From NCBI GenBank assembly GCA_947495125.1, contig CANLXL010000007.1:1-64000 (forward strand): DNA of 64,000 nt, read 5' to 3'. This stretch comes from an uncultured Flaviramulus sp. (GTDB lineage Bacteria; Bacteroidota; Bacteroidia; Flavobacteriales; Flavobacteriaceae). Under the pieces are notes generated by a model. The model had not been told where the DNA came from. It saw nothing but the letters and a program-made list of their open reading frames with translations, and ran no database searches. Below are positions 1-64,000 of this stretch, one piece after another (the stretch's first letter is position 1; every line of letters starts with the position of its first letter). Both the position numbers and the translations under genes were made by a program.

Positions 1-1
1 A

Positions 2-52
2 CGTTTTACATACCCTGAATTTGTTGATGTTTTCATTACACTAAGGTTTTAG
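2..52 (+). CDS. Possible 3' end of an outer-membrane beta-barrel gene (partial)
   Basis: The frame from base 2 runs open for 16 codons and ends with TAG at 50-52. The predicted tail is YPEFVDVFITLRF followed by stop. Alternating hydrophobic residues with a terminal Phe are typical of the last strand of Bacteroidota outer-membrane barrels (the C-terminal beta-signal), and a strong terminator follows 38 bases later. Only 16 residues are visible and the other two forward frames also close early, so this is a weak inference; the stretch could equally be non-coding. Confidence 0.3.
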   Translation, partial: RFTYPEFVDVFITLRF

Positions 53-90
53 TGTATCGCTATTTCAGGACGGGACAATCTTAAAAAAGA

Positions 91-122
91 AAAAAACCCA
101 GCACACTCGTGCTGGGTTTTTT
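91..122. terminator. Bidirectional rho-independent terminator
   Basis: Perfect inverted repeat: A6 plus CCCAGCAC, loop ACTC, then GTGCTGGG plus T6. The A-run before and T-run after the stem let it act in both directions, ending the minus-strand Tricorn-like protease gene (stop at 161) and any plus-strand gene entering from the left. Confidence 0.85.
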
Positions 123-160
123 GCATAAAAAAGAATTGAACAATTTTTTGTCGTTTAATG

Positions 161-3100
161 CTATTGGTTTCCCTTTGCAGGGGTCGAATATTTTGGGTAA
201 TTGATAACTTTTTTAGAGCCAAGAGTTTTCATAAGTTCCTGCACTGCTCGTTCTAATTGAGGGTCTCTACCTTGAGATAGTGCTTTGGCATCTTGTCTTA
301 CTTCGATATCTGGAGCGACACCTTTATTTTCGGCGATCCATGTGTTGTTAATAGGATCAAAAACTGCGTTATCTGGTGCTGTTAGCGCACCGCCGTCAAT
401 TAAACTGTAATGTACTGAAGATTTAACCAAACCTCCCCATGTGCGCATTCCAATAAGTTTACCCGCCTTTTGTTGTCTAAAAACCCAGGGAAAGAAATCG
501 CCACCTGACCCTGCCAGTTCATTAACAAGTAGAACTTTCGGGCCCAGTATACCAGCAGGAAGCTTCATGGCTTTCCCATTAGGGACTTCGTTTGTTAAAC
601 CGGCCCTTAAACTACGTGTCATTAAATCTACCATATAATCATCTAACAGACCTCCGCCATTGAAGCGTTCATCAATTACGGCGCCTTCTTTATCTTGTTG
701 TGCAAAGTAGTAGCGATTGAATGATACGAACCCGGGACCACCGGTATTAGGAACCCAAACATAGCCTAATCTTCCATTAGATAACCTGTCAACCAATCGG
801 CGATTATCTTCAACCCAAGTACGTTGTCTTAATGAGTTTTCGCTGCGAATAGGTTTTACAACCTCATTCCATGAACCATCAAATTGTGGTTCTTTATTGA
901 TATGTAAGACCGTTTGTTTACCAACGGTGCCATCCAAAAATTCATAGATATTATGGTCTGTGGTGATTTTTTTTCCATTTATGGCAACAATGTAATGTCC
1001 CGGTTTTATATTTAATCCCGGAGCATCCAGTGGGCCAGTTAAGTTCGGATTCCAACTTTCGGATGTGTAAATGCGTTTTATTTTCCAATGATTACTATCT
1101 ACAATAATATCCGCTCCTAAAAGTCCAATTTTAGAAGGTTCCACATCAGGATAATCCCCGCCAAATACAAAGCTATGACCAACAGATAATTCACCGTTTA
1201 CCTGGTCGAGAATATAGCTTAAATCAGCTCTATGTTTAACAAAAGGTACTAATGGAGCATAACGTTTATAGACCACCTTCCAATCACGCCCATGTATATT
1301 CGGATCGTAAAAATAATCACGCTCATAACGCCAAGCCTCTTCAAACATTTGCTCCCATTCTGCAGATCTGTCGAGTTTCATTTGCAGATTGATCTTCATC
1401 GTTTTTCCATCTTTTCCTTTAGCACCACTTGCGCTAATAACTTTTCTACTACCATTCACTCTGGCAAACATGTGCTTTCTGTTTGTGGTTATTGTAACCT
1501 GACTTGCGCCCGTTAAAAATTCTTTAGCCTCTTTATCTTTTAAGCTAAATTTTTGTAGTGTCAACCCCCGGCTATCAGGCACACGCTCTCCTATAAATGC
1601 AGTGCCTTCCGGTCCGGCTATGATAAAACTATAATTCTTTGCAGGCATTGGAAGCGCTAAAGTGCGTCTTTTTAAACCTTCAAAATCTATCTTTATTTTT
1701 TTAGAAGCGTCTTTTTTCTTGTCATCAGATTTTTTATCATCTTTCTTGTCATCAGTTTCACCTTTGTCTTTCTTTTTTTTATCAGAATCATCTTCTTTTA
1801 TGTCTTCTTCATCGCTTTTCGGTTTGAAAGGGGAGTCGTCTTTAGCGTCTAAATTAACAACATAGGCGGCATAGACAGGATTGGCAGTCATGGAACTCGT
1901 ATTAGCCCATCCCGATCTTAAGGCAACATCGGTACTCGCCAAAAAGTATAGTTGTTTATGATTTAGATCCCAGGTAGGAGAAAAGGAGTCGGCAAAAGGA
2001 TCTGTAATTGCTTTTGTTTGGTTGTTATTTGCAGACCAGATATACAACTGTCTGAAATTATTACTTCCAGACTTTGAATATGCAATCCAGTTGGAATCCG
2101 GAGACCATTCCATTTTAATCGAGTTACGTTCTAAATTGTTTCCACCGGTATCTATAGTCTTTATACTTTTATTGTCAAGAGTCACTACTCTAAGCCTCAC
2201 ATCATCATCCACAAAAGCAATATGTTTTCCGTCTGGAGACCAAGAAGGATTCCAAGCCATTTTAGATTCGCCTATAGAAATACGCTTGTTTTTAGACATA
2301 CCATCTTGAGATGAAATGACAAGCGCATATCCTTTTCTATCTTCATCAGAAAACCATGCTATTTTATCCCCTTTAGGAGACCAAATCGGAGCGCGGTCTG
2401 CCACGCCCGAACTTTGCGTTATGTTTCTAGAATCTCCAAATTCTACTGGCACTGTAAATATCTCGCCTCTGGCTTCCATAATGGCACGTTTTCCGTTTGG
2501 TGACAGCGACGCCGAACGCGAAGCATCGGTAACCGTTTCCCATTTGGTCTCAGCCCAGGGGAAGTCCCCAACCACCTGAATTTCCAGTTGCGTGGATGTG
2601 TTGCTTTTAAGGTCTAATAGGTGCAAATATCCCGATCTTTCGTAAACTATAGTATCCTCATGTCCTGACAACCATTTAACATCATCACCCTTAAATGTTG
2701 TGACCTGCTTTATTGCCTTGGTTTTAGGATTGAAAGACCATATATTAGTCACTAAATCTCTGTCTGATAAAAAATAAATCAAATCTCCTAACCATATTGG
2801 CTGTGTATCGGTTGTGCTTTGGTTCGGTAATAATTCCTCATTTTGGGAGTCTAAATCCAAAATAATAAGTGGGGTGTTTTGGCCACCTCTATAAGCGCGC
2901 CATTCTGTATCCCAACGACTCATTTTGTCGATGATCATTTGTTTCCCATTTGGAGAAAATGAACCATCGTAACTCCATTGGGACGTCAGTAGTTTTGGAG
3001 CACCACCCTCTTTAGAAATTGTCCATAAACGGTTGTAAGGCCTTGGTGTGGTTTCCCTGGAACTTGCATAAAATATCTGTTTTCCATTATTAGTCCAGCC

Positions 3101-3433
3101 TCTAACAGATGCTCCGCTAGGATGCCAGGTTAAGCGCTTTGGTTCGCCGCCATTTATAGATACAATATATACAGCGTTTGAACCCGAACGATTAGAATTA
3201 AAAGCAATCCATTTACCGTCGGGCGAAAAATGAGGATTTGCTTCCACAGCTGCGGTACTGGTAATACGTTTAGCTTCGGATGTGTTCAATGGAGTTACCC
3301 AAATATCACCACCATAAGTATAAGTAAGGTGTGTATCGCTAATGTTTGGTTGCCGAAGAAGTCTTGTGCCCTGAGCTAGGGATAAACTTGAAATGAAAAT
3401 AAGGATAAAACTTAGATTAATGGATTGTTTCAT
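161..3433 (-). CDS. Tricorn-type S41 protease with beta-propeller and PDZ domains
   Basis: Large exported peptidase (1090 aa), probably periplasmic, degrading peptides. Residues 1-20 are a signal peptide ending SLAQ. Many PD40/TolB-like propeller repeats (SPDGKWIAF, SPKGDKIAW, SPDSNWIAY) fill about 30-540, matching the paired propellers of Tricorn. About 545-590 is a very charged Lys/Asp/Glu linker. A helical Tricorn C1-like region with the GHSF histidine lies near 690-770, a PDZ domain follows (about 780-860), and the S41 core closes the protein. The core has ERFNGGG and LAGSGGD, where Ser976 is the predicted nucleophile. The His and Ser positions expected of the family are present, so it should be active. 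ATG start directly precedes the signal peptide. It stands alone as a single gene with a terminator behind it. Confidence 0.9.
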   Translation of the reverse strand: MKQSINLSFILIFISSLSLAQGTRLLRQPNISDTHLTYTYGGDIWVTPLNTSEAKRITSTAAVEANPHFSPDGKWIAFNSNRSGSNAVYIVSINGGEPKRLTWHPSGASVRGWTNNGKQIFYASSRETTPRPYNRLWTISKEGGAPKLLTSQWSYDGSFSPNGKQMIIDKMSRWDTEWRAYRGGQNTPLIILDLDSQNEELLPNQSTTDTQPIWLGDLIYFLSDRDLVTNIWSFNPKTKAIKQVTTFKGDDVKWLSGHEDTIVYERSGYLHLLDLKSNTSTQLEIQVVGDFPWAETKWETVTDASRSASLSPNGKRAIMEARGEIFTVPVEFGDSRNITQSSGVADRAPIWSPKGDKIAWFSDEDRKGYALVISSQDGMSKNKRISIGESKMAWNPSWSPDGKHIAFVDDDVRLRVVTLDNKSIKTIDTGGNNLERNSIKMEWSPDSNWIAYSKSGSNNFRQLYIWSANNNQTKAITDPFADSFSPTWDLNHKQLYFLASTDVALRSGWANTSSMTANPVYAAYVVNLDAKDDSPFKPKSDEEDIKEDDSDKKKKDKGETDDKKDDKKSDDKKKDASKKIKIDFEGLKRRTLALPMPAKNYSFIIAGPEGTAFIGERVPDSRGLTLQKFSLKDKEAKEFLTGASQVTITTNRKHMFARVNGSRKVISASGAKGKDGKTMKINLQMKLDRSAEWEQMFEEAWRYERDYFYDPNIHGRDWKVVYKRYAPLVPFVKHRADLSYILDQVNGELSVGHSFVFGGDYPDVEPSKIGLLGADIIVDSNHWKIKRIYTSESWNPNLTGPLDAPGLNIKPGHYIVAINGKKITTDHNIYEFLDGTVGKQTVLHINKEPQFDGSWNEVVKPIRSENSLRQRTWVEDNRRLVDRLSNGRLGYVWVPNTGGPGFVSFNRYYFAQQDKEGAVIDERFNGGGLLDDYMVDLMTRSLRAGLTNEVPNGKAMKLPAGILGPKVLLVNELAGSGGDFFPWVFRQQKAGKLIGMRTWGGLVKSSVHYSLIDGGALTAPDNAVFDPINNTWIAENKGVAPDIEVRQDAKALSQGRDPQLERAVQELMKTLGSKKVINYPKYSTPAKGNQ

Positions 3434-3527
3434 TTTTTGATTGATTTAATGATGTATTAATATTTTCTTGTTATGTTTTAAAGTTAAACAAATTTTGTTC
3501 AAGTTCATTTTATATTAAATTTACGTG

Positions 3528-3740
3528 ATGAGTAAGCCAGTTACAGACCAAGAACTGCTTAATTTTGCTATGGATCATGTTGGGAAAAGGTTTAGAAGAG
3601 CATTTTTTAATTTAGACCGTCTCTTTAGCAGAAAGAATATTGCGATGCTTAAATGTTAAGCTTTTGTTTAGGTTGTCATTTTTTGTGAAAAAAAAGAAAA
3701 TGTTGATGTGCTTCGGGATGGCTTTGATATTCTAATTTAA
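3528..3740 (+). pseudogene. Decayed, internally deleted relative of the 125-aa gene at 12774
   Basis: From ATG 3528 the first 20 codons encode MSKPVTDQELLNFAMDHVGK, against MNKPLTEQELHNLAMNHVGK at 12774. By hand count that is 14/20 residues and 46/60 bases identical. After GGG AAA one extra A shifts the frame; removing it would read GKGLEEHFLI, matching GKDLEERGF, and then a stop. As it stands the frame gives a 43-residue product ending at 3659. Near 3696-3740 a frame reading VLRDGFDILI and stop may be the remnant of the C-terminus, which implies loss of roughly the middle two thirds; that part is less certain. No function is expected. Confidence 0.7.
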
Positions 3741-4204
3741 AATTCTAACTGATATTTTGGTTTATCATTTTCAAATTCAAAAAATTTTGAATAACCCATG
3801 ATGTTGCTTATACCGTCTAAATGACATAAAAATGAAATAACAGAACACAAGCCATTAAACAAAATATCTTTGTCCGTTGGATTGACGGGTTTTTTAGTTT
3901 TTCCATCAAGAGCTCCATTATAACCACAACCCTTTAAGAATTTCGATTCAATCTGTAAAAGCTCCTGAGGTGAATACCCATTAAATTTACGTCCTAAATT
4001 TTGATGAACAAGTCCAACATAATTTAATTTCAGTGAACCATGAATATTGGTTAAGTACTTCCAACTATCTGTATTATCTAAAATATTACCCACAGCACAA
4101 CTTTTGCAGCATTCAGGATGTAATTCATTATTATGAAATGCTACGTATAACTTTTTTAAAGCTGTTTCTAAACGTTGTGAGGTTTTCATAGCTGAAAATT
4201 TCAT
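3737..4204 (-). CDS. Conserved hypothetical protein with Cys-rich N-terminus
   Basis: A 155-residue soluble protein without signal peptide or membrane segment. The N-terminal part contains HPECCKSCAVGNI, a cluster of three cysteines that could bind metal or form disulfides. The rest is helical in appearance, with NLGRKFNGYSPQELLQIE and GLCSVISFLCHLDGI. I recognise the pattern as a conserved flavobacterial family of unknown function; relatives have sometimes carried respiratory-enzyme names that nothing here supports, since there is no flavin, NAD or ferredoxin motif. A second start, MKTSQRL, lies six residues in and is the more usual N-terminus. Its 3' end touches the decayed gene on the other strand. 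Confidence 0.7.
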   Translation of the reverse strand: MKFSAMKTSQRLETALKKLYVAFHNNELHPECCKSCAVGNILDNTDSWKYLTNIHGSLKLNYVGLVHQNLGRKFNGYSPQELLQIESKFLKGCGYNGALDGKTKKPVNPTDKDILFNGLCSVISFLCHLDGISNIMGYSKFFEFENDKPKYQLEF

Positions 4205-4392
4205 ATTAAGATACGAAAAGATTAATTACTTTAAATAAGAATCAATCTTAAATGTTTCAAAGGGAATGCGAAATGCATAGTGGAGGTTTTAATTAAAGAA
4301 GAGAAAAATATAGATTTAATTATTGTTATAATGGGGTTTTTAGGAGTTTATAAAGTTTGATAGTTCTAAATTTATTAGATTTAAATGATCAT

Positions 4393-4424
4393 AAAAAAAG
4401 CGAAACTAAATGGAAGTTCCGCTT
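4393..4424 (-). terminator. Terminator of the SusCD/MFS transcript
   Basis: On the minus strand a ten-position stem (AAGCGGAACT pairing with AGTTTCGCTT, one A-C mismatch) is followed directly by a run of T. It lies about 45 bases past the stop of the MFS gene and would end the FecR-SusC-SusD-MFS transcription unit. Confidence 0.7.
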
Positions 4425-4469
4425 CTTTCAAACTAATTCAAAAAATAATTAATCAACTCAAATATTCTC

Positions 4470-5858
4470 TTATAAATCTCCTTTTTCTTTTTTCCAGGTC
4501 ATAGTAACTAGCAGGATGCATAAAACAGCGGATAAGGCACAGGTAAAGTACATACCAAACCAACCAAATTTTTCGGTTACATAAGCTAGGCCTATACCAG
4601 AAAAAGTTGCTCCTACATATCCAAAAAAACCAGTCATACCACAAGCCCCGGAAATAGCTTCTTTTACGGTGACTCTGGATGCCTGAACTCCGCTGATTAA
4701 ATTTTGTGGACCATCAATTAAGAACCCAATTAGTAATAGGCTGATTCCAGTTATAAAAACGTTATCGGGTCCTGAGTAAAAATAGAAGCCCATAATACTT
4801 AAGGTTAATAAAACAAGATATATAACATTAATAGGAACACAGCGTCCATTCCAAAAACGATCTGCTAAATAACCCGCAACAATACCACCCGGAATTCCTG
4901 CCAAAGGCATCAGTGTCCAAAATATAGCAACACTGACTTGGTTAATACCCTTAACATCATATAAAAATTTAGTAGACCAATCTAAGGTGCCAAATCTAAT
5001 TATGTAGATGAACATATTAGCAAAGCTTAGAATCCACATATATTTATTTGTAAGGATGTATTTTTTTAATATTTGCCAATGTGTATAGCTGCTTTCTCTT
5101 AGTTCAACTACAGGTTTATCGTTCTTAAAATCTTCAATTCCCGGAAGACCTAATGATACAGGACGGTCTCGCAATGTTATATATAGGAATATGGCGGTTA
5201 TACACCCTATAATTCCTGGAACATAAAAGATTGCTTCCCATCCTAGTACCCCTTTATTATATAAATTAATAATTCCGGCAACTAAAAGTCCAACCCCAAA
5301 GGTGCCTGCTGTATGAGAGGACGACAGTATGGTCCATTTCGTGGCCCTTTCTTTAGGTGAAAACCAATGAACCAGCCCTTTGGCAATAGGTGGGAATCCC
5401 ATGGATTGAAAAGCACCATTAAGCCCCCAAAAAAGAACTATTAAATATAGACTGTTTAGATATCCGATAAACAAATGAATAAGGGATGCTAAGAAGAGTC
5501 CAATAGCCATGAATGTTCTAATATTTGCTCTATCAGCAAATAGCCCGCTAATAAATTTTCCGATGCCATAAACGATATAAAAAGCACTACTTAGTATTCC
5601 CAATTCCATTAAATCTATATCCAGTTTGTCACTAATTAGAGGTAATGCCGGAGAAATATTTTTCCTTGTAAAATAAAAAATAGTATAACCTATATACATA
5701 CCAATAAACATGCGCCACCTCCAGTGTTTATATTTTTTAGGAATCAATTCATTAGACACCTTTTTTTTTGATGGTTTGACCTGCCTTAAAGAAGGTAGTT
5801 TTTTAAATAGCATATATGGTGTTTTGAAGGACATATGTACCCTGAGAGGAATACACAT
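4470..5858 (-). CDS. MFS permease of the organophosphate:phosphate antiporter family (GlpT/UhpT/UhpC-like)
   Basis: Inner-membrane transporter of about 462 residues with twelve predicted hydrophobic segments. GYTIFYFTRKNISPALP in TM1 and the spacing FGVGLL, GIPGGIVAGYLADRFW match the GlpT/UhpT/UhpC branch, which exchanges phosphorylated compounds such as glycerol-3-phosphate or hexose phosphates for phosphate. The basic N-terminal tail of about 45 residues is longer than usual. The start is ambiguous: TTG at 5864, ATG at 5858 (used here) and ATG at 5834 are all in frame. It lies 49 bases behind susD, so it probably moves the product imported by SusCD across the inner membrane; the substrate is inferred only from family. 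Confidence 0.85.
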   Translation of the reverse strand: MCIPLRVHMSFKTPYMLFKKLPSLRQVKPSKKKVSNELIPKKYKHWRWRMFIGMYIGYTIFYFTRKNISPALPLISDKLDIDLMELGILSSAFYIVYGIGKFISGLFADRANIRTFMAIGLFLASLIHLFIGYLNSLYLIVLFWGLNGAFQSMGFPPIAKGLVHWFSPKERATKWTILSSSHTAGTFGVGLLVAGIINLYNKGVLGWEAIFYVPGIIGCITAIFLYITLRDRPVSLGLPGIEDFKNDKPVVELRESSYTHWQILKKYILTNKYMWILSFANMFIYIIRFGTLDWSTKFLYDVKGINQVSVAIFWTLMPLAGIPGGIVAGYLADRFWNGRCVPINVIYLVLLTLSIMGFYFYSGPDNVFITGISLLLIGFLIDGPQNLISGVQASRVTVKEAISGACGMTGFFGYVGATFSGIGLAYVTEKFGWFGMYFTCALSAVLCILLVTMTWKKEKGDL

Positions 5859-5907
5859 GTCCAATTAAGTTAATAATAAAAATAGTTGAAGTTTTAGCTA
5901 ATGTAGT

Positions 5908-7446
5908 TTACCAGCCTTCGTTTTGTTGAATGGTTCCTTCACTTGTGCTTATTACTAAAGGGGGAATTGGCCAAACATGATTGGTGCTGGCATCAAAGTG
6001 TGGTCTTGCCGGCCATACTTCCTCTACTGTAAATGGTGAATTTGGATCTGTTTTATCCGAGTGTATTCTTCCATGCAATGCACTTGGAACGACAGAAGCG
6101 GCATCTCCCCATCTTACCAAATCTTCATAGCGACCAAATAATTCACCTGCAAACTCAGCTCTTCGTTCATATTTTAAATCTGCTATTGTAGCTCCGGATA
6201 AGGGATTTAAACCAGCACGTTCTCTTACCAAATTTAAAGACATATCTCCATTTTGTCCTTGCATGATCAATGCTTCTGCTTTCATTAATAAAACATGAGA
6301 ATACCTTAATAAAGGAAGATTAAGGTCGGTTGTAGGATGGTCTCCGTTGCCATTTAAATGTTGTGCATCTGGATAGCTATATGGCTCCATATATTTGTTA
6401 AACTGAAACCCTGTCCAATTTATGGTTGACCAATATTGTCTTGTTTCTCCGAAGTAAGTAAAGGTGTCTCCAAATTTTAGTATGGTAGCTTCTCTTCTGG
6501 TATCTCCTGAAGTGTACGACTCATATAATTCTAAGGTAGGCGCAAAATAACCCCAGCCATTATATTTTCCCCAGCCTTTGTTTTCAAGTGAAGCTCCCGG
6601 AAAAATACTGCCTCCATTTTTATTACTGGGTACAGACCATAAATACTCTTGTCCCCAGTTATTTGCAATAATGAATGCATCTTTAAAATTGGACTCTAAA
6701 GCATTTTTCCCAGAGTTAATAACGGCATCACAAGCTTCTACAACCTTAGCCCAAGAACTGGAATCGTATTGCGCATTGTGTAAATGAGTTCTGGCCAAAT
6801 AGCCGTAAGCCGCGTTTTTATGAGGTTTGCCATAATCATTTTGATTTATTTGATCAAAGTAAGGCAATAGCTCGGCAGCTTTGGTAAAACTAGCAGCAGC
6901 AAATGTATAACTTTCGCTCACATGGGCTGGTCTTTCAATAAAAAATGTTGTTGTGTTCTCATCTACAATCGGAATACCCGCCCTGCTATCACCATAAATT
7001 ACAGATAGTTGAAAATAGGCCAAACCCCTCATAAAATAAGCTTGCCCTAACGCAAAGTTCTTGAGATCCTGATTAATCTCCATCTCCGTAACGTTGTTGA
7101 TAATATCGTTAGCTCTTTTAACAACAATAAAATGTTTGGACCAAATATCTCTTGTGTACGAACCAGAGCCATCCGTGTAAAAGTTCTTGATATCTTCAAT
7201 TTGTCCTTTAGATTTACCAACAATAAAATCGTCACTGGGAATTAAAGAATACAAATGCATACCACGACCATAAGTGCCTTGGAAATCATTCATAATGTAT
7301 AGTCCGTTTGTTGCAGCCGTTACATCTGCTTCTGTCTTCCAAAAAGTTGCTAAAGTAGGAGCTCCTTCTGGTTGAAGTTCTAAAAAGTCTGAATCACATC
7401 CTGTTAAGATGAATAGCGTTAATGCTATACCGATAATATTTTTCAT
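5908..7446 (-). CDS. SusD/RagB-family outer-membrane nutrient-binding lipoprotein
   Basis: 512 residues. The signal peptide ends at a lipobox, LTGC, so Cys17 should be lipidated. After it comes the family start ELQPEGAPTLATFWKTEADV and the TPR-like helical core. The C-terminal region holds LPLLRYSHVLLMKAEAL and YERRAEFAGE, both hallmark SusD segments, and the protein ends HVWPIPPLVISTSEGTIQQN. It would sit on the lid of the SusC pore encoded 12 bases upstream and bind substrate at the cell surface. Length is normal for the family. No glycoside hydrolase, lyase or sulfatase lies nearby, so the ligand is not predictable. Confidence 0.95.
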   Translation of the reverse strand: MKNIIGIALTLFILTGCDSDFLELQPEGAPTLATFWKTEADVTAATNGLYIMNDFQGTYGRGMHLYSLIPSDDFIVGKSKGQIEDIKNFYTDGSGSYTRDIWSKHFIVVKRANDIINNVTEMEINQDLKNFALGQAYFMRGLAYFQLSVIYGDSRAGIPIVDENTTTFFIERPAHVSESYTFAAASFTKAAELLPYFDQINQNDYGKPHKNAAYGYLARTHLHNAQYDSSSWAKVVEACDAVINSGKNALESNFKDAFIIANNWGQEYLWSVPSNKNGGSIFPGASLENKGWGKYNGWGYFAPTLELYESYTSGDTRREATILKFGDTFTYFGETRQYWSTINWTGFQFNKYMEPYSYPDAQHLNGNGDHPTTDLNLPLLRYSHVLLMKAEALIMQGQNGDMSLNLVRERAGLNPLSGATIADLKYERRAEFAGELFGRYEDLVRWGDAASVVPSALHGRIHSDKTDPNSPFTVEEVWPARPHFDASTNHVWPIPPLVISTSEGTIQQNEGW

Positions 7447-7458
7447 GTCTTATTTTTT

Positions 7459-10400
7459 TTAAAATGATAAATTAACACCAAGAGTAAATACTCTACTTAC
7501 TGGGTATTGACCACCATCAATGCCTTTATTTGATACTTCAGGATCTAGTCCTGAATAGTTCGTTATTGTGAATAGATTCTGTGCAGATATGTAAGTTCTT
7601 AAACGGCTATAAAATTTCGATTCGGGAAATGTATAACCTATTGTAAAATTCTTTAATCTTAAATAATCTGTGCTTTCTAGCCAGAAATCTGAGGGTCTTA
7701 AATTGTTATTAGGGTCGTTGTTTGATAGTCTAAAGTTTGAAGCACTTGTATTCCCTGAGTGCCAAGTGTCTATCGCATCTGCAGATAAGTTTGCACCGGC
7801 AACAGAAGTTTGGGCAGGATATACCGTAGTGATCTTAAATCCGTTATAGGCTTTCGATCCGCTTACACCTTGAAAAAATAAGGAAAGGTCAAAATTTTTA
7901 TAGTTGAAATTAGCATTTAAGCCGTATGTGAAATCCGGGAATGCACTTCCTTTATAAACTTTATCATCCCCATTTATTTCTCCATCGCCATTTTGGTCTT
8001 TAAACTTTAAATCACCTGCGACAGCATTTGGGTGTGCCAAATCTTCAGTAGCTTCGGCATCCGATTGAAAAATACCGTCGGTTTCTAACAAGTAAAATGA
8101 AAAAAGCGGCTCTCCAACAACAGATTCTATTGGAAAATGTGTTGCCACTTGCGTAAAGTCTAAAATATTATTTATACCATTTCCTAAAGCGACTAATTCA
8201 TTATCAATTTTCGAAATGTTTCCGGAAATATTATAGGTGAAATCACCTTCATACTTTTGATAGGTTAAAGATAGCTCAATACCTTTATTACGAACTTGTC
8301 CGGCATTTACAAAAGGGGCGTTACCAACACCGGCTAGCGAACTAATTGGTAAAGGTAAAATGAGATCTTTAGTGTCTTTTATAAAATAATCGGCCGCTAG
8401 GGTCAATCTACTATCAAATAAAGAAAGGTCGGCTCCAAAATTCAATTGTTCGGTAGTTTCCCATACGATATCCGGATTTGAAATACCATCAAGCGCAAAT
8501 CCGCTCACAAAATTTGAAACTCCTAAAATTACTTGTGTTTCTGATAGTGGCACATTGGTTGGATAATTACTTAATGAAGAAATATTACCTATTCTACCCC
8601 AGCTTGTTCTTAATTTAAAATTGTTAATTGTTTTGCTATCATTTAAAAATTCTTCTTCAGATAATTTCCAAGCTAACGCCACGGAAGGGAAAGTTCCCCA
8701 TCGATTTTCTTTTGATAGCTTCGAAGTCCCATCTCGTCTAACACTAGCAGTTAATAAGTATTTATCATCGAAAGCATAATTAACTCTTGCGAAATATGAG
8801 GTTAACCTGTTTTCTTCTTTTAAACTAACAGGTTTATCAAAAAGTGTTGCGTTTACTAAAAACAATGAACTTGGGTCTTCACTTGGCAGATCTCTTCCAA
8901 TTATCGAGAATAACTCTCTCGAAAAGCTTTGTAATGTATAACCACCAAGTAACGTAACGTTATGAATGTCTTTAAATGTTTTATTATAGGTCACCGTATT
9001 TTCAAGAGACCAGTCTTCTTGGTTTATATCTGCAATTTGCAAACTATTCGTCGTTTTTTGAGTTTTTGAAACTTCCGGAACTCTAGGGTCAAATTCCTTA
9101 AATTTTTCTGTTTTTAAATTAATACCGAAGCTTGATTTAAGCTTCAACCCTTCTATTGGAGAATAATCGAAATATATATTACCAAACAAATCTGATTTGG
9201 GATTATCGATATCAATTCTTTTTAAGGTTGAAACAGGATGTATAGTTAGCCCATATCCGGCATTTGGCATATCAGAGTAGTTTCCGTTTTCATCATAAAC
9301 TGCCAGGTGAGGAGGCGCTTTAATGGCTTGAGCAATGATGCCGTTATAGTTAGTTTCTCCGTTAGAAGCTTGTGTTCCTGTAAAAGCACTATTCCCATTG
9401 GTACTGATGTAAGAAATGTTTTCCCCAATTTTAAGCTTATCACTAACTCTAAATTCCGATTTAAATCGAAGACTGAGTCTACTAGCTTCGGTATTAAGGA
9501 GCGTGCCTTCTCTTTTATTATAACCGATAGAAGATGAAAACACGTATTTTTCAGTACCTCCTCTCACACCAATGTCATAGTTTTGAATAATGCCAGTTTG
9601 GAAAATTTCATTTACCCAATTGGTTCGAGTAATTTGGCCATCAGGGTTCAATGTGGCATCATGAACGGGATCTCTTGATACACCTGAATTATCTGCTGCA
9701 ATGTTATAGTATTCGGCTTGCTGTGCAGCATTTAAAGCTTTAGGCTTATTCCAAACGCTTTGGGCACCGGTATAAGCGTTAAAATCAAATTTTAGTTCTC
9801 CGTTTTTACCTTTCTTTGTGGTCACTAAAACCACGCCACCAGCAGCTCTTACACCATAGATTGCTGTAGCTGAGGCATCTTTTAGTATAGACATCGTTTC
9901 TATATCAAAAGGATTTAAAGGACCACCGTAATAAGGAACACCATCCACAATCCATAATGGAGATTCATCCGAGGTGGTTCCAACACCTCTAATTCTGACT
10001 TTTGGAATACTGGTTGGGTCACCACCATCACTAATTACAGTAACACCGGGAACATTTCCTTGAAGCGCTTCTTCTGTGTTGGTAACCGATCTGTCATTAA
10101 TGTTTTTAACACTCGTAATTGCGCCAGTTAGATCTTTTTTAGCAACAGAACCATATCCAACGAGTACAACTTCATCTAATTCTGAAGCATCAGCCAATAA
10201 AACTATAGCGATGTCTACATCATCATCATCATCATCATCATCATCATTTATGGTGACTTCTTGAGAGGTAAACCCAATGTATGAAATAACAAGTGTTACA
10301 TTATTATCTTCAATCTGTAAGGTAAATTTACCATCAAAATCTGTTGTAGTGCCGGAAGACGTTCCTTTTATAATAATCGTTGCTCCCGGTAAAGGCTGCC

Positions 10401-10836
10401 CTTGTTCGTCATTTACAGTGCCCTTTATTTCTCGTTTTTGAGAATCTGTCACGTTAGTTTTCGAAGCTACATTTTTTTTGGTTAATACAATTTGTTTTTC
10501 ATTTATTGTATAATTAAAAGATGCGGCCGTCGAAAGCTTCTTTAATACGTCGTCTAAATTTTTATTGTTAACAGTAATACTGATCTTTTTAGAATCATCA
10601 ATTTCATTTATGTTATAAAAGAATTTATAACCAGATTGCAATTTTATGTCCTTTAAAACGGTTTTTAATTTTGCATTGCTGTGATTAAGATTAATTTCAT
10701 TTTGAGAAAAAATCGGGTTTGCCGAGAGTTGGCAAATCATTAGAAGCATTAAAATAAAACTTAATTTCATTTTTAAGTTATTGATTTTCCAATACGATTC
10801 CTTCTTAAAACTACAGGAGTTCGAAGTTTTTTTCAT
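7459..10836 (-). CDS. SusC/RagA-family TonB-dependent receptor with N-terminal STN domain
   Basis: Outer-membrane import channel of about 1125 residues. A signal peptide near 25-45 is followed by an STN domain (about 47-107, contact site for the FecR anti-sigma), a carboxypeptidase-regulatory-like domain (about 136-212), the TonB-box-like LDEVVLVGYGSV (about 220) and the plug with ALQGNVPGV and the family motif IRGVG. The barrel ends with VFTLGVNLSF. The STN domain makes it a transducer-type receptor, matching the FecR gene directly upstream and the ECF sigma gene divergent from it. I chose the ATG at 10836 (MKKTSNSCSF); an earlier in-frame ATG lies at 10881. Odd feature: nine consecutive Asp (about 188-196) in the regulatory domain, encoded by a GAT repeat. 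Confidence 0.95.
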   Translation of the reverse strand: MKKTSNSCSFKKESYWKINNLKMKLSFILMLLMICQLSANPIFSQNEINLNHSNAKLKTVLKDIKLQSGYKFFYNINEIDDSKKISITVNNKNLDDVLKKLSTAASFNYTINEKQIVLTKKNVASKTNVTDSQKREIKGTVNDEQGQPLPGATIIIKGTSSGTTTDFDGKFTLQIEDNNVTLVISYIGFTSQEVTINDDDDDDDDDVDIAIVLLADASELDEVVLVGYGSVAKKDLTGAITSVKNINDRSVTNTEEALQGNVPGVTVISDGGDPTSIPKVRIRGVGTTSDESPLWIVDGVPYYGGPLNPFDIETMSILKDASATAIYGVRAAGGVVLVTTKKGKNGELKFDFNAYTGAQSVWNKPKALNAAQQAEYYNIAADNSGVSRDPVHDATLNPDGQITRTNWVNEIFQTGIIQNYDIGVRGGTEKYVFSSSIGYNKREGTLLNTEASRLSLRFKSEFRVSDKLKIGENISYISTNGNSAFTGTQASNGETNYNGIIAQAIKAPPHLAVYDENGNYSDMPNAGYGLTIHPVSTLKRIDIDNPKSDLFGNIYFDYSPIEGLKLKSSFGINLKTEKFKEFDPRVPEVSKTQKTTNSLQIADINQEDWSLENTVTYNKTFKDIHNVTLLGGYTLQSFSRELFSIIGRDLPSEDPSSLFLVNATLFDKPVSLKEENRLTSYFARVNYAFDDKYLLTASVRRDGTSKLSKENRWGTFPSVALAWKLSEEEFLNDSKTINNFKLRTSWGRIGNISSLSNYPTNVPLSETQVILGVSNFVSGFALDGISNPDIVWETTEQLNFGADLSLFDSRLTLAADYFIKDTKDLILPLPISSLAGVGNAPFVNAGQVRNKGIELSLTYQKYEGDFTYNISGNISKIDNELVALGNGINNILDFTQVATHFPIESVVGEPLFSFYLLETDGIFQSDAEATEDLAHPNAVAGDLKFKDQNGDGEINGDDKVYKGSAFPDFTYGLNANFNYKNFDLSLFFQGVSGSKAYNGFKITTVYPAQTSVAGANLSADAIDTWHSGNTSASNFRLSNNDPNNNLRPSDFWLESTDYLRLKNFTIGYTFPESKFYSRLRTYISAQNLFTITNYSGLDPEVSNKGIDGGQYPVSRVFTLGVNLSF
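10218..10247. repeat. (CAT)10 trinucleotide microsatellite inside susC
   Basis: Ten uninterrupted CAT units on the plus strand, read as GAT on the coding strand, encode the Asp9 run of the SusC regulatory domain. Unit gain or loss stays in frame, so the loop could lengthen or shorten without knocking out the gene. Confidence 0.9.
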
Positions 10837-10916
10837 AATTTTGACTGTGTTTTGGTCGTTAATAAATATGTTAGTGATCAATATAAAGAGGGGAGACGCT
10901 GTAACGTTTCCCTTTT

Positions 10917-12065
10917 TTATTCTGTAATTATTATGGTATTCTCATTGATATTAAAATTAAATGGTGTGCTTAAGGCTATAGTTTCTAGTATGGTTTCTAT
11001 GCTTTCCTCTTCAAATTCTCCGCTGTAAATGGTGTTATTTAAAATAGGTGCTTTGTTAATTATTATAACATCGTGCTTACGCTCCAGTTTTTTAAGAATG
11101 TCGTTAAATTTTAAATTATTTATAACAAGTTTGTTTTCCATCCAGCTGGTATAGATTCTAGTATCCACTTTTGTTTTTGCAAATTCACTGTTTAATCTAT
11201 TAAAAAGCGCTTGATAATTTGGAGATAATTGCAGCTTATCTTCAGGAGAGTCATCCTGAAAAACATTTACGGCACCTTCTACTAATGTAGTCGTAATATT
11301 TGCTTCATCTTCATAGGCCGACACGTTAAACTGAGTCCCTAAAACTTCAATGTTTACACCTTTAGAATCTACAATGAATGGCTTGTTTTTATTAGTTGTT
11401 ACATCAAAGTAGGCTTCTCCTTTTAAGTGAACGGTTCTGTTTTTGGATTGCGCCTGAAAATTTTGTGGAAATTTAAACTCTGTTCCAGCATTTAGCCATA
11501 CTATGGTGCCATCAGAAAGTTCTAATTTGAACGTTTTTCCATTAGGGACGAGTATTTCGTTATAGGCTAGCTCTTTATTTTCTGAATGATTATTAAAACT
11601 TAATCCATTATCGTTTTTGCTTGCGATTATAGTGTTATTTGAATCTTTAAGTTCATCATCATTAATTGTAATTGATTTTTTAGTGCCATCTGCTAATTTT
11701 ATAATAATGTCATTGGTTTTAATGTTTGTTTCTGTATTAGCGATTTTAGTTGAGGTTTCACCACCATTATTCGGTAATATTAAATAACCAATACATAGCG
11801 CAATAACTAATATGGCTGCATATTTATAATATGCAGGTAATTTAAAGGTACTGTCTTTTTCTTTGGTAATTGAGGTCATGAACCTTTTGTATGCATCATC
11901 CGCATTAAAAGTTTCAATCGTTTCACTTTCACATGCTTTTAGTGTTTCTGTGAATATATCCTGATGCTTATCATCACTTATAACCCATTCGTGTAATATG
12001 CCTCTTTCTTCTTCTGAAATATTACGGTCAACAAGTTTTTTTATGAGATCGTTATACGCTATCAT
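10917..12065 (-). CDS. FecR-family anti-sigma/sigma-regulator
   Basis: Inner-membrane regulator of 382 residues. The cytoplasmic N-terminus (about 1-78) should bind the ECF sigma factor. One membrane segment, YAAILVIALCIGYLIL, lies near 80-98. A periplasmic FecR domain follows, with VPNGKTFKLELSDGTIVWLN and GEAYFDV, and a C-terminal DUF4974-type domain (NLKFNDILKKLERKHDV) would meet the STN domain of SusC. It begins the minus-strand unit FecR-SusC-SusD-MFS, 80 bases before the SusC start. Unlike the usual order, its sigma partner is not upstream in the same operon but divergent, 117 bases away. Confidence 0.93.
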   Translation of the reverse strand: MIAYNDLIKKLVDRNISEEERGILHEWVISDDKHQDIFTETLKACESETIETFNADDAYKRFMTSITKEKDSTFKLPAYYKYAAILVIALCIGYLILPNNGGETSTKIANTETNIKTNDIIIKLADGTKKSITINDDELKDSNNTIIASKNDNGLSFNNHSENKELAYNEILVPNGKTFKLELSDGTIVWLNAGTEFKFPQNFQAQSKNRTVHLKGEAYFDVTTNKNKPFIVDSKGVNIEVLGTQFNVSAYEDEANITTTLVEGAVNVFQDDSPEDKLQLSPNYQALFNRLNSEFAKTKVDTRIYTSWMENKLVINNLKFNDILKKLERKHDVIIINKAPILNNTIYSGEFEEESIETILETIALSTPFNFNINENTIIITE

Positions 12066-12182
12066 ACTCTAAAAATTTTATTCATCTAATTTTATTACGC
12101 TTTGATTATATGATGGTATTTTAATAAAAAACCCTGATTGTTTTCAATTTTTTTTTAATTTTGGTGCGATATTTTTATTAAA

Positions 12183-12722
12183 ATGCTAGATTCAGAATTG
12201 ATAGAGGGATTGAAAAAAGGCAAAGACAAAGCGTATAGATTTTTGTTTTCGCGGTACTATCAATGGCTTTGTAATTACATCTATAAATTAAGTGGAAGTT
12301 ACCAATTATCGGAGGATTTAGTGCAAGATATATTCGTTAAATTGTGGGAGAACCGAAAGACGATTGTAATAAATAGTTCTATTAAAAATTACCTTTTTAA
12401 ATCTTGTCACAATCAATTTTTGCAGCATATAAGAAAAGAAAAAATTAAACTAGATTTTTTAGATTCGTTACGTTGGGATATTTTATATGACGTATATAAT
12501 AATGAAGTTGAAAGTGCTTACGAAATAAAAATCAATAAGCTTAATATACTTATAAACCAGCTACCACCAAGGTGCAAGGAAATCTTTATAAAAGCTAAAT
12601 TAGAGAAAAAGAAATATAAAGAAATAGCTGAAGATATGAACATTTCCATAAAAACGGTTGAAACTCAAATGACTAAAGCTCTACATTTTCTTCGAGAACA
12701 AGCAACAACTTTACTGCTTTGA
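12183..12722 (+). CDS. ECF RNA polymerase sigma factor (FecI-like, Bacteroidota type)
   Basis: 179 residues with sigma region 2 (YRFLFSRYYQWLCNYIYKL, then LSEDLVQDIFVKLWE) and region 4 (LPPRCKEIFIKAKLEKKKYK followed by a helix-turn-helix ending SIKTVETQMTKALHFL). It should direct polymerase to the SusCD locus when SusC/FecR report substrate. ATG at 12183; no Shine-Dalgarno is evident, as is usual in this phylum. The intervening 117 bases are AT-rich and must hold both promoters. Most Bacteroidota loci of this kind have sigma and FecR genes in tandem, so the divergent layout is worth noting. Confidence 0.93.
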   Translation: MLDSELIEGLKKGKDKAYRFLFSRYYQWLCNYIYKLSGSYQLSEDLVQDIFVKLWENRKTIVINSSIKNYLFKSCHNQFLQHIRKEKIKLDFLDSLRWDILYDVYNNEVESAYEIKINKLNILINQLPPRCKEIFIKAKLEKKKYKEIAEDMNISIKTVETQMTKALHFLREQATTLLL

Positions 12723-12773
12723 GCATATTGATTTTGTAACCCTAACATAATATGTTTATTGTATTTTTACACC

Positions 12774-13151
12774 ATGAACAAACCACTTACAGAGCAAGAA
12801 TTACACAATTTAGCCATGAACCATGTTGGTAAAGACTTGGAGGAGCGTGGTTTTGAGTTTATTGCCATAAATAGTAAACTAAAAAAGCACCCACAGTTTG
12901 TTTGTATTGATAAAAATAAACAATACTACTTTGTTATTGTAAGGGCAGTGATTTTACCGGACAACCCTAATAATTATGATATGGTTTGGATGGAGACTTT
13001 TAAAAAGCATGCCAGAGAAAATGATGCAAAAGTATTGTATGCCGGTGTTGGCTTAGGAAATATGAATAACGAAAAATCTCCTATTTATTTAAATGAAGAA
13101 TATTTATTGGAGTATAATGGGATACAAGTTTTAGAAACTAATTTGAACTAA
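12774..13151 (+). CDS. Conserved hypothetical protein, 125 aa, upstream of apbE
   Basis: Small soluble protein with no signal peptide, membrane segment or cofactor motif. The start MNKPLTEQELHNLAMNHVGK is followed by an alpha/beta pattern with strands FVCIDKNKQYYFVIVRAV and AKVLYAGVGLGNM, which suggests a compact mixed fold, possibly restriction-endonuclease-like, but no catalytic residues can be assigned. ATG at 12774 was chosen over an in-frame TTG at 12759 because the decayed relative at 3528 begins at the same residue. It lies 44 bases before apbE and may be cotranscribed with it. Nothing visible links it biochemically to flavin transfer. Confidence 0.75.
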   Translation: MNKPLTEQELHNLAMNHVGKDLEERGFEFIAINSKLKKHPQFVCIDKNKQYYFVIVRAVILPDNPNNYDMVWMETFKKHARENDAKVLYAGVGLGNMNNEKSPIYLNEEYLLEYNGIQVLETNLN

Positions 13152-13195
13152 ATTGGGCAATTATTAATTTTCACTTTGTTGACTAACGATTTTTT

Positions 13196-14173
13196 ATGAA
13201 ATACGTTTTAAATTTATCTCTTCTATTTTTTGTAATTGTTTCGTGTGGTAAAAAAACAAAGAATATCATCCTTGAAGGACCGGTTTTTGGTACCTATTAT
13301 CGGGTGACTTATAATGCAGAGATCAGTTATCAAAAACAGCTGGATAGTTTGTTTTATGTTATTAATAAGTCCATGTCTACATATCAGGTAAACTCAGATA
13401 TTTCGAAATTAAATAGGAAAGAAAGCCATGTTGTTGATGCACATTTTATTAAAGTTTTTGATACTTCAAAAGAGATTTTTAAGGCAACCAATGGTGCGTT
13501 TGACCCGACCATAGGTGCTGTGGTGAATGCCTGGGACTTTGGTCCGGAAGAAAAGATCACAAACCTTAACAACTTTAAAATTGACAGCTTGATGCAGTTG
13601 GTAGGTTTTGATAAAGTGCGTAGAACAGAAGCCACTATTCGTAAACCAAAAGGAACATTTATCGATTTTAATGCGGTGGCTAAGGGGTATGCGGTGGATG
13701 TTATTTCAAATTTTTTTGATAGTAAGCGTATTGAAAATTATCTCGTTGATATCGGTGGAGAACTTCGGGCAAGAGGCATTAATAAAGAAAAAAATATAGC
13801 TTGGAAGGTGGGTGTTGAAAACCCTAATTTTGATGGAACACAATCCATAAACCGTGCTTTAAGTTTAAAAGATGAAGCTATGGCCACATCAGGGACTTAC
13901 AGAAAGTTTAAAATGGATGAACACGGTAATCGATACGCCCATATTATAGATACAAAAACAGGGTATCCAAGTAAAACCAGTTTGTTAAGTATTACGGTAA
14001 TTGCTGAAGACTGTATGACGGCGGATGCTTTTGCTACCGCATTTAAATCTATGGGTATTGAAAAGGTGAAGGCTTTTTTAGAATATCACCCGGAGCTTAA
14101 AGTGTTTTTAATTTTTGAAAATGATAACAAGGTATTGGAGACTCTGGCTTTGAATGGTTTTCCCGAGAATTAA
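13196..14173 (+). CDS. apbE: FAD:protein FMN transferase (ApbE), lipoprotein
   Basis: Transfers FMN from FAD to a Thr/Ser of periplasmic target proteins such as NqrB/NqrC or RnfG. 325 residues with a lipoprotein signal peptide (VIVSCGKK; Cys17). Family motifs appear in order: STYQVNSDISKLN, FDPTIGAVVNAWDFGP, FIDFNAVAKGYAVDVI, YLVDIGGELRARG, MATSGTYRKF, HIIDTKTGYPS and ADAFATAFKSMG, including the Mg-binding Asp near the C-terminus. No flavinylated partner (Nqr, Rnf) lies in the window, so its target must be encoded elsewhere. It ends 12 bases from the convergent methyltransferase gene, with no terminator visible. Confidence 0.95.
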   Translation: MKYVLNLSLLFFVIVSCGKKTKNIILEGPVFGTYYRVTYNAEISYQKQLDSLFYVINKSMSTYQVNSDISKLNRKESHVVDAHFIKVFDTSKEIFKATNGAFDPTIGAVVNAWDFGPEEKITNLNNFKIDSLMQLVGFDKVRRTEATIRKPKGTFIDFNAVAKGYAVDVISNFFDSKRIENYLVDIGGELRARGINKEKNIAWKVGVENPNFDGTQSINRALSLKDEAMATSGTYRKFKMDEHGNRYAHIIDTKTGYPSKTSLLSITVIAEDCMTADAFATAFKSMGIEKVKAFLEYHPELKVFLIFENDNKVLETLALNGFPEN

Positions 14174-14184
14174 CTGGTGGATTT

Positions 14185-14949
14185 TTATTTCGAAACAACA
14201 GGAATAATTTCTCCTTTAGACAAGCAATATTTAGTAATCTCTTCTTCAGAAAATGTTGCAGTATAATCTACTTCATCCACCTTAAACCCAATAGAGCGAA
14301 GTTTATCAAAATAATCTAATCCGTAAACACGGACATGGTCATACTGGCCAAATATTTTAGCACGTTCTTTTTTATCTGTAATGGAATTGTCTTCAAAAGT
14401 GGCTTCTCTAGATAGATCCTGTGGAATTTGAAAAATACCCATTCCTCCAGGTTTTAAAACACGGTATAGTTCCTGCATAGCTTTAGTGTCATCTGGAATA
14501 TGTTCTAAAACATGGTTACATAAAATTACATCAAATTCATGGTCTCTAAATGGAAGATCACAGATATCAGCTTTTACATCGGCTAGAGGAGAGTTTAAAT
14601 CGGTAGTCGTATAGTTTAGGTTTTTCATTTTTCTGAAACGTTTATAAAACGCTTGTTCCGGGGCAAAATGAAGCACACTTTTTTTAGAAGAAAAGAAATC
14701 GGTTTCATTTTGTAAATACAACCATAAAAGACGATGACGTTCTAAGCTCAATGTTGAAGGAGACAATACATTATTGCGTTGTGTGCCATAACCGTAGGGT
14801 AGGAAGGTCTTGAAGTTTTTACCATCAATAGGATCGGTATATGTATTTCCCTTTAGGGCAAAAGCTAAAACAGGTCGAATGACATAGCTTAGCCTTATCA
14901 GTAAAGGTCTTGGGATAACATTCAATATAATTTTGAAAAGTTTTTTCAA
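14185..14949 (-). CDS. Class I SAM-dependent methyltransferase
   Basis: 254 residues. Motif I reads VLHFAPEQ rather than the usual glycine loop, the acidic motif II is TTTDLNSP, and the core ends DVILCNHVLEHIPDD with LYRVLKPGGMGIFQIP, so this is a methyltransferase of the Methyltransf_11 type. The N-terminal 35 residues are basic and hydrophobic (KIILNVIPRPLLIRLSYVI), perhaps membrane-contacting. The start is a TTG at 14949: the frame is closed upstream by the cupin stop and no ATG occurs before motif I. It follows the cupin gene by six bases. The acceptor substrate is unknown. Confidence 0.85.
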   Translation of the reverse strand: MKKLFKIILNVIPRPLLIRLSYVIRPVLAFALKGNTYTDPIDGKNFKTFLPYGYGTQRNNVLSPSTLSLERHRLLWLYLQNETDFFSSKKSVLHFAPEQAFYKRFRKMKNLNYTTTDLNSPLADVKADICDLPFRDHEFDVILCNHVLEHIPDDTKAMQELYRVLKPGGMGIFQIPQDLSREATFEDNSITDKKERAKIFGQYDHVRVYGLDYFDKLRSIGFKVDEVDYTATFSEEEITKYCLSKGEIIPVVSK

Positions 14950-14955
14950 AAGCGA

Positions 14956-15273
14956 TTATTTATAATCTTCGCGTACTGGGAAAAATGTGTCAATAACAAC
15001 GCAGTCTGTTAACGCATTTGCACCGTGAACGGCATTGGAAGGAATTATGGTTATAGAATCTGACTCGAGAATTTGGGTTATCCCATCAATTGTCATTTCT
15101 AATTTACCGGAAATTACTTGTGTTATCTGTTCATGGCTGTGCGCATGAGCGGGTAAAACAGCATCTTTTTCAATGGTAATAAGACCTATAGTATTATTAC
15201 TTGTGTGTATGTACTTTCCTGTAATGCCTTTAACGAGTTCTTTTTCCGGGATGTCTGAAAATTTTTGAGTCAT
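14956..15273 (-). CDS. Single-domain cupin protein
   Basis: 105 residues forming one cupin barrel. Motif 1 is LPAHAHSHEQITQVISGK and motif 2 includes IIPSNAVHGANAL; the His and Glu positions expected to bind a metal are all present. Cupins of this size are enzymes or sensors for small molecules, and nothing fixes the ligand here. It lies six bases behind map and six before the methyltransferase, so the three are likely cotranscribed. Confidence 0.88.
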   Translation of the reverse strand: MTQKFSDIPEKELVKGITGKYIHTSNNTIGLITIEKDAVLPAHAHSHEQITQVISGKLEMTIDGITQILESDSITIIPSNAVHGANALTDCVVIDTFFPVREDYK

Positions 15274-15279
15274 ATAAAA

Positions 15280-16098
15280 CTATAAAACCAGTTGTTCTTG
15301 TCTAAATTCTTCTTCCTCGTTACTTTCAATACCCAAAGCGTCATAGATATAGGCAAATGTTGAAAGTAGTTCTGGTTTACCGTTTACCAGAGCAACATCA
15401 TGTTCGAAATGAGCACTTGGTTTATTGTCCAGGGTTGTAATGGTCCAACCGTCTCGATGCTGTTTTATACGATGTGTCCCTAAATTAATCATAGGCTCTA
15501 TAGCCACGACCATACCTTCTATAAATTTCTTACCACGACCACGTCTGCCATAGTTAGGCATTTCCGGATCTTCGTGCATTTTACTGCCCAAACCATGTCC
15601 TACCAATTCTCTAACAACACCATACCCATGATCTTCACAATACTTTTGAATAGCATAGCCAACATCACCAACACGATTCCCTTTTTTAAATTCCCTAATG
15701 CCAACATATAAGGATTCTTTGGTAATTTGAAGTAGCTTTTCTGTTTCCGGAGCAATTTCTCCAACAGCAAAAGTATAAGCATGATCCCCGTAAAATCCAT
15801 TTTTTAGAGCGCCACAATCTATCGAAATAATATCGCCTTCAACCAAAGGGTCTCCATTTGGAATGCCGTGAACCACTTGATTGTTCGGACTCATGCATAG
15901 TGTGTTAGGGAAATCGTATAACCCCAAAAATCCTGGGATGGCACCCTGATCCCTAATGCATTCTTCTGCTATTTTGTCTAGCTGTAAGGTTGTTACACCC
16001 GGTTTAACAGCTTTCGCAACTTCTCCCAGAGTTTTAGACACGATTAAAGCGCTTTCACGCATTAATTCAATTTCTTCACTCGTTTTTACTATAATCAT
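15280..16098 (-). CDS. map: Type I methionine aminopeptidase
   Basis: Removes the initiator Met from new proteins in the cytosol. 272 residues, slightly longer at the C-terminus than the E. coli enzyme. Metal ligands are recognisable: the Asp pair in IISIDCGALKNGFYGDHAYT, His in LVGHGLGSKMHEDP, Glu in VVAIEPMINLG and Glu in HFEHDVAL. HGIPNGDPLVEGD is the family signature. It begins the minus-strand unit map-cupin-methyltransferase. A Flavobacteriaceae genome commonly holds map elsewhere near ribosomal genes as well, so this may be one of two. Confidence 0.95.
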   Translation of the reverse strand: MIIVKTSEEIELMRESALIVSKTLGEVAKAVKPGVTTLQLDKIAEECIRDQGAIPGFLGLYDFPNTLCMSPNNQVVHGIPNGDPLVEGDIISIDCGALKNGFYGDHAYTFAVGEIAPETEKLLQITKESLYVGIREFKKGNRVGDVGYAIQKYCEDHGYGVVRELVGHGLGSKMHEDPEMPNYGRRGRGKKFIEGMVVAIEPMINLGTHRIKQHRDGWTITTLDNKPSAHFEHDVALVNGKPELLSTFAYIYDALGIESNEEEEFRQEQLVL

Positions 16099-16181
16099 AC
16101 TTAAAAAATAATGGCAAAGATACTTAAAACAAATATTCTTCTATAATAATATGATCTAATGAATTGTTATAGTGAGGACTA

Positions 16182-16592
16182 TTATCTAAGGAAACCGAAT
16201 AGTCCTTTTTTCTTTTCTTTAACAACAAGCTTTTCATTAGAATTGGAAAGCATCTGATATATTTCTCCCCAGCCCATAAAGCCTCCAATGTTTCGGTCGT
16301 CAATAAAGATATCAGCATTAATTTTTCTACTGACATCATTACTATAAGTTTCTTCAGGGAAACTGCTATTTACGGCATAGAAAAAAACACCGTGATCTTC
16401 ACAAAATTTAACAGCTTCGTCTAATTTAATGCCACATCTGTAGGTCCATAATATAAGACGGTGACCTTCCTCTTGTAGTTTTTTTAAGGTTTCAAAAGCA
16501 AAAAGAGTGGGCTTACCAATTTTGGGGTAAGCATCTTCTACAATGGTTCCATCAAAATCTACAGCAATAATAAGGGTATCGTTAAAATTCAT
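16182..16592 (-). CDS. HAD-family hydrolase (BT0820-like)
   Basis: 136 residues, compact haloacid dehalogenase fold without a cap. Motif I is VDFDGTIVED with the nucleophile and acid/base Asp two residues apart, motif II is around ILWTYRCG, and motif IV is FIDDRNIGGF with the acidic Mg site. The size and the RNIGG ending match the Bacteroidota family typified by BT0820, probably a small-molecule phosphatase. ATG at 16592 is preferred over the in-frame TTG one codon earlier. Physiological substrate unknown. It follows gpmI by 41 bases. Confidence 0.85.
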   Translation of the reverse strand: MNFNDTLIIAVDFDGTIVEDAYPKIGKPTLFAFETLKKLQEEGHRLILWTYRCGIKLDEAVKFCEDHGVFFYAVNSSFPEETYSNDVSRKINADIFIDDRNIGGFMGWGEIYQMLSNSNEKLVVKEKKKGLFGFLR

Positions 16593-16633
16593 CAATCTGC
16601 GGCATAAAACTGTACCGTAAAGTTACAATAAAT

Positions 16634-18151
16634 TTAAACAAGGGGATGCTGTGTCATTGCCTGAGGTTGCTCAATACCCATTAGTTTTAAAATGGTGGGA
16701 GCCATATCGCCCAAAATGCCATCCTTTATGTCTTTTAATTCGTTATCTATTAAAACAACCGGAACCGGGTTTGTGGTATGCGCCGTATTTGGTGATCCAT
16801 CGGGATTAATCATAGTTTCGCAATTGCCATGATCTGCAATTAATAAAGTGGTATAATCGTGTTCCAAAGCTGTAGATACGACCTTTTTAACGCAAGCGTC
16901 CACGGCTTCACAGGCTTTAATTGCAGCTTCCATAACACCGGTATGCCCTACCATGTCACCATTTGCAAAATTAAGGCAAACAAAATCTACATCCCCTTTT
17001 TGCAATTCAGGAATTAAGGCATCAGTTAGCTCATAAGCACTCATTTCCGGCTTTAAGTCGTAAGTTGCTACTTTAGGGGAGTTTCTTAAAATTCGGGTTT
17101 CACCAAGAAATGGTTCTTCGCGACCTCCTGAAAAAAAGAAAGTAACATGAGGGTATTTTTCTGTTTCGGCAATTCGGATTTGTTTTTTATTGTGCTTTTC
17201 TAAAACCTCACCTAATGTTTCAGTTAAATTATCCTTGTTAAAAATAACATTGATGTTTTTATAGGTATCGTCATAATTCGTTAGTGTCACATAATGTAAA
17301 TTTAACTTATGCATATTTTGCTCATGAAAATCTGCCTGCGTTAGGGCTTCGGTTAACTCTCTACCGCGGTCTGTTCTAAAGTTAAAAAAGATTACAACAT
17401 CATCATCTTTAATATTCGCAACCGGATTACCGCCATCATCACGCATGATAATGGGTTTGATAAATTCATCGGTAATGTCATTGTCATAATTTCTCTGAAG
17501 TGTATCTGTGGCATTAGTTGATGTCTCACCTATACTGTTTACCATAGCATCGTAAGCTAGTTTTATACGTTCCCACCGCTTATCCCGATCCATAGCATAA
17601 TAACGACCTGTTATAGTAGCTAGTTTTGTGTTAGTGTTTTCTATATGGTCTTCGAGTTCTGTAATAAAACCATAACCAGATTTTGGATCTACATCTCGAC
17701 CATCAGTGAAGGCGTGAACATAAGTGTTTTTCAATCCAAAGTCGTTGGCAGCATCTATTAAGCCTAATAAATGGTTAATATGAGAGTGCACACCTCCATC
17801 ACTTAACAGACCCAAAAAATGAACATCTTTATTATTGTTTTTAGCATAGTTAAAAGCATCAACGAGAACTTTTTCTGTATTTAGAGTTTTATTTTTTACC
17901 GCTAAATTCACTTTTACTAAATCCTGGTAAACAATACGTCCGGCTCCCAAATTCATATGCCCTACTTCACTATTTCCCATTTGTCCTTCCGGTAAACCAA
18001 CGTGTAAACCATCGGTTCTTAGAGTTGCATAAGGATATTTAGTATAAAGAGAATCTATAAAAGGGATGCTGGCATGATTGATAGCAGAAACTTTAGGGTC
18101 TGGTGAATTTCCCCAGCCATCAAGAATCATTAAGATAACTTTTTTGTTCAT
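16634..18151 (-). CDS. gpmI: 2,3-bisphosphoglycerate-independent phosphoglycerate mutase
   Basis: Interconverts 3- and 2-phosphoglycerate in glycolysis, with two Mn ions and a phosphoserine intermediate. 505 residues, normal for the family. The N-terminal metal site is ILDGWGNSP, the phosphoserine lies in GQMGNSEVGHMNLGAGR, and other signatures are HAFTDGRDVDPKSG and RYYAMDRDKRWER. The C-terminal metal site is LIADHGNCE followed by HTTNPVPVV. The start ATG precedes KKVILMILDGWG directly. No cofactor-dependent mutase is seen in the window. Confidence 0.97.
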   Translation of the reverse strand: MNKKVILMILDGWGNSPDPKVSAINHASIPFIDSLYTKYPYATLRTDGLHVGLPEGQMGNSEVGHMNLGAGRIVYQDLVKVNLAVKNKTLNTEKVLVDAFNYAKNNNKDVHFLGLLSDGGVHSHINHLLGLIDAANDFGLKNTYVHAFTDGRDVDPKSGYGFITELEDHIENTNTKLATITGRYYAMDRDKRWERIKLAYDAMVNSIGETSTNATDTLQRNYDNDITDEFIKPIIMRDDGGNPVANIKDDDVVIFFNFRTDRGRELTEALTQADFHEQNMHKLNLHYVTLTNYDDTYKNINVIFNKDNLTETLGEVLEKHNKKQIRIAETEKYPHVTFFFSGGREEPFLGETRILRNSPKVATYDLKPEMSAYELTDALIPELQKGDVDFVCLNFANGDMVGHTGVMEAAIKACEAVDACVKKVVSTALEHDYTTLLIADHGNCETMINPDGSPNTAHTTNPVPVVLIDNELKDIKDGILGDMAPTILKLMGIEQPQAMTQHPLV

Positions 18152-18395
18152 TTTTTTTAAAAAATTTAAGTATTCAAAGATAGATAAGTTTGATAAAAAA
18201 AACCTTGAAAAAACCTTCTAAAAGCGTTTAGATGAGCGATTTTTACAGCTTTGCTAAAGAATTCTCGTTTTCTTAAAGAAATGTGAATTTAATGTTAAAA
18301 AAAATATTTTAACCTTTTTTTGTGTAACAGATTAAATTTTTTGTCGTCTCTTTAGTATATCAAAAACAAATCATTAATCAAATTAAATCATCATC

Positions 18396-18794
18396 ATGAA
18401 AAAAAGAATTATCATTTCTGCTTTGGCATTATGTTTCGTTGTAACTGTAAATGCTAACCCCGTATCTGAGAACATTGAAAAACAAACTGTTGAATCGGTA
18501 TTAAAAGTTAATCCTTTTTGTGTGTCTATTGCAAAGGGAGATATTGAAACTGTGATTAAGCTCATAAATTTAGGAACTAATGTCAATGAGAAATCAAATG
18601 GGATGACTCCGGCCATGTATGCTGCTAAATTTAACAGATGTGAGATATTAAAACTTTTAATAAAAAATGGAGCGAAGCTAAAAGTGAAGTCGGATAAGGG
18701 TTATACAGCAAAGAAATATGCTGAATTATCTAATGCTAAAGAAGCCAAGGCCATTATTGAAGAAGCCTTAAAAGCATCAAAAAGGAGAAAATAA
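18396..18794 (+). CDS. Secreted ankyrin-repeat protein
   Basis: 132 residues with a signal peptide ending VTVNA|NP. Two to three ankyrin repeats follow, the clearest being NGMTPAMYAAKFNRCEILKL and DKGYTAKKYAELSNAKEA, both with the TPxxYAA/TAxxYA helix starts of the fold. The C-terminus is basic (ALKASKRRK). It is likely a small periplasmic binding protein; small ankyrin proteins with catalase or stress roles are known, but nothing here points to one. Monocistronic, with 244 bases of upstream spacer and a shared terminator. Confidence 0.85.
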   Translation: MKKRIIISALALCFVVTVNANPVSENIEKQTVESVLKVNPFCVSIAKGDIETVIKLINLGTNVNEKSNGMTPAMYAAKFNRCEILKLLIKNGAKLKVKSDKGYTAKKYAELSNAKEAKAIIEEALKASKRRK

Positions 18795-18827
18795 TTAAAT
18801 CATATAATAATTATTTTAATTTAGTCG

Positions 18828-18854
18828 AAAAGCCTTGCCACGCAAGGCTTTTTT
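18828..18854. terminator. Bidirectional terminator between ankyrin and M48 genes
   Basis: Perfect 11-bp stem AAAAGCCTTGC / GCAAGGCTTTT with loop CAC, flanked by A and T runs. It lies between two convergent genes and can serve both; it ends four bases before the M48 stop codon. Confidence 0.88.
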
Positions 18855-18857
18855 ACA

Positions 18858-19625
18858 TTATTGATTTTTGTATTTCTCAATAGATTCTCTTATTTTATCA
18901 ATTCTATTATCAGGATCAGGATGAGAGCTTTGAAATTCCGGGATACGGTTTGGTCCGGCTGCGGCTTTTAATATTTTCATAACTTCAATCATTTCTTCAG
19001 GATTATATCCGGAATTAAGCATAAATAACACGCCTAAATCATCGCTTTCCAATTCGTCTCCCCGACCATTTTTTAAGAGTGTTTGCTGACCAATACCGCT
19101 TACCAACCCTCCCATGTCTGCTCCAACGGATGCCCCGGTAGTCACTGTTCGCCAAAAATCACTTTCCGCAATACGTTCTGCTGAATGTCGTCCAAGTACA
19201 TGTCCGATTTCATGCCCTAAAACACCCGCTAGCTGATCTTCGTTTTCTAACTTAGAAAATAAGGCATAAGTAATAAATATTTGGCCTCCGGGAAGTGCAA
19301 ACGCATTTATTGTTTTTTCATCTGACAATAAATGAAATTCATATTGGTAAGGTGTGTTTTTTGCAATACTATTGTTTACCAATTTTTCTCCAACTTTATC
19401 AACTAAGGCTTGGTAGGTGTTGTTAGGAAATAAACCACCATGTTGTTGCGCCATAACTTCCCTGTTATCCAATCCGATGGCAATTTCTTGATCTGAAGTC
19501 ATGTTTATGGTTTGAATACGTCCTGTAAACTCATTTTTCTCTTTGCTGTTACATCGTTTAATAAAAGCAAAAGCGACAATAGCTAAACCGATTAGTAACC
19601 GAACTTTAAAATTTTTACTTCTCAT
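18858..19625 (-). CDS. M48-family zinc metallopeptidase
   Basis: 255 residues. A hydrophobic N-terminal segment (LIGLAIVAFAFI) anchors or exports the protein; the following KRCNS does not make a convincing lipobox. The active site is GHEIGHVLGRHSAER, with the second Glu ligand in GDELESDDLGVLF, as in the BepA/YfgC and Oma1/LoiP group of periplasmic proteases that handle misfolded envelope proteins. FALPGGQIFITYALF upstream of the HExxH is the usual family strand. Length is at the short end since there is no TPR extension. Convergent with the ankyrin gene. Confidence 0.92.
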   Translation of the reverse strand: MRSKNFKVRLLIGLAIVAFAFIKRCNSKEKNEFTGRIQTINMTSDQEIAIGLDNREVMAQQHGGLFPNNTYQALVDKVGEKLVNNSIAKNTPYQYEFHLLSDEKTINAFALPGGQIFITYALFSKLENEDQLAGVLGHEIGHVLGRHSAERIAESDFWRTVTTGASVGADMGGLVSGIGQQTLLKNGRGDELESDDLGVLFMLNSGYNPEEMIEVMKILKAAAGPNRIPEFQSSHPDPDNRIDKIRESIEKYKNQ

Positions 19626-19792
19626 AGTTGAAATTTATACGACTAAAATTACAAAAAAATGATTCGATTTGGAAGTTCGTAAGGATAAGCAATATTTAAG
19701 ACACCATTTTAATCTTGAAGTCACTTCGTTTTTTATAATTTCTATTTTCCAATCTCAGTTTAAAATATTTATCTTCACATAAAAAAGAAGCC

Positions 19793-20218
19793 ATGTCTTT
19801 TACATTTAAAATTATTGATAAAGAGCATATAAATTCTGTTATCCCTTTAGTTCAAAAACTTAACGATAATAGTGTTTCTGATGACGTTTTAAAACAGCGA
19901 TTTTCAGAAATGATTACACAAAATTATGAGTGCGCCGGAATTTTTGATGACAAAAAACTAATTGGTATTACCGGTTTATGGTTTTGTACGAGACATTATT
20001 CAGGCAAAAGCGTGGAGCCGGATCATGTTTATATAGATGATGATTATCGCGGTAAAGGCTTGGGTAAACAATTTTTTGAGTGGATTTATAATTATGTACA
20101 ACAAAAGGGGTGTGAAGCGGTCGAATTAAACACTTATGTAAGCAACCCTGCTTCACACAAATTTTATTATAATGAAGGCTTTAAAATATTGGGTTATCAT
20201 TTTTTTAAAAAGTTATGA
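19793..20218 (+). CDS. GNAT-family N-acetyltransferase
   Basis: 141 residues, single Gcn5-type acetyltransferase domain. The acetyl-CoA pyrophosphate loop is DDDYRGKGLGKQFFEW, preceded by the strand PDHVYIDD, and the C-terminal part VELNTYVSNPASHKFYYNEG is the typical helix of the fold. Acceptor unknown. It is a single gene directly upstream of tRNA-Gly, which has its own promoter. Confidence 0.9.
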   Translation: MSFTFKIIDKEHINSVIPLVQKLNDNSVSDDVLKQRFSEMITQNYECAGIFDDKKLIGITGLWFCTRHYSGKSVEPDHVYIDDDYRGKGLGKQFFEWIYNYVQQKGCEAVELNTYVSNPASHKFYYNEGFKILGYHFFKKL

Positions 20219-20224
20219 TTTTTC

Positions 20225-20256
20225 TTGCTAATTAGTGAACAGGTTTTATATATTTG
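20225..20256 (+). promoter_or_regulatory. Candidate Bacteroidota-type promoter of tRNA-Gly
   Basis: TATATTTG at 20249-20256 matches the TAnnTTTG -7 box exactly, and TTG at 20225-20227 lies 21 bases upstream as the -33 element. Transcription would begin about seven bases on, just before the tRNA at 20267. Confidence 0.6.
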
Positions 20257-20266
20257 CACACGTTAT

Positions 20267-20339
20267 GCGGGAGTAGCTCAGTTGGTAGAGCGTCAGCCTT
20301 CCAAGCTGAATGTCGCCAGTTCGAACCTGGTCTCCCGCT
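20267..20339 (+). tRNA. tRNA-Gly (anticodon TCC)
   Basis: 73-base cloverleaf: acceptor stem GCGGGAG/CTCCCGC with discriminator T, D-arm GCTC...GAGC, anticodon stem TCAGC/GCTGA around loop CTTCCAA, T-arm closing on TTCGAAC. Anticodon bases 20300-20302 are TCC, reading GGA and probably GGG. The 3' CCA is not encoded (CTCC follows), so it must be added after transcription. Confidence 0.97.
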
Positions 20340-20344
20340 CCAAG

Positions 20345-20372
20345 AGCTTCATAGAAATATGAGGCTTTTTTT
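20345..20372 (+). terminator. Terminator of tRNA-Gly
   Basis: Eight-pair stem AGCTTCAT / ATGAGGCT (one G-T pair) with a six-base loop and a run of seven T. It starts six bases after the tRNA and its T-run just touches the convergent pepE stop codon. Confidence 0.75.
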
Positions 20373-21078
20373 AGTTTAGAATATTGAGCTCCGTCTCCGG
20401 TTCAACTTCGTACGGCGTTTTGTTGTATTCAAAAATACGTGCTGTTAAGTTACCTTTTAAAATTATAGAATTGTTCTTCACAGATAGCCAACTTCCTTCT
20501 CTTAAACCGATTACAGGAGGGCTGTTAAAGTTATGGAATTCTTTTATTCTAGTTTCTCTTGTTTCCCCCATATGTGTACTGTTTAAATCTGGGTCCAAAT
20601 AATGAGGGTTAATATTAAAAGGAACCAACCCTAAAGCGTTAAAACTTGGAGGATAAATAATGGGCATATCATTAGATGTTTTTATGCTGAGGCCGCAAAT
20701 ATTACTTCCAGCACTGGTGCCTAAATAGGGTGTACCATGGTTAACCGTTTCTCTTAAAATATCAATTAAGTTATTTTTATACAATTGATTGACTAAAACA
20801 AAAGTATTACCGCCACCCGTGAAAATAGCCTCAGCATTTTTTATGGCAGTCGTGGGATTTTCAAACGTATGCAGTCCTCTTACTTTTTTATTTATTTTGG
20901 AAAAGGCGATTTCGACCGTTTTAGTATAATCATCATAAGATATGCCTCCGGGTCTTGCATAAGGAATAAATAGAATCTCATTTGCATCTTTAAAAAAAAT
21001 CAATAAATCGTCTAAAATATATTCTAAATAACCACTACCATGCAATGTCGAGGTACTCGCAATAATTATGTTTTTCAT
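20371..21078 (-). CDS. pepE: Peptidase E (alpha-aspartyl dipeptidase, S51)
   Basis: Cytosolic serine peptidase that cleaves Asp-X dipeptides. 235 residues, as in E. coli. The nucleophile elbow is GTSAGSNI, the oxyanion and structural motif GGGNTFVLV precedes it, and NPHYLDPDLNSTHMGETRETR carries the conserved His and Arg region. ATG at 21078 immediately precedes the first strand KNIIIAST. The divergent gene at 21188 leaves 109 bases for both promoters. Confidence 0.93.
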   Translation of the reverse strand: MKNIIIASTSTLHGSGYLEYILDDLLIFFKDANEILFIPYARPGGISYDDYTKTVEIAFSKINKKVRGLHTFENPTTAIKNAEAIFTGGGNTFVLVNQLYKNNLIDILRETVNHGTPYLGTSAGSNICGLSIKTSNDMPIIYPPSFNALGLVPFNINPHYLDPDLNSTHMGETRETRIKEFHNFNSPPVIGLREGSWLSVKNNSIILKGNLTARIFEYNKTPYEVEPETELNILN

Positions 21079-21187
21079 TATTTGAGAAATTAAATGGTAA
21101 AGCTAACTAAATATAATTTTCAAAAAAAAAAACTGAAGCGCATCATATCTAATTGATTTAAAAGATTATTTTTAATAAAAAAAACAA

Positions 21188-21985
21188 ATGAAAAAAATAA
21201 TCCTATTCGTATCCGTTTTAATGAGTTTAACCATGTTTTCACAAGATGTTAAGCGTGTCACAGTTAGGGGACAGATTGTTGTTGAAAGTAGTGATATTGG
21301 TGGTATTACCGTCTTTAATATATCTTCAAATTCAGGAACAATCACAAACATGAAAGGAGAGTTTGATTTGCAAGTTGGATTGAACGATTTAATTGAAGTA
21401 AGCGCTTTACAATATAAAAATATCAGATTTGAAATTAACGAGGATATAATTTCTTCAAAATCGATAAGAGTTTTTTTAATTGAAGAAATTAATAAACTTG
21501 AAGAGGTTGTGGTTTTTTCAGGAGGTTTAACAGGTAATTTGAATACCGATATAGGCGAAAAAAAACGTTTTAAACCAAAATTGGATGTATTGTATTTTGG
21601 GATAAAGAATAGGGAGGAGTATGAATTTAGAAACGATAATAAAATTAAGGTAGAAAATTTAGCTGTAAATAGTAGACACTTTCCAATGGTGCATGGTCTT
21701 AATGTAGTTAATGTTGTGGATCAATTATTACTTCCTTTGTTTAGGTCTAAAATTAATAATGATAATGTGAAAGGAGCGTCAAAAGTTCCTGTAGAATCTA
21801 TAAAATATTATTTCGGATCTGAATTTTTAGTTAATAATTTTGATATTCCGAAACACCGGGTTGAGGAGTTTATTCGATACGTTGAAGCCGATGATTTTGA
21901 TTTTAACCTTCTTAATTATGGTAATGAAATGGATTTTCTAGAAACGATTTATACAAAAAGCCTTAAATTTTTGGACGACAAATAA
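21188..21985 (+). CDS. Secreted carboxypeptidase-regulatory-like protein with TonB-box-like strand, paralogue 1
   Basis: 265 residues. Signal peptide to about residue 19 (LTMFSQ). A carboxypeptidase-regulatory-like beta-sandwich (about 24-98) includes GGITVFNISSNSGTITNMKG and EVSALQYKN. Then INKLEEVVVFSGGLTGNL (from about 101), which resembles the linker and TonB box that follow this domain in SusC receptors. No barrel follows; the last 130 residues are charged and probably helical. First of three tandem paralogues (21188, 22074, 22873). Function unknown; periplasmic location is inferred from the signal peptide. Confidence 0.8.
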   Translation: MKKIILFVSVLMSLTMFSQDVKRVTVRGQIVVESSDIGGITVFNISSNSGTITNMKGEFDLQVGLNDLIEVSALQYKNIRFEINEDIISSKSIRVFLIEEINKLEEVVVFSGGLTGNLNTDIGEKKRFKPKLDVLYFGIKNREEYEFRNDNKIKVENLAVNSRHFPMVHGLNVVNVVDQLLLPLFRSKINNDNVKGASKVPVESIKYYFGSEFLVNNFDIPKHRVEEFIRYVEADDFDFNLLNYGNEMDFLETIYTKSLKFLDDK

Positions 21986-22073
21986 GTGCCAACTTTAACT
22001 AAAGTTTAAAGCTTTTTTTATTTTATTTAAGATTTGAACTCCGTTCTTTATATTCTAAAAATAGCCGATCGTT

Positions 22074-22886
22074 TTGAGATTTTTCGTTTTTTATATCTTT
22101 TTTGGATTGTCCTTTGGAACAATGTTCAGTCAAACGATTGCAAGGATTGAAGTAAAAGGATATATACTGACTGATGAGAGCGATGTCGAAGGGATCACAA
22201 TATTCAATTCATCATCAAAGATAGGAACTATTAGTAATGAAAAAGGCGAATTCTCAATAGCGATAGCCTTGAACGATGTCGTTGAGATTTCTGCGTTACA
22301 ATTCGAACCGGTTTCAATTAAGATTACAGACGAAATTATTAAACTGAAAATATTAAAAGTATATTTAACAGAACAACTTTATAAACTAGAAGCCATTGTA
22401 ATTTCTGCCGGACTTTCTGGGAATATCTTATTGGATATCGACCATACTGAAAAGCGCCCGACGATAAATTTAAGCTATGGAGATTTGAGAAATTATGAGA
22501 CTCATGATAGAATAGCAAGGGATGAGCAAGTCGGAAACTACGAGTTGAATAAAATAATAAATAAAGGCAGACTGTATAATGGAATAGATTTTGTTCAAAT
22601 TTTGAACCCTGTTTTTAAACTGCTAGTTAAGTCTAAAAAAAAGAAGGATAATTCGGGTGAGACTCTAAGGTTTCAAGAATCGACCAAATTAGATGACGTT
22701 TATACCCACAATTTTATCAGTAAAACCTTTTCAATTCCATTAGAAAAAGTTTCAGATTTTATTAGGTTTATAGAGGAAGCCGGGATGGATCAAGATTTAT
22801 TAAGCAAGGAGAAAGAGGTTGAACGTTTGGAATTCTTGTTTGCTAAAAGCGCGTTATTTATGATTAGTCGTTATGCTAAGGATTAA
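22074..22886 (+). CDS. Secreted carboxypeptidase-regulatory-like protein with TonB-box-like strand, paralogue 2
   Basis: 270 residues with the same plan as its neighbours: signal peptide (IFFGLSFGTMFSQ), regulatory-like domain with EGITIFNSSSKIGTISNEKG and EISALQFEP, then LYKLEAIVISAGLSGNILLD near 102-121 and a charged C-terminal region. The start is TTG at 22074: a stop at 22062-22064 closes the frame upstream and the next Met (residue 17) would remove the signal peptide. It is closest to paralogue 1 and its last codons overlap the start of paralogue 3 by 14 bases, implying translational coupling. Confidence 0.8.
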   Translation: MRFFVFYIFFGLSFGTMFSQTIARIEVKGYILTDESDVEGITIFNSSSKIGTISNEKGEFSIAIALNDVVEISALQFEPVSIKITDEIIKLKILKVYLTEQLYKLEAIVISAGLSGNILLDIDHTEKRPTINLSYGDLRNYETHDRIARDEQVGNYELNKIINKGRLYNGIDFVQILNPVFKLLVKSKKKKDNSGETLRFQESTKLDDVYTHNFISKTFSIPLEKVSDFIRFIEEAGMDQDLLSKEKEVERLEFLFAKSALFMISRYAKD

Positions 22887-23673
22887 TTATATATCTATTT
22901 TATTGCTTTTGCTATTAGGGCAGGCCGCAAACTCACAATCTGTTGAAATTCAAGGTAAGGTTCAAAGTAAATCGAATGTTGAAAACATACATGTTATGAA
23001 CAAGACAGGTCGGGTATATACAACCACCAATAGTAAAGGGGAATTTAAAATTAATGCAAAAATAAATGATACTTTAGTTTTTTCATCTATTCAGCACATA
23101 CCGAAACATATTTTTGTGAGTGAAAATATGATTTTGGACAGAAGGGTTACCGTTGAATTGAATGAGCTGATCAACGAATTGGAGGAAGTTGTCGTTGGTA
23201 AAATTCTATCAGGAGATTTACTTTCAGACATTAATAATACAGAAGGGGACCCCCCAATTAACTTTTATGATGTTGGAATTCCCGGATACAAAGGCAAAAA
23301 AGCCACACAAAGCGAACGACGACTCCATGAGGCAGGCGTATTTAAACCTGAAATGTTATTGGGTCTTTTAGGTGGAGGTGTGCCTTTGAACCCAATTTTG
23401 AATGGTATATCGGGAAGAACAAAAGAACTGAAAGAACGGGTTAAGCTTGAGGCAAATACCGAGTTAATTCGAAAGATTAAGTCCAATTTATCTGAGGATT
23501 TTTTTAGTAATTATGAATTAGAAGACAAACTAAGAATGGACTTTTTCTATTTCTGCGAAGAATCTCCTGATTTTGAAGAACGTTGTCATGGAAAAGGCGA
23601 CATTGAAATCTTGACGTTTTTGAAAGAAAAACTGGTAGCTTATAAAAACAATCTTTATTCAAATAAAGATTAA
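22873..23673 (+). CDS. Secreted carboxypeptidase-regulatory-like protein with TonB-box-like strand, paralogue 3
   Basis: 266 residues: signal peptide (LLLLLGQAANSQ), regulatory-like domain with ENIHVMNKTGRVYTTTNSKG and LVFSSIQHIP, then ELEEVVVGKILSGDLLSDIN at about 102-121. The C-terminal part differs from the other two, with a Gly-rich segment MLLGLLGGGVPLNPILNG and three Cys-containing positions near the end. The most diverged of the trio. It overlaps paralogue 2 by 14 bases. Function unknown. Confidence 0.8.
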   Translation: MLRINYISILLLLLLGQAANSQSVEIQGKVQSKSNVENIHVMNKTGRVYTTTNSKGEFKINAKINDTLVFSSIQHIPKHIFVSENMILDRRVTVELNELINELEEVVVGKILSGDLLSDINNTEGDPPINFYDVGIPGYKGKKATQSERRLHEAGVFKPEMLLGLLGGGVPLNPILNGISGRTKELKERVKLEANTELIRKIKSNLSEDFFSNYELEDKLRMDFFYFCEESPDFEERCHGKGDIEILTFLKEKLVAYKNNLYSNKD

Positions 23674-23707
23674 CTTTTCTTTGGAATACTTTTTGAAACA
23701 TATATAA

Positions 23708-23715
23708 TACTTTTG
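23708..23715 (+). promoter_or_regulatory. Candidate -7 box upstream of the DUF6702 gene
   Basis: TACTTTTG matches TAnnTTTG. A TTG at 23681 is 24 bases upstream, longer than the usual 19-21, so the match is only partial. If used, the DUF6702 gene is transcribed apart from the three paralogues. Confidence 0.3.
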
Positions 23716-23786
23716 CAAAACATTTAAATTCAAATTAGAATTATTATAAGTGTGCAACAGATTTAAAAGAAAGCTAAGATAGAGAC

Positions 23787-24290
23787 ATGAAATCAGTTAA
23801 GCTACTCATCGTATTGTTTATTTTACCACTTTGTGCTTTTACAACAATGCATAAATATTACATAAGCGTAACTCAGGTTAATTACATTGAAGATGCCCAA
23901 GCTATACAAATTACATCGAGAATTTTTATTGATGATTTCGAGAATTTACTTAGAGAACGGTATGACGAAAATATAACTCTGGCAGGCGAAGATGAATTGA
24001 AGACGACTGATTTATATATCGAAAAATATTTAACCGAAAAACTTGAAATAAAGATTAACGGTAAACCCACCGAACTTAATTTTATAGGTAAAGAATACGA
24101 TGTAGATATTATGAAGTGTTATCTTGAAATTTTAGGCATTGGTAGCATTGAGTCTATAGAAATTAAAAACAAAGTGCTGTTTGATTTATTCGATGACCAA
24201 CAGAACATTGTAAAAACTAAAATCAACTCCAAACAAAAGAGCTTTATATTAATCTCTCAGAATGATAAAGCTGTGTTAAATTTTAACTAA
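23787..24290 (+). CDS. DUF6702-family exported protein
   Basis: 167 residues. A signal peptide (LLIVLFILPLCAFTT) is followed directly by MHKYYISVTQVNYIEDAQAI, the characteristic start of DUF6702 proteins, which are found next to M1 peptidase genes in Flavobacteriia. The rest is beta-rich, with QITSRIFIDDFENLLRERY and MKCYLEILGI. No catalytic residues are apparent; periplasmic. It lies between the three regulatory-like paralogues and the two M1 peptidases, 110 bases before the first. Confidence 0.85.
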   Translation: MKSVKLLIVLFILPLCAFTTMHKYYISVTQVNYIEDAQAIQITSRIFIDDFENLLRERYDENITLAGEDELKTTDLYIEKYLTEKLEIKINGKPTELNFIGKEYDVDIMKCYLEILGIGSIESIEIKNKVLFDLFDDQQNIVKTKINSKQKSFILISQNDKAVLNFN

Positions 24291-24400
24291 AATAAAGTTA
24301 AAAAACTTTAGAATTTAGTATTTTCGAACGCTTTTTCTAAATATTTTGTAAAATATATAGGTAAAAGGAGCAACTTTTTAAACAAAATTCAAAAAGTAAA

Positions 24401-26662
24401 ATGAAAAAAAGCATTTATTTTTTACTCACTGCGGTATTTATATCCGTCAATGTATTGGCACAGAGTACCGAAAAACAAAGAGCAGGAGGGCATACAGATC
24501 AAAATAAGTTTAGACAAATGAAGGACCTTTTGGCAACCCCAAATGAGTCAAGGACAGCTTCAGGCGCACCTGGATATCAGTATACGCAACAAAAAGTGGA
24601 TTATGTTATGGACATCCGTTTGGATGAATCTAAGAATCAAATTCATGGACATGAGGCCATAACTTATCATAATAATTCTAAAGATCATTTAGAGTATTTG
24701 TGGTTACAATTAGATCAAAATATGCGAGCCGCCGACTCCAAAACTCCGGATATCAATTCCGAAAGTTTTAATGACGCCTTTAATGGTCCTGTGACCTTTA
24801 CAAAGTCTAATTTAAAAAAGAGGTTCGACGGCGGGTTTAATATAGAATCAGTACAAAATGAAGATGGCTCAGATTTATCACATATGATTAATCAAACCAT
24901 GATGCGAATTAATCTTGAAAGACCATTAGCGCCGGGGGAAACTTTTAAATTTCAAATTAAATGGTGGTATAATGTAAACAACCATATTGTTGAAGGCGGA
25001 CGTTCAGGATATGAATATTTTCCGAAAGATGGAAATAGCACTTATGTTATAGCGCAGTTTTTTCCAAGACTTTGTGTTTATGATAATGTTGAGGGTTGGC
25101 AGAATATGCAATTTTGGGGGCGTAGCGAATTTGCATTGGAGTTTGGAGATTATGATGTGAAGTTAACGGTACCTGCCGATCATAAATTGGAAGCAACAGG
25201 GGTTTTACAAAACGCAAAAGAAGTGTTGACCAAAGAACAGCGTAAGCGTTTTGAAACTGCTAGGAAATCGTTTAAAGACCCTGTTTTTATTGTAACTCAG
25301 GAAGAAGCTGAAAAAGCTGAAACTAAAAGAAGTAAAAAAACGAAAACATGGCATTTTAAAGCCAATAGGGTGAGAGATTTTGCTTTTGCAACCTCACGTA
25401 AATTTATTTGGGATGCTATGGCTGTAGATATAAACGGAAGATCGGTTATGGCTATTTCGCTTTACTCTAAAGAAGGGAACCCGCTATGGGAGGAGCACTC
25501 TACCAGAGTTGTGGCCAATACCTTAGAAGAATACTCTAAACTCACTTTTGATTATCCCTATAACAAAGCGGTTTCCGTTCACGCCCAAATGGGTATGGAA
25601 TACCCTATGATTTGTTTTAACTATGGTAGACCAAACCCTGATGGGACCTATTCTGCAAGACTTAAAAGAGGAATGATTGGGGTAATCACTCATGAAGTTG
25701 GGCATAACTTTTTCCCCATGATTGTTAATAGCGATGAGCGACAATGGACCTGGATGGACGAAGGGTTAAACTCCTTTGTTGAAACTTTGGCCGAGCTGGA
25801 TTACGACCCCGATTTTTTTACAGGAAATCTACCTAAAGATATTGTTCATTATATGGGAGGTGATCAGGACTTTATTTCACCTATAATGTCTCAAGGCGAT
25901 TACGTATACCAGTTTGGTCCTAATGCCTATACAAAACCGGCTGCTGCCCTATACTTATTAAGGCAAACTATTATGGGACCAGAACTGTTTGATTATGCAT
26001 TTAGAACCTACTCTAAACGATGGATGTTTAAGCATCCAACCCCGGCAGACTTTTTTAGAACTATGGAAGATGCTTCGGCAATGGACTTAGATTGGTTTTG
26101 GAGAGGATGGTTCTACACGACCGATTATACCGATATTGGAGTTAAAGATGTTAAATCTTACTACCTAACAGATAAGCCCACCGAAAAGGCTAAAACACTG
26201 GCAGAAAAAAATAACATGAATCTTGATGATTATAAAGATAAACTGGTTTATTTCGCGGAAATGGAACAAGGTACCGAGGCTAAAGACGCTAAGAAAGCAT
26301 CAGATTTTAACTTTTTGAATAATTATTTAGAAGGTTTGCCTGAAGAAGAAAAAGCACGGCTTAAACAAGCTCCCAATTATATTTACGAAGTCACCTTCGA
26401 AAAACCAGGAGGTTTGGTAATGCCTATTATACTGGAACTTACCTATGAAGATGGGACAAAAGAAAGAAAAAAATACCCGGCACAGATTTGGAGATATAAC
26501 GACGCCGAAGTGAAAAAAGTTTTTAGATCCGACAAAGCGATAACAGGTTTTGTGATCGATCCGGATTTAGAAACTGCAGATGTCGATACGTCCAACAATT
26601 CATGGCCAAGAGAAGTAAAAGATAGTGAGTTTGACCAATTTAAAAATAAAGTAAAAGGTTAA
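24401..26662 (+). CDS. M1-family (gluzincin) metallopeptidase, paralogue A
   Basis: Exported zinc aminopeptidase-like enzyme of 753 residues. The signal peptide ends NVLAQ. An M1-type N-terminal beta domain (about 60-300; YVMDIRLDESKNQIHGHEAI) precedes the catalytic domain, which has the substrate-binding GMEYPMICFNYG in the GAMEN position, HEVGHNFFPM as zinc site and the third ligand Glu in WTWMDEGLNSF. The C-terminal domain ends FDQFKNKVKG. All catalytic positions are intact. It is followed after 45 bases by paralogue B, with which it shares the same layout. Confidence 0.93.
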   Translation: MKKSIYFLLTAVFISVNVLAQSTEKQRAGGHTDQNKFRQMKDLLATPNESRTASGAPGYQYTQQKVDYVMDIRLDESKNQIHGHEAITYHNNSKDHLEYLWLQLDQNMRAADSKTPDINSESFNDAFNGPVTFTKSNLKKRFDGGFNIESVQNEDGSDLSHMINQTMMRINLERPLAPGETFKFQIKWWYNVNNHIVEGGRSGYEYFPKDGNSTYVIAQFFPRLCVYDNVEGWQNMQFWGRSEFALEFGDYDVKLTVPADHKLEATGVLQNAKEVLTKEQRKRFETARKSFKDPVFIVTQEEAEKAETKRSKKTKTWHFKANRVRDFAFATSRKFIWDAMAVDINGRSVMAISLYSKEGNPLWEEHSTRVVANTLEEYSKLTFDYPYNKAVSVHAQMGMEYPMICFNYGRPNPDGTYSARLKRGMIGVITHEVGHNFFPMIVNSDERQWTWMDEGLNSFVETLAELDYDPDFFTGNLPKDIVHYMGGDQDFISPIMSQGDYVYQFGPNAYTKPAAALYLLRQTIMGPELFDYAFRTYSKRWMFKHPTPADFFRTMEDASAMDLDWFWRGWFYTTDYTDIGVKDVKSYYLTDKPTEKAKTLAEKNNMNLDDYKDKLVYFAEMEQGTEAKDAKKASDFNFLNNYLEGLPEEEKARLKQAPNYIYEVTFEKPGGLVMPIILELTYEDGTKERKKYPAQIWRYNDAEVKKVFRSDKAITGFVIDPDLETADVDTSNNSWPREVKDSEFDQFKNKVKG

Positions 26663-26707
26663 CACTTTAATTAGCATATCCATTATTATAAATCACAAAG
26701 AAGTAAA

Positions 26708-29014
26708 ATGAAAAAAATCACCTATTACCTACTTTCCATAGCATTTGTTTCAGCAAGTGTTTTTGCTCAGGAACAGGAAAAATCTGAACCTAAAACGGGG
26801 CATCTAAACAATAATAAGTTTAAACAATTGTATGATGAGTTTGCAACGCCTAATATGTATAGAGCGGCATCTGGTGCTCCGGGAGTCGCCTATTACCAGC
26901 AGCAGGCAGACTACAAGATGGATATTGTTTTAGACGATAAGAATACAAAATTATCAGGTTTTGAAACGATAACCTATACGAATAATTCTCCCGATGTATT
27001 AAAATATCTTTGGGTGCAATTGGAACAAAACAAAAGAGCTAAGGACTCTAAATCGCCGTTAATTGAAGGTAGTGGTGTTGCTCCGGTGATGCGACCCGGA
27101 CAGTTTATTAATGAATATACCAAAGAACCTTTTGATGGTGGGTTTAATATCCTTGAAGTGAAAGACACAAATGGTAAACCGTTACCACATATGATCAATC
27201 GAACGATGATGCGTATTGAGTTACCTAAACCTTTAAAAACAGGTGAAAAATTCTCGTTCTCGATTAAGTGGTGGTATAATATAAATAATCATCTTGTAGT
27301 AGATGGTCGTTCCGGATATGAACATTTTGAAAAAGATGGAAATAATGCCTATGTAATAGCTCAGTTTTATCCAAGAATGGCAGTATACAATGATGTAGAA
27401 GGATGGCAAAATTCCCAATTCTGGGGGCGTGATGAATTTGCGCTGCCATTTGGAGATTTTGAAGTAAATATTACGGTTCCTGCAGATCATATTTTAGATG
27501 GAACAGGGAAGCTTACCAATAGAAAAGAGGTTTTCTCTAAAACGATGATGCAGCGCTATGAGAAAGCTAAAAAATCCTATAACGAACCGGTTCTTATCGT
27601 AACTCAAGAAGAAGCTGAGGCTGCAGAAAAAGGATTTTCAGACAAAACAAAAACCTGGAAACTACACGCCAAAAATGTTCGTGATTTTGGATTTGCGACC
27701 TCAAGAAAATTTATTTGGGATATGATGGCCGTTAAAATCGGTGGAAAGGATGTCATGGCAGTATCGCTATACCCGAAAGAAGGTAACCCGCTTTGGGAGG
27801 AATGGTCTACAAAGGCTGTTGCCAGCACATTAGAATCGTATTCCAGAATGACATTCGATTACCCTTACCATAAAGCAATTTCTGTGCATGCTAAACAACA
27901 AGGTATGGAATACCCAATGATTTGTTGGAATTTTGGTCGTCCAAAAGAAGATGGTACGTATAGTGATCGTACAAAATATGGGATGATGGGGGTTATTATT
28001 CACGAAGTAGGACATAACTTCTTTCCAATGATCGTGAATAGTGATGAGCGTCAATGGACTTGGATGGATGAAGGTTTAAATACCTTTGTGCAGTATGTTG
28101 CAGAACAGGATTTTGGTGAAAAATACCCTGAGGCATTATCGCCAAACGATAAACACTTTCCCTCAGATCGAGGTCCTGCACGTATGATTGTGCCTTATAT
28201 GGGAGGAAATCAAGATTATATTGCACCTATAATGACCAAAGGATTGAATACCTATCAGTTTGGAAATAATGCCTATGGCAAACCGGCAACGGCACTAAAT
28301 ATATTAAGAGAAACTGTCATGGGGCGCGAATTATTCGACTATGCATTTAGAGAGTACGCACAACGTTGGATGTTTAAACACCCGACACCGGAAGATTTTT
28401 TCAGAACCATGGAAGACGCTTCAGCATTTGATTTGGATTGGTATTGGAGAGGTTGGTTCTATACTACGGATTGGGTTGATATAGGGCTTAAAGAAGTGAA
28501 AAAGTACTATGTAACCTCGGAGCCAAACCAGTTTATTAAAGACATGGCCAAAGAAAGAGGCGCAAGTTTGAAAGATTTACCGCCGTTGGTATATATGGTT
28601 GAAGAAGGTAGTGAAGACTATAAGGAAGAAATGAGATCCAATAAGGTTATAGAAGATACAAAACCACTTAAGGAATATGTGATGGATAATTTCAGTCCTG
28701 AAGAACGTAAAAATATTAAGGCACCTAAGTATTTCTATAATATTACTTTTGAGAAGCCAGGAGGTTTGGTTATGCCCATTATCGTTGAGTTTACTTATGC
28801 TGATGGTACCAAAAAGAGAGAAACATATCCAGCGCAAATTTGGAGGTTTAATGATAAAGAAGTGAGTAAAGCCATCGCTTCAGATAAAGAGATTGTTAAT
28901 ATTGTGGTCGACCCTGATTTGGAAACCGCAGATGTTGATACATCAAATAACGCTTGGCCTAAAGAGGTTAAACAAAGTGAGTTTGACCAATTTAAACAAA
29001 AGGTGAAAGGATAA
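26708..29014 (+). CDS. M1-family (gluzincin) metallopeptidase, paralogue B
   Basis: 768 residues, sharing long blocks with paralogue A, for example DADVDTSNN near the end, WRGWFYTTD and the same ending FDQFK-KVKG. Signal peptide ends SVFAQ. GMEYPMICWNFG, HEVGHNFFPM and WMDEGLNTF make up the active site, so it also should be catalytic. It has an extra 12-15 residues near the catalytic helix (KYPEALSPNDKHFPSDRG) relative to A. The pair arose by tandem duplication; the terminator at 29032 closes the unit. Confidence 0.93.
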   Translation: MKKITYYLLSIAFVSASVFAQEQEKSEPKTGHLNNNKFKQLYDEFATPNMYRAASGAPGVAYYQQQADYKMDIVLDDKNTKLSGFETITYTNNSPDVLKYLWVQLEQNKRAKDSKSPLIEGSGVAPVMRPGQFINEYTKEPFDGGFNILEVKDTNGKPLPHMINRTMMRIELPKPLKTGEKFSFSIKWWYNINNHLVVDGRSGYEHFEKDGNNAYVIAQFYPRMAVYNDVEGWQNSQFWGRDEFALPFGDFEVNITVPADHILDGTGKLTNRKEVFSKTMMQRYEKAKKSYNEPVLIVTQEEAEAAEKGFSDKTKTWKLHAKNVRDFGFATSRKFIWDMMAVKIGGKDVMAVSLYPKEGNPLWEEWSTKAVASTLESYSRMTFDYPYHKAISVHAKQQGMEYPMICWNFGRPKEDGTYSDRTKYGMMGVIIHEVGHNFFPMIVNSDERQWTWMDEGLNTFVQYVAEQDFGEKYPEALSPNDKHFPSDRGPARMIVPYMGGNQDYIAPIMTKGLNTYQFGNNAYGKPATALNILRETVMGRELFDYAFREYAQRWMFKHPTPEDFFRTMEDASAFDLDWYWRGWFYTTDWVDIGLKEVKKYYVTSEPNQFIKDMAKERGASLKDLPPLVYMVEEGSEDYKEEMRSNKVIEDTKPLKEYVMDNFSPEERKNIKAPKYFYNITFEKPGGLVMPIIVEFTYADGTKKRETYPAQIWRFNDKEVSKAIASDKEIVNIVVDPDLETADVDTSNNAWPKEVKQSEFDQFKQKVKG

Positions 29015-29031
29015 TGCGACTATAAAAATAT

Positions 29032-29061
29032 AAAAGCCGACTTTTAAAGTCGGCTTTTTTT
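29032..29061 (+). terminator. Terminator after the M1 peptidase pair
   Basis: Stem AAAAGCCGACT / AGTCGGCTTTT with an AT loop and a T-run. It lies 18 bases beyond the stop of paralogue B. Confidence 0.87.
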
Positions 29062-29125
29062 ATGAGTTACAACTTTCTTCATAATAAAGGCGATAATATT
29101 TCTTTAATGTATTAAAACAACTTAC

Positions 29126-29133
29126 TATATTTG
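29126..29133 (+). promoter_or_regulatory. Candidate -7 box at the tatA start
   Basis: TATATTTG fits TAnnTTTG exactly but no TTG sits at the -33 position, and the box ends four bases before the GTG start codon, so transcripts from it would be leaderless or nearly so. Confidence 0.3.
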
Positions 29134-29137
29134 TGCT

Positions 29138-29425
29138 GTGATACAACAAGCCATATTTTTATTTATTAGCGGTGGAGAAATAGCTTTTATACTATTTATA
29201 GTGATAATGGTTTTTGGCGCCGATAAGTTACCCGAAATCGCCCGTGGTTTAGGGAAAGGTATGCGCACACTTAAGGATGCTACGAATGACATCAAGCATG
29301 AGATCACTAAAAGTGCAGAAAAAAGTGGTGTCGATACCAGCATCGTGTCCGATGTAAAGAAAGAACTCGACGAGGTTAAAGAGGATCTTGATGACTTTAC
29401 AGGTTCAGTAAAACGTAAATTCTGA
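29138..29425 (+). CDS. tatA: Sec-independent translocase protein TatA
   Basis: Pore-forming component of the twin-arginine export system. 95 residues: a short N-terminal stretch, a transmembrane helix (EIAFILFIVIMVFGA), the TatA hinge FGADKLPEIARGLGKGMR and an amphipathic helix, then an acidic tail with DEVKEDLDDF. FG at the hinge is the family's invariant pair. The start is GTG at 29138; no ATG is available upstream in a position that keeps the short N-terminus. TatB is typically absent in Bacteroidota, and tatC is not in the window. Confidence 0.93.
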   Translation: MIQQAIFLFISGGEIAFILFIVIMVFGADKLPEIARGLGKGMRTLKDATNDIKHEITKSAEKSGVDTSIVSDVKKELDEVKEDLDDFTGSVKRKF

Positions 29426-29440
29426 TTTACGAGTTTTAGC

Positions 29441-29469
29441 ATTCCCTTGAAGAAGGGGATCTGTTTTTT
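29441..29469 (+). terminator. Terminator of tatA
   Basis: Stem ATTCCCTT / AAGGGGAT (one T-G pair), loop GAAG, then CTG and a run of six T. It begins 16 bases after the tatA stop. Confidence 0.7.
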
Positions 29470-29478
29470 GATTAATTA

Positions 29479-30123
29479 TTACACCTTCCGACTAATAGTC
29501 AAGCCGTCTCTAATCGGTAATATAACGGTTTCAACCCTTTCGTCATGTTTCAATAAACGGTTATATTCAATTAGAGCAGGCGTAGACGTGTCCTCTTTTT
29601 TAAATGTAGTATCCAATATCTTTCCGCTCCAAAGAACATTGTCCGATAAAATAATACCCCCGGAATTAAGTTTGTCAATAATGATATTGAAGTAATTGGT
29701 ATAGTTTTCTTTATCGGCATCAATAAAAATGAGATCAAAGGTTTTGTCTATTTTCGGAATGATGTCTAAAGCGCTACCCAGGTGTTGAATTATGCGTTCA
29801 CCATATCCGGACTTATCAAAATACTTGCGTTGAAAATCCATGAGCTCTTCATTAATGTCTATCGTATGCAATGCTCCATTGTTTTGCATGCCTTCCGCAA
29901 GACATAAGGCCGAATAGCCTGTATATGTGCCAATCTCTAAAATATTGAGCGGTGTTACCAATTTAGAAATCATGCTTAGAACACGACCTTGGTAATGACC
30001 ACTTAGCATCCGAGGTTGCAATATTTTTTGATAGGTTTCCCTATTGAGTTGTTGCAATAATTCCGGTTCATTTTCTGAATGATTTACAACGTAGTCGTCT
30101 ATGTCTTCTGGTATAAAATGCAT
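29479..30123 (-). CDS. O-methyltransferase (COMT-like, class I SAM)
   Basis: About 214 residues. Motif I is ILEIGTYTGYSALCLAEG, followed by the acidic HTIDINEE and IDADKENY, the divalent-metal site of the caffeoyl-CoA/catechol O-methyltransferase type; LSDNVLWSGKI supplies the remaining ligand region. It should methylate a catechol-like hydroxyl in a metal-dependent way; the substrate is not evident. I start at ATG 30123 (MHFIPEDIDDYV), the conserved N-terminus, although the frame stays open 16 codons further up to 30171. Convergent with tatA. Confidence 0.9.
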   Translation of the reverse strand: MHFIPEDIDDYVVNHSENEPELLQQLNRETYQKILQPRMLSGHYQGRVLSMISKLVTPLNILEIGTYTGYSALCLAEGMQNNGALHTIDINEELMDFQRKYFDKSGYGERIIQHLGSALDIIPKIDKTFDLIFIDADKENYTNYFNIIIDKLNSGGIILSDNVLWSGKILDTTFKKEDTSTPALIEYNRLLKHDERVETVILPIRDGLTISRKV

Positions 30124-30372
30124 GTTCTGTTTGGTCGAGTCTCTCTGCATATTTTGAAAAGGTATCCTCAACGAAGATATATTTCATTTCAGAAATGTTT
30201 GAAGAGACATCTTAGCTAAATGAATATCAAAAGTATTAATTTTTTAGTTAGCGATTTTAATAAATCTGGCAAGTTGCAATTCACAACCTCAATATGCAGT
30301 TCGTCAGAAATTAGTTTTCGTAATCAAACTTTAGAACTTTCTTTGAGGTATAAATAAGTTAAATTTACAGTT

Positions 30373-32298
30373 ATGAAGAAGATTATTCTATTAGCATTGA
30401 TCGTTCTGTGTATTCCAATTATAATTATTGATGACACCTATAAGGATTATGGCTATTATAATGATAATTATCCTGATCTACCTAAAGATGAAAATTGGGA
30501 ATATGTTAAAGAACGTGTTTTTAACGGTTATAATGAAAAGGTGTATAAGTATAATGGACCTATTTTATATAAGCTCTATAATGCCACAGCAAAAGACAGT
30601 CTTGTAGTAAATTCTATTCTAGAAGAATTAAGAGTTTTACTTCCAAATAAAGAGATTGATTACTTTAAGAATTATGCAGATTTAGTATTTGATGATAGCC
30701 TTCAAAGTAAGGAAAGGAATATTAATCGTTATAAGCTATCTGATTTAAAAAAAGTGACAATTAAACTATATTTTGAAGAAAATAATGAAGTTGATAATTT
30801 ATTTCATTTTAATGAAATTCCAAATAGTTTTAAAATTTATAATAAGGAATGGACATTTTACTCCGCAAAGAAAATATCTGGATTTGTTCAGCCTGATTTA
30901 CATTATGTTTTTAATGGTAAGTCAACTTTGAAACAAAGAAAAAAAGAAATTCAAAGAGATTTTATTTGGACAATAGCATGTGCTCAATTTTTTCAAAACA
31001 AAAATGATAAAATAATCAATTCTAGAAACTCGATATTGAATAACAAAGAAAGTATTAGAGTGGGAAGTCAATTTAGTGAATTGGATAAGTTTTTATTACA
31101 AAAATTGTACTCGCCAAACTTAAAGAAGGAATTTAAAGACTATATGTACAAAACATACCCTTGGAATTACGCAAGTAATTATATAAATAGAGAGAAAACA
31201 AAGGTTTTAGCTATTTGGACTAGTATTATGTTAGGTATAATTCTTTTTGTTTTAGGTTTTAGCCTTTTTTATAGAAAAGAATATAAACATCTTTATTACA
31301 GCTATTTTGTTCCTGTTTTGTTTTTTATGATTAGCATTTTGTATGTTTTTAAAATACTTACTTATATGACTAAACCTTATGAATCTGAACATTGGCGCCA
31401 ATATATAAGTATTCATGTAATTTTAATAATTGTAGCATCAATCATGGCCTTGTTTTTAATGCTTTTTGATAAGTTCTTCATTAAGAAAAATATGAACGTT
31501 GGTTTAGAAATATTATTTAAAGCAAGCTTTACATTTTTAATTTGTTTTACACCTGTGATTTTTGTTTTTTTATTGGAAAATAATCGTGCGCCATGGTTTA
31601 AGTTAAATCCTTTAATATTAGTGGTCTTTGCTTTTTCTATAGGAAGAGGTCTTTTAATCTATTTGAATCATTTCTCAGAATCATTAGTCAAAGAAAAAGA
31701 CGTAGAATTAAGCCGTTTAAAAGAAATAAACGCACAAGCAGAGGTTAAACTCTTGCAATCTCAAATCAATCCGCATTTCTTATATAATGCTTTAAATTCT
31801 ATCGCTAGTTTAGCCCATAGCAATGCTGATAAAACAGAACGCATGGCTTTGTCATTATCTGATTTGTTTAGGTATTCCATTAATAAAAAAGGTCAAAAAG
31901 TGAGTACTATAGCTGATGAAGTAGATATGGTTCGAAGCTATTTAGAAATTGAACAAATTCGTTTTGGAGACCGTTTAAAGTTTTCTATTCGTGTTGATGA
32001 AGGACTGAAGTCGATGAAAATCCCTATGTTTATAATACAGCCCATGGTTGAAAATGCAGTAAAACACGGGATTTCTAAAATTGAAAATACAGGGATCATC
32101 GCTTTAAAAATTGTGAAAACAAAATCAGGCCTAGACATTGTAGTTGAGGATAATGGCCCTCATTTTCCTGAAGGGCTAGTTAGTGGTCATGGTTTACAGA
32201 CCGTATATGATTTATTAAGGCTAACCTATAATGAAAAAGCAATACTCAGTTGGGACAATGAGCCTGTAAAACACATTAAGATTTCCATAGAAAATTAA
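30373..32298 (+). CDS. LytS/YehU-type sensor histidine kinase with unusual extracytoplasmic domain
   Basis: 641 residues. After an N-terminal signal/anchor comes a periplasmic domain (about 25-275), then five membrane segments (about 280-440), a short coiled coil, and the His_kinase domain with phospho-acceptor His468 in LLQSQINPHFLYNALNS and an ATPase domain (VENAVKHGI, VEDNGPHF). The periplasmic part ends SELDKFLLQKLYSPNLKKEF, a spacing like that of DUF2927 peptidase-like domains, but without an HExxH, so if related it is a non-catalytic sensor; this is my inference. The response regulator follows seven bases later. Confidence 0.88.
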   Translation: MKKIILLALIVLCIPIIIIDDTYKDYGYYNDNYPDLPKDENWEYVKERVFNGYNEKVYKYNGPILYKLYNATAKDSLVVNSILEELRVLLPNKEIDYFKNYADLVFDDSLQSKERNINRYKLSDLKKVTIKLYFEENNEVDNLFHFNEIPNSFKIYNKEWTFYSAKKISGFVQPDLHYVFNGKSTLKQRKKEIQRDFIWTIACAQFFQNKNDKIINSRNSILNNKESIRVGSQFSELDKFLLQKLYSPNLKKEFKDYMYKTYPWNYASNYINREKTKVLAIWTSIMLGIILFVLGFSLFYRKEYKHLYYSYFVPVLFFMISILYVFKILTYMTKPYESEHWRQYISIHVILIIVASIMALFLMLFDKFFIKKNMNVGLEILFKASFTFLICFTPVIFVFLLENNRAPWFKLNPLILVVFAFSIGRGLLIYLNHFSESLVKEKDVELSRLKEINAQAEVKLLQSQINPHFLYNALNSIASLAHSNADKTERMALSLSDLFRYSINKKGQKVSTIADEVDMVRSYLEIEQIRFGDRLKFSIRVDEGLKSMKIPMFIIQPMVENAVKHGISKIENTGIIALKIVKTKSGLDIVVEDNGPHFPEGLVSGHGLQTVYDLLRLTYNEKAILSWDNEPVKHIKISIEN

Positions 32299-32305
32299 TA
32301 TTTGA

Positions 32306-33070
32306 ATGAACCAACCGTATAGAACCATAATAATCGATGATGAGCCTTTGGCTCGCGAACGTTTAATTGAATTATTGAAGGGTTTTCCTGAAAGTGTTCA
32401 AGTTATTGGCAGTGCTAAGAATGGTACCGAGGCCAAAGAAAAAATAAATGAGCTTAAACCTGATTTGATTTTTCTGGATGTTGAAATGCCGGGATTAACA
32501 GGGTTTGAGTTGCTTGAGCAATTGCATACTATTCCTTTTGTAGTGTTTTGCACGGCTTACGATCACTATTCGCTAAAAGCTTTTGAAACCAATAGTATTG
32601 ATTATTTAGTAAAGCCCGTAAGACCGGAACGTATAGAAAGGACCGTCGAAAAACTAAACTTGTTTAAAGGAAGTTATAACTCCAATGAGATTATAGAAAC
32701 CATAAAGGAAATGGCGAGGGTGAAAGACGCAAAAAAAATGACCTCATTAACTATTAAAAAAGGGGAAAGGATAATTTTTGTAAAACTTGAAGATGTCATT
32801 TTTTTAGAAGCCAATGAAAAGTATGTCTCCGTATTTGCAAATACAGAGCACTATTTAACAGGTCAGTCACTTTCTCAATTAGAGCTCAAATTACCGGATG
32901 AATTCTTAAGGGTACATAGAGCAGTTATAATCAATACGAAGTATGTTGATGAGGTTCAAAAGTATTTCAATAGTCGGTATGTCATTACGTTAAAAAACAG
33001 ACAAAAGACACGTATTACTTCAGGTAGAACCTATATGTCTCAAATTAAAACTTGGATGGATTTCAACTAA
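32306..33070 (+). CDS. LytTR-family response regulator
   Basis: 254 residues. Receiver domain 1-125 with the acidic pair DDEP (11-13), phospho-acceptor Asp58 in LIFLDVEMPGL and Lys in SIDYLVKPVRPE. LytTR DNA-binding domain from about 150 (KGERIIFVKLEDVIFLEANE, then FLRVHRAVIINTKYV). It partners the kinase directly upstream and should act as a transcription factor. Its stop codon overlaps the stop region of the convergent ACMS decarboxylase gene by four bases, so there is no room for a terminator between the two units. Confidence 0.95.
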   Translation: MNQPYRTIIIDDEPLARERLIELLKGFPESVQVIGSAKNGTEAKEKINELKPDLIFLDVEMPGLTGFELLEQLHTIPFVVFCTAYDHYSLKAFETNSIDYLVKPVRPERIERTVEKLNLFKGSYNSNEIIETIKEMARVKDAKKMTSLTIKKGERIIFVKLEDVIFLEANEKYVSVFANTEHYLTGQSLSQLELKLPDEFLRVHRAVIINTKYVDEVQKYFNSRYVITLKNRQKTRITSGRTYMSQIKTWMDFN

Positions 33071-34149
33071 TTTAATATCCTATTCACTAAGGTTTGTTTA
33101 GCCGTTTCATCATCACCAAACACCCAACGTAGTACATTGTCTTCCCAAATGTCATCGTACTGGTTTTCGTTAATAATACCTCTATCAATAGCTAAATCCA
33201 GTAATTTTCCAGGGTATGAGGATTGTGCATCACTTTCCATTTCACCAAGCGGATAAGGGTCGTCTAAGCCCATAATAACCTGATTACTGCCTTGACGATC
33301 TATCATAAGTTTTAAGGAATCGGTGTCATGAACCAGGGTGTCAAAGTAAATATTAGGGTGTCCTACGGCTTTTCTGGGGTGATGCTTGCCTTTAAACAGG
33401 TCAGGCCTGCCATCAAACCCTTGAATACGTCGTCCTAAATTCATTTGCGCTAATTGCCCACCATGAGCAAAACAGGTTCGAATATTTGGGAAACGTTCCT
33501 GCATACCGTTTAAGGTATAAAAATGATAGGCATCACCACATTGTGCCAACATCCAGATCAGATGAAAACGCCAGGCAGTATTTTCCAAATTTATCATTTT
33601 ATCGCCATCATATGGGTGAATTTCAATGGCTAATTTGTATTTATCAGCCATTTCAAAAATGGCATCATTTTCTTTATCAAATACAGAACGCCATTGTCCA
33701 ATGGAATCCATAAAATGGGTTGGGAGACATAAAACCTTCATGTCTAATTGCTCCACACAACGCTCAATTTCCCATAGGGCACCATGAATGAAACCGGGGT
33801 GAACTACAAAGCCACAGGTGAATTTTTCAGGATGGTCATGCTGTACTTTAGCATTAAAATCATTTTGAAATCGTAAGGCTTTTTTCATTTCTTCTAAACG
33901 CAAACCATTGCCGTATAATTGAGATAGATTTAAAACAACCGCATGATCCAGTTTGTTTTTTTCCATCCATTCAAGCTTTTCATCTAGAAAAAAACTTGAA
34001 TGTGTAACCGGTCTTTTCCACCCTTTTTGAAGCATGTGTTTGCGTTCGTCGTCTACCCAAAAAATTTCTTTTTCCTTCATGAATTGAGGGATTTCTTCAG
34101 GGTATGGAAGTAAATGTGAATGACCGTTAATACGAAGTTTTCGTTTCAT
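33067..34149 (-). CDS. 2-amino-3-carboxymuconate-6-semialdehyde decarboxylase (ACMSD)
   Basis: Amidohydrolase-fold, zinc-dependent decarboxylase turning aminocarboxymuconate semialdehyde into aminomuconate semialdehyde, which diverts the pathway from quinolinate and NAD. About 360 residues. Metal ligands: NGHSHLLP at the N-terminus, His in AIEIHPYDGD, His in CFAHGGQLAQMN and Asp in MGLDDPYPLGE. ATG at 34149 is preferred over the TTG at 34158; it lies five bases past the thioesterase stop. Last gene of the minus-strand kynurenine operon. The assignment rests on both motif and neighbours. Confidence 0.92.
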   Translation of the reverse strand: MKRKLRINGHSHLLPYPEEIPQFMKEKEIFWVDDERKHMLQKGWKRPVTHSSFFLDEKLEWMEKNKLDHAVVLNLSQLYGNGLRLEEMKKALRFQNDFNAKVQHDHPEKFTCGFVVHPGFIHGALWEIERCVEQLDMKVLCLPTHFMDSIGQWRSVFDKENDAIFEMADKYKLAIEIHPYDGDKMINLENTAWRFHLIWMLAQCGDAYHFYTLNGMQERFPNIRTCFAHGGQLAQMNLGRRIQGFDGRPDLFKGKHHPRKAVGHPNIYFDTLVHDTDSLKLMIDRQGSNQVIMGLDDPYPLGEMESDAQSSYPGKLLDLAIDRGIINENQYDDIWEDNVLRWVFGDDETAKQTLVNRILN

Positions 34150-34154
34150 TAATA

Positions 34155-34568
34155 TCAATTTTGTTTAAGACAAATCATTGTGGCTTGCATGGTTGCAAAA
34201 ATGGTTTCATCATTATAATCTGAAACCACACCTTCACAAAAAGTAAGTGTTCTTCCGGATTTAATGACCTTGCCTATGGCTTTTATTTTACTCGACTTTG
34301 CAGGTCTTATAAAGTTGGTTTTGAATTCTACTGTGAGTACGTCAGAGTCTTTGGGCATAGTACTTAATGCTGCATATCCACAGGCAACATCGCTAATACT
34401 TGTTATAACCCCGGCATGGAAAAAGCCATGTTGCTGTGTTAATGTGTCATTTAGCTCACAGGTAATAAGGACCTCACCTTTTTCTATTGAAACTAGTTTG
34501 GCTCTTAGGGTATTCATAAAACCCTGTTTATAAAAACTTTTTTTAGCAGTTTCAATCATTAGACTCAT
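34155..34568 (-). CDS. PaaI/YdiI-type hotdog thioesterase
   Basis: 137 residues. The hotdog helix begins QQHGFFHAGVITSISDVACG, with the Gly-Gly turn and the Asp at the position of the catalytic acid, and the strand DSDVLTVEFKTNFIRPA is typical of the PaaI branch acting on aryl- or acyl-CoA. ATG at 34568 lies four bases after the HAAO stop. No CoA ester is known in the kynurenine-to-oxalocrotonate route, so its presence in the operon suggests a side product or downstream CoA step; that is inference. Confidence 0.85.
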   Translation of the reverse strand: MSLMIETAKKSFYKQGFMNTLRAKLVSIEKGEVLITCELNDTLTQQHGFFHAGVITSISDVACGYAALSTMPKDSDVLTVEFKTNFIRPAKSSKIKAIGKVIKSGRTLTFCEGVVSDYNDETIFATMQATMICLKQN

Positions 34569-34572
34569 GCAT

Positions 34573-35091
34573 TTAAGGTGCTTCCATTTTTGCACCGCAA
34601 GAATCACAGGTGCATTTTTTATCACTGCTATAGTACTTATCGAAAATTTTAGGCATATCGGTTTCTATGTTATCAAGCTTGAATTTTTTCCGATATAATA
34701 AGTTGTTGCAGTTTTCGCAATACCACTCTAAGGCATCTTTCATTTTTTTAGAGCGTGGGTACTCAATAACCAGCCCAACGGTATTTGCAACGCGCTGTGG
34801 AGAGTGCGGCACTTTTGGTGGTAACAAATAGATATCACCTTCTTTAATATGAACATCTTTAGGAGTACCTTGATCTATAATTTTTAAGACCATATCACCT
34901 TCTACCTGATAGAAAAATTCCGGTGTTTCGTTATAATGATAATCTTTTCTGTTATTGGGTCCACCAACAACCATGACAATAAAATCACCGTCCTTCCAAA
35001 CACATTTATTCCCAACGGGTGGCTTTAATAAATGTCTGTTTTCGTCAATCCAGGTTTTAAAATTTAGAGGGGAAACAAGTTTACTCATCAT
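34573..35091 (-). CDS. 3-hydroxyanthranilate 3,4-dioxygenase
   Basis: Cupin-fold non-haem iron enzyme that opens the ring of 3-hydroxyanthranilate to aminocarboxymuconate semialdehyde. 172 residues. Iron ligands lie in DYHYNETPEFFYQ (His, Glu) and PPKVPHSPQR (His). The C-terminal part carries the bacterial rubredoxin-like site, CENCNN and CTCDSCG, four Cys for a second iron. Two adjacent ATGs mark the start (MMSKLVSP). It lies 45 bases after the SDR and is followed directly by the thioesterase. Commonly named nbaC or haaO. Confidence 0.96.
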   Translation of the reverse strand: MMSKLVSPLNFKTWIDENRHLLKPPVGNKCVWKDGDFIVMVVGGPNNRKDYHYNETPEFFYQVEGDMVLKIIDQGTPKDVHIKEGDIYLLPPKVPHSPQRVANTVGLVIEYPRSKKMKDALEWYCENCNNLLYRKKFKLDNIETDMPKIFDKYYSSDKKCTCDSCGAKMEAP

Positions 35092-35135
35092 TGTATATTT
35101 TGAAATGTTATTGCTTTACTTATGGTTTTATAAAG

Positions 35136-35918
35136 TTACAAACTTTTCGTGCGTCCGCCATCAACAGGAACGTTAATTCCGTTGACATAACTTGCGGCTT
35201 CACTCGCTAAAAACGTTATGACATTGGCAGTCTCTTCAGGTTTGGCAAAACGTTTTGCAGGTGTATAGCTTTTCATGATTTCTGTCATCTCTTCAATAGA
35301 GGTATCGGCTCCTTTAGCTTTAATTTGTATGATCTCATTTAACCGTTCGGTATCTGTAAAACCGGGTAACACATTGTTTACGGTAATGCCAAACGCACCA
35401 ACTTCAATGGACAGTGTTTTGCTCCAGTTACCAACGGCACCTCTAATGGTGTTGCTTACCCCAAGTCCGGGAATGGGTTCTTTAACCGAAGTGGAAATGA
35501 CATTGATTATCCTTCCAAAACCCTGCGCCTTCATAAAAGGGATGGTAGCTTGTGCTAAAACATGGTTGCATTTCAGATGTTGTACAAATGTGTTTTCAAA
35601 TTCTTCCAAAGTAGCGGTTAAAATAGCACCACTTCTTGGACCTCCGGTATTATTTACAAGAATATGAAACCCGTTTTTTTTGTCGATATGCTTTAATACT
35701 TTTTCTTGAAGGTCTCGCGGATCAGAAAAATCGGCAACGATGTAATTGTGGTTTCTGTGTTCCGGTAATTCAGACAGTACCTCTTTTAATTTGTTTTCAT
35801 TTCTGGCGACCAAAGTAATGTTTACACCTTCGGCTGCAAGAGCCAAAGCTGTGGCTTTTCCGATGCCCTGTGTACTTCCGCAAACTAAGGCGTTTTTATT
35901 ATTTAAGTTTAAATTCAT
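35136..35918 (-). CDS. SDR-family oxidoreductase lacking the canonical Tyr/Lys
   Basis: 260 residues, Rossmann fold. The cofactor loop is VCGSTQGIGKATALA and the NNTGG strand motif is present. At the active site the usual Ser is kept (INVISTSVKEP) but the segment where YxxxK belongs reads GVSNTIRGAVGNWSK: Ser and Arg replace Tyr and Lys. A branch of FabG-like SDRs has this SN-x-x-R pattern, so the change is not unique, but the chemistry is uncertain. ATG at 35918 is one base from the GNAT stop. Role in kynurenine breakdown not established. Confidence 0.88.
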   Translation of the reverse strand: MNLNLNNKNALVCGSTQGIGKATALALAAEGVNITLVARNENKLKEVLSELPEHRNHNYIVADFSDPRDLQEKVLKHIDKKNGFHILVNNTGGPRSGAILTATLEEFENTFVQHLKCNHVLAQATIPFMKAQGFGRIINVISTSVKEPIPGLGVSNTIRGAVGNWSKTLSIEVGAFGITVNNVLPGFTDTERLNEIIQIKAKGADTSIEEMTEIMKSYTPAKRFAKPEETANVITFLASEAASYVNGINVPVDGGRTKSL

Positions 35919-35919
35919 A

Positions 35920-36360
35920 TTATTCGTATATAATTTTAGCACGTTGGCTTAATTTTTCCATGAGCTTTTCGGGACTTTTAATTTCTGTGAATCCGAATTT
36001 CTCGTATAGTGTATGCGCATCTTTTGTGGCGAGCATCCACTTGTCGATAGCTTTTAATTCGGGAAAGTTTAAAATCTTATCAATTAATAATTTTGAATAC
36101 CCTTTTCCCCGAAAGTCCTCGACGACAAAAACATCTAAAAGGTAAGCGAAAAACACTTTGTCGGTCATAACACGAGCATACGCTATTTGATTTTTATGAT
36201 GAAATAACCCAAAATTAATGGTATTCTCTGAAGCTTTTTTTTGTTCTTCGAAAGTTCTGGATTCTCCCCAATATGAGTTTTTAATAACATCATAGATGAG
36301 GTCTAAATCCATATCGCTTGTTTTAGATGAAAAAAATATGTCTTTTTCTAATGTAACCAT
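35920..36360 (-). CDS. GNAT-family N-acetyltransferase in the kynurenine operon
   Basis: 146 residues with the acetyl-CoA loop VEDFRGKGYSKLLIDK and the closing MLATKDAHTLYEKFGF. It belongs to the Gcn5-related acetyltransferases of unknown acceptor. It starts 53 bases after the aldehyde dehydrogenase stop and abuts the SDR start, so cotranscription is likely. Acetylating a reactive aminated intermediate is a possibility but there is no direct evidence. Confidence 0.88.
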   Translation of the reverse strand: MVTLEKDIFFSSKTSDMDLDLIYDVIKNSYWGESRTFEEQKKASENTINFGLFHHKNQIAYARVMTDKVFFAYLLDVFVVEDFRGKGYSKLLIDKILNFPELKAIDKWMLATKDAHTLYEKFGFTEIKSPEKLMEKLSQRAKIIYE

Positions 36361-36413
36361 TCTAATTTCTAATTACTGACCTACTGAAATGAATTTAGCA
36401 TGACAACCAGTAG

Positions 36414-37853
36414 TCAATATTTAATACATACATTCTTAGCTTCGGTAAAAAAGCGCAAAGCTTCAAAACCACCTTCACGTCCAACACCGGAGTCCTTTAC
36501 GCCGCCAAAAGGTGTTCTTAAATCTCGCATCATCCAGGTGTTTATCCATACAATTCCGGCATGAATTTGATGACTTAGTCGCATTGTGCGTTTCAAATTG
36601 TTAGTCCATAGGGTTGCGGATAAACCATATTTTACTTTGTTTGCCATTTGAAGGACTTCATCTTCCGTATCAAATGGCATTATGGTGACTACGGGGCCAA
36701 ATATCTCTTCTTGGTTTACCCGGCAATCATCAGTTTTAACTTCAATAATAGTGGGTTCATGGTAGTATCCGTTTTCATAACCTTTAACAATGACCTGATG
36801 GCCTCCGCATAAAATGGTGCCACTTTCTTCCTTTGCAATATCAATATAGCGGCTTACTTTTTCTAAATGGGATTTGGATACTAAAGCCCCAATATGCGTA
36901 GTTTCATCTGAAGGGTGTCCAACATTAAGCTGTTTTACTTTTTCAACAAAATCCATTTTAAATTTTTCGTAAATAGATGCTTCCACAAAAATCCTACTTC
37001 CACACAGGCAAATCTGGCCTTGATTGGCAAACGACGAACGCACTGTCGTGTCTAACATATCTTGATAATCGCAATCAGCAAAAATGATATTAGGGTTTTT
37101 ACCACCGAGTTCCAATGATAATTTTTTAAACATGGGCACGGCTACTTTAGCAATATGTGAGCCGGTTGCTGTTCCACCGGTAAAAGAAATGGCTTTAATG
37201 TCCGGGTGTTCGATAATGGCTTGTCCTGCCGTAGTGCCTAAACCATGAACAATATTTAAGACACCTTTAGGTAAGCCTGCTTCATTGCAAACGTCTCCTA
37301 ATAAATAAGCCGTCATTGGTGTAATTTCACTGGGTTTTGCCACGACACAGTTTCCAGCGGCAATGGCAGGGGCAATTTTCCAGGTAAAAAGATAGAGTGG
37401 GAGGTTCCAGGGAGAAATACAACCAACAACGCCAATAGGTTGTCTTAAAGTGTAATTTATAGCCTGTTGCCCGGCACTTTCATGGCTCTCGCTGGCAAAT
37501 TGTGTAATAGCATTTCCGAAAAAGCGAAAATTACTTGCCGCTCTTGGAATATCCACAGCTTTAGCTAAACTAACAGGTTTGCCATTGTCTTTACTTTCGG
37601 CTTCTGCAAAACCTTGTAAATTTGTTTCTAGTAATTCTGAAATCCTAATTAAAATTCTACTGCGCTCCTCCAGAGTCGTCTGCGACCAGATAGGGAAAGC
37701 AGATTTGGCCGCTATATAGGCGTTTTCTACATCGTCTATGGATGAGTTTGGAATTTGCCCATAGACTTCACCGTTTGACGGATTGAAGTTGTCGATCCAT
37801 TTGTCGTCTGAAGGGGGTAAATATTGACCGTTTATGTAGTTCTTAATTATCAT
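36414..37853 (-). CDS. 2-aminomuconate 6-semialdehyde dehydrogenase (ALDH family)
   Basis: NAD-dependent oxidation of aminomuconate semialdehyde to 2-aminomuconate. 479 residues. The cofactor region has ISFTGGTATG, the general base is Glu248 in LSLELGGKNP, and the catalytic Cys is Cys282 in ANQGQICLCGSR. FGPVVTIMPF and the C-terminal FGGVKDSGVGREGG are standard. The hydroxymuconic/aminomuconic semialdehyde branch fits the CLCGSR signature, and the neighbours decide between them. Start and the RidA stop share a base (TAATG), indicating coupling. Confidence 0.93.
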   Translation of the reverse strand: MIIKNYINGQYLPPSDDKWIDNFNPSNGEVYGQIPNSSIDDVENAYIAAKSAFPIWSQTTLEERSRILIRISELLETNLQGFAEAESKDNGKPVSLAKAVDIPRAASNFRFFGNAITQFASESHESAGQQAINYTLRQPIGVVGCISPWNLPLYLFTWKIAPAIAAGNCVVAKPSEITPMTAYLLGDVCNEAGLPKGVLNIVHGLGTTAGQAIIEHPDIKAISFTGGTATGSHIAKVAVPMFKKLSLELGGKNPNIIFADCDYQDMLDTTVRSSFANQGQICLCGSRIFVEASIYEKFKMDFVEKVKQLNVGHPSDETTHIGALVSKSHLEKVSRYIDIAKEESGTILCGGHQVIVKGYENGYYHEPTIIEVKTDDCRVNQEEIFGPVVTIMPFDTEDEVLQMANKVKYGLSATLWTNNLKRTMRLSHQIHAGIVWINTWMMRDLRTPFGGVKDSGVGREGGFEALRFFTEAKNVCIKY

Positions 37854-38254
37854 TACAACTTTTTATAAGCCATGACCTTAATTTCCACAACCAAATCAGG
37901 ATGAGGTAATTGATGAACCGCTACTGTGGTTCGCGTTGGTCCTGTTTTAGCATCAAAGAATTCGGCATAAGCTTTATTATAACCGGCAAAATCATTCATG
38001 CTTACCAAAAAGGAAGTCACATCGACAACGTCTTTCAGGGTTGCACCTTCTTTCACTAAATTCTTTTCTATGTTTAATATGACTTCCCGGGTTTGTACCT
38101 CAATATTTAGACGTTTGGTTCCCATGTTGTCAATTATATCAACACCGGCAATGGTGTTATCCGGACGACGTGAACTCGTGCCCGAAACAAAAATAAAATC
38201 ACCTACACGTTTTGTGTGTGGGTAAGATCCTCTTGGTGTTACTGTTTTTTCCAT
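37853..38254 (-). CDS. RidA-family 2-aminomuconate deaminase
   Basis: 133 residues, YjgF/RidA fold. Family motifs: [12 protein letters not shown] at the N-terminus, [20 protein letters not shown] in the centre and the Arg/Glu-containing [20 protein letters not shown] at the end. In kynurenine and 2-aminophenol degradation clusters, members of this family hydrolyse 2-aminomuconate to 4-oxalocrotonate and ammonia, which is the step missing between its neighbours. A 113-base gap to kmo may hold a second promoter. Confidence 0.88.
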
Positions 38255-38367
38255 ACCGTTCCTTTGCTCACTATTTTTGCATTTAAATCTTCAATTCTTT
38301 GAATTGATTGGGGCATTATTATTTTAGTTTTATCCTATTATAGTATGATTTTTTGCTAACAACAAAC

Positions 38368-39780
38368 TTATGTCAATCCGGCAATTCTGTCGTCTTCCAG
38401 AATAGCTTCGGTTTCTTGATTCACCTTAATTAATATGTTTTTTAGTTCATTATCTGCAATGTCTGAAGTTATCGAAATATCACCATCTGATAATAAGTTT
38501 AAAATGGCCTTGTCTTGTGCTCTGCCTTTTAACATCGCTTCCAGGTATCCAATATCTTCATTAAAGGTGACCAATGAATATTTCGAAATGTATTCATCAG
38601 GGAATTGTCGCTCCAAAAGCATCTCTAATTTACGTTTTTCCTGGAACATGGGGTTCGCAACATGACTTTTCATTTCGTGAAAATTATCAATGGCTAGATC
38701 TGCTATAGCATCTGTGTCTTTTTTACGCGCTTTTTCATAAGCTGAAAAAGTAGCCTCCCAGCTTTCGAAGTTTTGGTCTAAAACTTTATCGAATTCCACA
38801 ACATCTTCAAATGAGGCGTTCATCCCTTGTCCGTAAAACGGAACTATGGCATGTGCAGCATCTCCCATTAATAATGTATTTCCTTTATAATGCCAGGGAG
38901 AACATTTTACAGTACCTAGTGGTGCCGTTGGGTTTTCAAAAAAGTCTGCTACTAAATTAGGCATTAAAGCCAAAGCATCAGGAAATTCTTCCTGAAAAAA
39001 TTCCAGAACGACACCTTCGTTCGTTAAATTATTGAAGTTATACGCGCCCTCATTATAACTTAAAAATAGCGTTACGGTAAAGCTACCATCTAAATTTGGC
39101 AGTGCTATAAGCATAAAATCACCCCGAGGCCAAATGTGTAAGGCATTTTTGTAAGCTTTATAATCACCATTTTCTTTGGGGAGAATGCTTAGTTCTTTGT
39201 ACCCATGTGTCAAATAATCCTGTGAAAAGCTAAACAAGAATTTTTTTCCTAAATAATAACTTTTCCGCATTGCCGAGCCGGCACCATCTGTAGCAATGAT
39301 GACATCCGCGTCTTCGATAAATTCATCTTTGGTTTCATAGTCTTGAAAAAGAGCTGTTGTTTTTTCGAAATCGACCGACTTGCATTTTTTATTAAAATGG
39401 ATCGATACATTTTTGTGTCCTTCGGCTTCGGTTAACAGTAAGCCATTAAATCCTCCGCGAGAAATGGAATTGATGTACTCATGTTTACGACCACTATAAT
39501 TGGATAGGGTGGTATGACCATGTTTATCGTGAATCATACGTCCGCTCATAGGAATGCAAAGGGGCTTTACTTTATCTTCAATGCCTACAAGTTTCATAGC
39601 CTTATTCCCCCTATTTGAAAATGCGAGGTTTATGGAACGACCGGCACTAATATCTACTTTGCGAAGATCCGGACGCATTTCGTAAACGGTCACATTATAC
39701 CCGCGTTGCCCTAAGCGTAATGCTAGTAGCGAGCCGCAAAGACCGGCGCCTATAATGAGTATGTTTTGTTTATTTTTCAT
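38368..39780 (-). CDS. kmo: Kynurenine 3-monooxygenase
   Basis: FAD- and NADPH-dependent hydroxylase converting kynurenine to 3-hydroxykynurenine. 470 residues. FAD site ILIIGAGLCGSLLALRLGQR at the N-terminus, the DG motif in VIIATDGAGSAMR, and the second FAD motif GDAAHAIVPFYGQGMNASFE. Length is near that of known bacterial and eukaryotic enzymes, though without an obvious C-terminal membrane helix. The start codon lies inside the last codons of the PH-like gene (11-base overlap). Confidence 0.97.
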   Translation of the reverse strand: MKNKQNILIIGAGLCGSLLALRLGQRGYNVTVYEMRPDLRKVDISAGRSINLAFSNRGNKAMKLVGIEDKVKPLCIPMSGRMIHDKHGHTTLSNYSGRKHEYINSISRGGFNGLLLTEAEGHKNVSIHFNKKCKSVDFEKTTALFQDYETKDEFIEDADVIIATDGAGSAMRKSYYLGKKFLFSFSQDYLTHGYKELSILPKENGDYKAYKNALHIWPRGDFMLIALPNLDGSFTVTLFLSYNEGAYNFNNLTNEGVVLEFFQEEFPDALALMPNLVADFFENPTAPLGTVKCSPWHYKGNTLLMGDAAHAIVPFYGQGMNASFEDVVEFDKVLDQNFESWEATFSAYEKARKKDTDAIADLAIDNFHEMKSHVANPMFQEKRKLEMLLERQFPDEYISKYSLVTFNEDIGYLEAMLKGRAQDKAILNLLSDGDISITSDIADNELKNILIKVNQETEAILEDDRIAGLT

Positions 39781-40132
39781 TTTTGCTTAAAACACTTTTG
39801 ATTTTTTGAATTTCTTCATATGATAACCTTAAACCTTTTAAGTTTAAATAGCGATTATTGTTAAGCGTATCAATAAAACTTACTCTGTCACTAAAATGGT
39901 TAAATTGAATTTTTGAAAAATCGTTATATTCTATATTTTTAATAATCTCATCGTTTATAATATAGACCAATCTTTTTTTAGTAATTAGAAGATAGTCTCT
40001 TTTCTTATTAAAAATTAAACTCAATAACCCGAAAATCTGATAATCCCAAAAGCCCATTTCAGATTTTTTGCTGATGAATAATAAACTTTGTTCATTTTGT
40101 AAAATAGCATTTATGGTATTGAGGCTAGTCAT
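39770..40132 (-). CDS. Small PH-domain-like protein between kynU and kmo
   Basis: 120 residues with no signal peptide. Alternating strands in the centre (RDYLLITKKRLVYIINDEII, YNDFSKIQFNHF, NRYLNLKGL) and a terminal helix (YEEIQKIKSVL) resemble the bacterial PH-like fold, which usually mediates protein contacts. No catalytic residues are apparent. It overlaps kynU by eight and kmo by eleven bases, so all three are translated as one block. I know of no established role of such a protein in kynurenine catabolism. Confidence 0.75.
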   Translation of the reverse strand: MTSLNTINAILQNEQSLLFISKKSEMGFWDYQIFGLLSLIFNKKRDYLLITKKRLVYIINDEIIKNIEYNDFSKIQFNHFSDRVSFIDTLNNNRYLNLKGLRLSYEEIQKIKSVLSKNEK

Positions 40133-41390
40133 TTAAAATTGATTTCAATTTTTCAACCATATTATAAACATCTTGAAACGAATTATATAAAGGTACCGGT
40201 GCGCAACGAATCACATCAGGTTCGCGCCAATCGCTAATTATACCGGCTTCAGTTAATTTATGATGTAATGTCTTATCAGCATTTAAAACTTGAATGGAAA
40301 GCTGACATCCTCGTTCTTCCGGATGTTCGGGTGTAATTATTTTAATCATACCCTCTCCAAGTTCTTTTAAAAGAAATTCAAAATAGCCCGTGAGTGCTTT
40401 AGATTTCTTAGTGAGCTTTTTTATGCCGACGTCATGAAACATATCTAATGATGCTTTAATGGCTGCCATAGATAGAATAGGAGGATTGCTCAATTGCCAG
40501 CCTTCGGCTCCGGGAAGTACGTCAAACTCATGCCTCATGTTAAAACGGGTTTGTTTATTATGACTCCACCATCCCGTAAAACGATTTAGGTTTTTATTAT
40601 GAGCATGGCGTTCATGAACAAAACAACCAGCTAAACTTCCCGGTCCGGAGTTTAAATATTTGTAAGTACACCATACTGCGAAATCTGCCCCGGAGTCATG
40701 TAAATTGAGCTCCACATTGCCGGCGCCATGGGCACAATCGAAGCCAACCGTACAACCATGTTGATGTCCAAGATCTGTTATTTTTTTCAGATCGAAATAC
40801 TGGCCCGTATAATAATTAACACCGCCAATCATGATAAGAGCGATGTTATCTCCGTGTTCTTTTAAAATGGTTTCTAAGTCTTTATCTCTTAATAATTCTT
40901 CGCCATCTCGAGGTTTCCATAGAATTAACCCGTCTTTGTCATCAAAGCCATGATGACGTAATTGCGACTCTACCGCATATTTATCTGAGGGGAATGCATC
41001 ACTTTCTATGAGTATTTTATATCGTGTTTTGGTAGGCTTATAAAACGATACCATCATGAAGTGAAGATTTGCCGTTAACGTATTCATCACGATGACTTCA
41101 ATGGGTTTCGCGCCCACAACTTTAGCCATGCTTTCGGTTAAGAATTCATGATAAGCTAACCAAGGGTTTTTAGCTTCTGTGTGTCCTTCAACTCCTAAAT
41201 TAGCCCAGTCTTCAAGTTCCTGATCGATGTAAGATTTCGTGGATTTCGGTTGTAACCCGAGGGAATTTCCGGTGAGGTAAATAAGTTCATTTCCGTGTTT
41301 GTCTTTAGGAATATGAAACTGCTTACGATACGTGGAAAGTTCGTCCAGTTTGTCTTGTTGTTTCGCGTAATCCCGGGTAGCCTTATACAT
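40125..41390 (-). CDS. kynU: Kynureninase
   Basis: PLP enzyme hydrolysing kynurenine or 3-hydroxykynurenine to anthranilate or 3-hydroxyanthranilate plus alanine. 421 residues. PLP Lys244 lies in WCTYKYLNSGPGSLAG, the cofactor Asp in VGFDCAHGAGN, and LTGNSLGLQPKS and RFTGWWSHN are characteristic. First gene of the minus-strand operon, so its promoter must lie in the 158-base spacer holding the palindromes. The presence of kmo suggests that 3-hydroxykynurenine is the working substrate. Confidence 0.97.
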   Translation of the reverse strand: MYKATRDYAKQQDKLDELSTYRKQFHIPKDKHGNELIYLTGNSLGLQPKSTKSYIDQELEDWANLGVEGHTEAKNPWLAYHEFLTESMAKVVGAKPIEVIVMNTLTANLHFMMVSFYKPTKTRYKILIESDAFPSDKYAVESQLRHHGFDDKDGLILWKPRDGEELLRDKDLETILKEHGDNIALIMIGGVNYYTGQYFDLKKITDLGHQHGCTVGFDCAHGAGNVELNLHDSGADFAVWCTYKYLNSGPGSLAGCFVHERHAHNKNLNRFTGWWSHNKQTRFNMRHEFDVLPGAEGWQLSNPPILSMAAIKASLDMFHDVGIKKLTKKSKALTGYFEFLLKELGEGMIKIITPEHPEERGCQLSIQVLNADKTLHHKLTEAGIISDWREPDVIRCAPVPLYNSFQDVYNMVEKLKSILND

Positions 41391-41447
41391 GTATACTCAA
41401 TAATGCTGTTCGATAAAACAGTAGGTTTTATAAAAAATAAACAAATC

Positions 41448-41464
41448 GTTTCATAATACGAAAC
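41448..41464. promoter_or_regulatory. Candidate IclR operator 1
   Basis: Inverted repeat GTTTC-N7-GAAAC in the spacer between kynU and the divergent IclR gene. The same half-sites recur in operator 2; centres are 26 bases apart. IclR proteins bind paired palindromes as dimers or tetramers, so this is a likely autoregulatory and kynU-controlling site. Confidence 0.65.
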
Positions 41465-41466
41465 GT

Positions 41467-41497
41467 TGTTTCAAAAATAATATTTATTTTTGAAACA
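41467..41497. promoter_or_regulatory. Candidate IclR operator 2 (perfect 31-base palindrome)
   Basis: Perfect 14-base arms, TGTTTCAAAAATAA and its complement, around a TAT spacer. The outer GTTTC...GAAAC halves match operator 1. It lies 52 bases before the IclR start codon. There is no GC stem or T-run, so it is not a terminator. Confidence 0.7.
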
Positions 41498-41548
41498 TGA
41501 AAGCATTTTTTAGGGCTTGATATTAAAAGATGTTAATAGGTATGTTTT

Positions 41549-42319
41549 ATGAGTAGAAAAAATAAAGATTTAAACTTATCTGTCATTAAGGCGTTTAAGC
41601 TTTTGGATGTGTATTTAAATGATAAACAGGAATGGGGCGTTCGAGAGTTAGCCAAAAAAGCGGGGTACAATAAAACAACGACCTACCGCCTGCTAAGTAC
41701 CTTGGAGTCTTTAGATATTATTCAAAAGAATGATGATGACAAGTATATTTTGGGGCTCAAGTTGTTTGAACTTGGTAATTCGGTATCGGTGCATAAATCC
41801 TTAAGGCATTATGCTCGTGAGCCTTTAGAGCTTATCGCTAAAGATATTACAGAAACGGTTCATTTTGGAGTGCTAAGTAATAACAGGGTGTTGTATTTAA
41901 ACAAGGCGGAAAGCCCTTTAGGGTTAAAAGTAAGCACACAAATCGGATCCTATCAAAAGGCCTATTGTACTGCTATTGGAAAAGTGCTTTTAGCGTTTTC
42001 TTCTGAAGAACAAATTTCAGAATATCTAAAACAGGTTAAACTTGAGGCCTGTACTTTAAATACCATAACAGGTTCCGGTGCCTTATTGGAAGAACTGGGA
42101 TCGATCAGAGAAAAGGGATATGCATTAGATATGGAAGAGCTGGAGCTGGGGCTTATTTGTATCGCCATTCCCGTATTTAATAAAAACAAAAAAATTGTTG
42201 CTGCCATTAGTGTTTCAGGACCATCAAGCCGGTTTAAATTTGAAAACATCCAATCTTATTTGGCCATTATTAGAAAAGGGGCTCAGAAGATAGAGAAGCG
42301 TGTTCGGGATTATAGTTAA
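41549..42319 (+). CDS. IclR-family transcriptional regulator of the kynurenine cluster
   Basis: 256 residues. Winged helix-turn-helix about 8-72 (WGVRELAKKAGYNKTTTYRL, the recognition helix) and the IclR effector domain about 85-250 (HFGVLSNNRVLYLNKAESP, YCTAIGKVLLAF, MEELELGLICIAIPVF). It probably senses kynurenine or a pathway intermediate and controls the divergent operon through the two inverted repeats. ATG at 41549. Whether it represses or activates cannot be told from sequence. Confidence 0.93.
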   Translation: MSRKNKDLNLSVIKAFKLLDVYLNDKQEWGVRELAKKAGYNKTTTYRLLSTLESLDIIQKNDDDKYILGLKLFELGNSVSVHKSLRHYAREPLELIAKDITETVHFGVLSNNRVLYLNKAESPLGLKVSTQIGSYQKAYCTAIGKVLLAFSSEEQISEYLKQVKLEACTLNTITGSGALLEELGSIREKGYALDMEELELGLICIAIPVFNKNKKIVAAISVSGPSSRFKFENIQSYLAIIRKGAQKIEKRVRDYS

Positions 42320-42400
42320 TTGATCAGTCAAATGGACTAAACGGTCATAGCTTTTAAGACACTCGTCTTTTTTGTATCTTTAAAAAAAAAGTACACAGTT

Positions 42401-42820
42401 ATGGCTAAAATTAAAGAATATTCAAACGGTGAAACTACCGTGGTTTGGGAAGCAGAAAAGTGTATCCATTCTGCGATCTGTGCGAAGGGGCTACCAGAAG
42501 TTTTTAAACCCAGAGATCGACCCTGGGTTAAAATTGACGCGGCCAGTACAGAAAGGATTATAAACCAGGTGAAACAATGTCCGTCCGGTGCGTTGAGGTA
42601 TTATATGAATGCCGAAGACGATCAATCCGCAGAGACTTTAGATGCTAAAGTTGAGGTTTTAGAAAATGGCCCTTTATTGGTTTACGGAACGCTTAAAGTA
42701 ACTCATAAGGATGGTACTTCTGAAACCAAAAATAAAACCACAGCTTTTTGTCGATGCGGTTCATCAAACAATAAGCCTTATTGTGATGGTGCTCATGTGA
42801 CGGCTTCCTTTGTGGGATAA
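42401..42820 (+). CDS. Fusion of ferredoxin-like (Fer4_19) and CDGSH iron-sulfur domains
   Basis: 139 residues. The N-terminal half has CIHSAICAKGLPEVF and VKQCPSGALRYY, the divergent mono-cluster ferredoxin domain with three visible Cys. The C-terminal half holds the CDGSH motif, CRCGSSNNKPYCDGAH, three Cys and one His for a 2Fe-2S cluster. Such two-domain proteins are thought to be electron carriers or redox sensors. It follows iclR by 81 bases and may be a separate unit; its stop is followed by a bidirectional terminator. A link to KMO electron supply is only speculation. Confidence 0.9.
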   Translation: MAKIKEYSNGETTVVWEAEKCIHSAICAKGLPEVFKPRDRPWVKIDAASTERIINQVKQCPSGALRYYMNAEDDQSAETLDAKVEVLENGPLLVYGTLKVTHKDGTSETKNKTTAFCRCGSSNNKPYCDGAHVTASFVG

Positions 42821-42920
42821 TCTGGTTATAACTACAATTAATTTGTACTATAGTTATATATTGATAAGATTCCGATGTTCTCTAAAGCGAGCCTCCTAAA
42901 CATAGAGTTTCACTGAAATG

Positions 42921-42955
42921 GAAAAGCGCTTCAACCATTGATTGAAGCGCTTTTC
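42921..42955. terminator. Bidirectional terminator after the CDGSH gene
   Basis: Perfect 14-bp stem GAAAAGCGCTTCAA / TTGAAGCGCTTTTC with a seven-base loop. A and T runs on the two sides allow termination of the plus-strand iron-sulfur gene and of the minus-strand lipoprotein genes. Confidence 0.88.
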
Positions 42956-43090
42956 ATTTATATAGGCGCAAAATGCGGAAAAAACGTGTTATACTTTATA
43001 TACGTATTTAAGTCGTAAAAAAGATGTTTTAATTACATCAGAATTAAAATAAGTACTTTGGTTATTATAATTCAAAGTTCGTGCCAAAGT

Positions 43091-43738
43091 TTAATCTAAA
43101 GTTACTTTTACATTCGACAAAGGTAAACTCCAGTCTGCGTCCCCTTTTTTATGATCTAAGGCGAGCTTTAAGCCGTTAAAATCCTGATAGTTTTCAAAGG
43201 TATTAACAAGCCCGGCCTCTGGATTGTTTCCTTTTCTAAAGGCCCATTCTTTAATGATATAGTCCGTTCCATAAAACAGATCGTAAGCATCTCCAGGCGT
43301 GTAGCCGCCTTCATTGGAATAGGTCAGGGTGATCTTGTTCATTTCTGTTTTACTGACCGGCGCTTTGGTCTTTATAGGTTCTGAAATAGTAATGCCTTCA
43401 TCCCAAATCAATTGAAATGGAATCAGTAACCAAAACTTATCATTTATAAAGGCACGATCTGCTTTTTGCGATAGGCTGTCTATGGATGCTCTGTTGTAAC
43501 TTATGGTATCCTTACTGGTCATTAATGTGACATCATTCGATTTTGGTTTCCAGATCCAGCTTCTGTTTTTGCCAAAGGTGAATTGGAGCTCTGAAACTTT
43601 GTTCCAATGTTCGAAGCCGTGAGCATTGGCTATTTTTTGTGCCACGGAAAGTGGTTCAGCTGTTGGTGCGCTTTTTTTTTCTTGTTGGCACGAGAAACAA
43701 AGACCAGCAATAAGTAGAATAAGAATTGATTTTTTCAT
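43091..43738 (-). CDS. Hypothetical lipoprotein
   Basis: 215 residues. The signal peptide ends LCFSC, so Cys17 should be lipidated. The mature part starts with a Lys/Pro/Ala linker and continues as a beta-rich domain: HWNKVSELQFTFGKNRSWIW, NKITLTYSNEGG and YDLFYGTDYIIKEWAFRKG. The succession of antiparallel strands suggests a LolA/LolB-like half barrel, but I do not recognise the family with certainty. ATG 43738 is preferred over 43747 because the signal peptide begins there. It follows the Dabb lipoprotein gene by about 30 bases. Confidence 0.75.
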   Translation of the reverse strand: MKKSILILLIAGLCFSCQQEKKSAPTAEPLSVAQKIANAHGFEHWNKVSELQFTFGKNRSWIWKPKSNDVTLMTSKDTISYNRASIDSLSQKADRAFINDKFWLLIPFQLIWDEGITISEPIKTKAPVSKTEMNKITLTYSNEGGYTPGDAYDLFYGTDYIIKEWAFRKGNNPEAGLVNTFENYQDFNGLKLALDHKKGDADWSLPLSNVKVTLD

Positions 43739-43768
43739 TTTTAGCATTTTTTTTTACTATTTATAATT

Positions 43769-44188
43769 TTATGGTGAGGATGTTGTCCAATAATCAACAA
43801 CCACAGCGTCTTCTAAGTGAGGTTTCAGGATTTCAACAAAGGCTTTATGATCGGGGTGTGGTAAATATACCGCACGATCTTCTTCGCTTTTAAAGGTTAC
43901 TAAAAAACAATGGGTAAGCCCTTTGTTTAAGCCTTCCGGGCTGTTGTTAATACCCCATTCGTAGTCCTTAATTTGTGAGATCTTTGAGGGTAAGGCGGAA
44001 AAGGCCTTTTCTATTTCCATGATCTTTTCTGCCGGTGCATCGTCTTTAAACTTAAAAAGCACCACGTGCCTTAAAACCTTCTCTGTTACTTCGGTCATAT
44101 TCTCGTCAGTTTTTTTATTTTTATCAGCATTACAGCTTAATATCAAAATGCAGATAAGCAGGATGGCCGAAAATCTAATGTTTTGCAT
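43769..44188 (-). CDS. Dabb-domain (stress-responsive alpha/beta-barrel) lipoprotein
   Basis: 139 residues. Signal peptide ends ILILSC, so it is a lipoprotein with an acidic linker. The domain that follows, VLRHVVLFKFKDDAPAEKI, then LTHCFLVTFKSEEDRAVYLP and HPDHKAFVEIL, is the Dabb ferredoxin-like dimeric barrel, normally cytosolic. Export of this fold is less common but seen in Bacteroidota. Function not defined. It heads a two-gene minus-strand unit with the hypothetical lipoprotein. Confidence 0.88.
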   Translation of the reverse strand: MQNIRFSAILLICILILSCNADKNKKTDENMTEVTEKVLRHVVLFKFKDDAPAEKIMEIEKAFSALPSKISQIKDYEWGINNSPEGLNKGLTHCFLVTFKSEEDRAVYLPHPDHKAFVEILKPHLEDAVVVDYWTTSSP

Positions 44189-44262
44189 GGTTATTTATTT
44201 TGTTGTGAATATATGAAAATGAGTAGAGTTTAACGGTTGTAATACTTTGAAATTTTAGATAT

Positions 44263-45063
44263 ATGAAAGATAGATCACATTATTTTAAAACGAATAAAGC
44301 GACCTGGAACGAAAAAGTAAGGATGCATGCCAAAAGTGCTATGTACGATCTGGAAGCTTTTAAAGAAGGAAAATCGTCTTTAATGTGTTATGAATTGGAC
44401 GCCTTAGATGATGTTAGCGGAAAGTCCTTATTACATTTGCAGTGCCATTTTGGTCAGGATACTTTAAGTTGGAGCAGGTTAGGGGCTCGATGTACCGGTG
44501 TGGATTTAAGTGATGAAGGGATAAAGCTTGCCAAGCAATTAAATGCCGAACTAAATCTGGATGCCGAGTTTGTGTGTTGCAATGTTTTAGATACTTCTAA
44601 ATATGTTACAGAGACCTTCGATATTGTTTTTACAAGTTATGGTGTGATTGGTTGGTTGCCGGATTTGAAACCCTGGGGTAAAATGATCGCAGAACGACTG
44701 CATAAAGGCGGAACATTTTTTATGGCTGAATTTCACCCCATCGTTTGGATGTTTGATTATTTAGAAGCTAAGCCGATTATGAAATATGGTTATATGCAAA
44801 AGGATGTTATTTATGAAGAATATGAAGGCACCTATGCGGACTTAAATTCTAAGATGATAAGCAAAGAATATGGTTGGAACCATGGTTTGGGAGAGGTTGT
44901 TTCCGCTTTAACGGAAGCAGGTTTACGCATAGACTATTTAAAAGAATATGATGAAAGTCCTTATGATGTGTTACCCAATTTGATTAAAACGGATGCTGGT
45001 ATGTATGTTACTAAGGACATGCTTTATCCCTTGATATTTACTTTGAAAGCGGTTAAATTGTAA
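44263..45063 (+). CDS. Class I SAM-dependent methyltransferase
   Basis: 266 residues. Motif I SLLHLQCHFGQDTLSWSRLG, motif II CTGVDLSDEGIKLA and FDIVFTSYGVIGWLPDL are characteristic of a bacterial family of small-molecule methyltransferases. The Cys in motif I replaces the more common Gly (LQCHFG). Single plus-strand gene, divergent from the Dabb gene by 74 bases. Substrate unknown. Confidence 0.9.
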   Translation: MKDRSHYFKTNKATWNEKVRMHAKSAMYDLEAFKEGKSSLMCYELDALDDVSGKSLLHLQCHFGQDTLSWSRLGARCTGVDLSDEGIKLAKQLNAELNLDAEFVCCNVLDTSKYVTETFDIVFTSYGVIGWLPDLKPWGKMIAERLHKGGTFFMAEFHPIVWMFDYLEAKPIMKYGYMQKDVIYEEYEGTYADLNSKMISKEYGWNHGLGEVVSALTEAGLRIDYLKEYDESPYDVLPNLIKTDAGMYVTKDMLYPLIFTLKAVKL

Positions 45064-45187
45064 TTTCGATATATTGATTGTGCTTGTTTCTTTAAAGAAA
45101 TAGGTTGTTTTTGAGATGCTTTAAAGTGGTCACGAATGCTCTTATAAGAATTTTTGTTTATTGGCTTCGCAAAACATTTGATAACGA

Positions 45188-45595
45188 TTATTTTTTTTCT
45201 AATTCATATTCATAAAAACCGATATTGTTTTTAGTGGCGGAAATGATTAGTTTGTTTTTATTTATGGTATAATCATATTCTCCATTCAGAATAAGATTCC
45301 AATCGAAATGGGCCAACCAAATATTGATGTCTGAAAATAAAATTTTAGAATTTTTAATTTCATAGCTACCGCTTCCACCAGCCGGATAAAAGTCATTGGC
45401 GTTTCCATTTCCACTGCTACTGTAATTGTTTTCAGAGAAGTTTACCGTAACAGTGTTAGAATGTTTAGTACCATCAGAATATTCTACCGTAAAAACTCCT
45501 GTATAGTTTCCATTAAGGTCTAGCACCCCACTATCATCTTCAGCACAAGAATAAATCAGTACGGTAAAGATCAGAACTAATATCAATGTTCTCAT
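45188..45595 (-). CDS. Hypothetical lipoprotein, lipocalin-like
   Basis: 135 residues. Signal peptide ends VLIYSC, giving lipidated Cys17, then an acidic tether. The mature domain is a run of short strands (LNGNYTGVFTVEYSDGT, TVTVNFSENNY, GSYEIKNSKILFSD, NLILNGEYDYTINKNKLII), similar to the small lipocalin-like lipoproteins common in Flavobacteriaceae. Ser/Gly/Asn-rich loop in the middle. No function can be assigned. Confidence 0.75.
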   Translation of the reverse strand: MRTLILVLIFTVLIYSCAEDDSGVLDLNGNYTGVFTVEYSDGTKHSNTVTVNFSENNYSSSGNGNANDFYPAGGSGSYEIKNSKILFSDINIWLAHFDWNLILNGEYDYTINKNKLIISATKNNIGFYEYELEKK

Positions 45596-45720
45596 AATGT
45601 TCTTTTATTATAAGATACTGAAATTCGAATTTGGTTGCGTTTCAATTACGATTCAAATGCACCGCTATTAAAGCAGGAATTTAGAAGTAATTAAACTATG
45701 GAACCATAAAGTCTTAAAAT

Positions 45721-46380
45721 TTAATGATGACTCTTAAGCAATTCCTTGGGAAACTTAGCTTTGAATCTATTTAACCTGGGAATAGATATATTCCTAATAT
45801 ATCCATTATTAGGATGCAACCTTTCATAGTTTTGATGATAATCTTCGGCCACCCAAAATTTTTGAAAGGGATAGACTTCCGCCGCAATTTTCGCATTTAG
45901 TTTTTGCGCTAAAGCCGCTTTCTTTTTTAAGATGATTTGTTTTTGTTCTTCATTTTGATAGAAGATAATTGAACGGTATTGCGATCCATTATCCGGACCT
46001 TGTCCGTTTACCTGAGTTACGTTTTGTGAGGCAAAATAAACATCAACTAAAGTTGCAAAACTTACAACACTGGGATCATAAATGATTTCAACGGCTTCTG
46101 CATGCCCCGTTCTTCCTGTATTGCTAGCTTCATAAGTTGGTTTTTGGGTATACCCGCCAGAATATCCGGAGATCGATTCGTCTACACCTTTTACACTTTC
46201 GTAAATTGCTTCAACACACCAAAAACATCCGCTGGCGAAATAGGCTTTTGCTTTTCCATTTTCTAGAGGTACTTCAACGGGATCTGCATCAATAACCTCT
46301 TGTTGTCTTTTGTTGACTTGGGCTGTGTTTTGACAGCTTACTAGCAATGCAATTACTAAAATGGGGAGTATATTTTTCAT
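45721..46380 (-). CDS. msrA: Peptide-methionine (S)-S-oxide reductase, lipoprotein form
   Basis: Repairs Met S-sulfoxide. 219 residues. Signal peptide with lipobox VSC at Cys16, so the enzyme works in the periplasm or on a membrane, unlike the cytosolic E. coli MsrA. Catalytic motif AYFASGCFWCVEAIYESVKG, then GYSGGYTQKPTYEA, GHAEAVEIIYDP and YHQNYERLHP. It is a separate domain with no MsrB fusion. Resolving cysteines beyond the GCFWC pair are not seen. Confidence 0.95.
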   Translation of the reverse strand: MKNILPILVIALLVSCQNTAQVNKRQQEVIDADPVEVPLENGKAKAYFASGCFWCVEAIYESVKGVDESISGYSGGYTQKPTYEASNTGRTGHAEAVEIIYDPSVVSFATLVDVYFASQNVTQVNGQGPDNGSQYRSIIFYQNEEQKQIILKKKAALAQKLNAKIAAEVYPFQKFWVAEDYHQNYERLHPNNGYIRNISIPRLNRFKAKFPKELLKSHH

Positions 46381-46433
46381 TGGTATAAATTTATTGATAT
46401 AATAGACGAATAAAAAATGAAATCCTTAAAAAT

Positions 46434-46458
46434 AAAAAAGCCTTCTGTTTAGAAGGCT
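46434..46458 (-). terminator. Terminator of the Nif3/coiled-coil unit
   Basis: Eight-base stem AGCCTTCT / AGAAGGCT, loop of four, followed on the minus strand by T6. It is 25 bases beyond the stop of the zinc-ribbon-like gene. Confidence 0.85.
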
Positions 46459-46482
46459 CTTAAATATATGTTTTAAAAAGGT

Positions 46483-47262
46483 TTACAGTTTTGCAAACAG
46501 CTTTTCCATTTTCGACTTTTGTTCTTCGGCTAAGGCAGCATCAACTAAAATACGACCACTATGCTCGTCGGTAATCACTTTTTTACGCGATGCAATTTCA
46601 ACCTGTACTTGTGGTGGAATGGTAAAGAAAGATCCTCCGGAGGCTCCTCTTTCGATTGGCACAACTGCCAAACCATTCTTAACATTTTTGCGAATCCTGT
46701 TGTAAGCAGCTACTAAACGCTCTTCAATAGATTGCTTGTAATCTTCAGATTTTGAGATTAATGCTTGCTCTTCTTTTTCCGTTTCGGCTAATATGGCATC
46801 AAGCTCACCTTTTTTATGCTTAAGGTGGTTATCACGTTCTTTTAAACGTTCTTTAGTTTGAGCGATCACTTCTTTCTTTTGCTCAATTTGAACTTTAAAT
46901 TCCTTAATATGCTTTTCGGCTAATTCAATTTCTAATTCTTGAAACTCAACTTCTTTAGTAAGTGAGTTAAATTCTCTGTTATTTCTAACATTCTTTTGTT
47001 GTTCACTATACTTTTTTATTAAAGCTTTTGCTTCTTCAATAAGGTTTTTCTTGCTGGTAATATCGTTATCGATTACTTCTAAATTCGACACCAGTTTTTC
47101 TAATCTAATATTCAATCCGGCAACTTCGTCCTCCAAATCACGAACCTCTAAAGGAAGTTCTCCACGAACATTTCTTATTTCATCTATACGAGAATCGATG
47201 AGTTGTAAATCGTATAGAGCTCTTAAGCGCTCTTCTACAGTTACTTCTTTCTTTTTAGCCAT
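46483..47262 (-). CDS. Coiled-coil protein of the zinc-ribbon (DUF164-like) family with cysteines lost
   Basis: 259 residues. Long coiled coil about 10-190 (VEERLRALYDLQLIDSRIDE is the family opening, and NNREFNSLTKEVEFQE the conserved centre). The C-terminal zinc-ribbon domain should carry CxxC...CxxC, but here the corresponding segment reads GASGGSFFTIPPQVQVEI and later TDEHSGRILVD, with no Cys at all. The core IPPQ and GRIL residues of the ribbon remain. It probably folds without zinc and may have a changed role. Follows the Nif3-like gene by two bases. Confidence 0.9.
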   Translation of the reverse strand: MAKKKEVTVEERLRALYDLQLIDSRIDEIRNVRGELPLEVRDLEDEVAGLNIRLEKLVSNLEVIDNDITSKKNLIEEAKALIKKYSEQQKNVRNNREFNSLTKEVEFQELEIELAEKHIKEFKVQIEQKKEVIAQTKERLKERDNHLKHKKGELDAILAETEKEEQALISKSEDYKQSIEERLVAAYNRIRKNVKNGLAVVPIERGASGGSFFTIPPQVQVEIASRKKVITDEHSGRILVDAALAEEQKSKMEKLFAKL

Positions 47263-47264
47263 AC

Positions 47265-48359
47265 TTAAAAATACTTAACAGGATTTGTATTTGTCTTTGA
47301 TAAAATGATTGCAAAATTAGTAATTTTTTTTGTAAGATAGGCCACTAAAAGGTTTTTTGTGAACTGTTCACTTTCATAATGTCCAATATCTGCTAAAAGT
47401 ATCTTATTTTCTGCTGAAAAAAAGTCGTGATATTTTAAATCTGCCGTTATAAATGCGTCAGCTCCAGAGGCTTTAGCTGCTTGAATAGCGAAACTTCCTG
47501 AACCTCCAAGTACGGCAACTTTTTGAATTGGTTTATCAGGTAGGGTTGAATGCCTGATGCATTCAGTATTCATTTTAGTTTTTAGGTCGGCTAAAAAGCT
47601 TTGAGCGTCCATTGGAGTTTTTAGGTCCCCAACCATCCCCATGCCAATGTTTTGGTTTCTGTTTTCCAAAGTTAGAACCTCGTAAGCCACTTCTTCGTAA
47701 CTATGGGTTTTAAAAAGGACTTGCAGTATTTTAGACTCTAAATGTTTTGGAAAAGTTACCGAGATTTGCGTTTCTTCTTCGGTATGTAAAATCCCTTTTT
47801 TGCCTTTTGTAGGGCTCGAATCTTTATTCCCTCTGTATGTGCCATAACCCTCACTATTAAAACTGCAATGGTCGTAGTTTCCAATGCTCCCTGCGCCGGC
47901 AGCGAATAAAGCGTCTCTTAATTGTTCGGCATCCTGCTTCGGAACAAAGGTTATAAGTTTTTTTATAGTGGCGTCCTGTGGGATTAGAATGTGTTTGTTT
48001 GTCAATTCCAACTGATTGCAGATCATGTCATTTACACCTTGCAATGCATTGTCTAAGGCCGTATGGATGGCGTAAATAGCAATATCATGTTTAATGGCTT
48101 TTAGTACCACACGCTCAACATAGGTTTTCCCTGTTATTTTTTTTAAACCTTTAAAGATAATCGGATGAAAGCTCACAATAAGATTGCAGTTTTCTTTAAT
48201 CGCCTCATCAACTACAGCTTCTAAAGTGTCTAAAGTAATCAGGATACCTTTTATCCGGGTGTTTTTATTTCCAACTAAGAGACCAACATTGTCGAAATCT
48301 TCAGCATAGGCTGTGGGTGCTAACACTTCTAAATGGTCTATAACGTCTTGAACAATCAT
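47265..48359 (-). CDS. Nif3-like dinuclear metal-centre protein (GTP cyclohydrolase I type 2 homologue)
   Basis: 364 residues. Nif3 halves flank a roughly 110-residue inserted domain of the PII/CutA-like type (LITFVPKQDAEQLRDALFAA to EEVAYEVLTLEN). Metal ligands appear in IVSFHPIIFKGLK and TADLKYHDFF with ADIGHYESEQ at the end. Members are widespread, hexameric and of unresolved physiological function despite names suggesting GTP cyclohydrolase or Ngg1-interacting factor. Start at ATG 48359. Cotranscribed with the coiled-coil protein, an arrangement conserved in many bacteria. Confidence 0.92.
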   Translation of the reverse strand: MIVQDVIDHLEVLAPTAYAEDFDNVGLLVGNKNTRIKGILITLDTLEAVVDEAIKENCNLIVSFHPIIFKGLKKITGKTYVERVVLKAIKHDIAIYAIHTALDNALQGVNDMICNQLELTNKHILIPQDATIKKLITFVPKQDAEQLRDALFAAGAGSIGNYDHCSFNSEGYGTYRGNKDSSPTKGKKGILHTEEETQISVTFPKHLESKILQVLFKTHSYEEVAYEVLTLENRNQNIGMGMVGDLKTPMDAQSFLADLKTKMNTECIRHSTLPDKPIQKVAVLGGSGSFAIQAAKASGADAFITADLKYHDFFSAENKILLADIGHYESEQFTKNLLVAYLTKKITNFAIILSKTNTNPVKYF

Positions 48360-48405
48360 ATTGTACTATATTTACCATCAAATATAAAATAATTAATTTC
48401 GCTGT

Positions 48406-49410
48406 GTGAATCTTATTAGAAAAATACTTTTTCCGATCGTCCCCATATATTATGCGATAACCAGTTTGCGAAATATGCTGTATGATGCAGGGATAAAGAC
48501 GTCTATATCTTATGATTTTCCGGTAATATGTGTTGGAAATTTAAGTGTTGGAGGTACGGGAAAAACACCCATGATCGCGTACTTAATAGATTTGCTTAAA
48601 GATAATTATAAAATAGCTACTTTAAGCAGGGGGTATGGAAGGCATACCAAAGGATTTTTACTTGCCGATGAAAGTGCCACGGCAAAATCCATAGGAGATG
48701 AACCTTACCAGTTTTATAATGCGTATAAAAATGAAATTTATGTTGCCGTTGATGAGAACAGGACGCGTGGTATTCAAAATTTGAGAGCATTGGACGCTGC
48801 TCCGGAAATTGTTTTATTAGATGATGCTTTTCAGCATAGAAAAGTTAAAGCCGGATTAAATATATTATTAACCACATACGATAACATTTACACTAAGGAC
48901 TTTGTTTTGCCAACGGGTAATTTAAGGGAGCCTGAAAGCGGAGCAAAGCGCGCGCATATTATTATCATTACTAAGTGTCCCGATACTATTAAAGCCAGTG
49001 AAAAAAAGAATATTATTAGGAGTATTAGTCCTAAGGATCATCAGCATGTGTTCTTTAGTTCTATTGCATATGCTAATGCTCTGGTTTCTGAGTATGGAAC
49101 AAAAAAAATTGATGATCTATTAGATTTTACTTTAGTAACAGGCATTGCTAACCCAAAACCTTTGGTTGATTTTTTTAGTGAAAAGCATTTAAAATTCGAG
49201 CATTTAAACTTTAAAGATCATTATGAATTTACACAGCAAGACATTCTCGATTTAGATAAAAAAACATGTATTGTGACTACAGAAAAAGATTTTATGAGGC
49301 TGAAGCAATATGAATCGTTAAAAGATAAACTGTATTATATTCCTATTTCGATATCAATAACCGATACGGAAGCATTACATGGTGTGATTACAAAGTTCGT
49401 AAAGTCCTAA
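48406..49410 (+). CDS. lpxK: Tetraacyldisaccharide 4'-kinase
   Basis: Phosphorylates the 4' position of the lipid A disaccharide at the inner membrane. 334 residues with an N-terminal amphipathic/membrane segment (IRKILFPIVPIYYAITSLRN), the P-loop ICVGNLSVGGTGKTPM, and LLDDAFQHRKV as the second conserved motif. The start is GTG at 48406. The stop TAA overlaps the convergent hybrid kinase stop by four bases; no terminator separates them. Confidence 0.95.
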   Translation: MNLIRKILFPIVPIYYAITSLRNMLYDAGIKTSISYDFPVICVGNLSVGGTGKTPMIAYLIDLLKDNYKIATLSRGYGRHTKGFLLADESATAKSIGDEPYQFYNAYKNEIYVAVDENRTRGIQNLRALDAAPEIVLLDDAFQHRKVKAGLNILLTTYDNIYTKDFVLPTGNLREPESGAKRAHIIIITKCPDTIKASEKKNIIRSISPKDHQHVFFSSIAYANALVSEYGTKKIDDLLDFTLVTGIANPKPLVDFFSEKHLKFEHLNFKDHYEFTQQDILDLDKKTCIVTTEKDFMRLKQYESLKDKLYYIPISISITDTEALHGVITKFVKS

Positions 49411-51641
49411 GCTGAAGCAGATGTATCTTTATTTATAGATAATGCATTGAAGAGTTTTTTCTCGAATTCTTCCTGCTTAAATGGTTTTGGTATAATATCT
49501 GTAAAACCAGCTTCTTCAAATTCATGCATTTTATCCTCAATGGTTACCGCCGTTAAAGCAAAAATTGTTAATTCTTTATCGAATGTTCTCACAATTTTAG
49601 TGGCTTCAATACCGCTAATACCAGGCATATGAATATCCATCAATATGATATTGTAATTATTTGTTTTAATCATGTCAACGGCTTCTTCACCATTATCTAC
49701 GATATCACATTTAAGCTTCATTTTAGTAAGAATCTTTTTGGTAATCATTTGATTGATTTTGTTATCTTCAACTACCAATATTTTTACATTAGTCAGGTCT
49801 AACTCATTGACTTCTTTAAAGTAGGTCGCTTTCTTTTCTTTAGCCTCTTCTACAGAAGTGTACTCCAAAGGAATTTCGAAGAAGAACGTCGACCCTTTTC
49901 CTAATTCACTTTTTAAGTAAATATCGCCTTTTAAAATTTCTATTAATCCTTTTACGATAGAAAGCCCTAAACCGGTTCCACCATATTTTCGATTGATCTG
50001 TATGGAGCCTTGAGAAAAGCTTTCAAACATATTATCTTGCTTTTCCTGGCTTATTCCAATACCGTTGTCTTCAACTTCAAAACGCAGTGTGTAATTATTG
50101 CCTTTTTCATCGATCTTATACACTCTAATCCAGATGTCTCCGTCTTTTGTAAACTTTATAGAATTACCAATTAAGTTGATAAGGATTTGAGAGATTTTTA
50201 ATTGATCGGCAATAAAATTCTCCGGTAAATCTTTATCGTATTCAAAATGGATTTTAATATTATTGTCCAGTGCAGAATTGTTTAAGGCTAAAACAATATT
50301 ATTGATTTTCTTTTTTAAGTTAAATGATTCGGGTTCTAAATTAACTTTATTGGCCTCAATTTTATTTATTTGAAGAATATCGTTAATAAAGGTTAATAGG
50401 TAATCACCGGAAAACTTCAGAGATTTTAGATGTTGTATTTGTTCGGGTTTAGGATTTTCATCTAATAGCATATTACTCAGGCCTGTTACCGCATATAGGG
50501 GTGTACGTAACTCGTGAGTCACAGTAGATAGAAAATTAGCTTTTGTTTTCGATGCTAATTCAGCTTTCTCCTTAGCAATAATAAGTTCTCCATTTTTTTT
50601 GTGAAGCATATTATTGGTCTTTAACCTAATGTTATTGTTTTTATAAAGGGACAATGTTAACAGTGAAAGTATGGTTATTAGAGCCACACTTAAAATAGAG
50701 ATTAGTGTACCCAAATCGTTATCACTTTTTGCTTCTTCTAAGTCTTTTTCTGCTTTTTTGGTTTTCTCTCTTTCATTCTCTAATGCACTTAGTGATTCTT
50801 GATTTCTTAAAGAATAAGCAAGTTTTATTTCTCTAAGCGAATCGGATAGTTTATTATAAGCTTTTAAGTAATCGTAGGAGCCCTTGAAATCTCCCTCACT
50901 CTGTTTAATATCGCTAAGGATTAAATAGCCTTCATTAAGGATGTTAACAAAATTATTGTCCTTAGCTATTTGTAACCCTTCATTAGCAAAATCATTGGCT
51001 CTTTCAATATTGTTTAATGCCAGGTATATTTTACCATGGTTAATTAAGCCTTGACTTTGAATCTTTAATATGTTGTTTCTTTTTGCCAGAGCAATGGCCT
51101 CTTCGGTGAGTGCTCTTGCTTTCCTGTAATTGTTTAAGCTCATGAAGGTTTTACCTTCGCATAATAATGTTTCCGCGAGCTTATTATCCAAACCTTCTTG
51201 CTGAAACAAATTTTTTGCCGACGTAAAGTACTCCAGTGCCTGATAATAATCTTTGTCAAATTGATAGACTTCACCCTTAATTTTATAAGAATAGCCAAGG
51301 TTGGCATTATCATTTATTTCGTTTTGAATTTCAATGGCTTTATTTAATGAGATTATGGCTTGTTCTGCTTCCTCATTAAGGAGCTGTATTTGTCCGATTT
51401 TGGTATAAACAATGGCCGTACTTTTTTTGTTGCCAATTTTTTCAGCTAGACCTAAAGCTTCGTTAAGGTTTTTTTGGGCTTCGTAATAATTGTATTTTTC
51501 TAATTCGGATTGAGATTGTTCAATACGATAGTTGATTTCGTTTTGATTCAACTCGGGGTCGTTCTCAATTTTATTCTGAGATGATATACTGGAACAAAAC
51601 AGTACAATTAAAATACATATGTAGCTTTTAAATCGGGACAT
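49407..51641 (-). CDS. TPR-containing hybrid sensor histidine kinase
   Basis: 744 residues. Signal peptide about 1-21; seven or so TPR repeats (about 30-290) on the periplasmic side; one membrane helix about 311-333; coiled coil; HisKA with phospho-acceptor His376 in FLSTVTHELRTPLYAV; HATPase (DNGIGISQEKQDNMFESF, GGTGLGLSIVKGL); receiver domain (about 620-735) with ILVVEDNKINQ and the acceptor Asp in ILMDIHMPGISG. The internal receiver and lack of an output domain suggest a phosphorelay to an unlinked regulator. Signal unknown. Confidence 0.95.
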   Translation of the reverse strand: MSRFKSYICILIVLFCSSISSQNKIENDPELNQNEINYRIEQSQSELEKYNYYEAQKNLNEALGLAEKIGNKKSTAIVYTKIGQIQLLNEEAEQAIISLNKAIEIQNEINDNANLGYSYKIKGEVYQFDKDYYQALEYFTSAKNLFQQEGLDNKLAETLLCEGKTFMSLNNYRKARALTEEAIALAKRNNILKIQSQGLINHGKIYLALNNIERANDFANEGLQIAKDNNFVNILNEGYLILSDIKQSEGDFKGSYDYLKAYNKLSDSLREIKLAYSLRNQESLSALENEREKTKKAEKDLEEAKSDNDLGTLISILSVALITILSLLTLSLYKNNNIRLKTNNMLHKKNGELIIAKEKAELASKTKANFLSTVTHELRTPLYAVTGLSNMLLDENPKPEQIQHLKSLKFSGDYLLTFINDILQINKIEANKVNLEPESFNLKKKINNIVLALNNSALDNNIKIHFEYDKDLPENFIADQLKISQILINLIGNSIKFTKDGDIWIRVYKIDEKGNNYTLRFEVEDNGIGISQEKQDNMFESFSQGSIQINRKYGGTGLGLSIVKGLIEILKGDIYLKSELGKGSTFFFEIPLEYTSVEEAKEKKATYFKEVNELDLTNVKILVVEDNKINQMITKKILTKMKLKCDIVDNGEEAVDMIKTNNYNIILMDIHMPGISGIEATKIVRTFDKELTIFALTAVTIEDKMHEFEEAGFTDIIPKPFKQEEFEKKLFNALSINKDTSASA

Positions 51642-51669
51642 TTTATTTCATGATTACACGCAAATATAA

Positions 51670-52686
51670 TTATTTTATCGATAAAATACACTTTTTATCC
51701 GATAAATTACATAATAAATCAATTATTCTACTGGAATAGCCTGTTTCATTGTCGTACCAACCAATAATTTTCACCATATTTCCTATAACCGATGTCATTT
51801 GTGAATCAAATATGCATGAATGTGTGTTTCCAACGATATCTATAGAAACTATAGGGTCTTCGGTATACTCCAAAATACCATTATATTGATTTTCAGAGGC
51901 TTCTTTAAAGGCTAAATTAACGTCTTCAATAGAAACCGTCTTTTTTACATTGAATGTAATGTCTGTTAATGAGCCATTTACAACAGGGACTCTAATTCCG
52001 CAACCTCCAATGACATCCGAAAGCTCAGGGAATATTTTGGTCAATGCTTTAGCTGCGCCTGTAGTGGTCGGGACTATGGATTGTCCTGCGGCTCTTGCTC
52101 TACGTAAGTCGGGGTGAGGTTGGTCGTGTAAACTTTGATCCGTAGTATATGAATGAACCGTAGTAATATAGGCCTGATTAATACCGCATAGTTGATTGAT
52201 GATATCTATCATTGGTGCGGCATTATTGGTGGTACATGATGCATTGGAAATGATAGTTTCGGAACCTTCTATGTATTGGTCATTGACCCCTAGAACGATG
52301 GTTTTAATACCGTCTTCAACCGGAGGAACGCTTAAAATAACGCGCTTTGCTCCATTTTTAATATGGTGTTGCAACTCATGCGTAGTTTTAAATTTTCCGG
52401 AGGCTTCAATTACAAAATCGACATTGAAAGGTAGCCAATTGATAGTCTTTGGATGGTTATTGTTTAGTAGCGGGATCTTTTTATTGTTAACAATAATGCT
52501 TTCATCGGAATGTGAAATATCTCCACCAAAAACACCATGAATACTATCGTATTTAAGTAGGTGGCTTAAGGTTTTAGCATCGGCCAAATCATTTATCGCA
52601 ACCACTTGAATGTTTTTATAGTCTTGCAAAAGCCTAAAAACCCGCCGTCCTATTCTACCAAAACCATTTATGGCGACAGTAATCAT
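51670..52686 (-). CDS. gap: Glyceraldehyde-3-phosphate dehydrogenase
   Basis: NAD-dependent glycolytic enzyme, 338 residues. Rossmann start VAINGFGRIGRRVFRLL, INDLADAKTLSHLLKYDS, catalytic Cys in ISNASCTTNNAAP, catalytic His in YITTVHSYTTDQ, phosphate site RRARAAGQSIVPTTTGAAKA, and WYDNETGYSSRIIDLL. The residues after the Cys (TTNNAAPM rather than TTNCLAPL) are somewhat divergent. Flavobacteria often have a second gap gene. It starts two bases after the lipA stop, an unusual pairing. Confidence 0.94.
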   Translation of the reverse strand: MITVAINGFGRIGRRVFRLLQDYKNIQVVAINDLADAKTLSHLLKYDSIHGVFGGDISHSDESIIVNNKKIPLLNNNHPKTINWLPFNVDFVIEASGKFKTTHELQHHIKNGAKRVILSVPPVEDGIKTIVLGVNDQYIEGSETIISNASCTTNNAAPMIDIINQLCGINQAYITTVHSYTTDQSLHDQPHPDLRRARAAGQSIVPTTTGAAKALTKIFPELSDVIGGCGIRVPVVNGSLTDITFNVKKTVSIEDVNLAFKEASENQYNGILEYTEDPIVSIDIVGNTHSCIFDSQMTSVIGNMVKIIGWYDNETGYSSRIIDLLCNLSDKKCILSIK

Positions 52687-52688
52687 AT

Positions 52689-53567
52689 TTAGTTAATATG
52701 CTTTTGAGCTTTATATGATGAACGCACCAGAGCACTGCTTTCAACATGTCTAAACCCTAATTCTAACCCGATATCTTCGTATTCTTTAAATTGATCCGGT
52801 GTAACAAAATGTCTAACCGGTAAGTGCTTTTTACTAGGTTGAAGATATTGACCGATGGTAACAACATCGACATCATTGTCTTTTAAATCATGGAGCGTGG
52901 TGATAACCTCTTCTCGGGTTTCACCTAGTCCCAGCATGATTCCCGATTTTGTTCTACGCTGCCCCTGTTGCTTTAAGTATTTTAAAACGCCTAAACTTCT
53001 ATCATATTTGGCTTGAATACGAACTTCACGAGTAAGTCGTCTTACCGTTTCTATGTTGTGCGATACAACTTCCGGAGCCACATCTATAATTCTATCGATA
53101 TGTTGTTCAATGCCTTGAAAGTCTGGAATTAACGTTTCAAGGGTCGTTTCAGGATTCATTCTGCGCACCGCTTTTACGGTTTCAGCCCACATAATGCTCC
53201 CCATGTCTTTTAAATCGTCTCTATCGACACTGGTTAAAACGGCATGCTTTATTTTCATTAATTTAATAGAACGTGCAACTTTTTCCGGTTCATCCCAATC
53301 GACAGTTTCCGGTCTTCCAGTTTTTACGCCGCAAAAGCCACAAGAACGTGTGCAGATGTTTCCTAAAATCATGAAAGTTGCTGTGCCTTCTCCCCAGCAT
53401 TCTCCCATATTTGGACAACTTCCTGAAGTACAAATGGTGTTCAATTTGTATTTGTCAACCAAACTTCTTAGTTCGGTATATTTTTTACCTGTTGGTAGCT
53501 TTACGCGAAGCCATTTCGGTTTCGCTTGCCTTTCTGGTAATATATTAGAAACAGTTTCTGTATTCAT
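52689..53567 (-). CDS. lipA: Lipoyl synthase
   Basis: Radical SAM enzyme inserting two sulfurs into octanoyl-protein. 292 residues. The auxiliary cluster motif is [12 protein letters not shown], the radical SAM motif CTRSCGFC, and later [11 protein letters not shown] and [12 protein letters not shown] are standard; the C-terminal RSSYKA supplies the Ser ligand of the auxiliary cluster. Its lipoyl-partner lipB is not in the window. Directly followed by gap with a two-base gap. Confidence 0.97.
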
Positions 53568-53703
53568 TTGTAATACTTAATTGCTTTACGGGCGACATGA
53601 AATTCTCATCACAATCACCTCCATCATAATTTATATTTTAAGAGAGGTTTATTTTATCACGTAATAAAGGTACAAAGATACAAAGTATTCTATTAAAAGT
53701 GGG

Positions 53704-54918
53704 TTACAAAGTCGTTAGATACCAAATACTGAAACCTATTAGAAAGGTAATGCCTAACCAACTTAAAACATGTATTTTTTTAGAAGGTCTCCATGCCTTT
53801 GGAGTGTGCTTACTCGTTATTAAAACGTAATTTAATATGGCATAAAAAGGTGCCGTAATAAAGGATAGAATCGTTGCTATTTTTATTAAAAGCCCCATTT
53901 CGGAAGCTAAAAAAATAAAGATGAGGATAGTGCCAAGGGCTAAGAGTCCAATCCAAAACGGGTAGCCGAATTTTGTTGTATTTTTAAAAAGTAATTCAGT
54001 AGTTCTTGCCATCGCTCTAGGAGAGGCATCTAAGGTGGTAAGCGTTGTGCTAAACATGGTTGTAAATGCCGCAATACCTATAATGACATAAGCCCAGTTA
54101 CCCAGGCTAAAAGTATACATGTTTATTAATTGCTCGGAAAACATACTCGCAGAGTTACTAAATGTTTCTCCGCTATTAAACATGACTAAAGCCCCCAATA
54201 ATAAAAAACCAATACCCAATACTATAGTACTTATATAGCCAACATTAAAATCGAATAAAGCCGATTTTGGAGAAAATTGTTTTGTTTCTTTTTTCTTTTC
54301 AATAGCCCAAAGAGAATGCCATACGGAAATGTCCAACGGAGCAGGCATCCACCCCATAAAGGCAATTAAAAAAGCAATTTCTATGCTGTTATCCGGTAAT
54401 ATTTGGGTGAAAGAAATGGGATCCGGATTATTGGTAAAGGCTATAATTACTGCTGCCAGAGTGCTTATACTTAATGTTATGATGATGATTTTTATCAACC
54501 GGTCCAATAGTTTGTATTTACCAAATATTAATAATGCAAGGCAGATTAAAAGAATGATAACAGTCCAAACTTCAATACTAACAAAATTACCAAAAAGCGT
54601 TGATGCTAAACCGGCAGTTACAATAGTTACAGCAGTTTGAATGGTAAACATGGTTGCAAAACTTAAAATGTAATAAATCACTAAAGCGTTTTTGCCTAAT
54701 TTTTTGTATCCATCGAGTAAACTTTCCCCCGTGGCTGATGCATATCGCGGACCAAATTGGAAGAAAGGGTATTTGAATAAATTTACCAATAGAAGTGCCC
54801 AAATTAAGCCCATTCCAAAATCGGCACCGGCTCGAGTAGATTGCACTAAATGCGATACGCCTATGGCTGCTCCCGCAAAAAGTAATCCCGGACCAAGGTT
54901 TTTTAGTTTAGTAACCAT
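53704..54918 (-). CDS. Divergent Nramp-family transporter
   Basis: 404 residues, about eleven membrane segments. LGPGLLFAGAAIGVSHLVQS starts TM1, where the canonical metal-binding DPGN of Nramp should be, but here it is GVSH. In TM6 the canonical MPH appears as GWMPAPLDISVWHS: the Met-Pro is kept, the His is not. Both departures suggest a substrate other than Mn/Fe, as in other non-canonical branches; the actual substrate is unknown. ATG overlaps the sigma-factor stop by one base, so it belongs to the GT2-sigma unit. Confidence 0.85.
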   Translation of the reverse strand: MVTKLKNLGPGLLFAGAAIGVSHLVQSTRAGADFGMGLIWALLLVNLFKYPFFQFGPRYASATGESLLDGYKKLGKNALVIYYILSFATMFTIQTAVTIVTAGLASTLFGNFVSIEVWTVIILLICLALLIFGKYKLLDRLIKIIIITLSISTLAAVIIAFTNNPDPISFTQILPDNSIEIAFLIAFMGWMPAPLDISVWHSLWAIEKKKETKQFSPKSALFDFNVGYISTIVLGIGFLLLGALVMFNSGETFSNSASMFSEQLINMYTFSLGNWAYVIIGIAAFTTMFSTTLTTLDASPRAMARTTELLFKNTTKFGYPFWIGLLALGTILIFIFLASEMGLLIKIATILSFITAPFYAILNYVLITSKHTPKAWRPSKKIHVLSWLGITFLIGFSIWYLTTL

Positions 54919-55463
54919 TATTTTTCCTGAATAATTTCTGCCAGTAATTTTTTAGCGCGCAATAACTTGACTTTAACATTATTTATAGACTCATCCAGCT
55001 CTTGAGATATTTCTTTATAAGATAATTCCTGAAAATATCGCAAATTAATGACTTCTTGATAATGCGGTTTTAACTTTTTAATATCCCGAAGTAATTTTGC
55101 TAAATGCTGTTCGGTTATTAGTTTATCCTCTGGGGAAGGTGACTCATCTAAAACCTGATAAACCGTGTCATCGTCGTTGGATACGATTTGACCAATTGAA
55201 TTTTTCTCTTTTCGCAATAAATCGATATGAATATTTTTTGAAATGGTAATTAGCCAGGTTTTGAATTTATAACGCGTATCATATGTGCCTATTTTGTCAA
55301 AAGCTTTTGAAAAAGTTTGTATGGTAATATCTTCGGCGTCATTTTCGTTTTCAATACGTTTTAGTTGAAATCCATAAACAACATCCCAAAACTGATCTAA
55401 TAGGTAATTAAATGCTTTTTGGTCATTTTCTTTCGCTCGCTGGATGGCTTCTTTTATTTCCAA
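54918..55463 (-). CDS. ECF RNA polymerase sigma factor without adjacent anti-sigma
   Basis: 181 residues. Region 2 includes NYLLDQFWDVVYGFQLKRI, NDAEDITIQTFSKAFDKI and KFKTWLITISKNIHIDLLRK; region 4 includes LKPHYQEVINLRYFQELSYK and an HTH ending SINNVKVKLLRAKKLL. The frame opens only with TTG at 55463 (an in-frame stop lies eight codons upstream; no ATG). It overlaps the end of the GT2 gene by ten bases and the Nramp start by one. No FecR or RskA gene is nearby. Confidence 0.9.
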   Translation of the reverse strand: MEIKEAIQRAKENDQKAFNYLLDQFWDVVYGFQLKRIENENDAEDITIQTFSKAFDKIGTYDTRYKFKTWLITISKNIHIDLLRKEKNSIGQIVSNDDDTVYQVLDESPSPEDKLITEQHLAKLLRDIKKLKPHYQEVINLRYFQELSYKEISQELDESINNVKVKLLRAKKLLAEIIQEK

Positions 55464-56566
55464 TAATTTGGTTTCGCTATGAGATTATTTATAAATATAG
55501 TTAATTGTATAATCATTAAAAAAAAATCTAAAAAAGGAAGTGTTGTTAAAAGATCGTTTTCCTTAAGTTTTTTTGAAGAAGACCCAATCACAATGTATTG
55601 TACGATAAGACGTAATATAAATAAAGATATTACGATTTGCCAATTAAATTGAAAGATGATTAGGGCTAGACCTGTAACCCAAAAAAAGAAGTTAGATATA
55701 TAAATTAGACCTAGCAGAAGTTTATGCTTAAGCTTATAATAATTTGCCGTTGAAACATGACGTCTTTTTTGCTGAAACCAACTGTTAAAAGAGGTTTCCG
55801 GGATTGATGCCGTAAAACTGTTTTTTGAAATGCAAATGGCTGTGTTTTTATGCGTAGCGACCTGGTTTACAAATAAATCATCATCACCCGATAAAATGTT
55901 CATATGGTTAACAAAGCCTTTGGCGTTAAAAAATGCGTCTTTTCTATACGCTAAATTTCTACCAACCCCCATGTAGGGCATTCCCATTTTCGCAAAAGAG
56001 AAATAATATATTGCTGTAATTAAAGTCTCAAAGCGGATAAGCTTATTAAGTAGTGAGTTTTTCGTTTTAGTATAGGCTCCGTAACCCAATACAATCGTTT
56101 TTTCATTACTGAAATGAGCGCTCATTTGTTTAATCCAATACTTTGAAACCGGCTTACAGTCGGCATCAGTAAATAATAAAAAATCATTTTTTGAGGCTTT
56201 TATGCCAAGGGTTAATGCGTACTTTTTATTTCCCCAAAAAGCTTCGTTGTTTTCTACATTTACGATCTTTATATTATCGTGATTGCTCGCAAATTCCTCC
56301 ATGACCTTCAGTGTATGGTCATAAGAGGCATCATTAATGAGTATGATTTCAAAATCGGGATAGTTCTGGGTTATTACAGAAGGCAAAAACGAGGTTAAGT
56401 TTTCAGCTTCATTTTTTGCACAGATAATAACAGAGATGGCAATATTCTTCCGGTGTTTTTTAGGTTCTTTAGAAAAGGCAAATCGTCCAAAAAATAATAT
56501 ATAAAATATAACTTGAATAAAAACTACAGCGATAAATGTGTAGAATAATATATCAAGAAACATCAT
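55454..56566 (-). CDS. Family 2 glycosyltransferase, membrane-bound
   Basis: 370 residues. N-terminal membrane helix (DILFYTFIAVVFIQVIFYIL), GT-A catalytic domain with ISVIICAKNEAENL, EIILINDASYDHT, the DxD-type DADCKPVS and GDDDLFVNQ, and QQKRRH as the QxxRW-like acceptor motif, then two to three C-terminal helices. Probably makes a polysaccharide or glycolipid. Neighbour of the ECF sigma gene, with which it shares ten bases. Confidence 0.93.
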   Translation of the reverse strand: MMFLDILFYTFIAVVFIQVIFYILFFGRFAFSKEPKKHRKNIAISVIICAKNEAENLTSFLPSVITQNYPDFEIILINDASYDHTLKVMEEFASNHDNIKIVNVENNEAFWGNKKYALTLGIKASKNDFLLFTDADCKPVSKYWIKQMSAHFSNEKTIVLGYGAYTKTKNSLLNKLIRFETLITAIYYFSFAKMGMPYMGVGRNLAYRKDAFFNAKGFVNHMNILSGDDDLFVNQVATHKNTAICISKNSFTASIPETSFNSWFQQKRRHVSTANYYKLKHKLLLGLIYISNFFFWVTGLALIIFQFNWQIVISLFILRLIVQYIVIGSSSKKLKENDLLTTLPFLDFFLMIIQLTIFINNLIAKPNYWK

Positions 56567-56572
56567 AAACGT

Positions 56573-56776
56573 TTAGGAGTGTTGAGGTTCGTTACATTCG
56601 CTAAATTGATCGGGAGTTTTACCACAAAAACCGCAGGCTTCACCATCTTTGTTCAATATGGGATTTTGACTGGCGCAGGTGCCAGCAAATTTACCGTCCT
56701 TTTTAGCCCAAATTTTTATAGCAATTCCGGCAATTCCTAAGCCCAATAAAATAACGGTTATTAAAAGAAGTTTCAT
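56573..56776 (-). CDS. Small membrane protein with Cys-rich tail
   Basis: 67 residues. A membrane helix (LLLITVILLGLGIAGIAIKI) is followed by KKDGKFAGTCASQNPILN and CGFCGKTPDQFSEC, four Cys in a CxnCxxC-xn-C pattern suited to metal binding or a disulfide pair. It is conserved in Flavobacteriia under names such as membrane or secreted protein. Function unknown. It is the first gene of the unit, six bases before GT2. Confidence 0.75.
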   Translation of the reverse strand: MKLLLITVILLGLGIAGIAIKIWAKKDGKFAGTCASQNPILNKDGEACGFCGKTPDQFSECNEPQHS

Positions 56777-57044
56777 TTGTTTTATTTGTTTGTTAGAGGA
56801 TTTTTACATCTCTCATTGAATTATTCTTAAAAGGAGTTTACGAATGAATCTCCGGTTATACCCAAAGCTAAATTTATATAGTATGGGGTTATTTCATAAG
56901 AAAAATTTTATGCAAAGATAATGCTTTTACCTATAAATTAATGAGTGGTTTTAAGACTTAGTCGTGTGACGGAATTAGATATTTGTGTCTTATGTTATAT
57001 AATTATTTGTAAATTAACAATCTAACCATTTAACTAAAAGAATT

Positions 57045-57731
57045 ATGAAAAAATTATTTGCTGAATTTTTTGGAACATTTTGGCTCGTTTTTGGCGGATG
57101 TGGCAGTGCCGTGTTTGCCGCTGGTTTTCCGGAACTGGGTATTGGCTTTGCAGGTGTAGCATTGGCTTTTGGACTTACCGTTTTAACTATGGCTTATGCT
57201 GTTGGGCATATTTCGGGAGGGCATTTCAATCCGGCTGTATCACTTGGTTTGTGGGCAGGAGGAAAGTTTGAAGCTAAAGATTTGATAGGTTATATCATAG
57301 CGCAATTAATTGGCGCTATTGTTGCGGCCGGAGCTTTATATTTAATAGTAACCAATAAATCGGATTTTGTAGATATTGGTGGTTTTGCGGCCAATGGCTA
57401 TGGGGAATTATCGCCGGGAGGGTATTCTATGACAGCGGCACTGGTAGCCGAGTTTTTATTAACCTTGTTTTTCCTTTTAATAATTTTAGGAAGTACGAAT
57501 GTTAGAGCTCCAAAAGGTTTTGCTCCAATTGCTATTGGATTAGGTTTAACCTTAATTCATTTAATTAGTATTCCTATTACAAATACTTCTGTTAATCCTG
57601 CGCGTTCAACAAGTCAAGCGCTATTTGCAGGAGGTGAATTTACAGTACAGCTTTGGTTGTTCTGGGTAGCCCCAATTGCAGGAGCATTGGTGGCAGGATT
57701 TATCCATAAATCTTTATTTGATAAAGAATAG
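57045..57731 (+). CDS. aqpZ: Aquaporin Z
   Basis: Inner-membrane water channel, 228 residues, six helices. Both NPA boxes are present: [12 protein letters not shown] and [30 protein letters not shown] is the standard opening. Residues around the second NPA (NPARS) and the strong hydrophobic content match the AqpZ rather than the GlpF branch. Single gene with 268 bases of upstream spacer, in which I see AT-rich sequence but no exact -7 box, and a shared terminator behind. Confidence 0.96.
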
Positions 57732-57753
57732 AGTTTAAAGAAGATATAATATT

Positions 57754-57786
57754 AAAGCCTCGTTTTAAATTTAAAACGAGGCTTTT
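57754..57786. terminator. Bidirectional terminator between aqpZ and anti-sigma gene
   Basis: Perfect 32-base palindrome, AAAGCCTCGTTTTAAA joined to its complement; in RNA the central AT pairs open to form the loop. It separates convergent genes. Confidence 0.85.
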
Positions 57787-57810
57787 CATTGAGGGATTTA
57801 TATAATTAAT

Positions 57811-58599
57811 TTATTGCAAACTTATTTCTGCTACTGTGTTTTCTGTAGACGCAATAGTATTACCTCCTTTAGGCTCTATAGTGATATTAAGGCCTAAAGC
57901 ATTTTCGGCATAAGGGATGTTTATTAATTTCCTGTCAGCTTCATTTAAAATACCCAAACTTACCATTTTACCTTGCAAATCAGCCCAAATTTGATAGCAC
58001 TGTTCTTCAGGTAATTGAGGTAAAGAAACAACATCGATCATAGATGTCTTTTCTTTTGAGTTAATATAGGCAACAGTTTTGAGGTCTTTGGCTCTTTCAT
58101 TTCCTGAGATAATATATTTCTGTGTTTCAGGGTTATTAAGTTTTAAGAGTTGTCTCATCACATTATCCAACATTTTATTGTTGTTCTCAATATCGCTTCG
58201 CAAATCGAAAATCTCCTCTACAACAACCTGGTTTTCGTTAGAGAGTTTTTGATTCTGAGAATAAAATATATATGATGTTCCCGCAAAAATTAAAGCCGCA
58301 ACACTAGCAGCAACGCTAAATTTGTACCACGATTTGTATTTTTTCGTAGTATCCATTTTGATTACAGGTGTTTCATCAAGTTCATCCAAGATATTATCCA
58401 GGACGCCTTTTGGAGCTTCAACAGCATTGCTTTTTGCAACAATTTCTAAGTTGAATTGCAATGTGTTGTATGCATTCTGTACTTCGGGGTATCTAGAAAT
58501 GTAAGTTTCGACCATTTCCGTTTCGGCAGAAGTAGTTTCACCTAAAAGATATTTTTCTAATAGGTCAGAATTTAAAAAAGTAGATATTTTCTCATTCAT
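57811..58599 (-). CDS. RskA-like anti-sigma factor
   Basis: 262 residues. Cytoplasmic N-terminus about 1-105, with LLEKYLLGETTSAETEMVE, lacking the Cys/His of ZAS-type anti-sigmas; one membrane helix about 109-127 (VAASVAALIFAGTSYIFY); a coiled coil; and a periplasmic C-terminal domain with YQIWADLQGKMVSLGIL and LGLNITIEPKGG, the RskA C-terminal family. It should hold the neighbouring sigma factor at the membrane until cleaved. Follows the sigma gene by ten bases. Confidence 0.9.
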   Translation of the reverse strand: MNEKISTFLNSDLLEKYLLGETTSAETEMVETYISRYPEVQNAYNTLQFNLEIVAKSNAVEAPKGVLDNILDELDETPVIKMDTTKKYKSWYKFSVAASVAALIFAGTSYIFYSQNQKLSNENQVVVEEIFDLRSDIENNNKMLDNVMRQLLKLNNPETQKYIISGNERAKDLKTVAYINSKEKTSMIDVVSLPQLPEEQCYQIWADLQGKMVSLGILNEADRKLINIPYAENALGLNITIEPKGGNTIASTENTVAEISLQ

Positions 58600-58609
58600 G
58601 ACATTATTT

Positions 58610-59140
58610 TTAAGGATTATAGACTTTTTTCAGTTCTCTTAATCCAATTTTTAATCTTGATTTTATAGTTCCAAGCGGAATCTCTAATTCATCGCTTGCT
58701 TCTTGTTGTGTCATACCCTCAAAAAAGAGCGCATTAATGACGATTTGATATTTTTCATCTAAACGACTTAGATGCTTTTTTATATCTAAAACATCCTCGT
58801 TTAATCCATTGGATGTTATCTTATATACGGTAGAAGTCTCTATTTGGACTTCTTTACCGGTTTTGTTCTTTAAAGATCTCACTTTATCAATGGAAGTGTT
58901 ATAGGCAATTCTGTATAACCATGTGAACAATTTGGCCTTGCTGGAATCATATTTTTTAGCATACCTCCAAATCTTTATAAAAGTTTCCTGAAGTACATCT
59001 TGAGCTACTTCATCGTCAGTAATCACCTTTTTAATTACCCCATACAGTGCATCTGCGTAGTTTTTATAAAGTAAGGTAATGGCTTTTTTATCGCCATTTT
59101 CCAGTAAATTAACTATTTCTTTTTCTATTGCTGAAATCAA
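58610..59140 (-). CDS. ECF sigma factor (SigK-like) paired with RskA-type anti-sigma
   Basis: 176 residues. Region 2: LYKNYADALYGVIKKVI, then VAQDVLQETFIKIWRYAKKY and FTWLYRIAYNTSIDKVRSLK. Region 4: LDEKYQIVINALFFEGMTQQ, then ASDELEIPLGTIKSRLKIGL. The visible start is TTG at 59140; the frame stays open for some codons upstream without ATG, so the exact N-terminus is uncertain. The GMTQQEASDELEIPLGT helix-turn-helix is diagnostic for this SigK/ECF19-like group. Confidence 0.93.
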   Translation of the reverse strand: MISAIEKEIVNLLENGDKKAITLLYKNYADALYGVIKKVITDDEVAQDVLQETFIKIWRYAKKYDSSKAKLFTWLYRIAYNTSIDKVRSLKNKTGKEVQIETSTVYKITSNGLNEDVLDIKKHLSRLDEKYQIVINALFFEGMTQQEASDELEIPLGTIKSRLKIGLRELKKVYNP

Positions 59141-59209
59141 GATGAATTTGGTTTTAACTAAATACAGATTACGTAGGTCATAACTCCAAAGTTAGAGATT
59201 TCTTTTAAA

Positions 59210-60223
59210 TTATAGGATATTTACTTCAGCTTCTATTGAAATATTGAATAACCTCTTTACCGTTTTCTGAATTAATTTCGATAGCTTCAAAATGTCGGAC
59301 CCTTTGGCGTTTCCATAATTAACAAGTACTAGGGCTTGATTTTTATGCACACCATAGTCTCCAAAGCGTTTCCCTTTAAATCCGGCTTTTTCAATAAGCC
59401 AGCCGGCCGGGATCTTTATCTCGTTATTAGAGATTGTATAACTTGGAATATTTTGAAAACTTTGTGTTAATGTATTATAATCTGCCTTGCTAATTATTGG
59501 GTTCTTAAAAAAACTACCACTGTTTCCAATCTCTTTGGGATCTGGCAATTTGCTTTGACGAATTTGTATTACAGCTTCTGAAATGTCTTGAATGTTAGGA
59601 TTTGTAACCTGCATAATCTCAAGTTGTGCTGCAATACTACCATAATTAACGTTTCGCTTATGGTGCTTTTTAGAAAGTTTAAATGTTACACTGGTAATAA
59701 CATATTTCCCTTTTAATTCTTGTTTGAAAATGGAGTTCCTATATCCAAAATCACAATCGGCCTTTGAAAATGACCGTAACTCATAATTTTCTAATGAAAC
59801 CGCCGTGCAAGACACAAAAGTATCTTTCAATTCAACACCATAAGCACCAATATTTTGAATGGGAGCGGTACCCACATTACCAGGTATTAAAGATAAATTT
59901 TCGATTCCTCCAAGATCATTTTTCAGACACCAAAGTACAAATTCATGCCAATTTTCACCGGCATTTGCTTTTACAATAGCATAATCTTCATCTTCAGAAG
60001 TTATCGAAATACCCTTTATATTGATGTGAATGACTAATGTCTCTTGATTTTGGGTTAATAGCATATTACTTCCGCCTCCCAAAATAAGTTTGTCAGGAAA
60101 TCCTTTTAGGACTAAAACATCATTTAATTCCTCAAGAGTGCTTACAGAAACAAAATGCTTTGCAAGAACTTCAATACCAAAGGTATTATATTGTTTTAAG
60201 GAGATGTTTTGTTGTATTTGCAC
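59210..60223 (-). CDS. murB: UDP-N-acetylenolpyruvoylglucosamine reductase
   Basis: FAD/NADPH enzyme of peptidoglycan precursor synthesis (UDP-GlcNAc-enolpyruvate to UDP-MurNAc). 337 residues, type I like E. coli. LILGGGSNMLL, SLIPGNVGTAPIQNIGAYG, the catalytic Ser in GNSGSFFKNPII, and IEKAGFKGKRFGDYGVHKNQ. It starts with GTG at 60223, and this codon shares a base with the TAG of the aminotransferase gene (TAGTG). Confidence 0.97.
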   Translation of the reverse strand: MQIQQNISLKQYNTFGIEVLAKHFVSVSTLEELNDVLVLKGFPDKLILGGGSNMLLTQNQETLVIHINIKGISITSEDEDYAIVKANAGENWHEFVLWCLKNDLGGIENLSLIPGNVGTAPIQNIGAYGVELKDTFVSCTAVSLENYELRSFSKADCDFGYRNSIFKQELKGKYVITSVTFKLSKKHHKRNVNYGSIAAQLEIMQVTNPNIQDISEAVIQIRQSKLPDPKEIGNSGSFFKNPIISKADYNTLTQSFQNIPSYTISNNEIKIPAGWLIEKAGFKGKRFGDYGVHKNQALVLVNYGNAKGSDILKLSKLIQKTVKRLFNISIEAEVNIL

Positions 60224-61413
60224 TAGTCTTTGTAAACTTTTAAGGCTTCTTTTATGATATTGACTGCTTTTATTAAGCTTTCTTTTTTAAGTACGTAAGC
60301 AATTCTTATTTGGTTCAGGCCTACTCCCGGTGTAGAATAAAATCCTCCAGCCGGAGCTACCATAACCGTTTCTCCGTCAACATCAAAATGTTCCAAAAGC
60401 CATTGCGCAAACTCATCGGAATTTTTAACCGGGAGCTCAGCAATACAATAGAATGCACCTTTTGGTTTTGCTACTTTGACGCCGTCAATATTTTGGAGTT
60501 CATTAATAAGCGTATTTCTTCGATCTACATATTCTTCAATAACTGCGTCGAAATAGCTTTGAGGCGTTTCTAATGCCGCTTCACTTGCTATTTGTGCTAA
60601 GGTTGGTGGACTTAAACGCGCTTGTGCAAATTTTAATGCCGTTTGAATGACTTCTTTGTTTTTCGAGACGAGGCAACCAATTCTGGCTCCGCACATACTA
60701 TATCGCTTAGATACAGAATCTATCATTATCGCATGATGGTCCAATCCGGTTTCCTGCATTACGGAATAGTGTGAATTACCATCGTAAGCAAACTCGCGGT
60801 AAACTTCATCAGCAATTAAAAATAAATCATGCTTTTTAACAATGGCGGCTAACTTTTGTATTTCTTCCTTAGAATATAAGTAGCCCGTAGGATTGCCGGG
60901 ATTACAAATTAGGATGGCCTTTGTTTTTGACGTAATAAGTTTTTCAAACGCTTCAATAGGTGGTAATGCAAAATTATCCTCTATTTTTGAAATGACAGGT
61001 ACTACTTTTATGCCTGAAGCTGTTGAAAAGCCATTGTAATTTGCATAAAAAGGCTCCGGAATAATAATTTCGTCATCAACATCCATAATACTTCCAAAGG
61101 CAAAAAGAAGCGCTTCACTGCCTCCTGTGGTTACAATAATATCGTTATGTGTAACATGAATATTATGGTTTTTATAATAGGACGCAATTTTTTCTCTGTA
61201 AATTTCAGACCCTTCCGATCTGGAGTAGGCAAGGACATCAATATTGCTGTCTTTTACGGCTTGTAAAGCTACTTCGGGAGTTTTAATATCGGGTTGTCCA
61301 ATATTTAAATAATATATCGATTTACCATCTTTAACGGCTTGTTCTGCATAAGGAACCAGTTTGCGAATTGGCGATTGGGGCATAAGCTGCCCTTTTTTTG
61401 AAATTGCTGGCAT
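60223..61413 (-). CDS. Class I/II PLP-dependent aminotransferase
   Basis: 396 residues, AspC-like fold type I. YLNIGQPDIKTP at the N-terminus, IVTTGGSEALLFAFGSI, the Asn in ILICNPGNPTGYLY, Asp-x-x-Tyr in LIADEVYREFAYDG, the PLP Lys in DSVSKRYSMCGARIGC, and the C-terminal Arg in GLNQIRIAYVL. An aspartate/aromatic-type aminotransferase is most likely; the keto acid partner is not fixed. One-base overlap with murB suggests cotranscription. Confidence 0.92.
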   Translation of the reverse strand: MPAISKKGQLMPQSPIRKLVPYAEQAVKDGKSIYYLNIGQPDIKTPEVALQAVKDSNIDVLAYSRSEGSEIYREKIASYYKNHNIHVTHNDIIVTTGGSEALLFAFGSIMDVDDEIIIPEPFYANYNGFSTASGIKVVPVISKIEDNFALPPIEAFEKLITSKTKAILICNPGNPTGYLYSKEEIQKLAAIVKKHDLFLIADEVYREFAYDGNSHYSVMQETGLDHHAIMIDSVSKRYSMCGARIGCLVSKNKEVIQTALKFAQARLSPPTLAQIASEAALETPQSYFDAVIEEYVDRRNTLINELQNIDGVKVAKPKGAFYCIAELPVKNSDEFAQWLLEHFDVDGETVMVAPAGGFYSTPGVGLNQIRIAYVLKKESLIKAVNIIKEALKVYKD

Positions 61414-61537
61414 TTTAAAAGTTTTAAAAGTGCAAAGTTGAGAAAATTATCTTAAAGTTTTTTTAAAATTCCTCCATAAAAAGCCCAGGTTGTTCTAAAG
61501 ATTTGTAAATTGATTAATGAAAATTTTTTCTTTCATC

Positions 61538-62923
61538 ATGAAAAAAACACTGTTTCTTATTTTTATAGTGCTTTGTTTGGTAAACGGCGGCTTTGCACAA
61601 GAACGTTTTACAGTTCAAAATGCTAAAAGTTCGGATAAGATACCTTTTAAATTTATTAATAATTTGGTCATCATTCCTGTTGAGGTCAATGGTGTTGAAC
61701 TTTCTTTTTTATTAGATACGGGAGTTAGCAAACCTATCATTTTTAATTTCTTAAATGTATCTGATACTTTAAAAATTAAAGACACCGAAACTATTTTTTT
61801 AAGAGGCCTGGGAGAAGGAGAACCTGTTGAAGCCTTAAAGTCAAGGAATAATGTTTTTAAAATTGGCGATGCCGTTAAATTTAAACAAGATTTATTTGCG
61901 GTGTTTGATGCGAACCTGAATTTTGGTCCGAGATTAGGTGTCCCTGTTCATGGTATATTAGGCTTTGATTTGTTTAGAGATCTGATTGTGGAAATAAATT
62001 ACTCAAATAAGTATATAAAGCTTACAGAACCGTCAGTTTTTAGGTATAAAGACTGTAAAAAATGTGAAAGATTTAATTTGGAGTTTTACAATAACAAGCC
62101 CTATATAAGTGCACAAATTAAAATAGATACCAAGAATATACCTGTAAAGCTATTAATCGATTCCGGAGGAAGTGATGCCCTTTGGTTATTTGAGGATGAT
62201 GCGTTAGGTATAACTACTAAGAGGAAGTATTTTGAGGATTTTCTTGGTCATGGTTTAAGTGGTAGCGTTTATGGCAAACGGTCGATCATCAAAGAGCTTA
62301 GATTGAAAAGCTTTGTGTTAAAAGAAGCTAATGTTGCATTTCCGGACTCTTCATCTATAAGTTTTGCAAGGAAATTTAAGGGGCGTAATGGAAGTTTAGC
62401 TGGTAATATATTAAAGCGGTTTAATGTCATTTTTGATTATCAAAATGCCATAATAACCTTAAAAAAGAATTCACATTTTAAGGAGGAGTTCAATTATAAC
62501 AAAGCGGGTATTGAGTTGGCTCACAATGGTGTTAGGGTTGTAAGACAAAAGGATTTTATTAGTACTTACGATAATTACAGAACAACAAGTGAGAATGGCA
62601 ATGCTAATCGCAGTGGTACAAGAATAATTTTCAATCCGTCCTATAAAATGACATTAGCACCGGCCTATTCGATTGTCGAATTACGAAAAGATTCTCCGGC
62701 GGCAAAAGCAGGGTTGAAGGTTGGAGATATTGTTCTAAGTATTAATGGGAAATCTACACATACGCTTACCTTGCAGCAAATGATTTTGATGTTTTATGGT
62801 GATATAGGGAAACGAATAAAGTTAAAGGTTGAAAGACGGGGAGAGCTTATTCAAAATGGTGTGGTTTTGGCATTTAACTTTAGATTGGAGGATGTGTTTA
62901 ATGAAAAAAGCCTAAACGATTAA
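61538..62923 (+). CDS. Two-lobed retropepsin-like aspartic protease with PDZ domain
   Basis: 461 residues. Signal peptide ending GGFAQ. Two aspartic-protease lobes: FLLDTGVSKPIIF (about 65) and LLIDSGGSDALWLF (about 205), each with a D[TS]G and downstream hydrophobic-Gly signature (LGFDLFRD, NILKRFNV). A PDZ domain (about 370-450) follows, with LRKDSPAAKAGLKVGDIVLS. Two D[TS]G lobes in one chain mimic the pepsin architecture, whereas single-lobe proteins must dimerise. ATG 61538 is chosen since MKKTLFLIF begins the signal peptide; 61517 is another in-frame ATG. Confidence 0.88.
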   Translation: MKKTLFLIFIVLCLVNGGFAQERFTVQNAKSSDKIPFKFINNLVIIPVEVNGVELSFLLDTGVSKPIIFNFLNVSDTLKIKDTETIFLRGLGEGEPVEALKSRNNVFKIGDAVKFKQDLFAVFDANLNFGPRLGVPVHGILGFDLFRDLIVEINYSNKYIKLTEPSVFRYKDCKKCERFNLEFYNNKPYISAQIKIDTKNIPVKLLIDSGGSDALWLFEDDALGITTKRKYFEDFLGHGLSGSVYGKRSIIKELRLKSFVLKEANVAFPDSSSISFARKFKGRNGSLAGNILKRFNVIFDYQNAIITLKKNSHFKEEFNYNKAGIELAHNGVRVVRQKDFISTYDNYRTTSENGNANRSGTRIIFNPSYKMTLAPAYSIVELRKDSPAAKAGLKVGDIVLSINGKSTHTLTLQQMILMFYGDIGKRIKLKVERRGELIQNGVVLAFNFRLEDVFNEKSLND

Positions 62924-62932
62924 GTTTAGGCT
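62904..62932 (-). terminator. Terminator of the DUF1573 gene overlapping the protease stop codon
   Basis: Stem AGCCTAAAC / GTTTAGGCT with a six-base loop that contains the TAA of the plus-strand gene (62921-62923); T6 follows on the minus strand. The left arm is coding sequence of the protease. Confidence 0.8.
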
Positions 62933-62955
62933 CTTAAATCAAAATATATTTTTAG

Positions 62956-63381
62956 TTATTGCTGTACAATACTTCTTTCTTTCTTTTTAAGGACACTGGC
63001 TTTACTGGAATCTATAACCAAACCTTTAATTTTTAAAGCAACAGTAGGCGTTTCGGCGTTAGAAATAACGGTAATTGTTTTTCTAATAGGATTTACTCTG
63101 TTGGTATCATATTTAACCTCAATTTCTCCTGTTTTTCCTGGTAAAATCGGATCTTTAGGCTTTTTAGGGATAGTACATCCACAACTAGAGGTAACTTTAG
63201 AAATTATTAGAGGCGCATCTCCGGTGTTGGTAAACTCAAAAACGCGCACACCATTTGATCCTTTTTCAATAGTGCCATAGTCAATAGTGTCGGTTTTAAA
63301 CTCTATTTTAGCCACTTTATCCTGAGCATTAACAGAAATACTCATCAGCCCGATAAATAAAATTGTAATTAATTGTTTCAT
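62956..63381 (-). CDS. DUF1573-domain exported protein
   Basis: 141 residues. Signal peptide ending SVNAQ. One DUF1573/Ig-like domain: DYGTIEKGSNGVRVFEFTNT, then the family motif VTSSCGCTIPKKP and GEIEVKYDTNRVNPIRKTI. Such proteins are periplasmic or surface-exposed with an immunoglobulin-like fold; no enzymatic activity is established. The C-terminus is short and charged. Single gene. Confidence 0.92.
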   Translation of the reverse strand: MKQLITILFIGLMSISVNAQDKVAKIEFKTDTIDYGTIEKGSNGVRVFEFTNTGDAPLIISKVTSSCGCTIPKKPKDPILPGKTGEIEVKYDTNRVNPIRKTITVISNAETPTVALKIKGLVIDSSKASVLKKKERSIVQQ

Positions 63382-63709
63382 CTGTTCTTTATTTTAATTG
63401 TTCGTTAATTTAGTTGTCTAGAACACCACCACAATCCATCTCTTTAAGGCGGTAGGGCGTTTCATTCATTTTTATTCTAAAATCAAGTCAAACATAGGTA
63501 CTTTTTCTACAATCTACAAAATTATTAGACGTAATGCATGTATGTTAACATATTCAACTTGCTTAAATGTACCTACGACTTCGTTGTAAATATCCGCTTA
63601 AAACTATTAAAATAAGAAAAAATCACGATTATCAATCTTTAATTATAGTTTCACAGAAAAAGAAATATAAGTACTTTTGCACAGCAATGTTCAAAAACTA
63701 TTCCAAAGT
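63382..63709. other. 328-base intergenic region before valS
   Basis: No open frame with gene-like features on either strand. It must hold the DUF1573 and valS promoters. The only recognisable element is a TACTTTTG box near its right end. I see no tRNA, T-box-like stem or repeat. Confidence 0.6.
63672..63679 (+). promoter_or_regulatory. Candidate -7 box of valS
   Basis: TACTTTTG matches TAnnTTTG, 30 bases before the valS ATG. At the expected -33 distance there is TTTC rather than TTTG, so the match is partial. Confidence 0.4.
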
Positions 63710-64000
63710 ATGCAAATTCCATCAAAATATGATGCTAGTCAGGTAGAAGATAAGTGGTATGATTACTGGATGAAACACCGTTATTTTCATTCAGAACCGG
63801 ATGAAAGAGAGCCATATACTATTGTAATTCCACCCCCAAATGTTACCGGCGTATTGCATATGGGGCATATGCTTAATAATACCATTCAAGATGTATTAAT
63901 CAGGCGCGCACGTTTGCAAGGGAAAAATGCATGTTGGGTTCCCGGTACAGATCATGCGTCTATTGCTACAGAAGCTAAAGTAGTGGCCAGGTTAAAGGAA
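63710..64000 (+). CDS. valS: Valyl-tRNA synthetase (5' part, cut by window end)
   Basis: 97 codons visible from ATG 63710. The frame reads [20 protein letters not shown], then [20 protein letters not shown] with the class I HIGH-type signature (HMGH) and [15 protein letters not shown], all characteristic of ValRS. It charges tRNA-Val in the cytosol. The KMSKS motif and anticodon-binding region lie outside the window. Confidence 0.96.

Follow-up and report, generated by a model that had tools for sequence, protein, structure and literature searches.

Three tandem homologues of the BAM subunit BamP at the bamP locus of an uncultured Flaviramulus species

We describe here three consecutive genes, whose products are named P1, P2 and P3, found in a stretch of 64,000 nucleotides from an uncultured Flaviramulus sp. 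of the Flavobacteriaceae (GenBank assembly GCA_947495125.1, contig CANLXL010000007.1, positions 1 to 64,000; hereafter the window). Judged by sequence comparison, P1, P2 and P3 are homologues of BamP, P3 being the least secure of the three. It is quite likely, in our estimation, that the bamP locus is here occupied by an array of BamP homologues and that P1, P2 and P3 all act as BamP does, as soluble accessory subunits of the BAM complex in the periplasm. An initial annotation of the same DNA had described three TonB-box-like modules built as the N-terminal part of SusC, and knew of no function assigned to them. The family does have one: BamP, which the three proteins match outside their SusC-like part too and at a syntenic place, is described as a BAM subunit (PMC12611786).

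An article published in Nature in 2025 (PMC12611786) reports that the BAM complex of Flavobacterium johnsoniae includes BamP as a subunit located in the periplasm (PDB 9n2d chain E). In the available part of that article, five proteins are named as coming with BamA, namely BamD, BamG, BamH, BamM and BamP, and TonB is not among them. In the solved structure, the N-terminal domain of BamP sits on POTRA 4-5 of BamA, its three-helix C-terminal domain bridges POTRA 1 and BamD, and its linker runs through the BamA barrel, with a loop at the lateral seam. F. johnsoniae possesses four BamP homologues, all of which are inferred in the same text to act at the same BamA site, and BamP4 was pulled down with BAM. 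Loss of all four leads to darobactin sensitivity (according to one figure legend, in cells whose outer membrane had been permeabilised), and strains devoid of BamP homologues are reported to grow without defect on rich medium.

Results

Organization of the three genes

The open-frame listing of the window contains three intact ORFs, exactly at the coordinates that the initial annotation had given (Table 1). The P2 and P3 frames overlap by 14 bases, and P1 is 35% identical to P2 and 21% identical to P3. A hydrophobic stretch opens each protein, in agreement with the proposed signal peptide (judged by eye), and no cysteine was found in the first 30 residues of P1, P2 or P3, which therefore carry no lipobox. 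P1-P3 share these traits of periplasmic non-lipoproteins with BamP-type proteins and look, as had been suggested, like free periplasmic proteins.

The predicted carboxypeptidase-regulatory-like domain was recovered as PF13715 at residues 26-109 of P1 (37.2 bits), 27-110 of P2 (31.6 bits) and 26-108 of P3 (32.8 bits), P1 and P3 scoring above the cut-off of 32.2 bits and P2 just below it. The frames stop at 265-270 aa, without the plug or β-barrel whose absence had been noted, and the SusC/RagA family TIGR04056 is matched at its profile positions 2-84 of 981 only. The N-terminal plan is thus as first described, but the description stopped short of some 150 more residues beyond the LEEVVV segment, made up of a linker followed by a helical domain at the C-terminus.

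Table 1 Features of the P1-P3 array and its neighbours in the window
Feature	Coordinates	Strand	Basis
Conserved left neighbour, upstream and divergent: peptidase S51 gene (PepE-like)	20371..21078	-	PF03575, 194 bits
P1, 265 aa, homologue of BamP (BamP-type linker)	21188..21985	+	ORF; PF13715; NF053692; AlphaFold plan; C-terminal part vs BamP 98.4%
P1 N-terminal transthyretin-like domain, residues 22-102	21251..21493	+	PF13715; model; 9n2d_E Z 12.4 over 81 residues
P1 LEEVVV segment, residues 104-109	21497..21514	+	Motif scan; model pLDDT <50
P1 GGLTGNLNTDI, linker start	21521..21553	+	Conservation in relatives; sequence reading
P1 conserved linker block GLNVVNVVDQLLLPLFRS	21695..21748	+	Conservation; aligned with BamP GTDFVRIFKDV by profile comparison
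P1 C-terminal helical domain, approximately residues 200-263	21785..21976	+	Modelled helices 211-218, 222-234, 239-242, 247-263
P2, 270 aa from a TTG start, homologue of BamP (BamP-type linker)	22074..22886	+	ORF; NF053692, 98 bits; 9n2d_E top solved sequence match
P2 LEAIVI segment, residues 105-110	22386..22403	+	Motif scan
P2 linker block NGIDFVQILNPVFKLLVKSKKKK	22578..22646	+	phmmer alignment with BamP YGTDFVRIFKDVKKLLSKNNEKE
P2 C-terminal domain, approximately residues 204-263	22683..22862	+	By alignment with P1 and BamP only
P3, BamP homologue with second linker type, 266 aa	22873..23673	+	ORF; NF053692, 79 bits in two stretches; profiles; AlphaFold plan
P3 LEEVVV segment, residues 103-108	23179..23196	+	Motif scan; unstructured in model
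P3 linker block VGIPGYKGKKATQSERRLHEA	23272..23334	+	Kept across 95 rows
P3 linker block PLNPILNGISGRTKELKERVKLE	23383..23451	+	Kept across 95 rows; counterpart in second family
P3 C-terminal helical domain, approximately residues 196-261	23458..23655	+	Modelled helices 182-213, 218-229, 234-238, 243-263
DUF6702 gene, conserved right neighbour	23787..24290	+	PF20420, 173 bits
Two M1-type peptidase genes, conserved right neighbours	24401-26662, 26708-29014	+	First: PF01433; second: likeness only

Homology to BamP

The NCBIfam BamP family NF053692 is the top family for all three proteins, with 72 bits for P1 (residues 2-261), 98 bits for P2 (residues 4-262) and 79 bits for P3. None of them passes the cut-off of 230 bits that serves as the BamP equivalog criterion, and no other gene of the genome does so either. 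Ranked by BamP score, the genome's top five, at 66-98 bits, are P1-P3 and a pair of genes on another contig (C2, 392090-393755); the sixth is a frame of 1089 aa with 39 bits. Strict orthology to F. johnsoniae BamP was considered and rejected, as the genome is devoid of genes above the cut-off and a strict BamP is present in one of 249 genomes of the family (E 1e-25).

Searched by sequence against the PDB, P2 retrieves F. johnsoniae BamP first (9n2d chain E, E 0.0011, query residues 18-261); P1 retrieves it at E 0.23, through residues 3-111 only and ranked behind SusC homologues. Because the N-terminal domain also occurs in SusC proteins, profiles were compared. Over the whole length, and against the eight BamPs above the cut-off, the P1/P2 type reaches 99.7% (E 1.5e-26, 247 columns) and the P3 type 98.9% (E 1.9e-17, 231 columns). 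After removal of the N-terminal domain, the values against BamP are 98.4% for P1 (127 columns), 97.8% for P2 (121 columns) and 89.7% for P3 (63 columns, in the C-terminal domain only), as compared to 10.1% at most among 60 column-shuffled controls. These N-domain-less matches indicate that P1-P3 are homologues of BamP beyond the common domain, P3 least securely.

Taken together, F. johnsoniae BamP (Fjoh_1771; PDB 9n2d/9n2e chain E) resembles P1-P3 in its signal peptide, CarboxypepD_reg-like N-terminal domain, long linker, helical C-terminal domain and locus, whereas the window proteins score below the family cut-off and are found in three copies in the window, with two more elsewhere in the genome. 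The linker block of F. johnsoniae BamP is common to P1 and P2; P3 has another type of linker.

The bamP locus

The neighbourhood of the array was compared in the best 80 of 88 loci, which were retrieved with P3 orthologues and are referred to as the named loci, array genes being counted as ORFs of 200-340 aa. Among these 80, the array adjoins the PepE gene in 79 and the DUF6702 gene in 79, and an M1 relative is present in 78; the exceptional loci, L150 and L170, are located at contig ends. Arrays of one, two, three and four genes were found at 5, 42, 28 and 5 of these best 80 of 88 loci, respectively. When one genome was taken from each of 60 genera of the same family, P3 found a match in 57 and P1 in 56 (E 1e-10), some of these through the N-terminal domain only.

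A gene above the BamP cut-off is present in 8 of 13 Flavobacterium genomes, and the BamP of one Flavobacterium genome shares 76% identity with its F. johnsoniae counterpart. An array lies next to PepE in 12 of the 13, together with DUF6702 and M1 genes in 11 of those 12, and in all eight genomes with an over-cut-off BamP this BamP is the array gene most distant from PepE. Since BamP is flanked in Flavobacterium by PepE on one side and by DUF6702/M1 genes on the other, and the array of the window has these very neighbours, it occupies the bamP locus.

The promoter consensus TAnnTTTG, with TTG in the -35 zone, has its sole exact match upstream of the DUF6702 gene (23708); the exact-pattern search found none upstream of P1, and no conclusion is drawn from it.

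Predicted structure

AlphaFold2 models were obtained for P1 from 74 sequences and for P3 from 95 sequences, with mean pLDDT of 66 and 83 and pTM of 0.35 and 0.40, respectively. In both, a β-sandwich (approximately residues 24-97) is followed by a linker, predicted with low to intermediate confidence, and by a C-terminal domain composed of three main helices and a short one. The plan of BamP, an N-terminal domain followed by a long linker and a three-helix C-terminal domain, is therefore seen in both models, each with one extra short helix.

Foldseek returned 9n2d_E as the top solved match for P1 (E 9.6e-7) and P3 (E 4.6e-7). The structural aligner (VIA) covers the N-terminal domain only, with Z 12.4 and an rmsd of 1.9 over 81 residues for P1, and Z 13.1 and an rmsd of 2.5 over 82 residues for P3. 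The NTE domain of SusC (9hfj) comes second among the solved structures and ties with BamP (Z 12.0 for P1 and 12.3 for P3), which bears out the SusC-like N-terminal plan of the initial annotation. The predicted fold is hence consistent with BamP, without being specific to it. The SusC/RagA TonB-dependent receptors (9hfj, 6ytc; TIGR04056) have in common with P1-P3 the fold of the N-terminal domain and an LxEVVV motif at its end; unlike these receptors, the window proteins have neither plug nor barrel, continue with another sequence after the segment and possess an additional C-terminal domain.

The LEEVVV segment

The segment occurs as KLEEVVV, KLEAIVI and ELEEVVV, followed downstream in all three proteins by L[ST]G....DI. 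In a six-frame translation of all 64 kb, the motif [KE]LE[EA][VI]V[VI] is found three times, precisely in P1-P3; given that it was composed from these very proteins, this count shows merely that the motif is uncommon in 64 kb. The segment is kept in orthologues, a looser form (L-x-[EA]-[VILA]-[VILATFSE]-[VILT]) being present in 72 of 95 P3-type and 58 of 74 P1/P2-type rows, and the downstream signature L..G....D being retained by 93 of 95 P3-type rows and by 70 of 74 rows of the P1/P2 type. It had been proposed to form a strand, but no strand appears there in the models of P1 or P3: the segment is modelled as unstructured, with pLDDT below 50 at residues 102-110 of P1 and averaging 57 at residues 101-110 of P3, and no other fold is seen.

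A motif of the form L.[DEA][VI][VIT][VIL] was present at 8 of 12 other N-domain loci inspected in the same genome (the 12 include the BamP-like pair on contig C2), 7 of the 8 being in frames of 777-2188 aa. Several of those SusC frames continue with a VGYG-type sequence, which P1, P2 and P3 lack. The motif is common among SusC frames, but in the window the segment continues with a linker of the BamP-like or the second type; its likeness to the SusC motif is therefore ascribed to the shared N-terminal domain, and the reading of the segment as a TonB box was set aside.

Two types of linker

The P1 block GLNVVNVVDQLLLPLFRS and the P2 block NGIDFVQILNPVFKLLVKSKKKK align with YGTDFVRIFKDVKKLL of BamP (profile comparison, phmmer). 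The linker of P3 is devoid of a BamP-like block and contains VGIPGYKGKKATQSERRLHEA and PLNPILNGISGRTKELKERVKLE instead. Among P3-type proteins (95 rows), the mean majority fraction is higher in the linker (0.69) than in the N-terminal (0.63) and C-terminal (0.59) domains. The reverse holds for P1-type proteins (57 rows), with 0.57 in the linker as compared to 0.67 and 0.69 in the N- and C-terminal domains, GLNVVNVVDQLLLPLFRS being an exception (0.71 over residues 167-188, 57 rows). The alignments comprised, from the named loci, 94 of 96 genes of the P3 type (A5), all 56 P1-type and 16 of 41 P2-type genes (A6; best 80 of 88 loci), and 25 of 29 (A2) and 19 of 29 (A3) other loci from the P3 and P1 searches in 60 genera.

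Since linker patterns left 45 of 193 array genes unassigned in the best 80 of 88 loci, the Flavobacterium arrays were classified with profiles instead. Of their 35 genes, 24 score closer to the P3 linker/C-domain profile, which contains no Flavobacterium sequence, and 11 to the BamP type, whose profile was built partly from the eight over-cut-off BamPs, so that the scores of those eight hold by construction. Both linker types were found in 11 of 12 Flavobacterium arrays; the 13th genome has a single related frame, scored by neither linker profile. The named loci were found with P3, and the P3 type is present there by construction. The second-type genes of Flavobacterium share with P3 their array placement and their proximity to the P3 profile, and are probably among BamP2-BamP4. 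The gene order differs, Flavobacterium arrays having the second type first and BamP last, while the P3-type gene is the last one in the window.

Trees were calculated from 16 of the 80 named loci (best 80 of 88), five of the eight over-cut-off BamPs and three of six sequences from a second family described below. With whole sequences, P1, P2 and BamP are split from P3, the Flavobacterium array genes and the second family (97/97). With the linkers removed, the P1, P2 and P3 types group together (95/93), apart from Flavobacterium BamP and the Flavobacterium array genes; long branches leave both trees unsure. As the grouping changes once the linkers are removed, the split rests on the linker, and we claim no old duplication. 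An old split into two gene classes was rejected in view of the joint grouping of the P1, P2 and P3 types in the linker-free tree. The linker types nevertheless recur; their history may be one of an old split with homogenised domains or of loop exchange.

Several observations were counted against a BamP-type reading of the array: scores below the cut-off, the tied fold of the SusC NTE domain, the weak PDB match of P1, a P3 linker unlike that of BamP together with the weakest C-terminal match of the three, and the linker-free tree, which places the P1-P3 types apart from Flavobacterium BamP.

Relatives in a second family

Of 296 genomes sampled across the phylum, 37 match the P3-type profile (E 1e-14): 30 belong to the same family (this genome included), six to a second family within the order and one to another family. 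The second family is, as a guess, Weeksellaceae. A profile made from its own sequences matches 58 of 60 of its genomes (E 1e-15), and tandem sets of 2-4 genes occur at 6 of 12 further loci; no relative of PepE, DUF6702 or M1 was found beside the second-family genes at the 12 + 6 loci read. Compared without the N-terminal domain, 28 second-family sequences give 98.7% with P3 (E 4.5e-16, 142 columns), 97.0% with P1 and 93.1% with P2, against 4.6% at most in 60 shuffled comparisons, and a counterpart of PLNPILNGISGRTKELKERVKLE is present. The match to BamP itself is weaker, with 0.4% when six sequences are used and 60.4% when 28 are used. The available part of the BamP article reports detectable BamP homologues in Flavobacteriaceae only (PMC12611786).

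Discussion

The comparisons reported here suggest that P1-P3 are probably removable plugs of BAM, rather than partners of TonB. The presumed target is encoded in the same genome (contig C8, locus L217:3818-6535): among 49 distinct solved sequences, this BamA is best matched by that of F. johnsoniae (9n2d_A), end to end (residues 67-905) and with 1132 bits. By analogy with F. johnsoniae BamP we infer that the N-terminal domain of each protein would bind POTRA 4-5 of BamA, and that the three-helix C-terminal domain would bridge POTRA 1 and BamD. The linker, starting from LEEVVV, would enter the BamA barrel from below and exit via the lateral seam, LEEVVV serving as a hinge into the barrel instead of a TonB box. 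The linker would block the seam until displaced for insertion, and the seam would be shielded from inhibitors. For P1 and P2, support for this mechanism comes from a homology that extends into part of the linker. For P3, it comes from domain homology, array membership and a linker that is strongly conserved although of another type; given that difference, the docking of P3 into BamA is the least certain element.

A possible extension, which we put forward only tentatively, is that the bamP locus encodes two interchangeable BamA plugs, one with a BamP-type loop (P1/P2) and the other with the P3 loop (GIPGY..TQSERRL.EA and ISGRTK.LK), that loops have been exchanged between paralogues, and that cells choose among plugs to set the state, the clients or the inhibitor resistance of one BamA. 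The second loop type would be the wider of the two, as its relatives are found in nearly every sampled genome of the second family.

A less probable explanation is that P1 and P2 act on BamA while P3 and the other proteins with a second-type linker plug another Omp85 protein such as TamL. The genome does contain three Omp85 matches, BamA, TamL (NF052279, 782 bits for a cut-off of 400) and a frame of 574 aa, the P3 linker is different yet strongly conserved, and the C-terminal part of P3 is the least BamP-like. However, P3 belongs to the same array, follows the same domain plan and has a C-terminal domain still related to that of BamP, second-type genes are also found in Flavobacterium arrays, and the four F. 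johnsoniae homologues are inferred to act at one BamA site in the available text (PMC12611786); this explanation is therefore unlikely.

It is highly improbable that P1-P3 work as free modules with a TonB box, either occupying TonB or serving the receptors that depend on it, notwithstanding the resemblance of their segment to the SusC LDEVVV motif and the structural tie with the SusC NTE domain. The homology to BamP continues behind the segment, the VGYG-type continuation is missing, the genes occupy the bamP locus, and TonB is absent from the five proteins named with purified BamA in the available part of the article (PMC12611786). No sign of TonB, of delivery to receptors or of cell-wall peptides was found for P1-P3 in this analysis, and the TonB reading is not supported. 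That P1-P3 would be generic transthyretin-like binders of peptides or sugars without a role in BAM is just as improbable, since the N-terminal fold is indeed widespread, unrelated chains reaching Z 7-10, but the part devoid of this domain matches BamP far above shuffled controls and the locus is that of bamP.

The function of the array is thus largely explained by the 2025 discovery of BamP, and as far as the evidence goes its products are not TonB modules: barrel-less SusC-like modules related to a BAM subunit are the answer to the question that the initial annotation had raised. BamP-type arrays recur at one locus across the sampled genera of Flavobacteriaceae, and if the proteins of the second family count as relatives, the published range of BamP is too narrow. 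The second loop type, more conserved in P3 orthologues than the folded domains that carry it, offers a concrete and unexplored target. Together, the family-wide arrays and the second-family relatives make the proposed link between BamP and darobactin insensitivity testable more widely.

BamP-type genes across genomes

In a second family of the order, relatives of the BamP type were found in 58 of 60 genomes (loci read: L209-L214, L229-L240), and the paper describing BamP of the Flavobacterium johnsoniae BAM complex (PMC12611786) gives no BamP homologues for this family. Among 12 of the loci read, 6 carry tandem sets of two to four genes each, and these sit outside the PepE/DUF6702/M1 locus. 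Gene order within the arrays runs in opposite directions in different groups: in Flavobacterium (L218, L241-L252), 11 of 12 arrays have the genes with the second linker type first and BamP last, whereas in the window the BamP-type genes (P1 and P2) precede the second-type gene (P3).

The window's own genome encodes a further BamP-like gene pair, one gene of which contains the BamP-type block GGIDFIKIAGLIGKLFKSKK. The neighbour of this pair is a DEAD-box helicase gene whose product has a DbpA domain, and one relative adjoins the same helicase in the Flavobacterium genome G111. TamL and a third Omp85 frame (568-574 aa), to which no NCBIfam model gives a name, are also encoded in the window's own genome.

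Outside the order, a genome of another family holds a single BamP-like gene without companion (L215), next to a frame that by eye resembles a transposase, and a 5.9-kb contig labelled Chlorobiota (L170) carries a BamP-like gene with the usual neighbours. These occurrences may reflect mis-binning or transfer.

Surroundings of the array

The SusC, FecR-like and SusD-like genes form an ordinary TonB-dependent system within the same window. Upstream of the DUF6702 gene, TTG followed by TACTTTTG resembles the Bacteroidota promoter consensus; through this candidate promoter, the DUF6702 and M1 peptidase genes might be transcribed separately from the array.

Coordinates of the features discussed
Feature	Location	Remarks
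Tricorn-like protease	window 161-3433	1090 aa; propeller repeats, PDZ_Tricorn, Tricorn_C1 and peptidase S41 domains
SusD-like gene	window 5908-7446	adjoins SusC receptor region
SusC receptor	window 7459-12065	STN and CarboxypepD_reg domains; FecR-like gene adjoining
Candidate promoter	window 23679-23715	
Second BamP-like pair	G000:C2:392090-393755 (L216:6064-7756)	own genome
Relative beside the same helicase	L219:6914-7687	G111
TamL and third Omp85 frame	L254:40-2571 and L255:1450-3156	own genome
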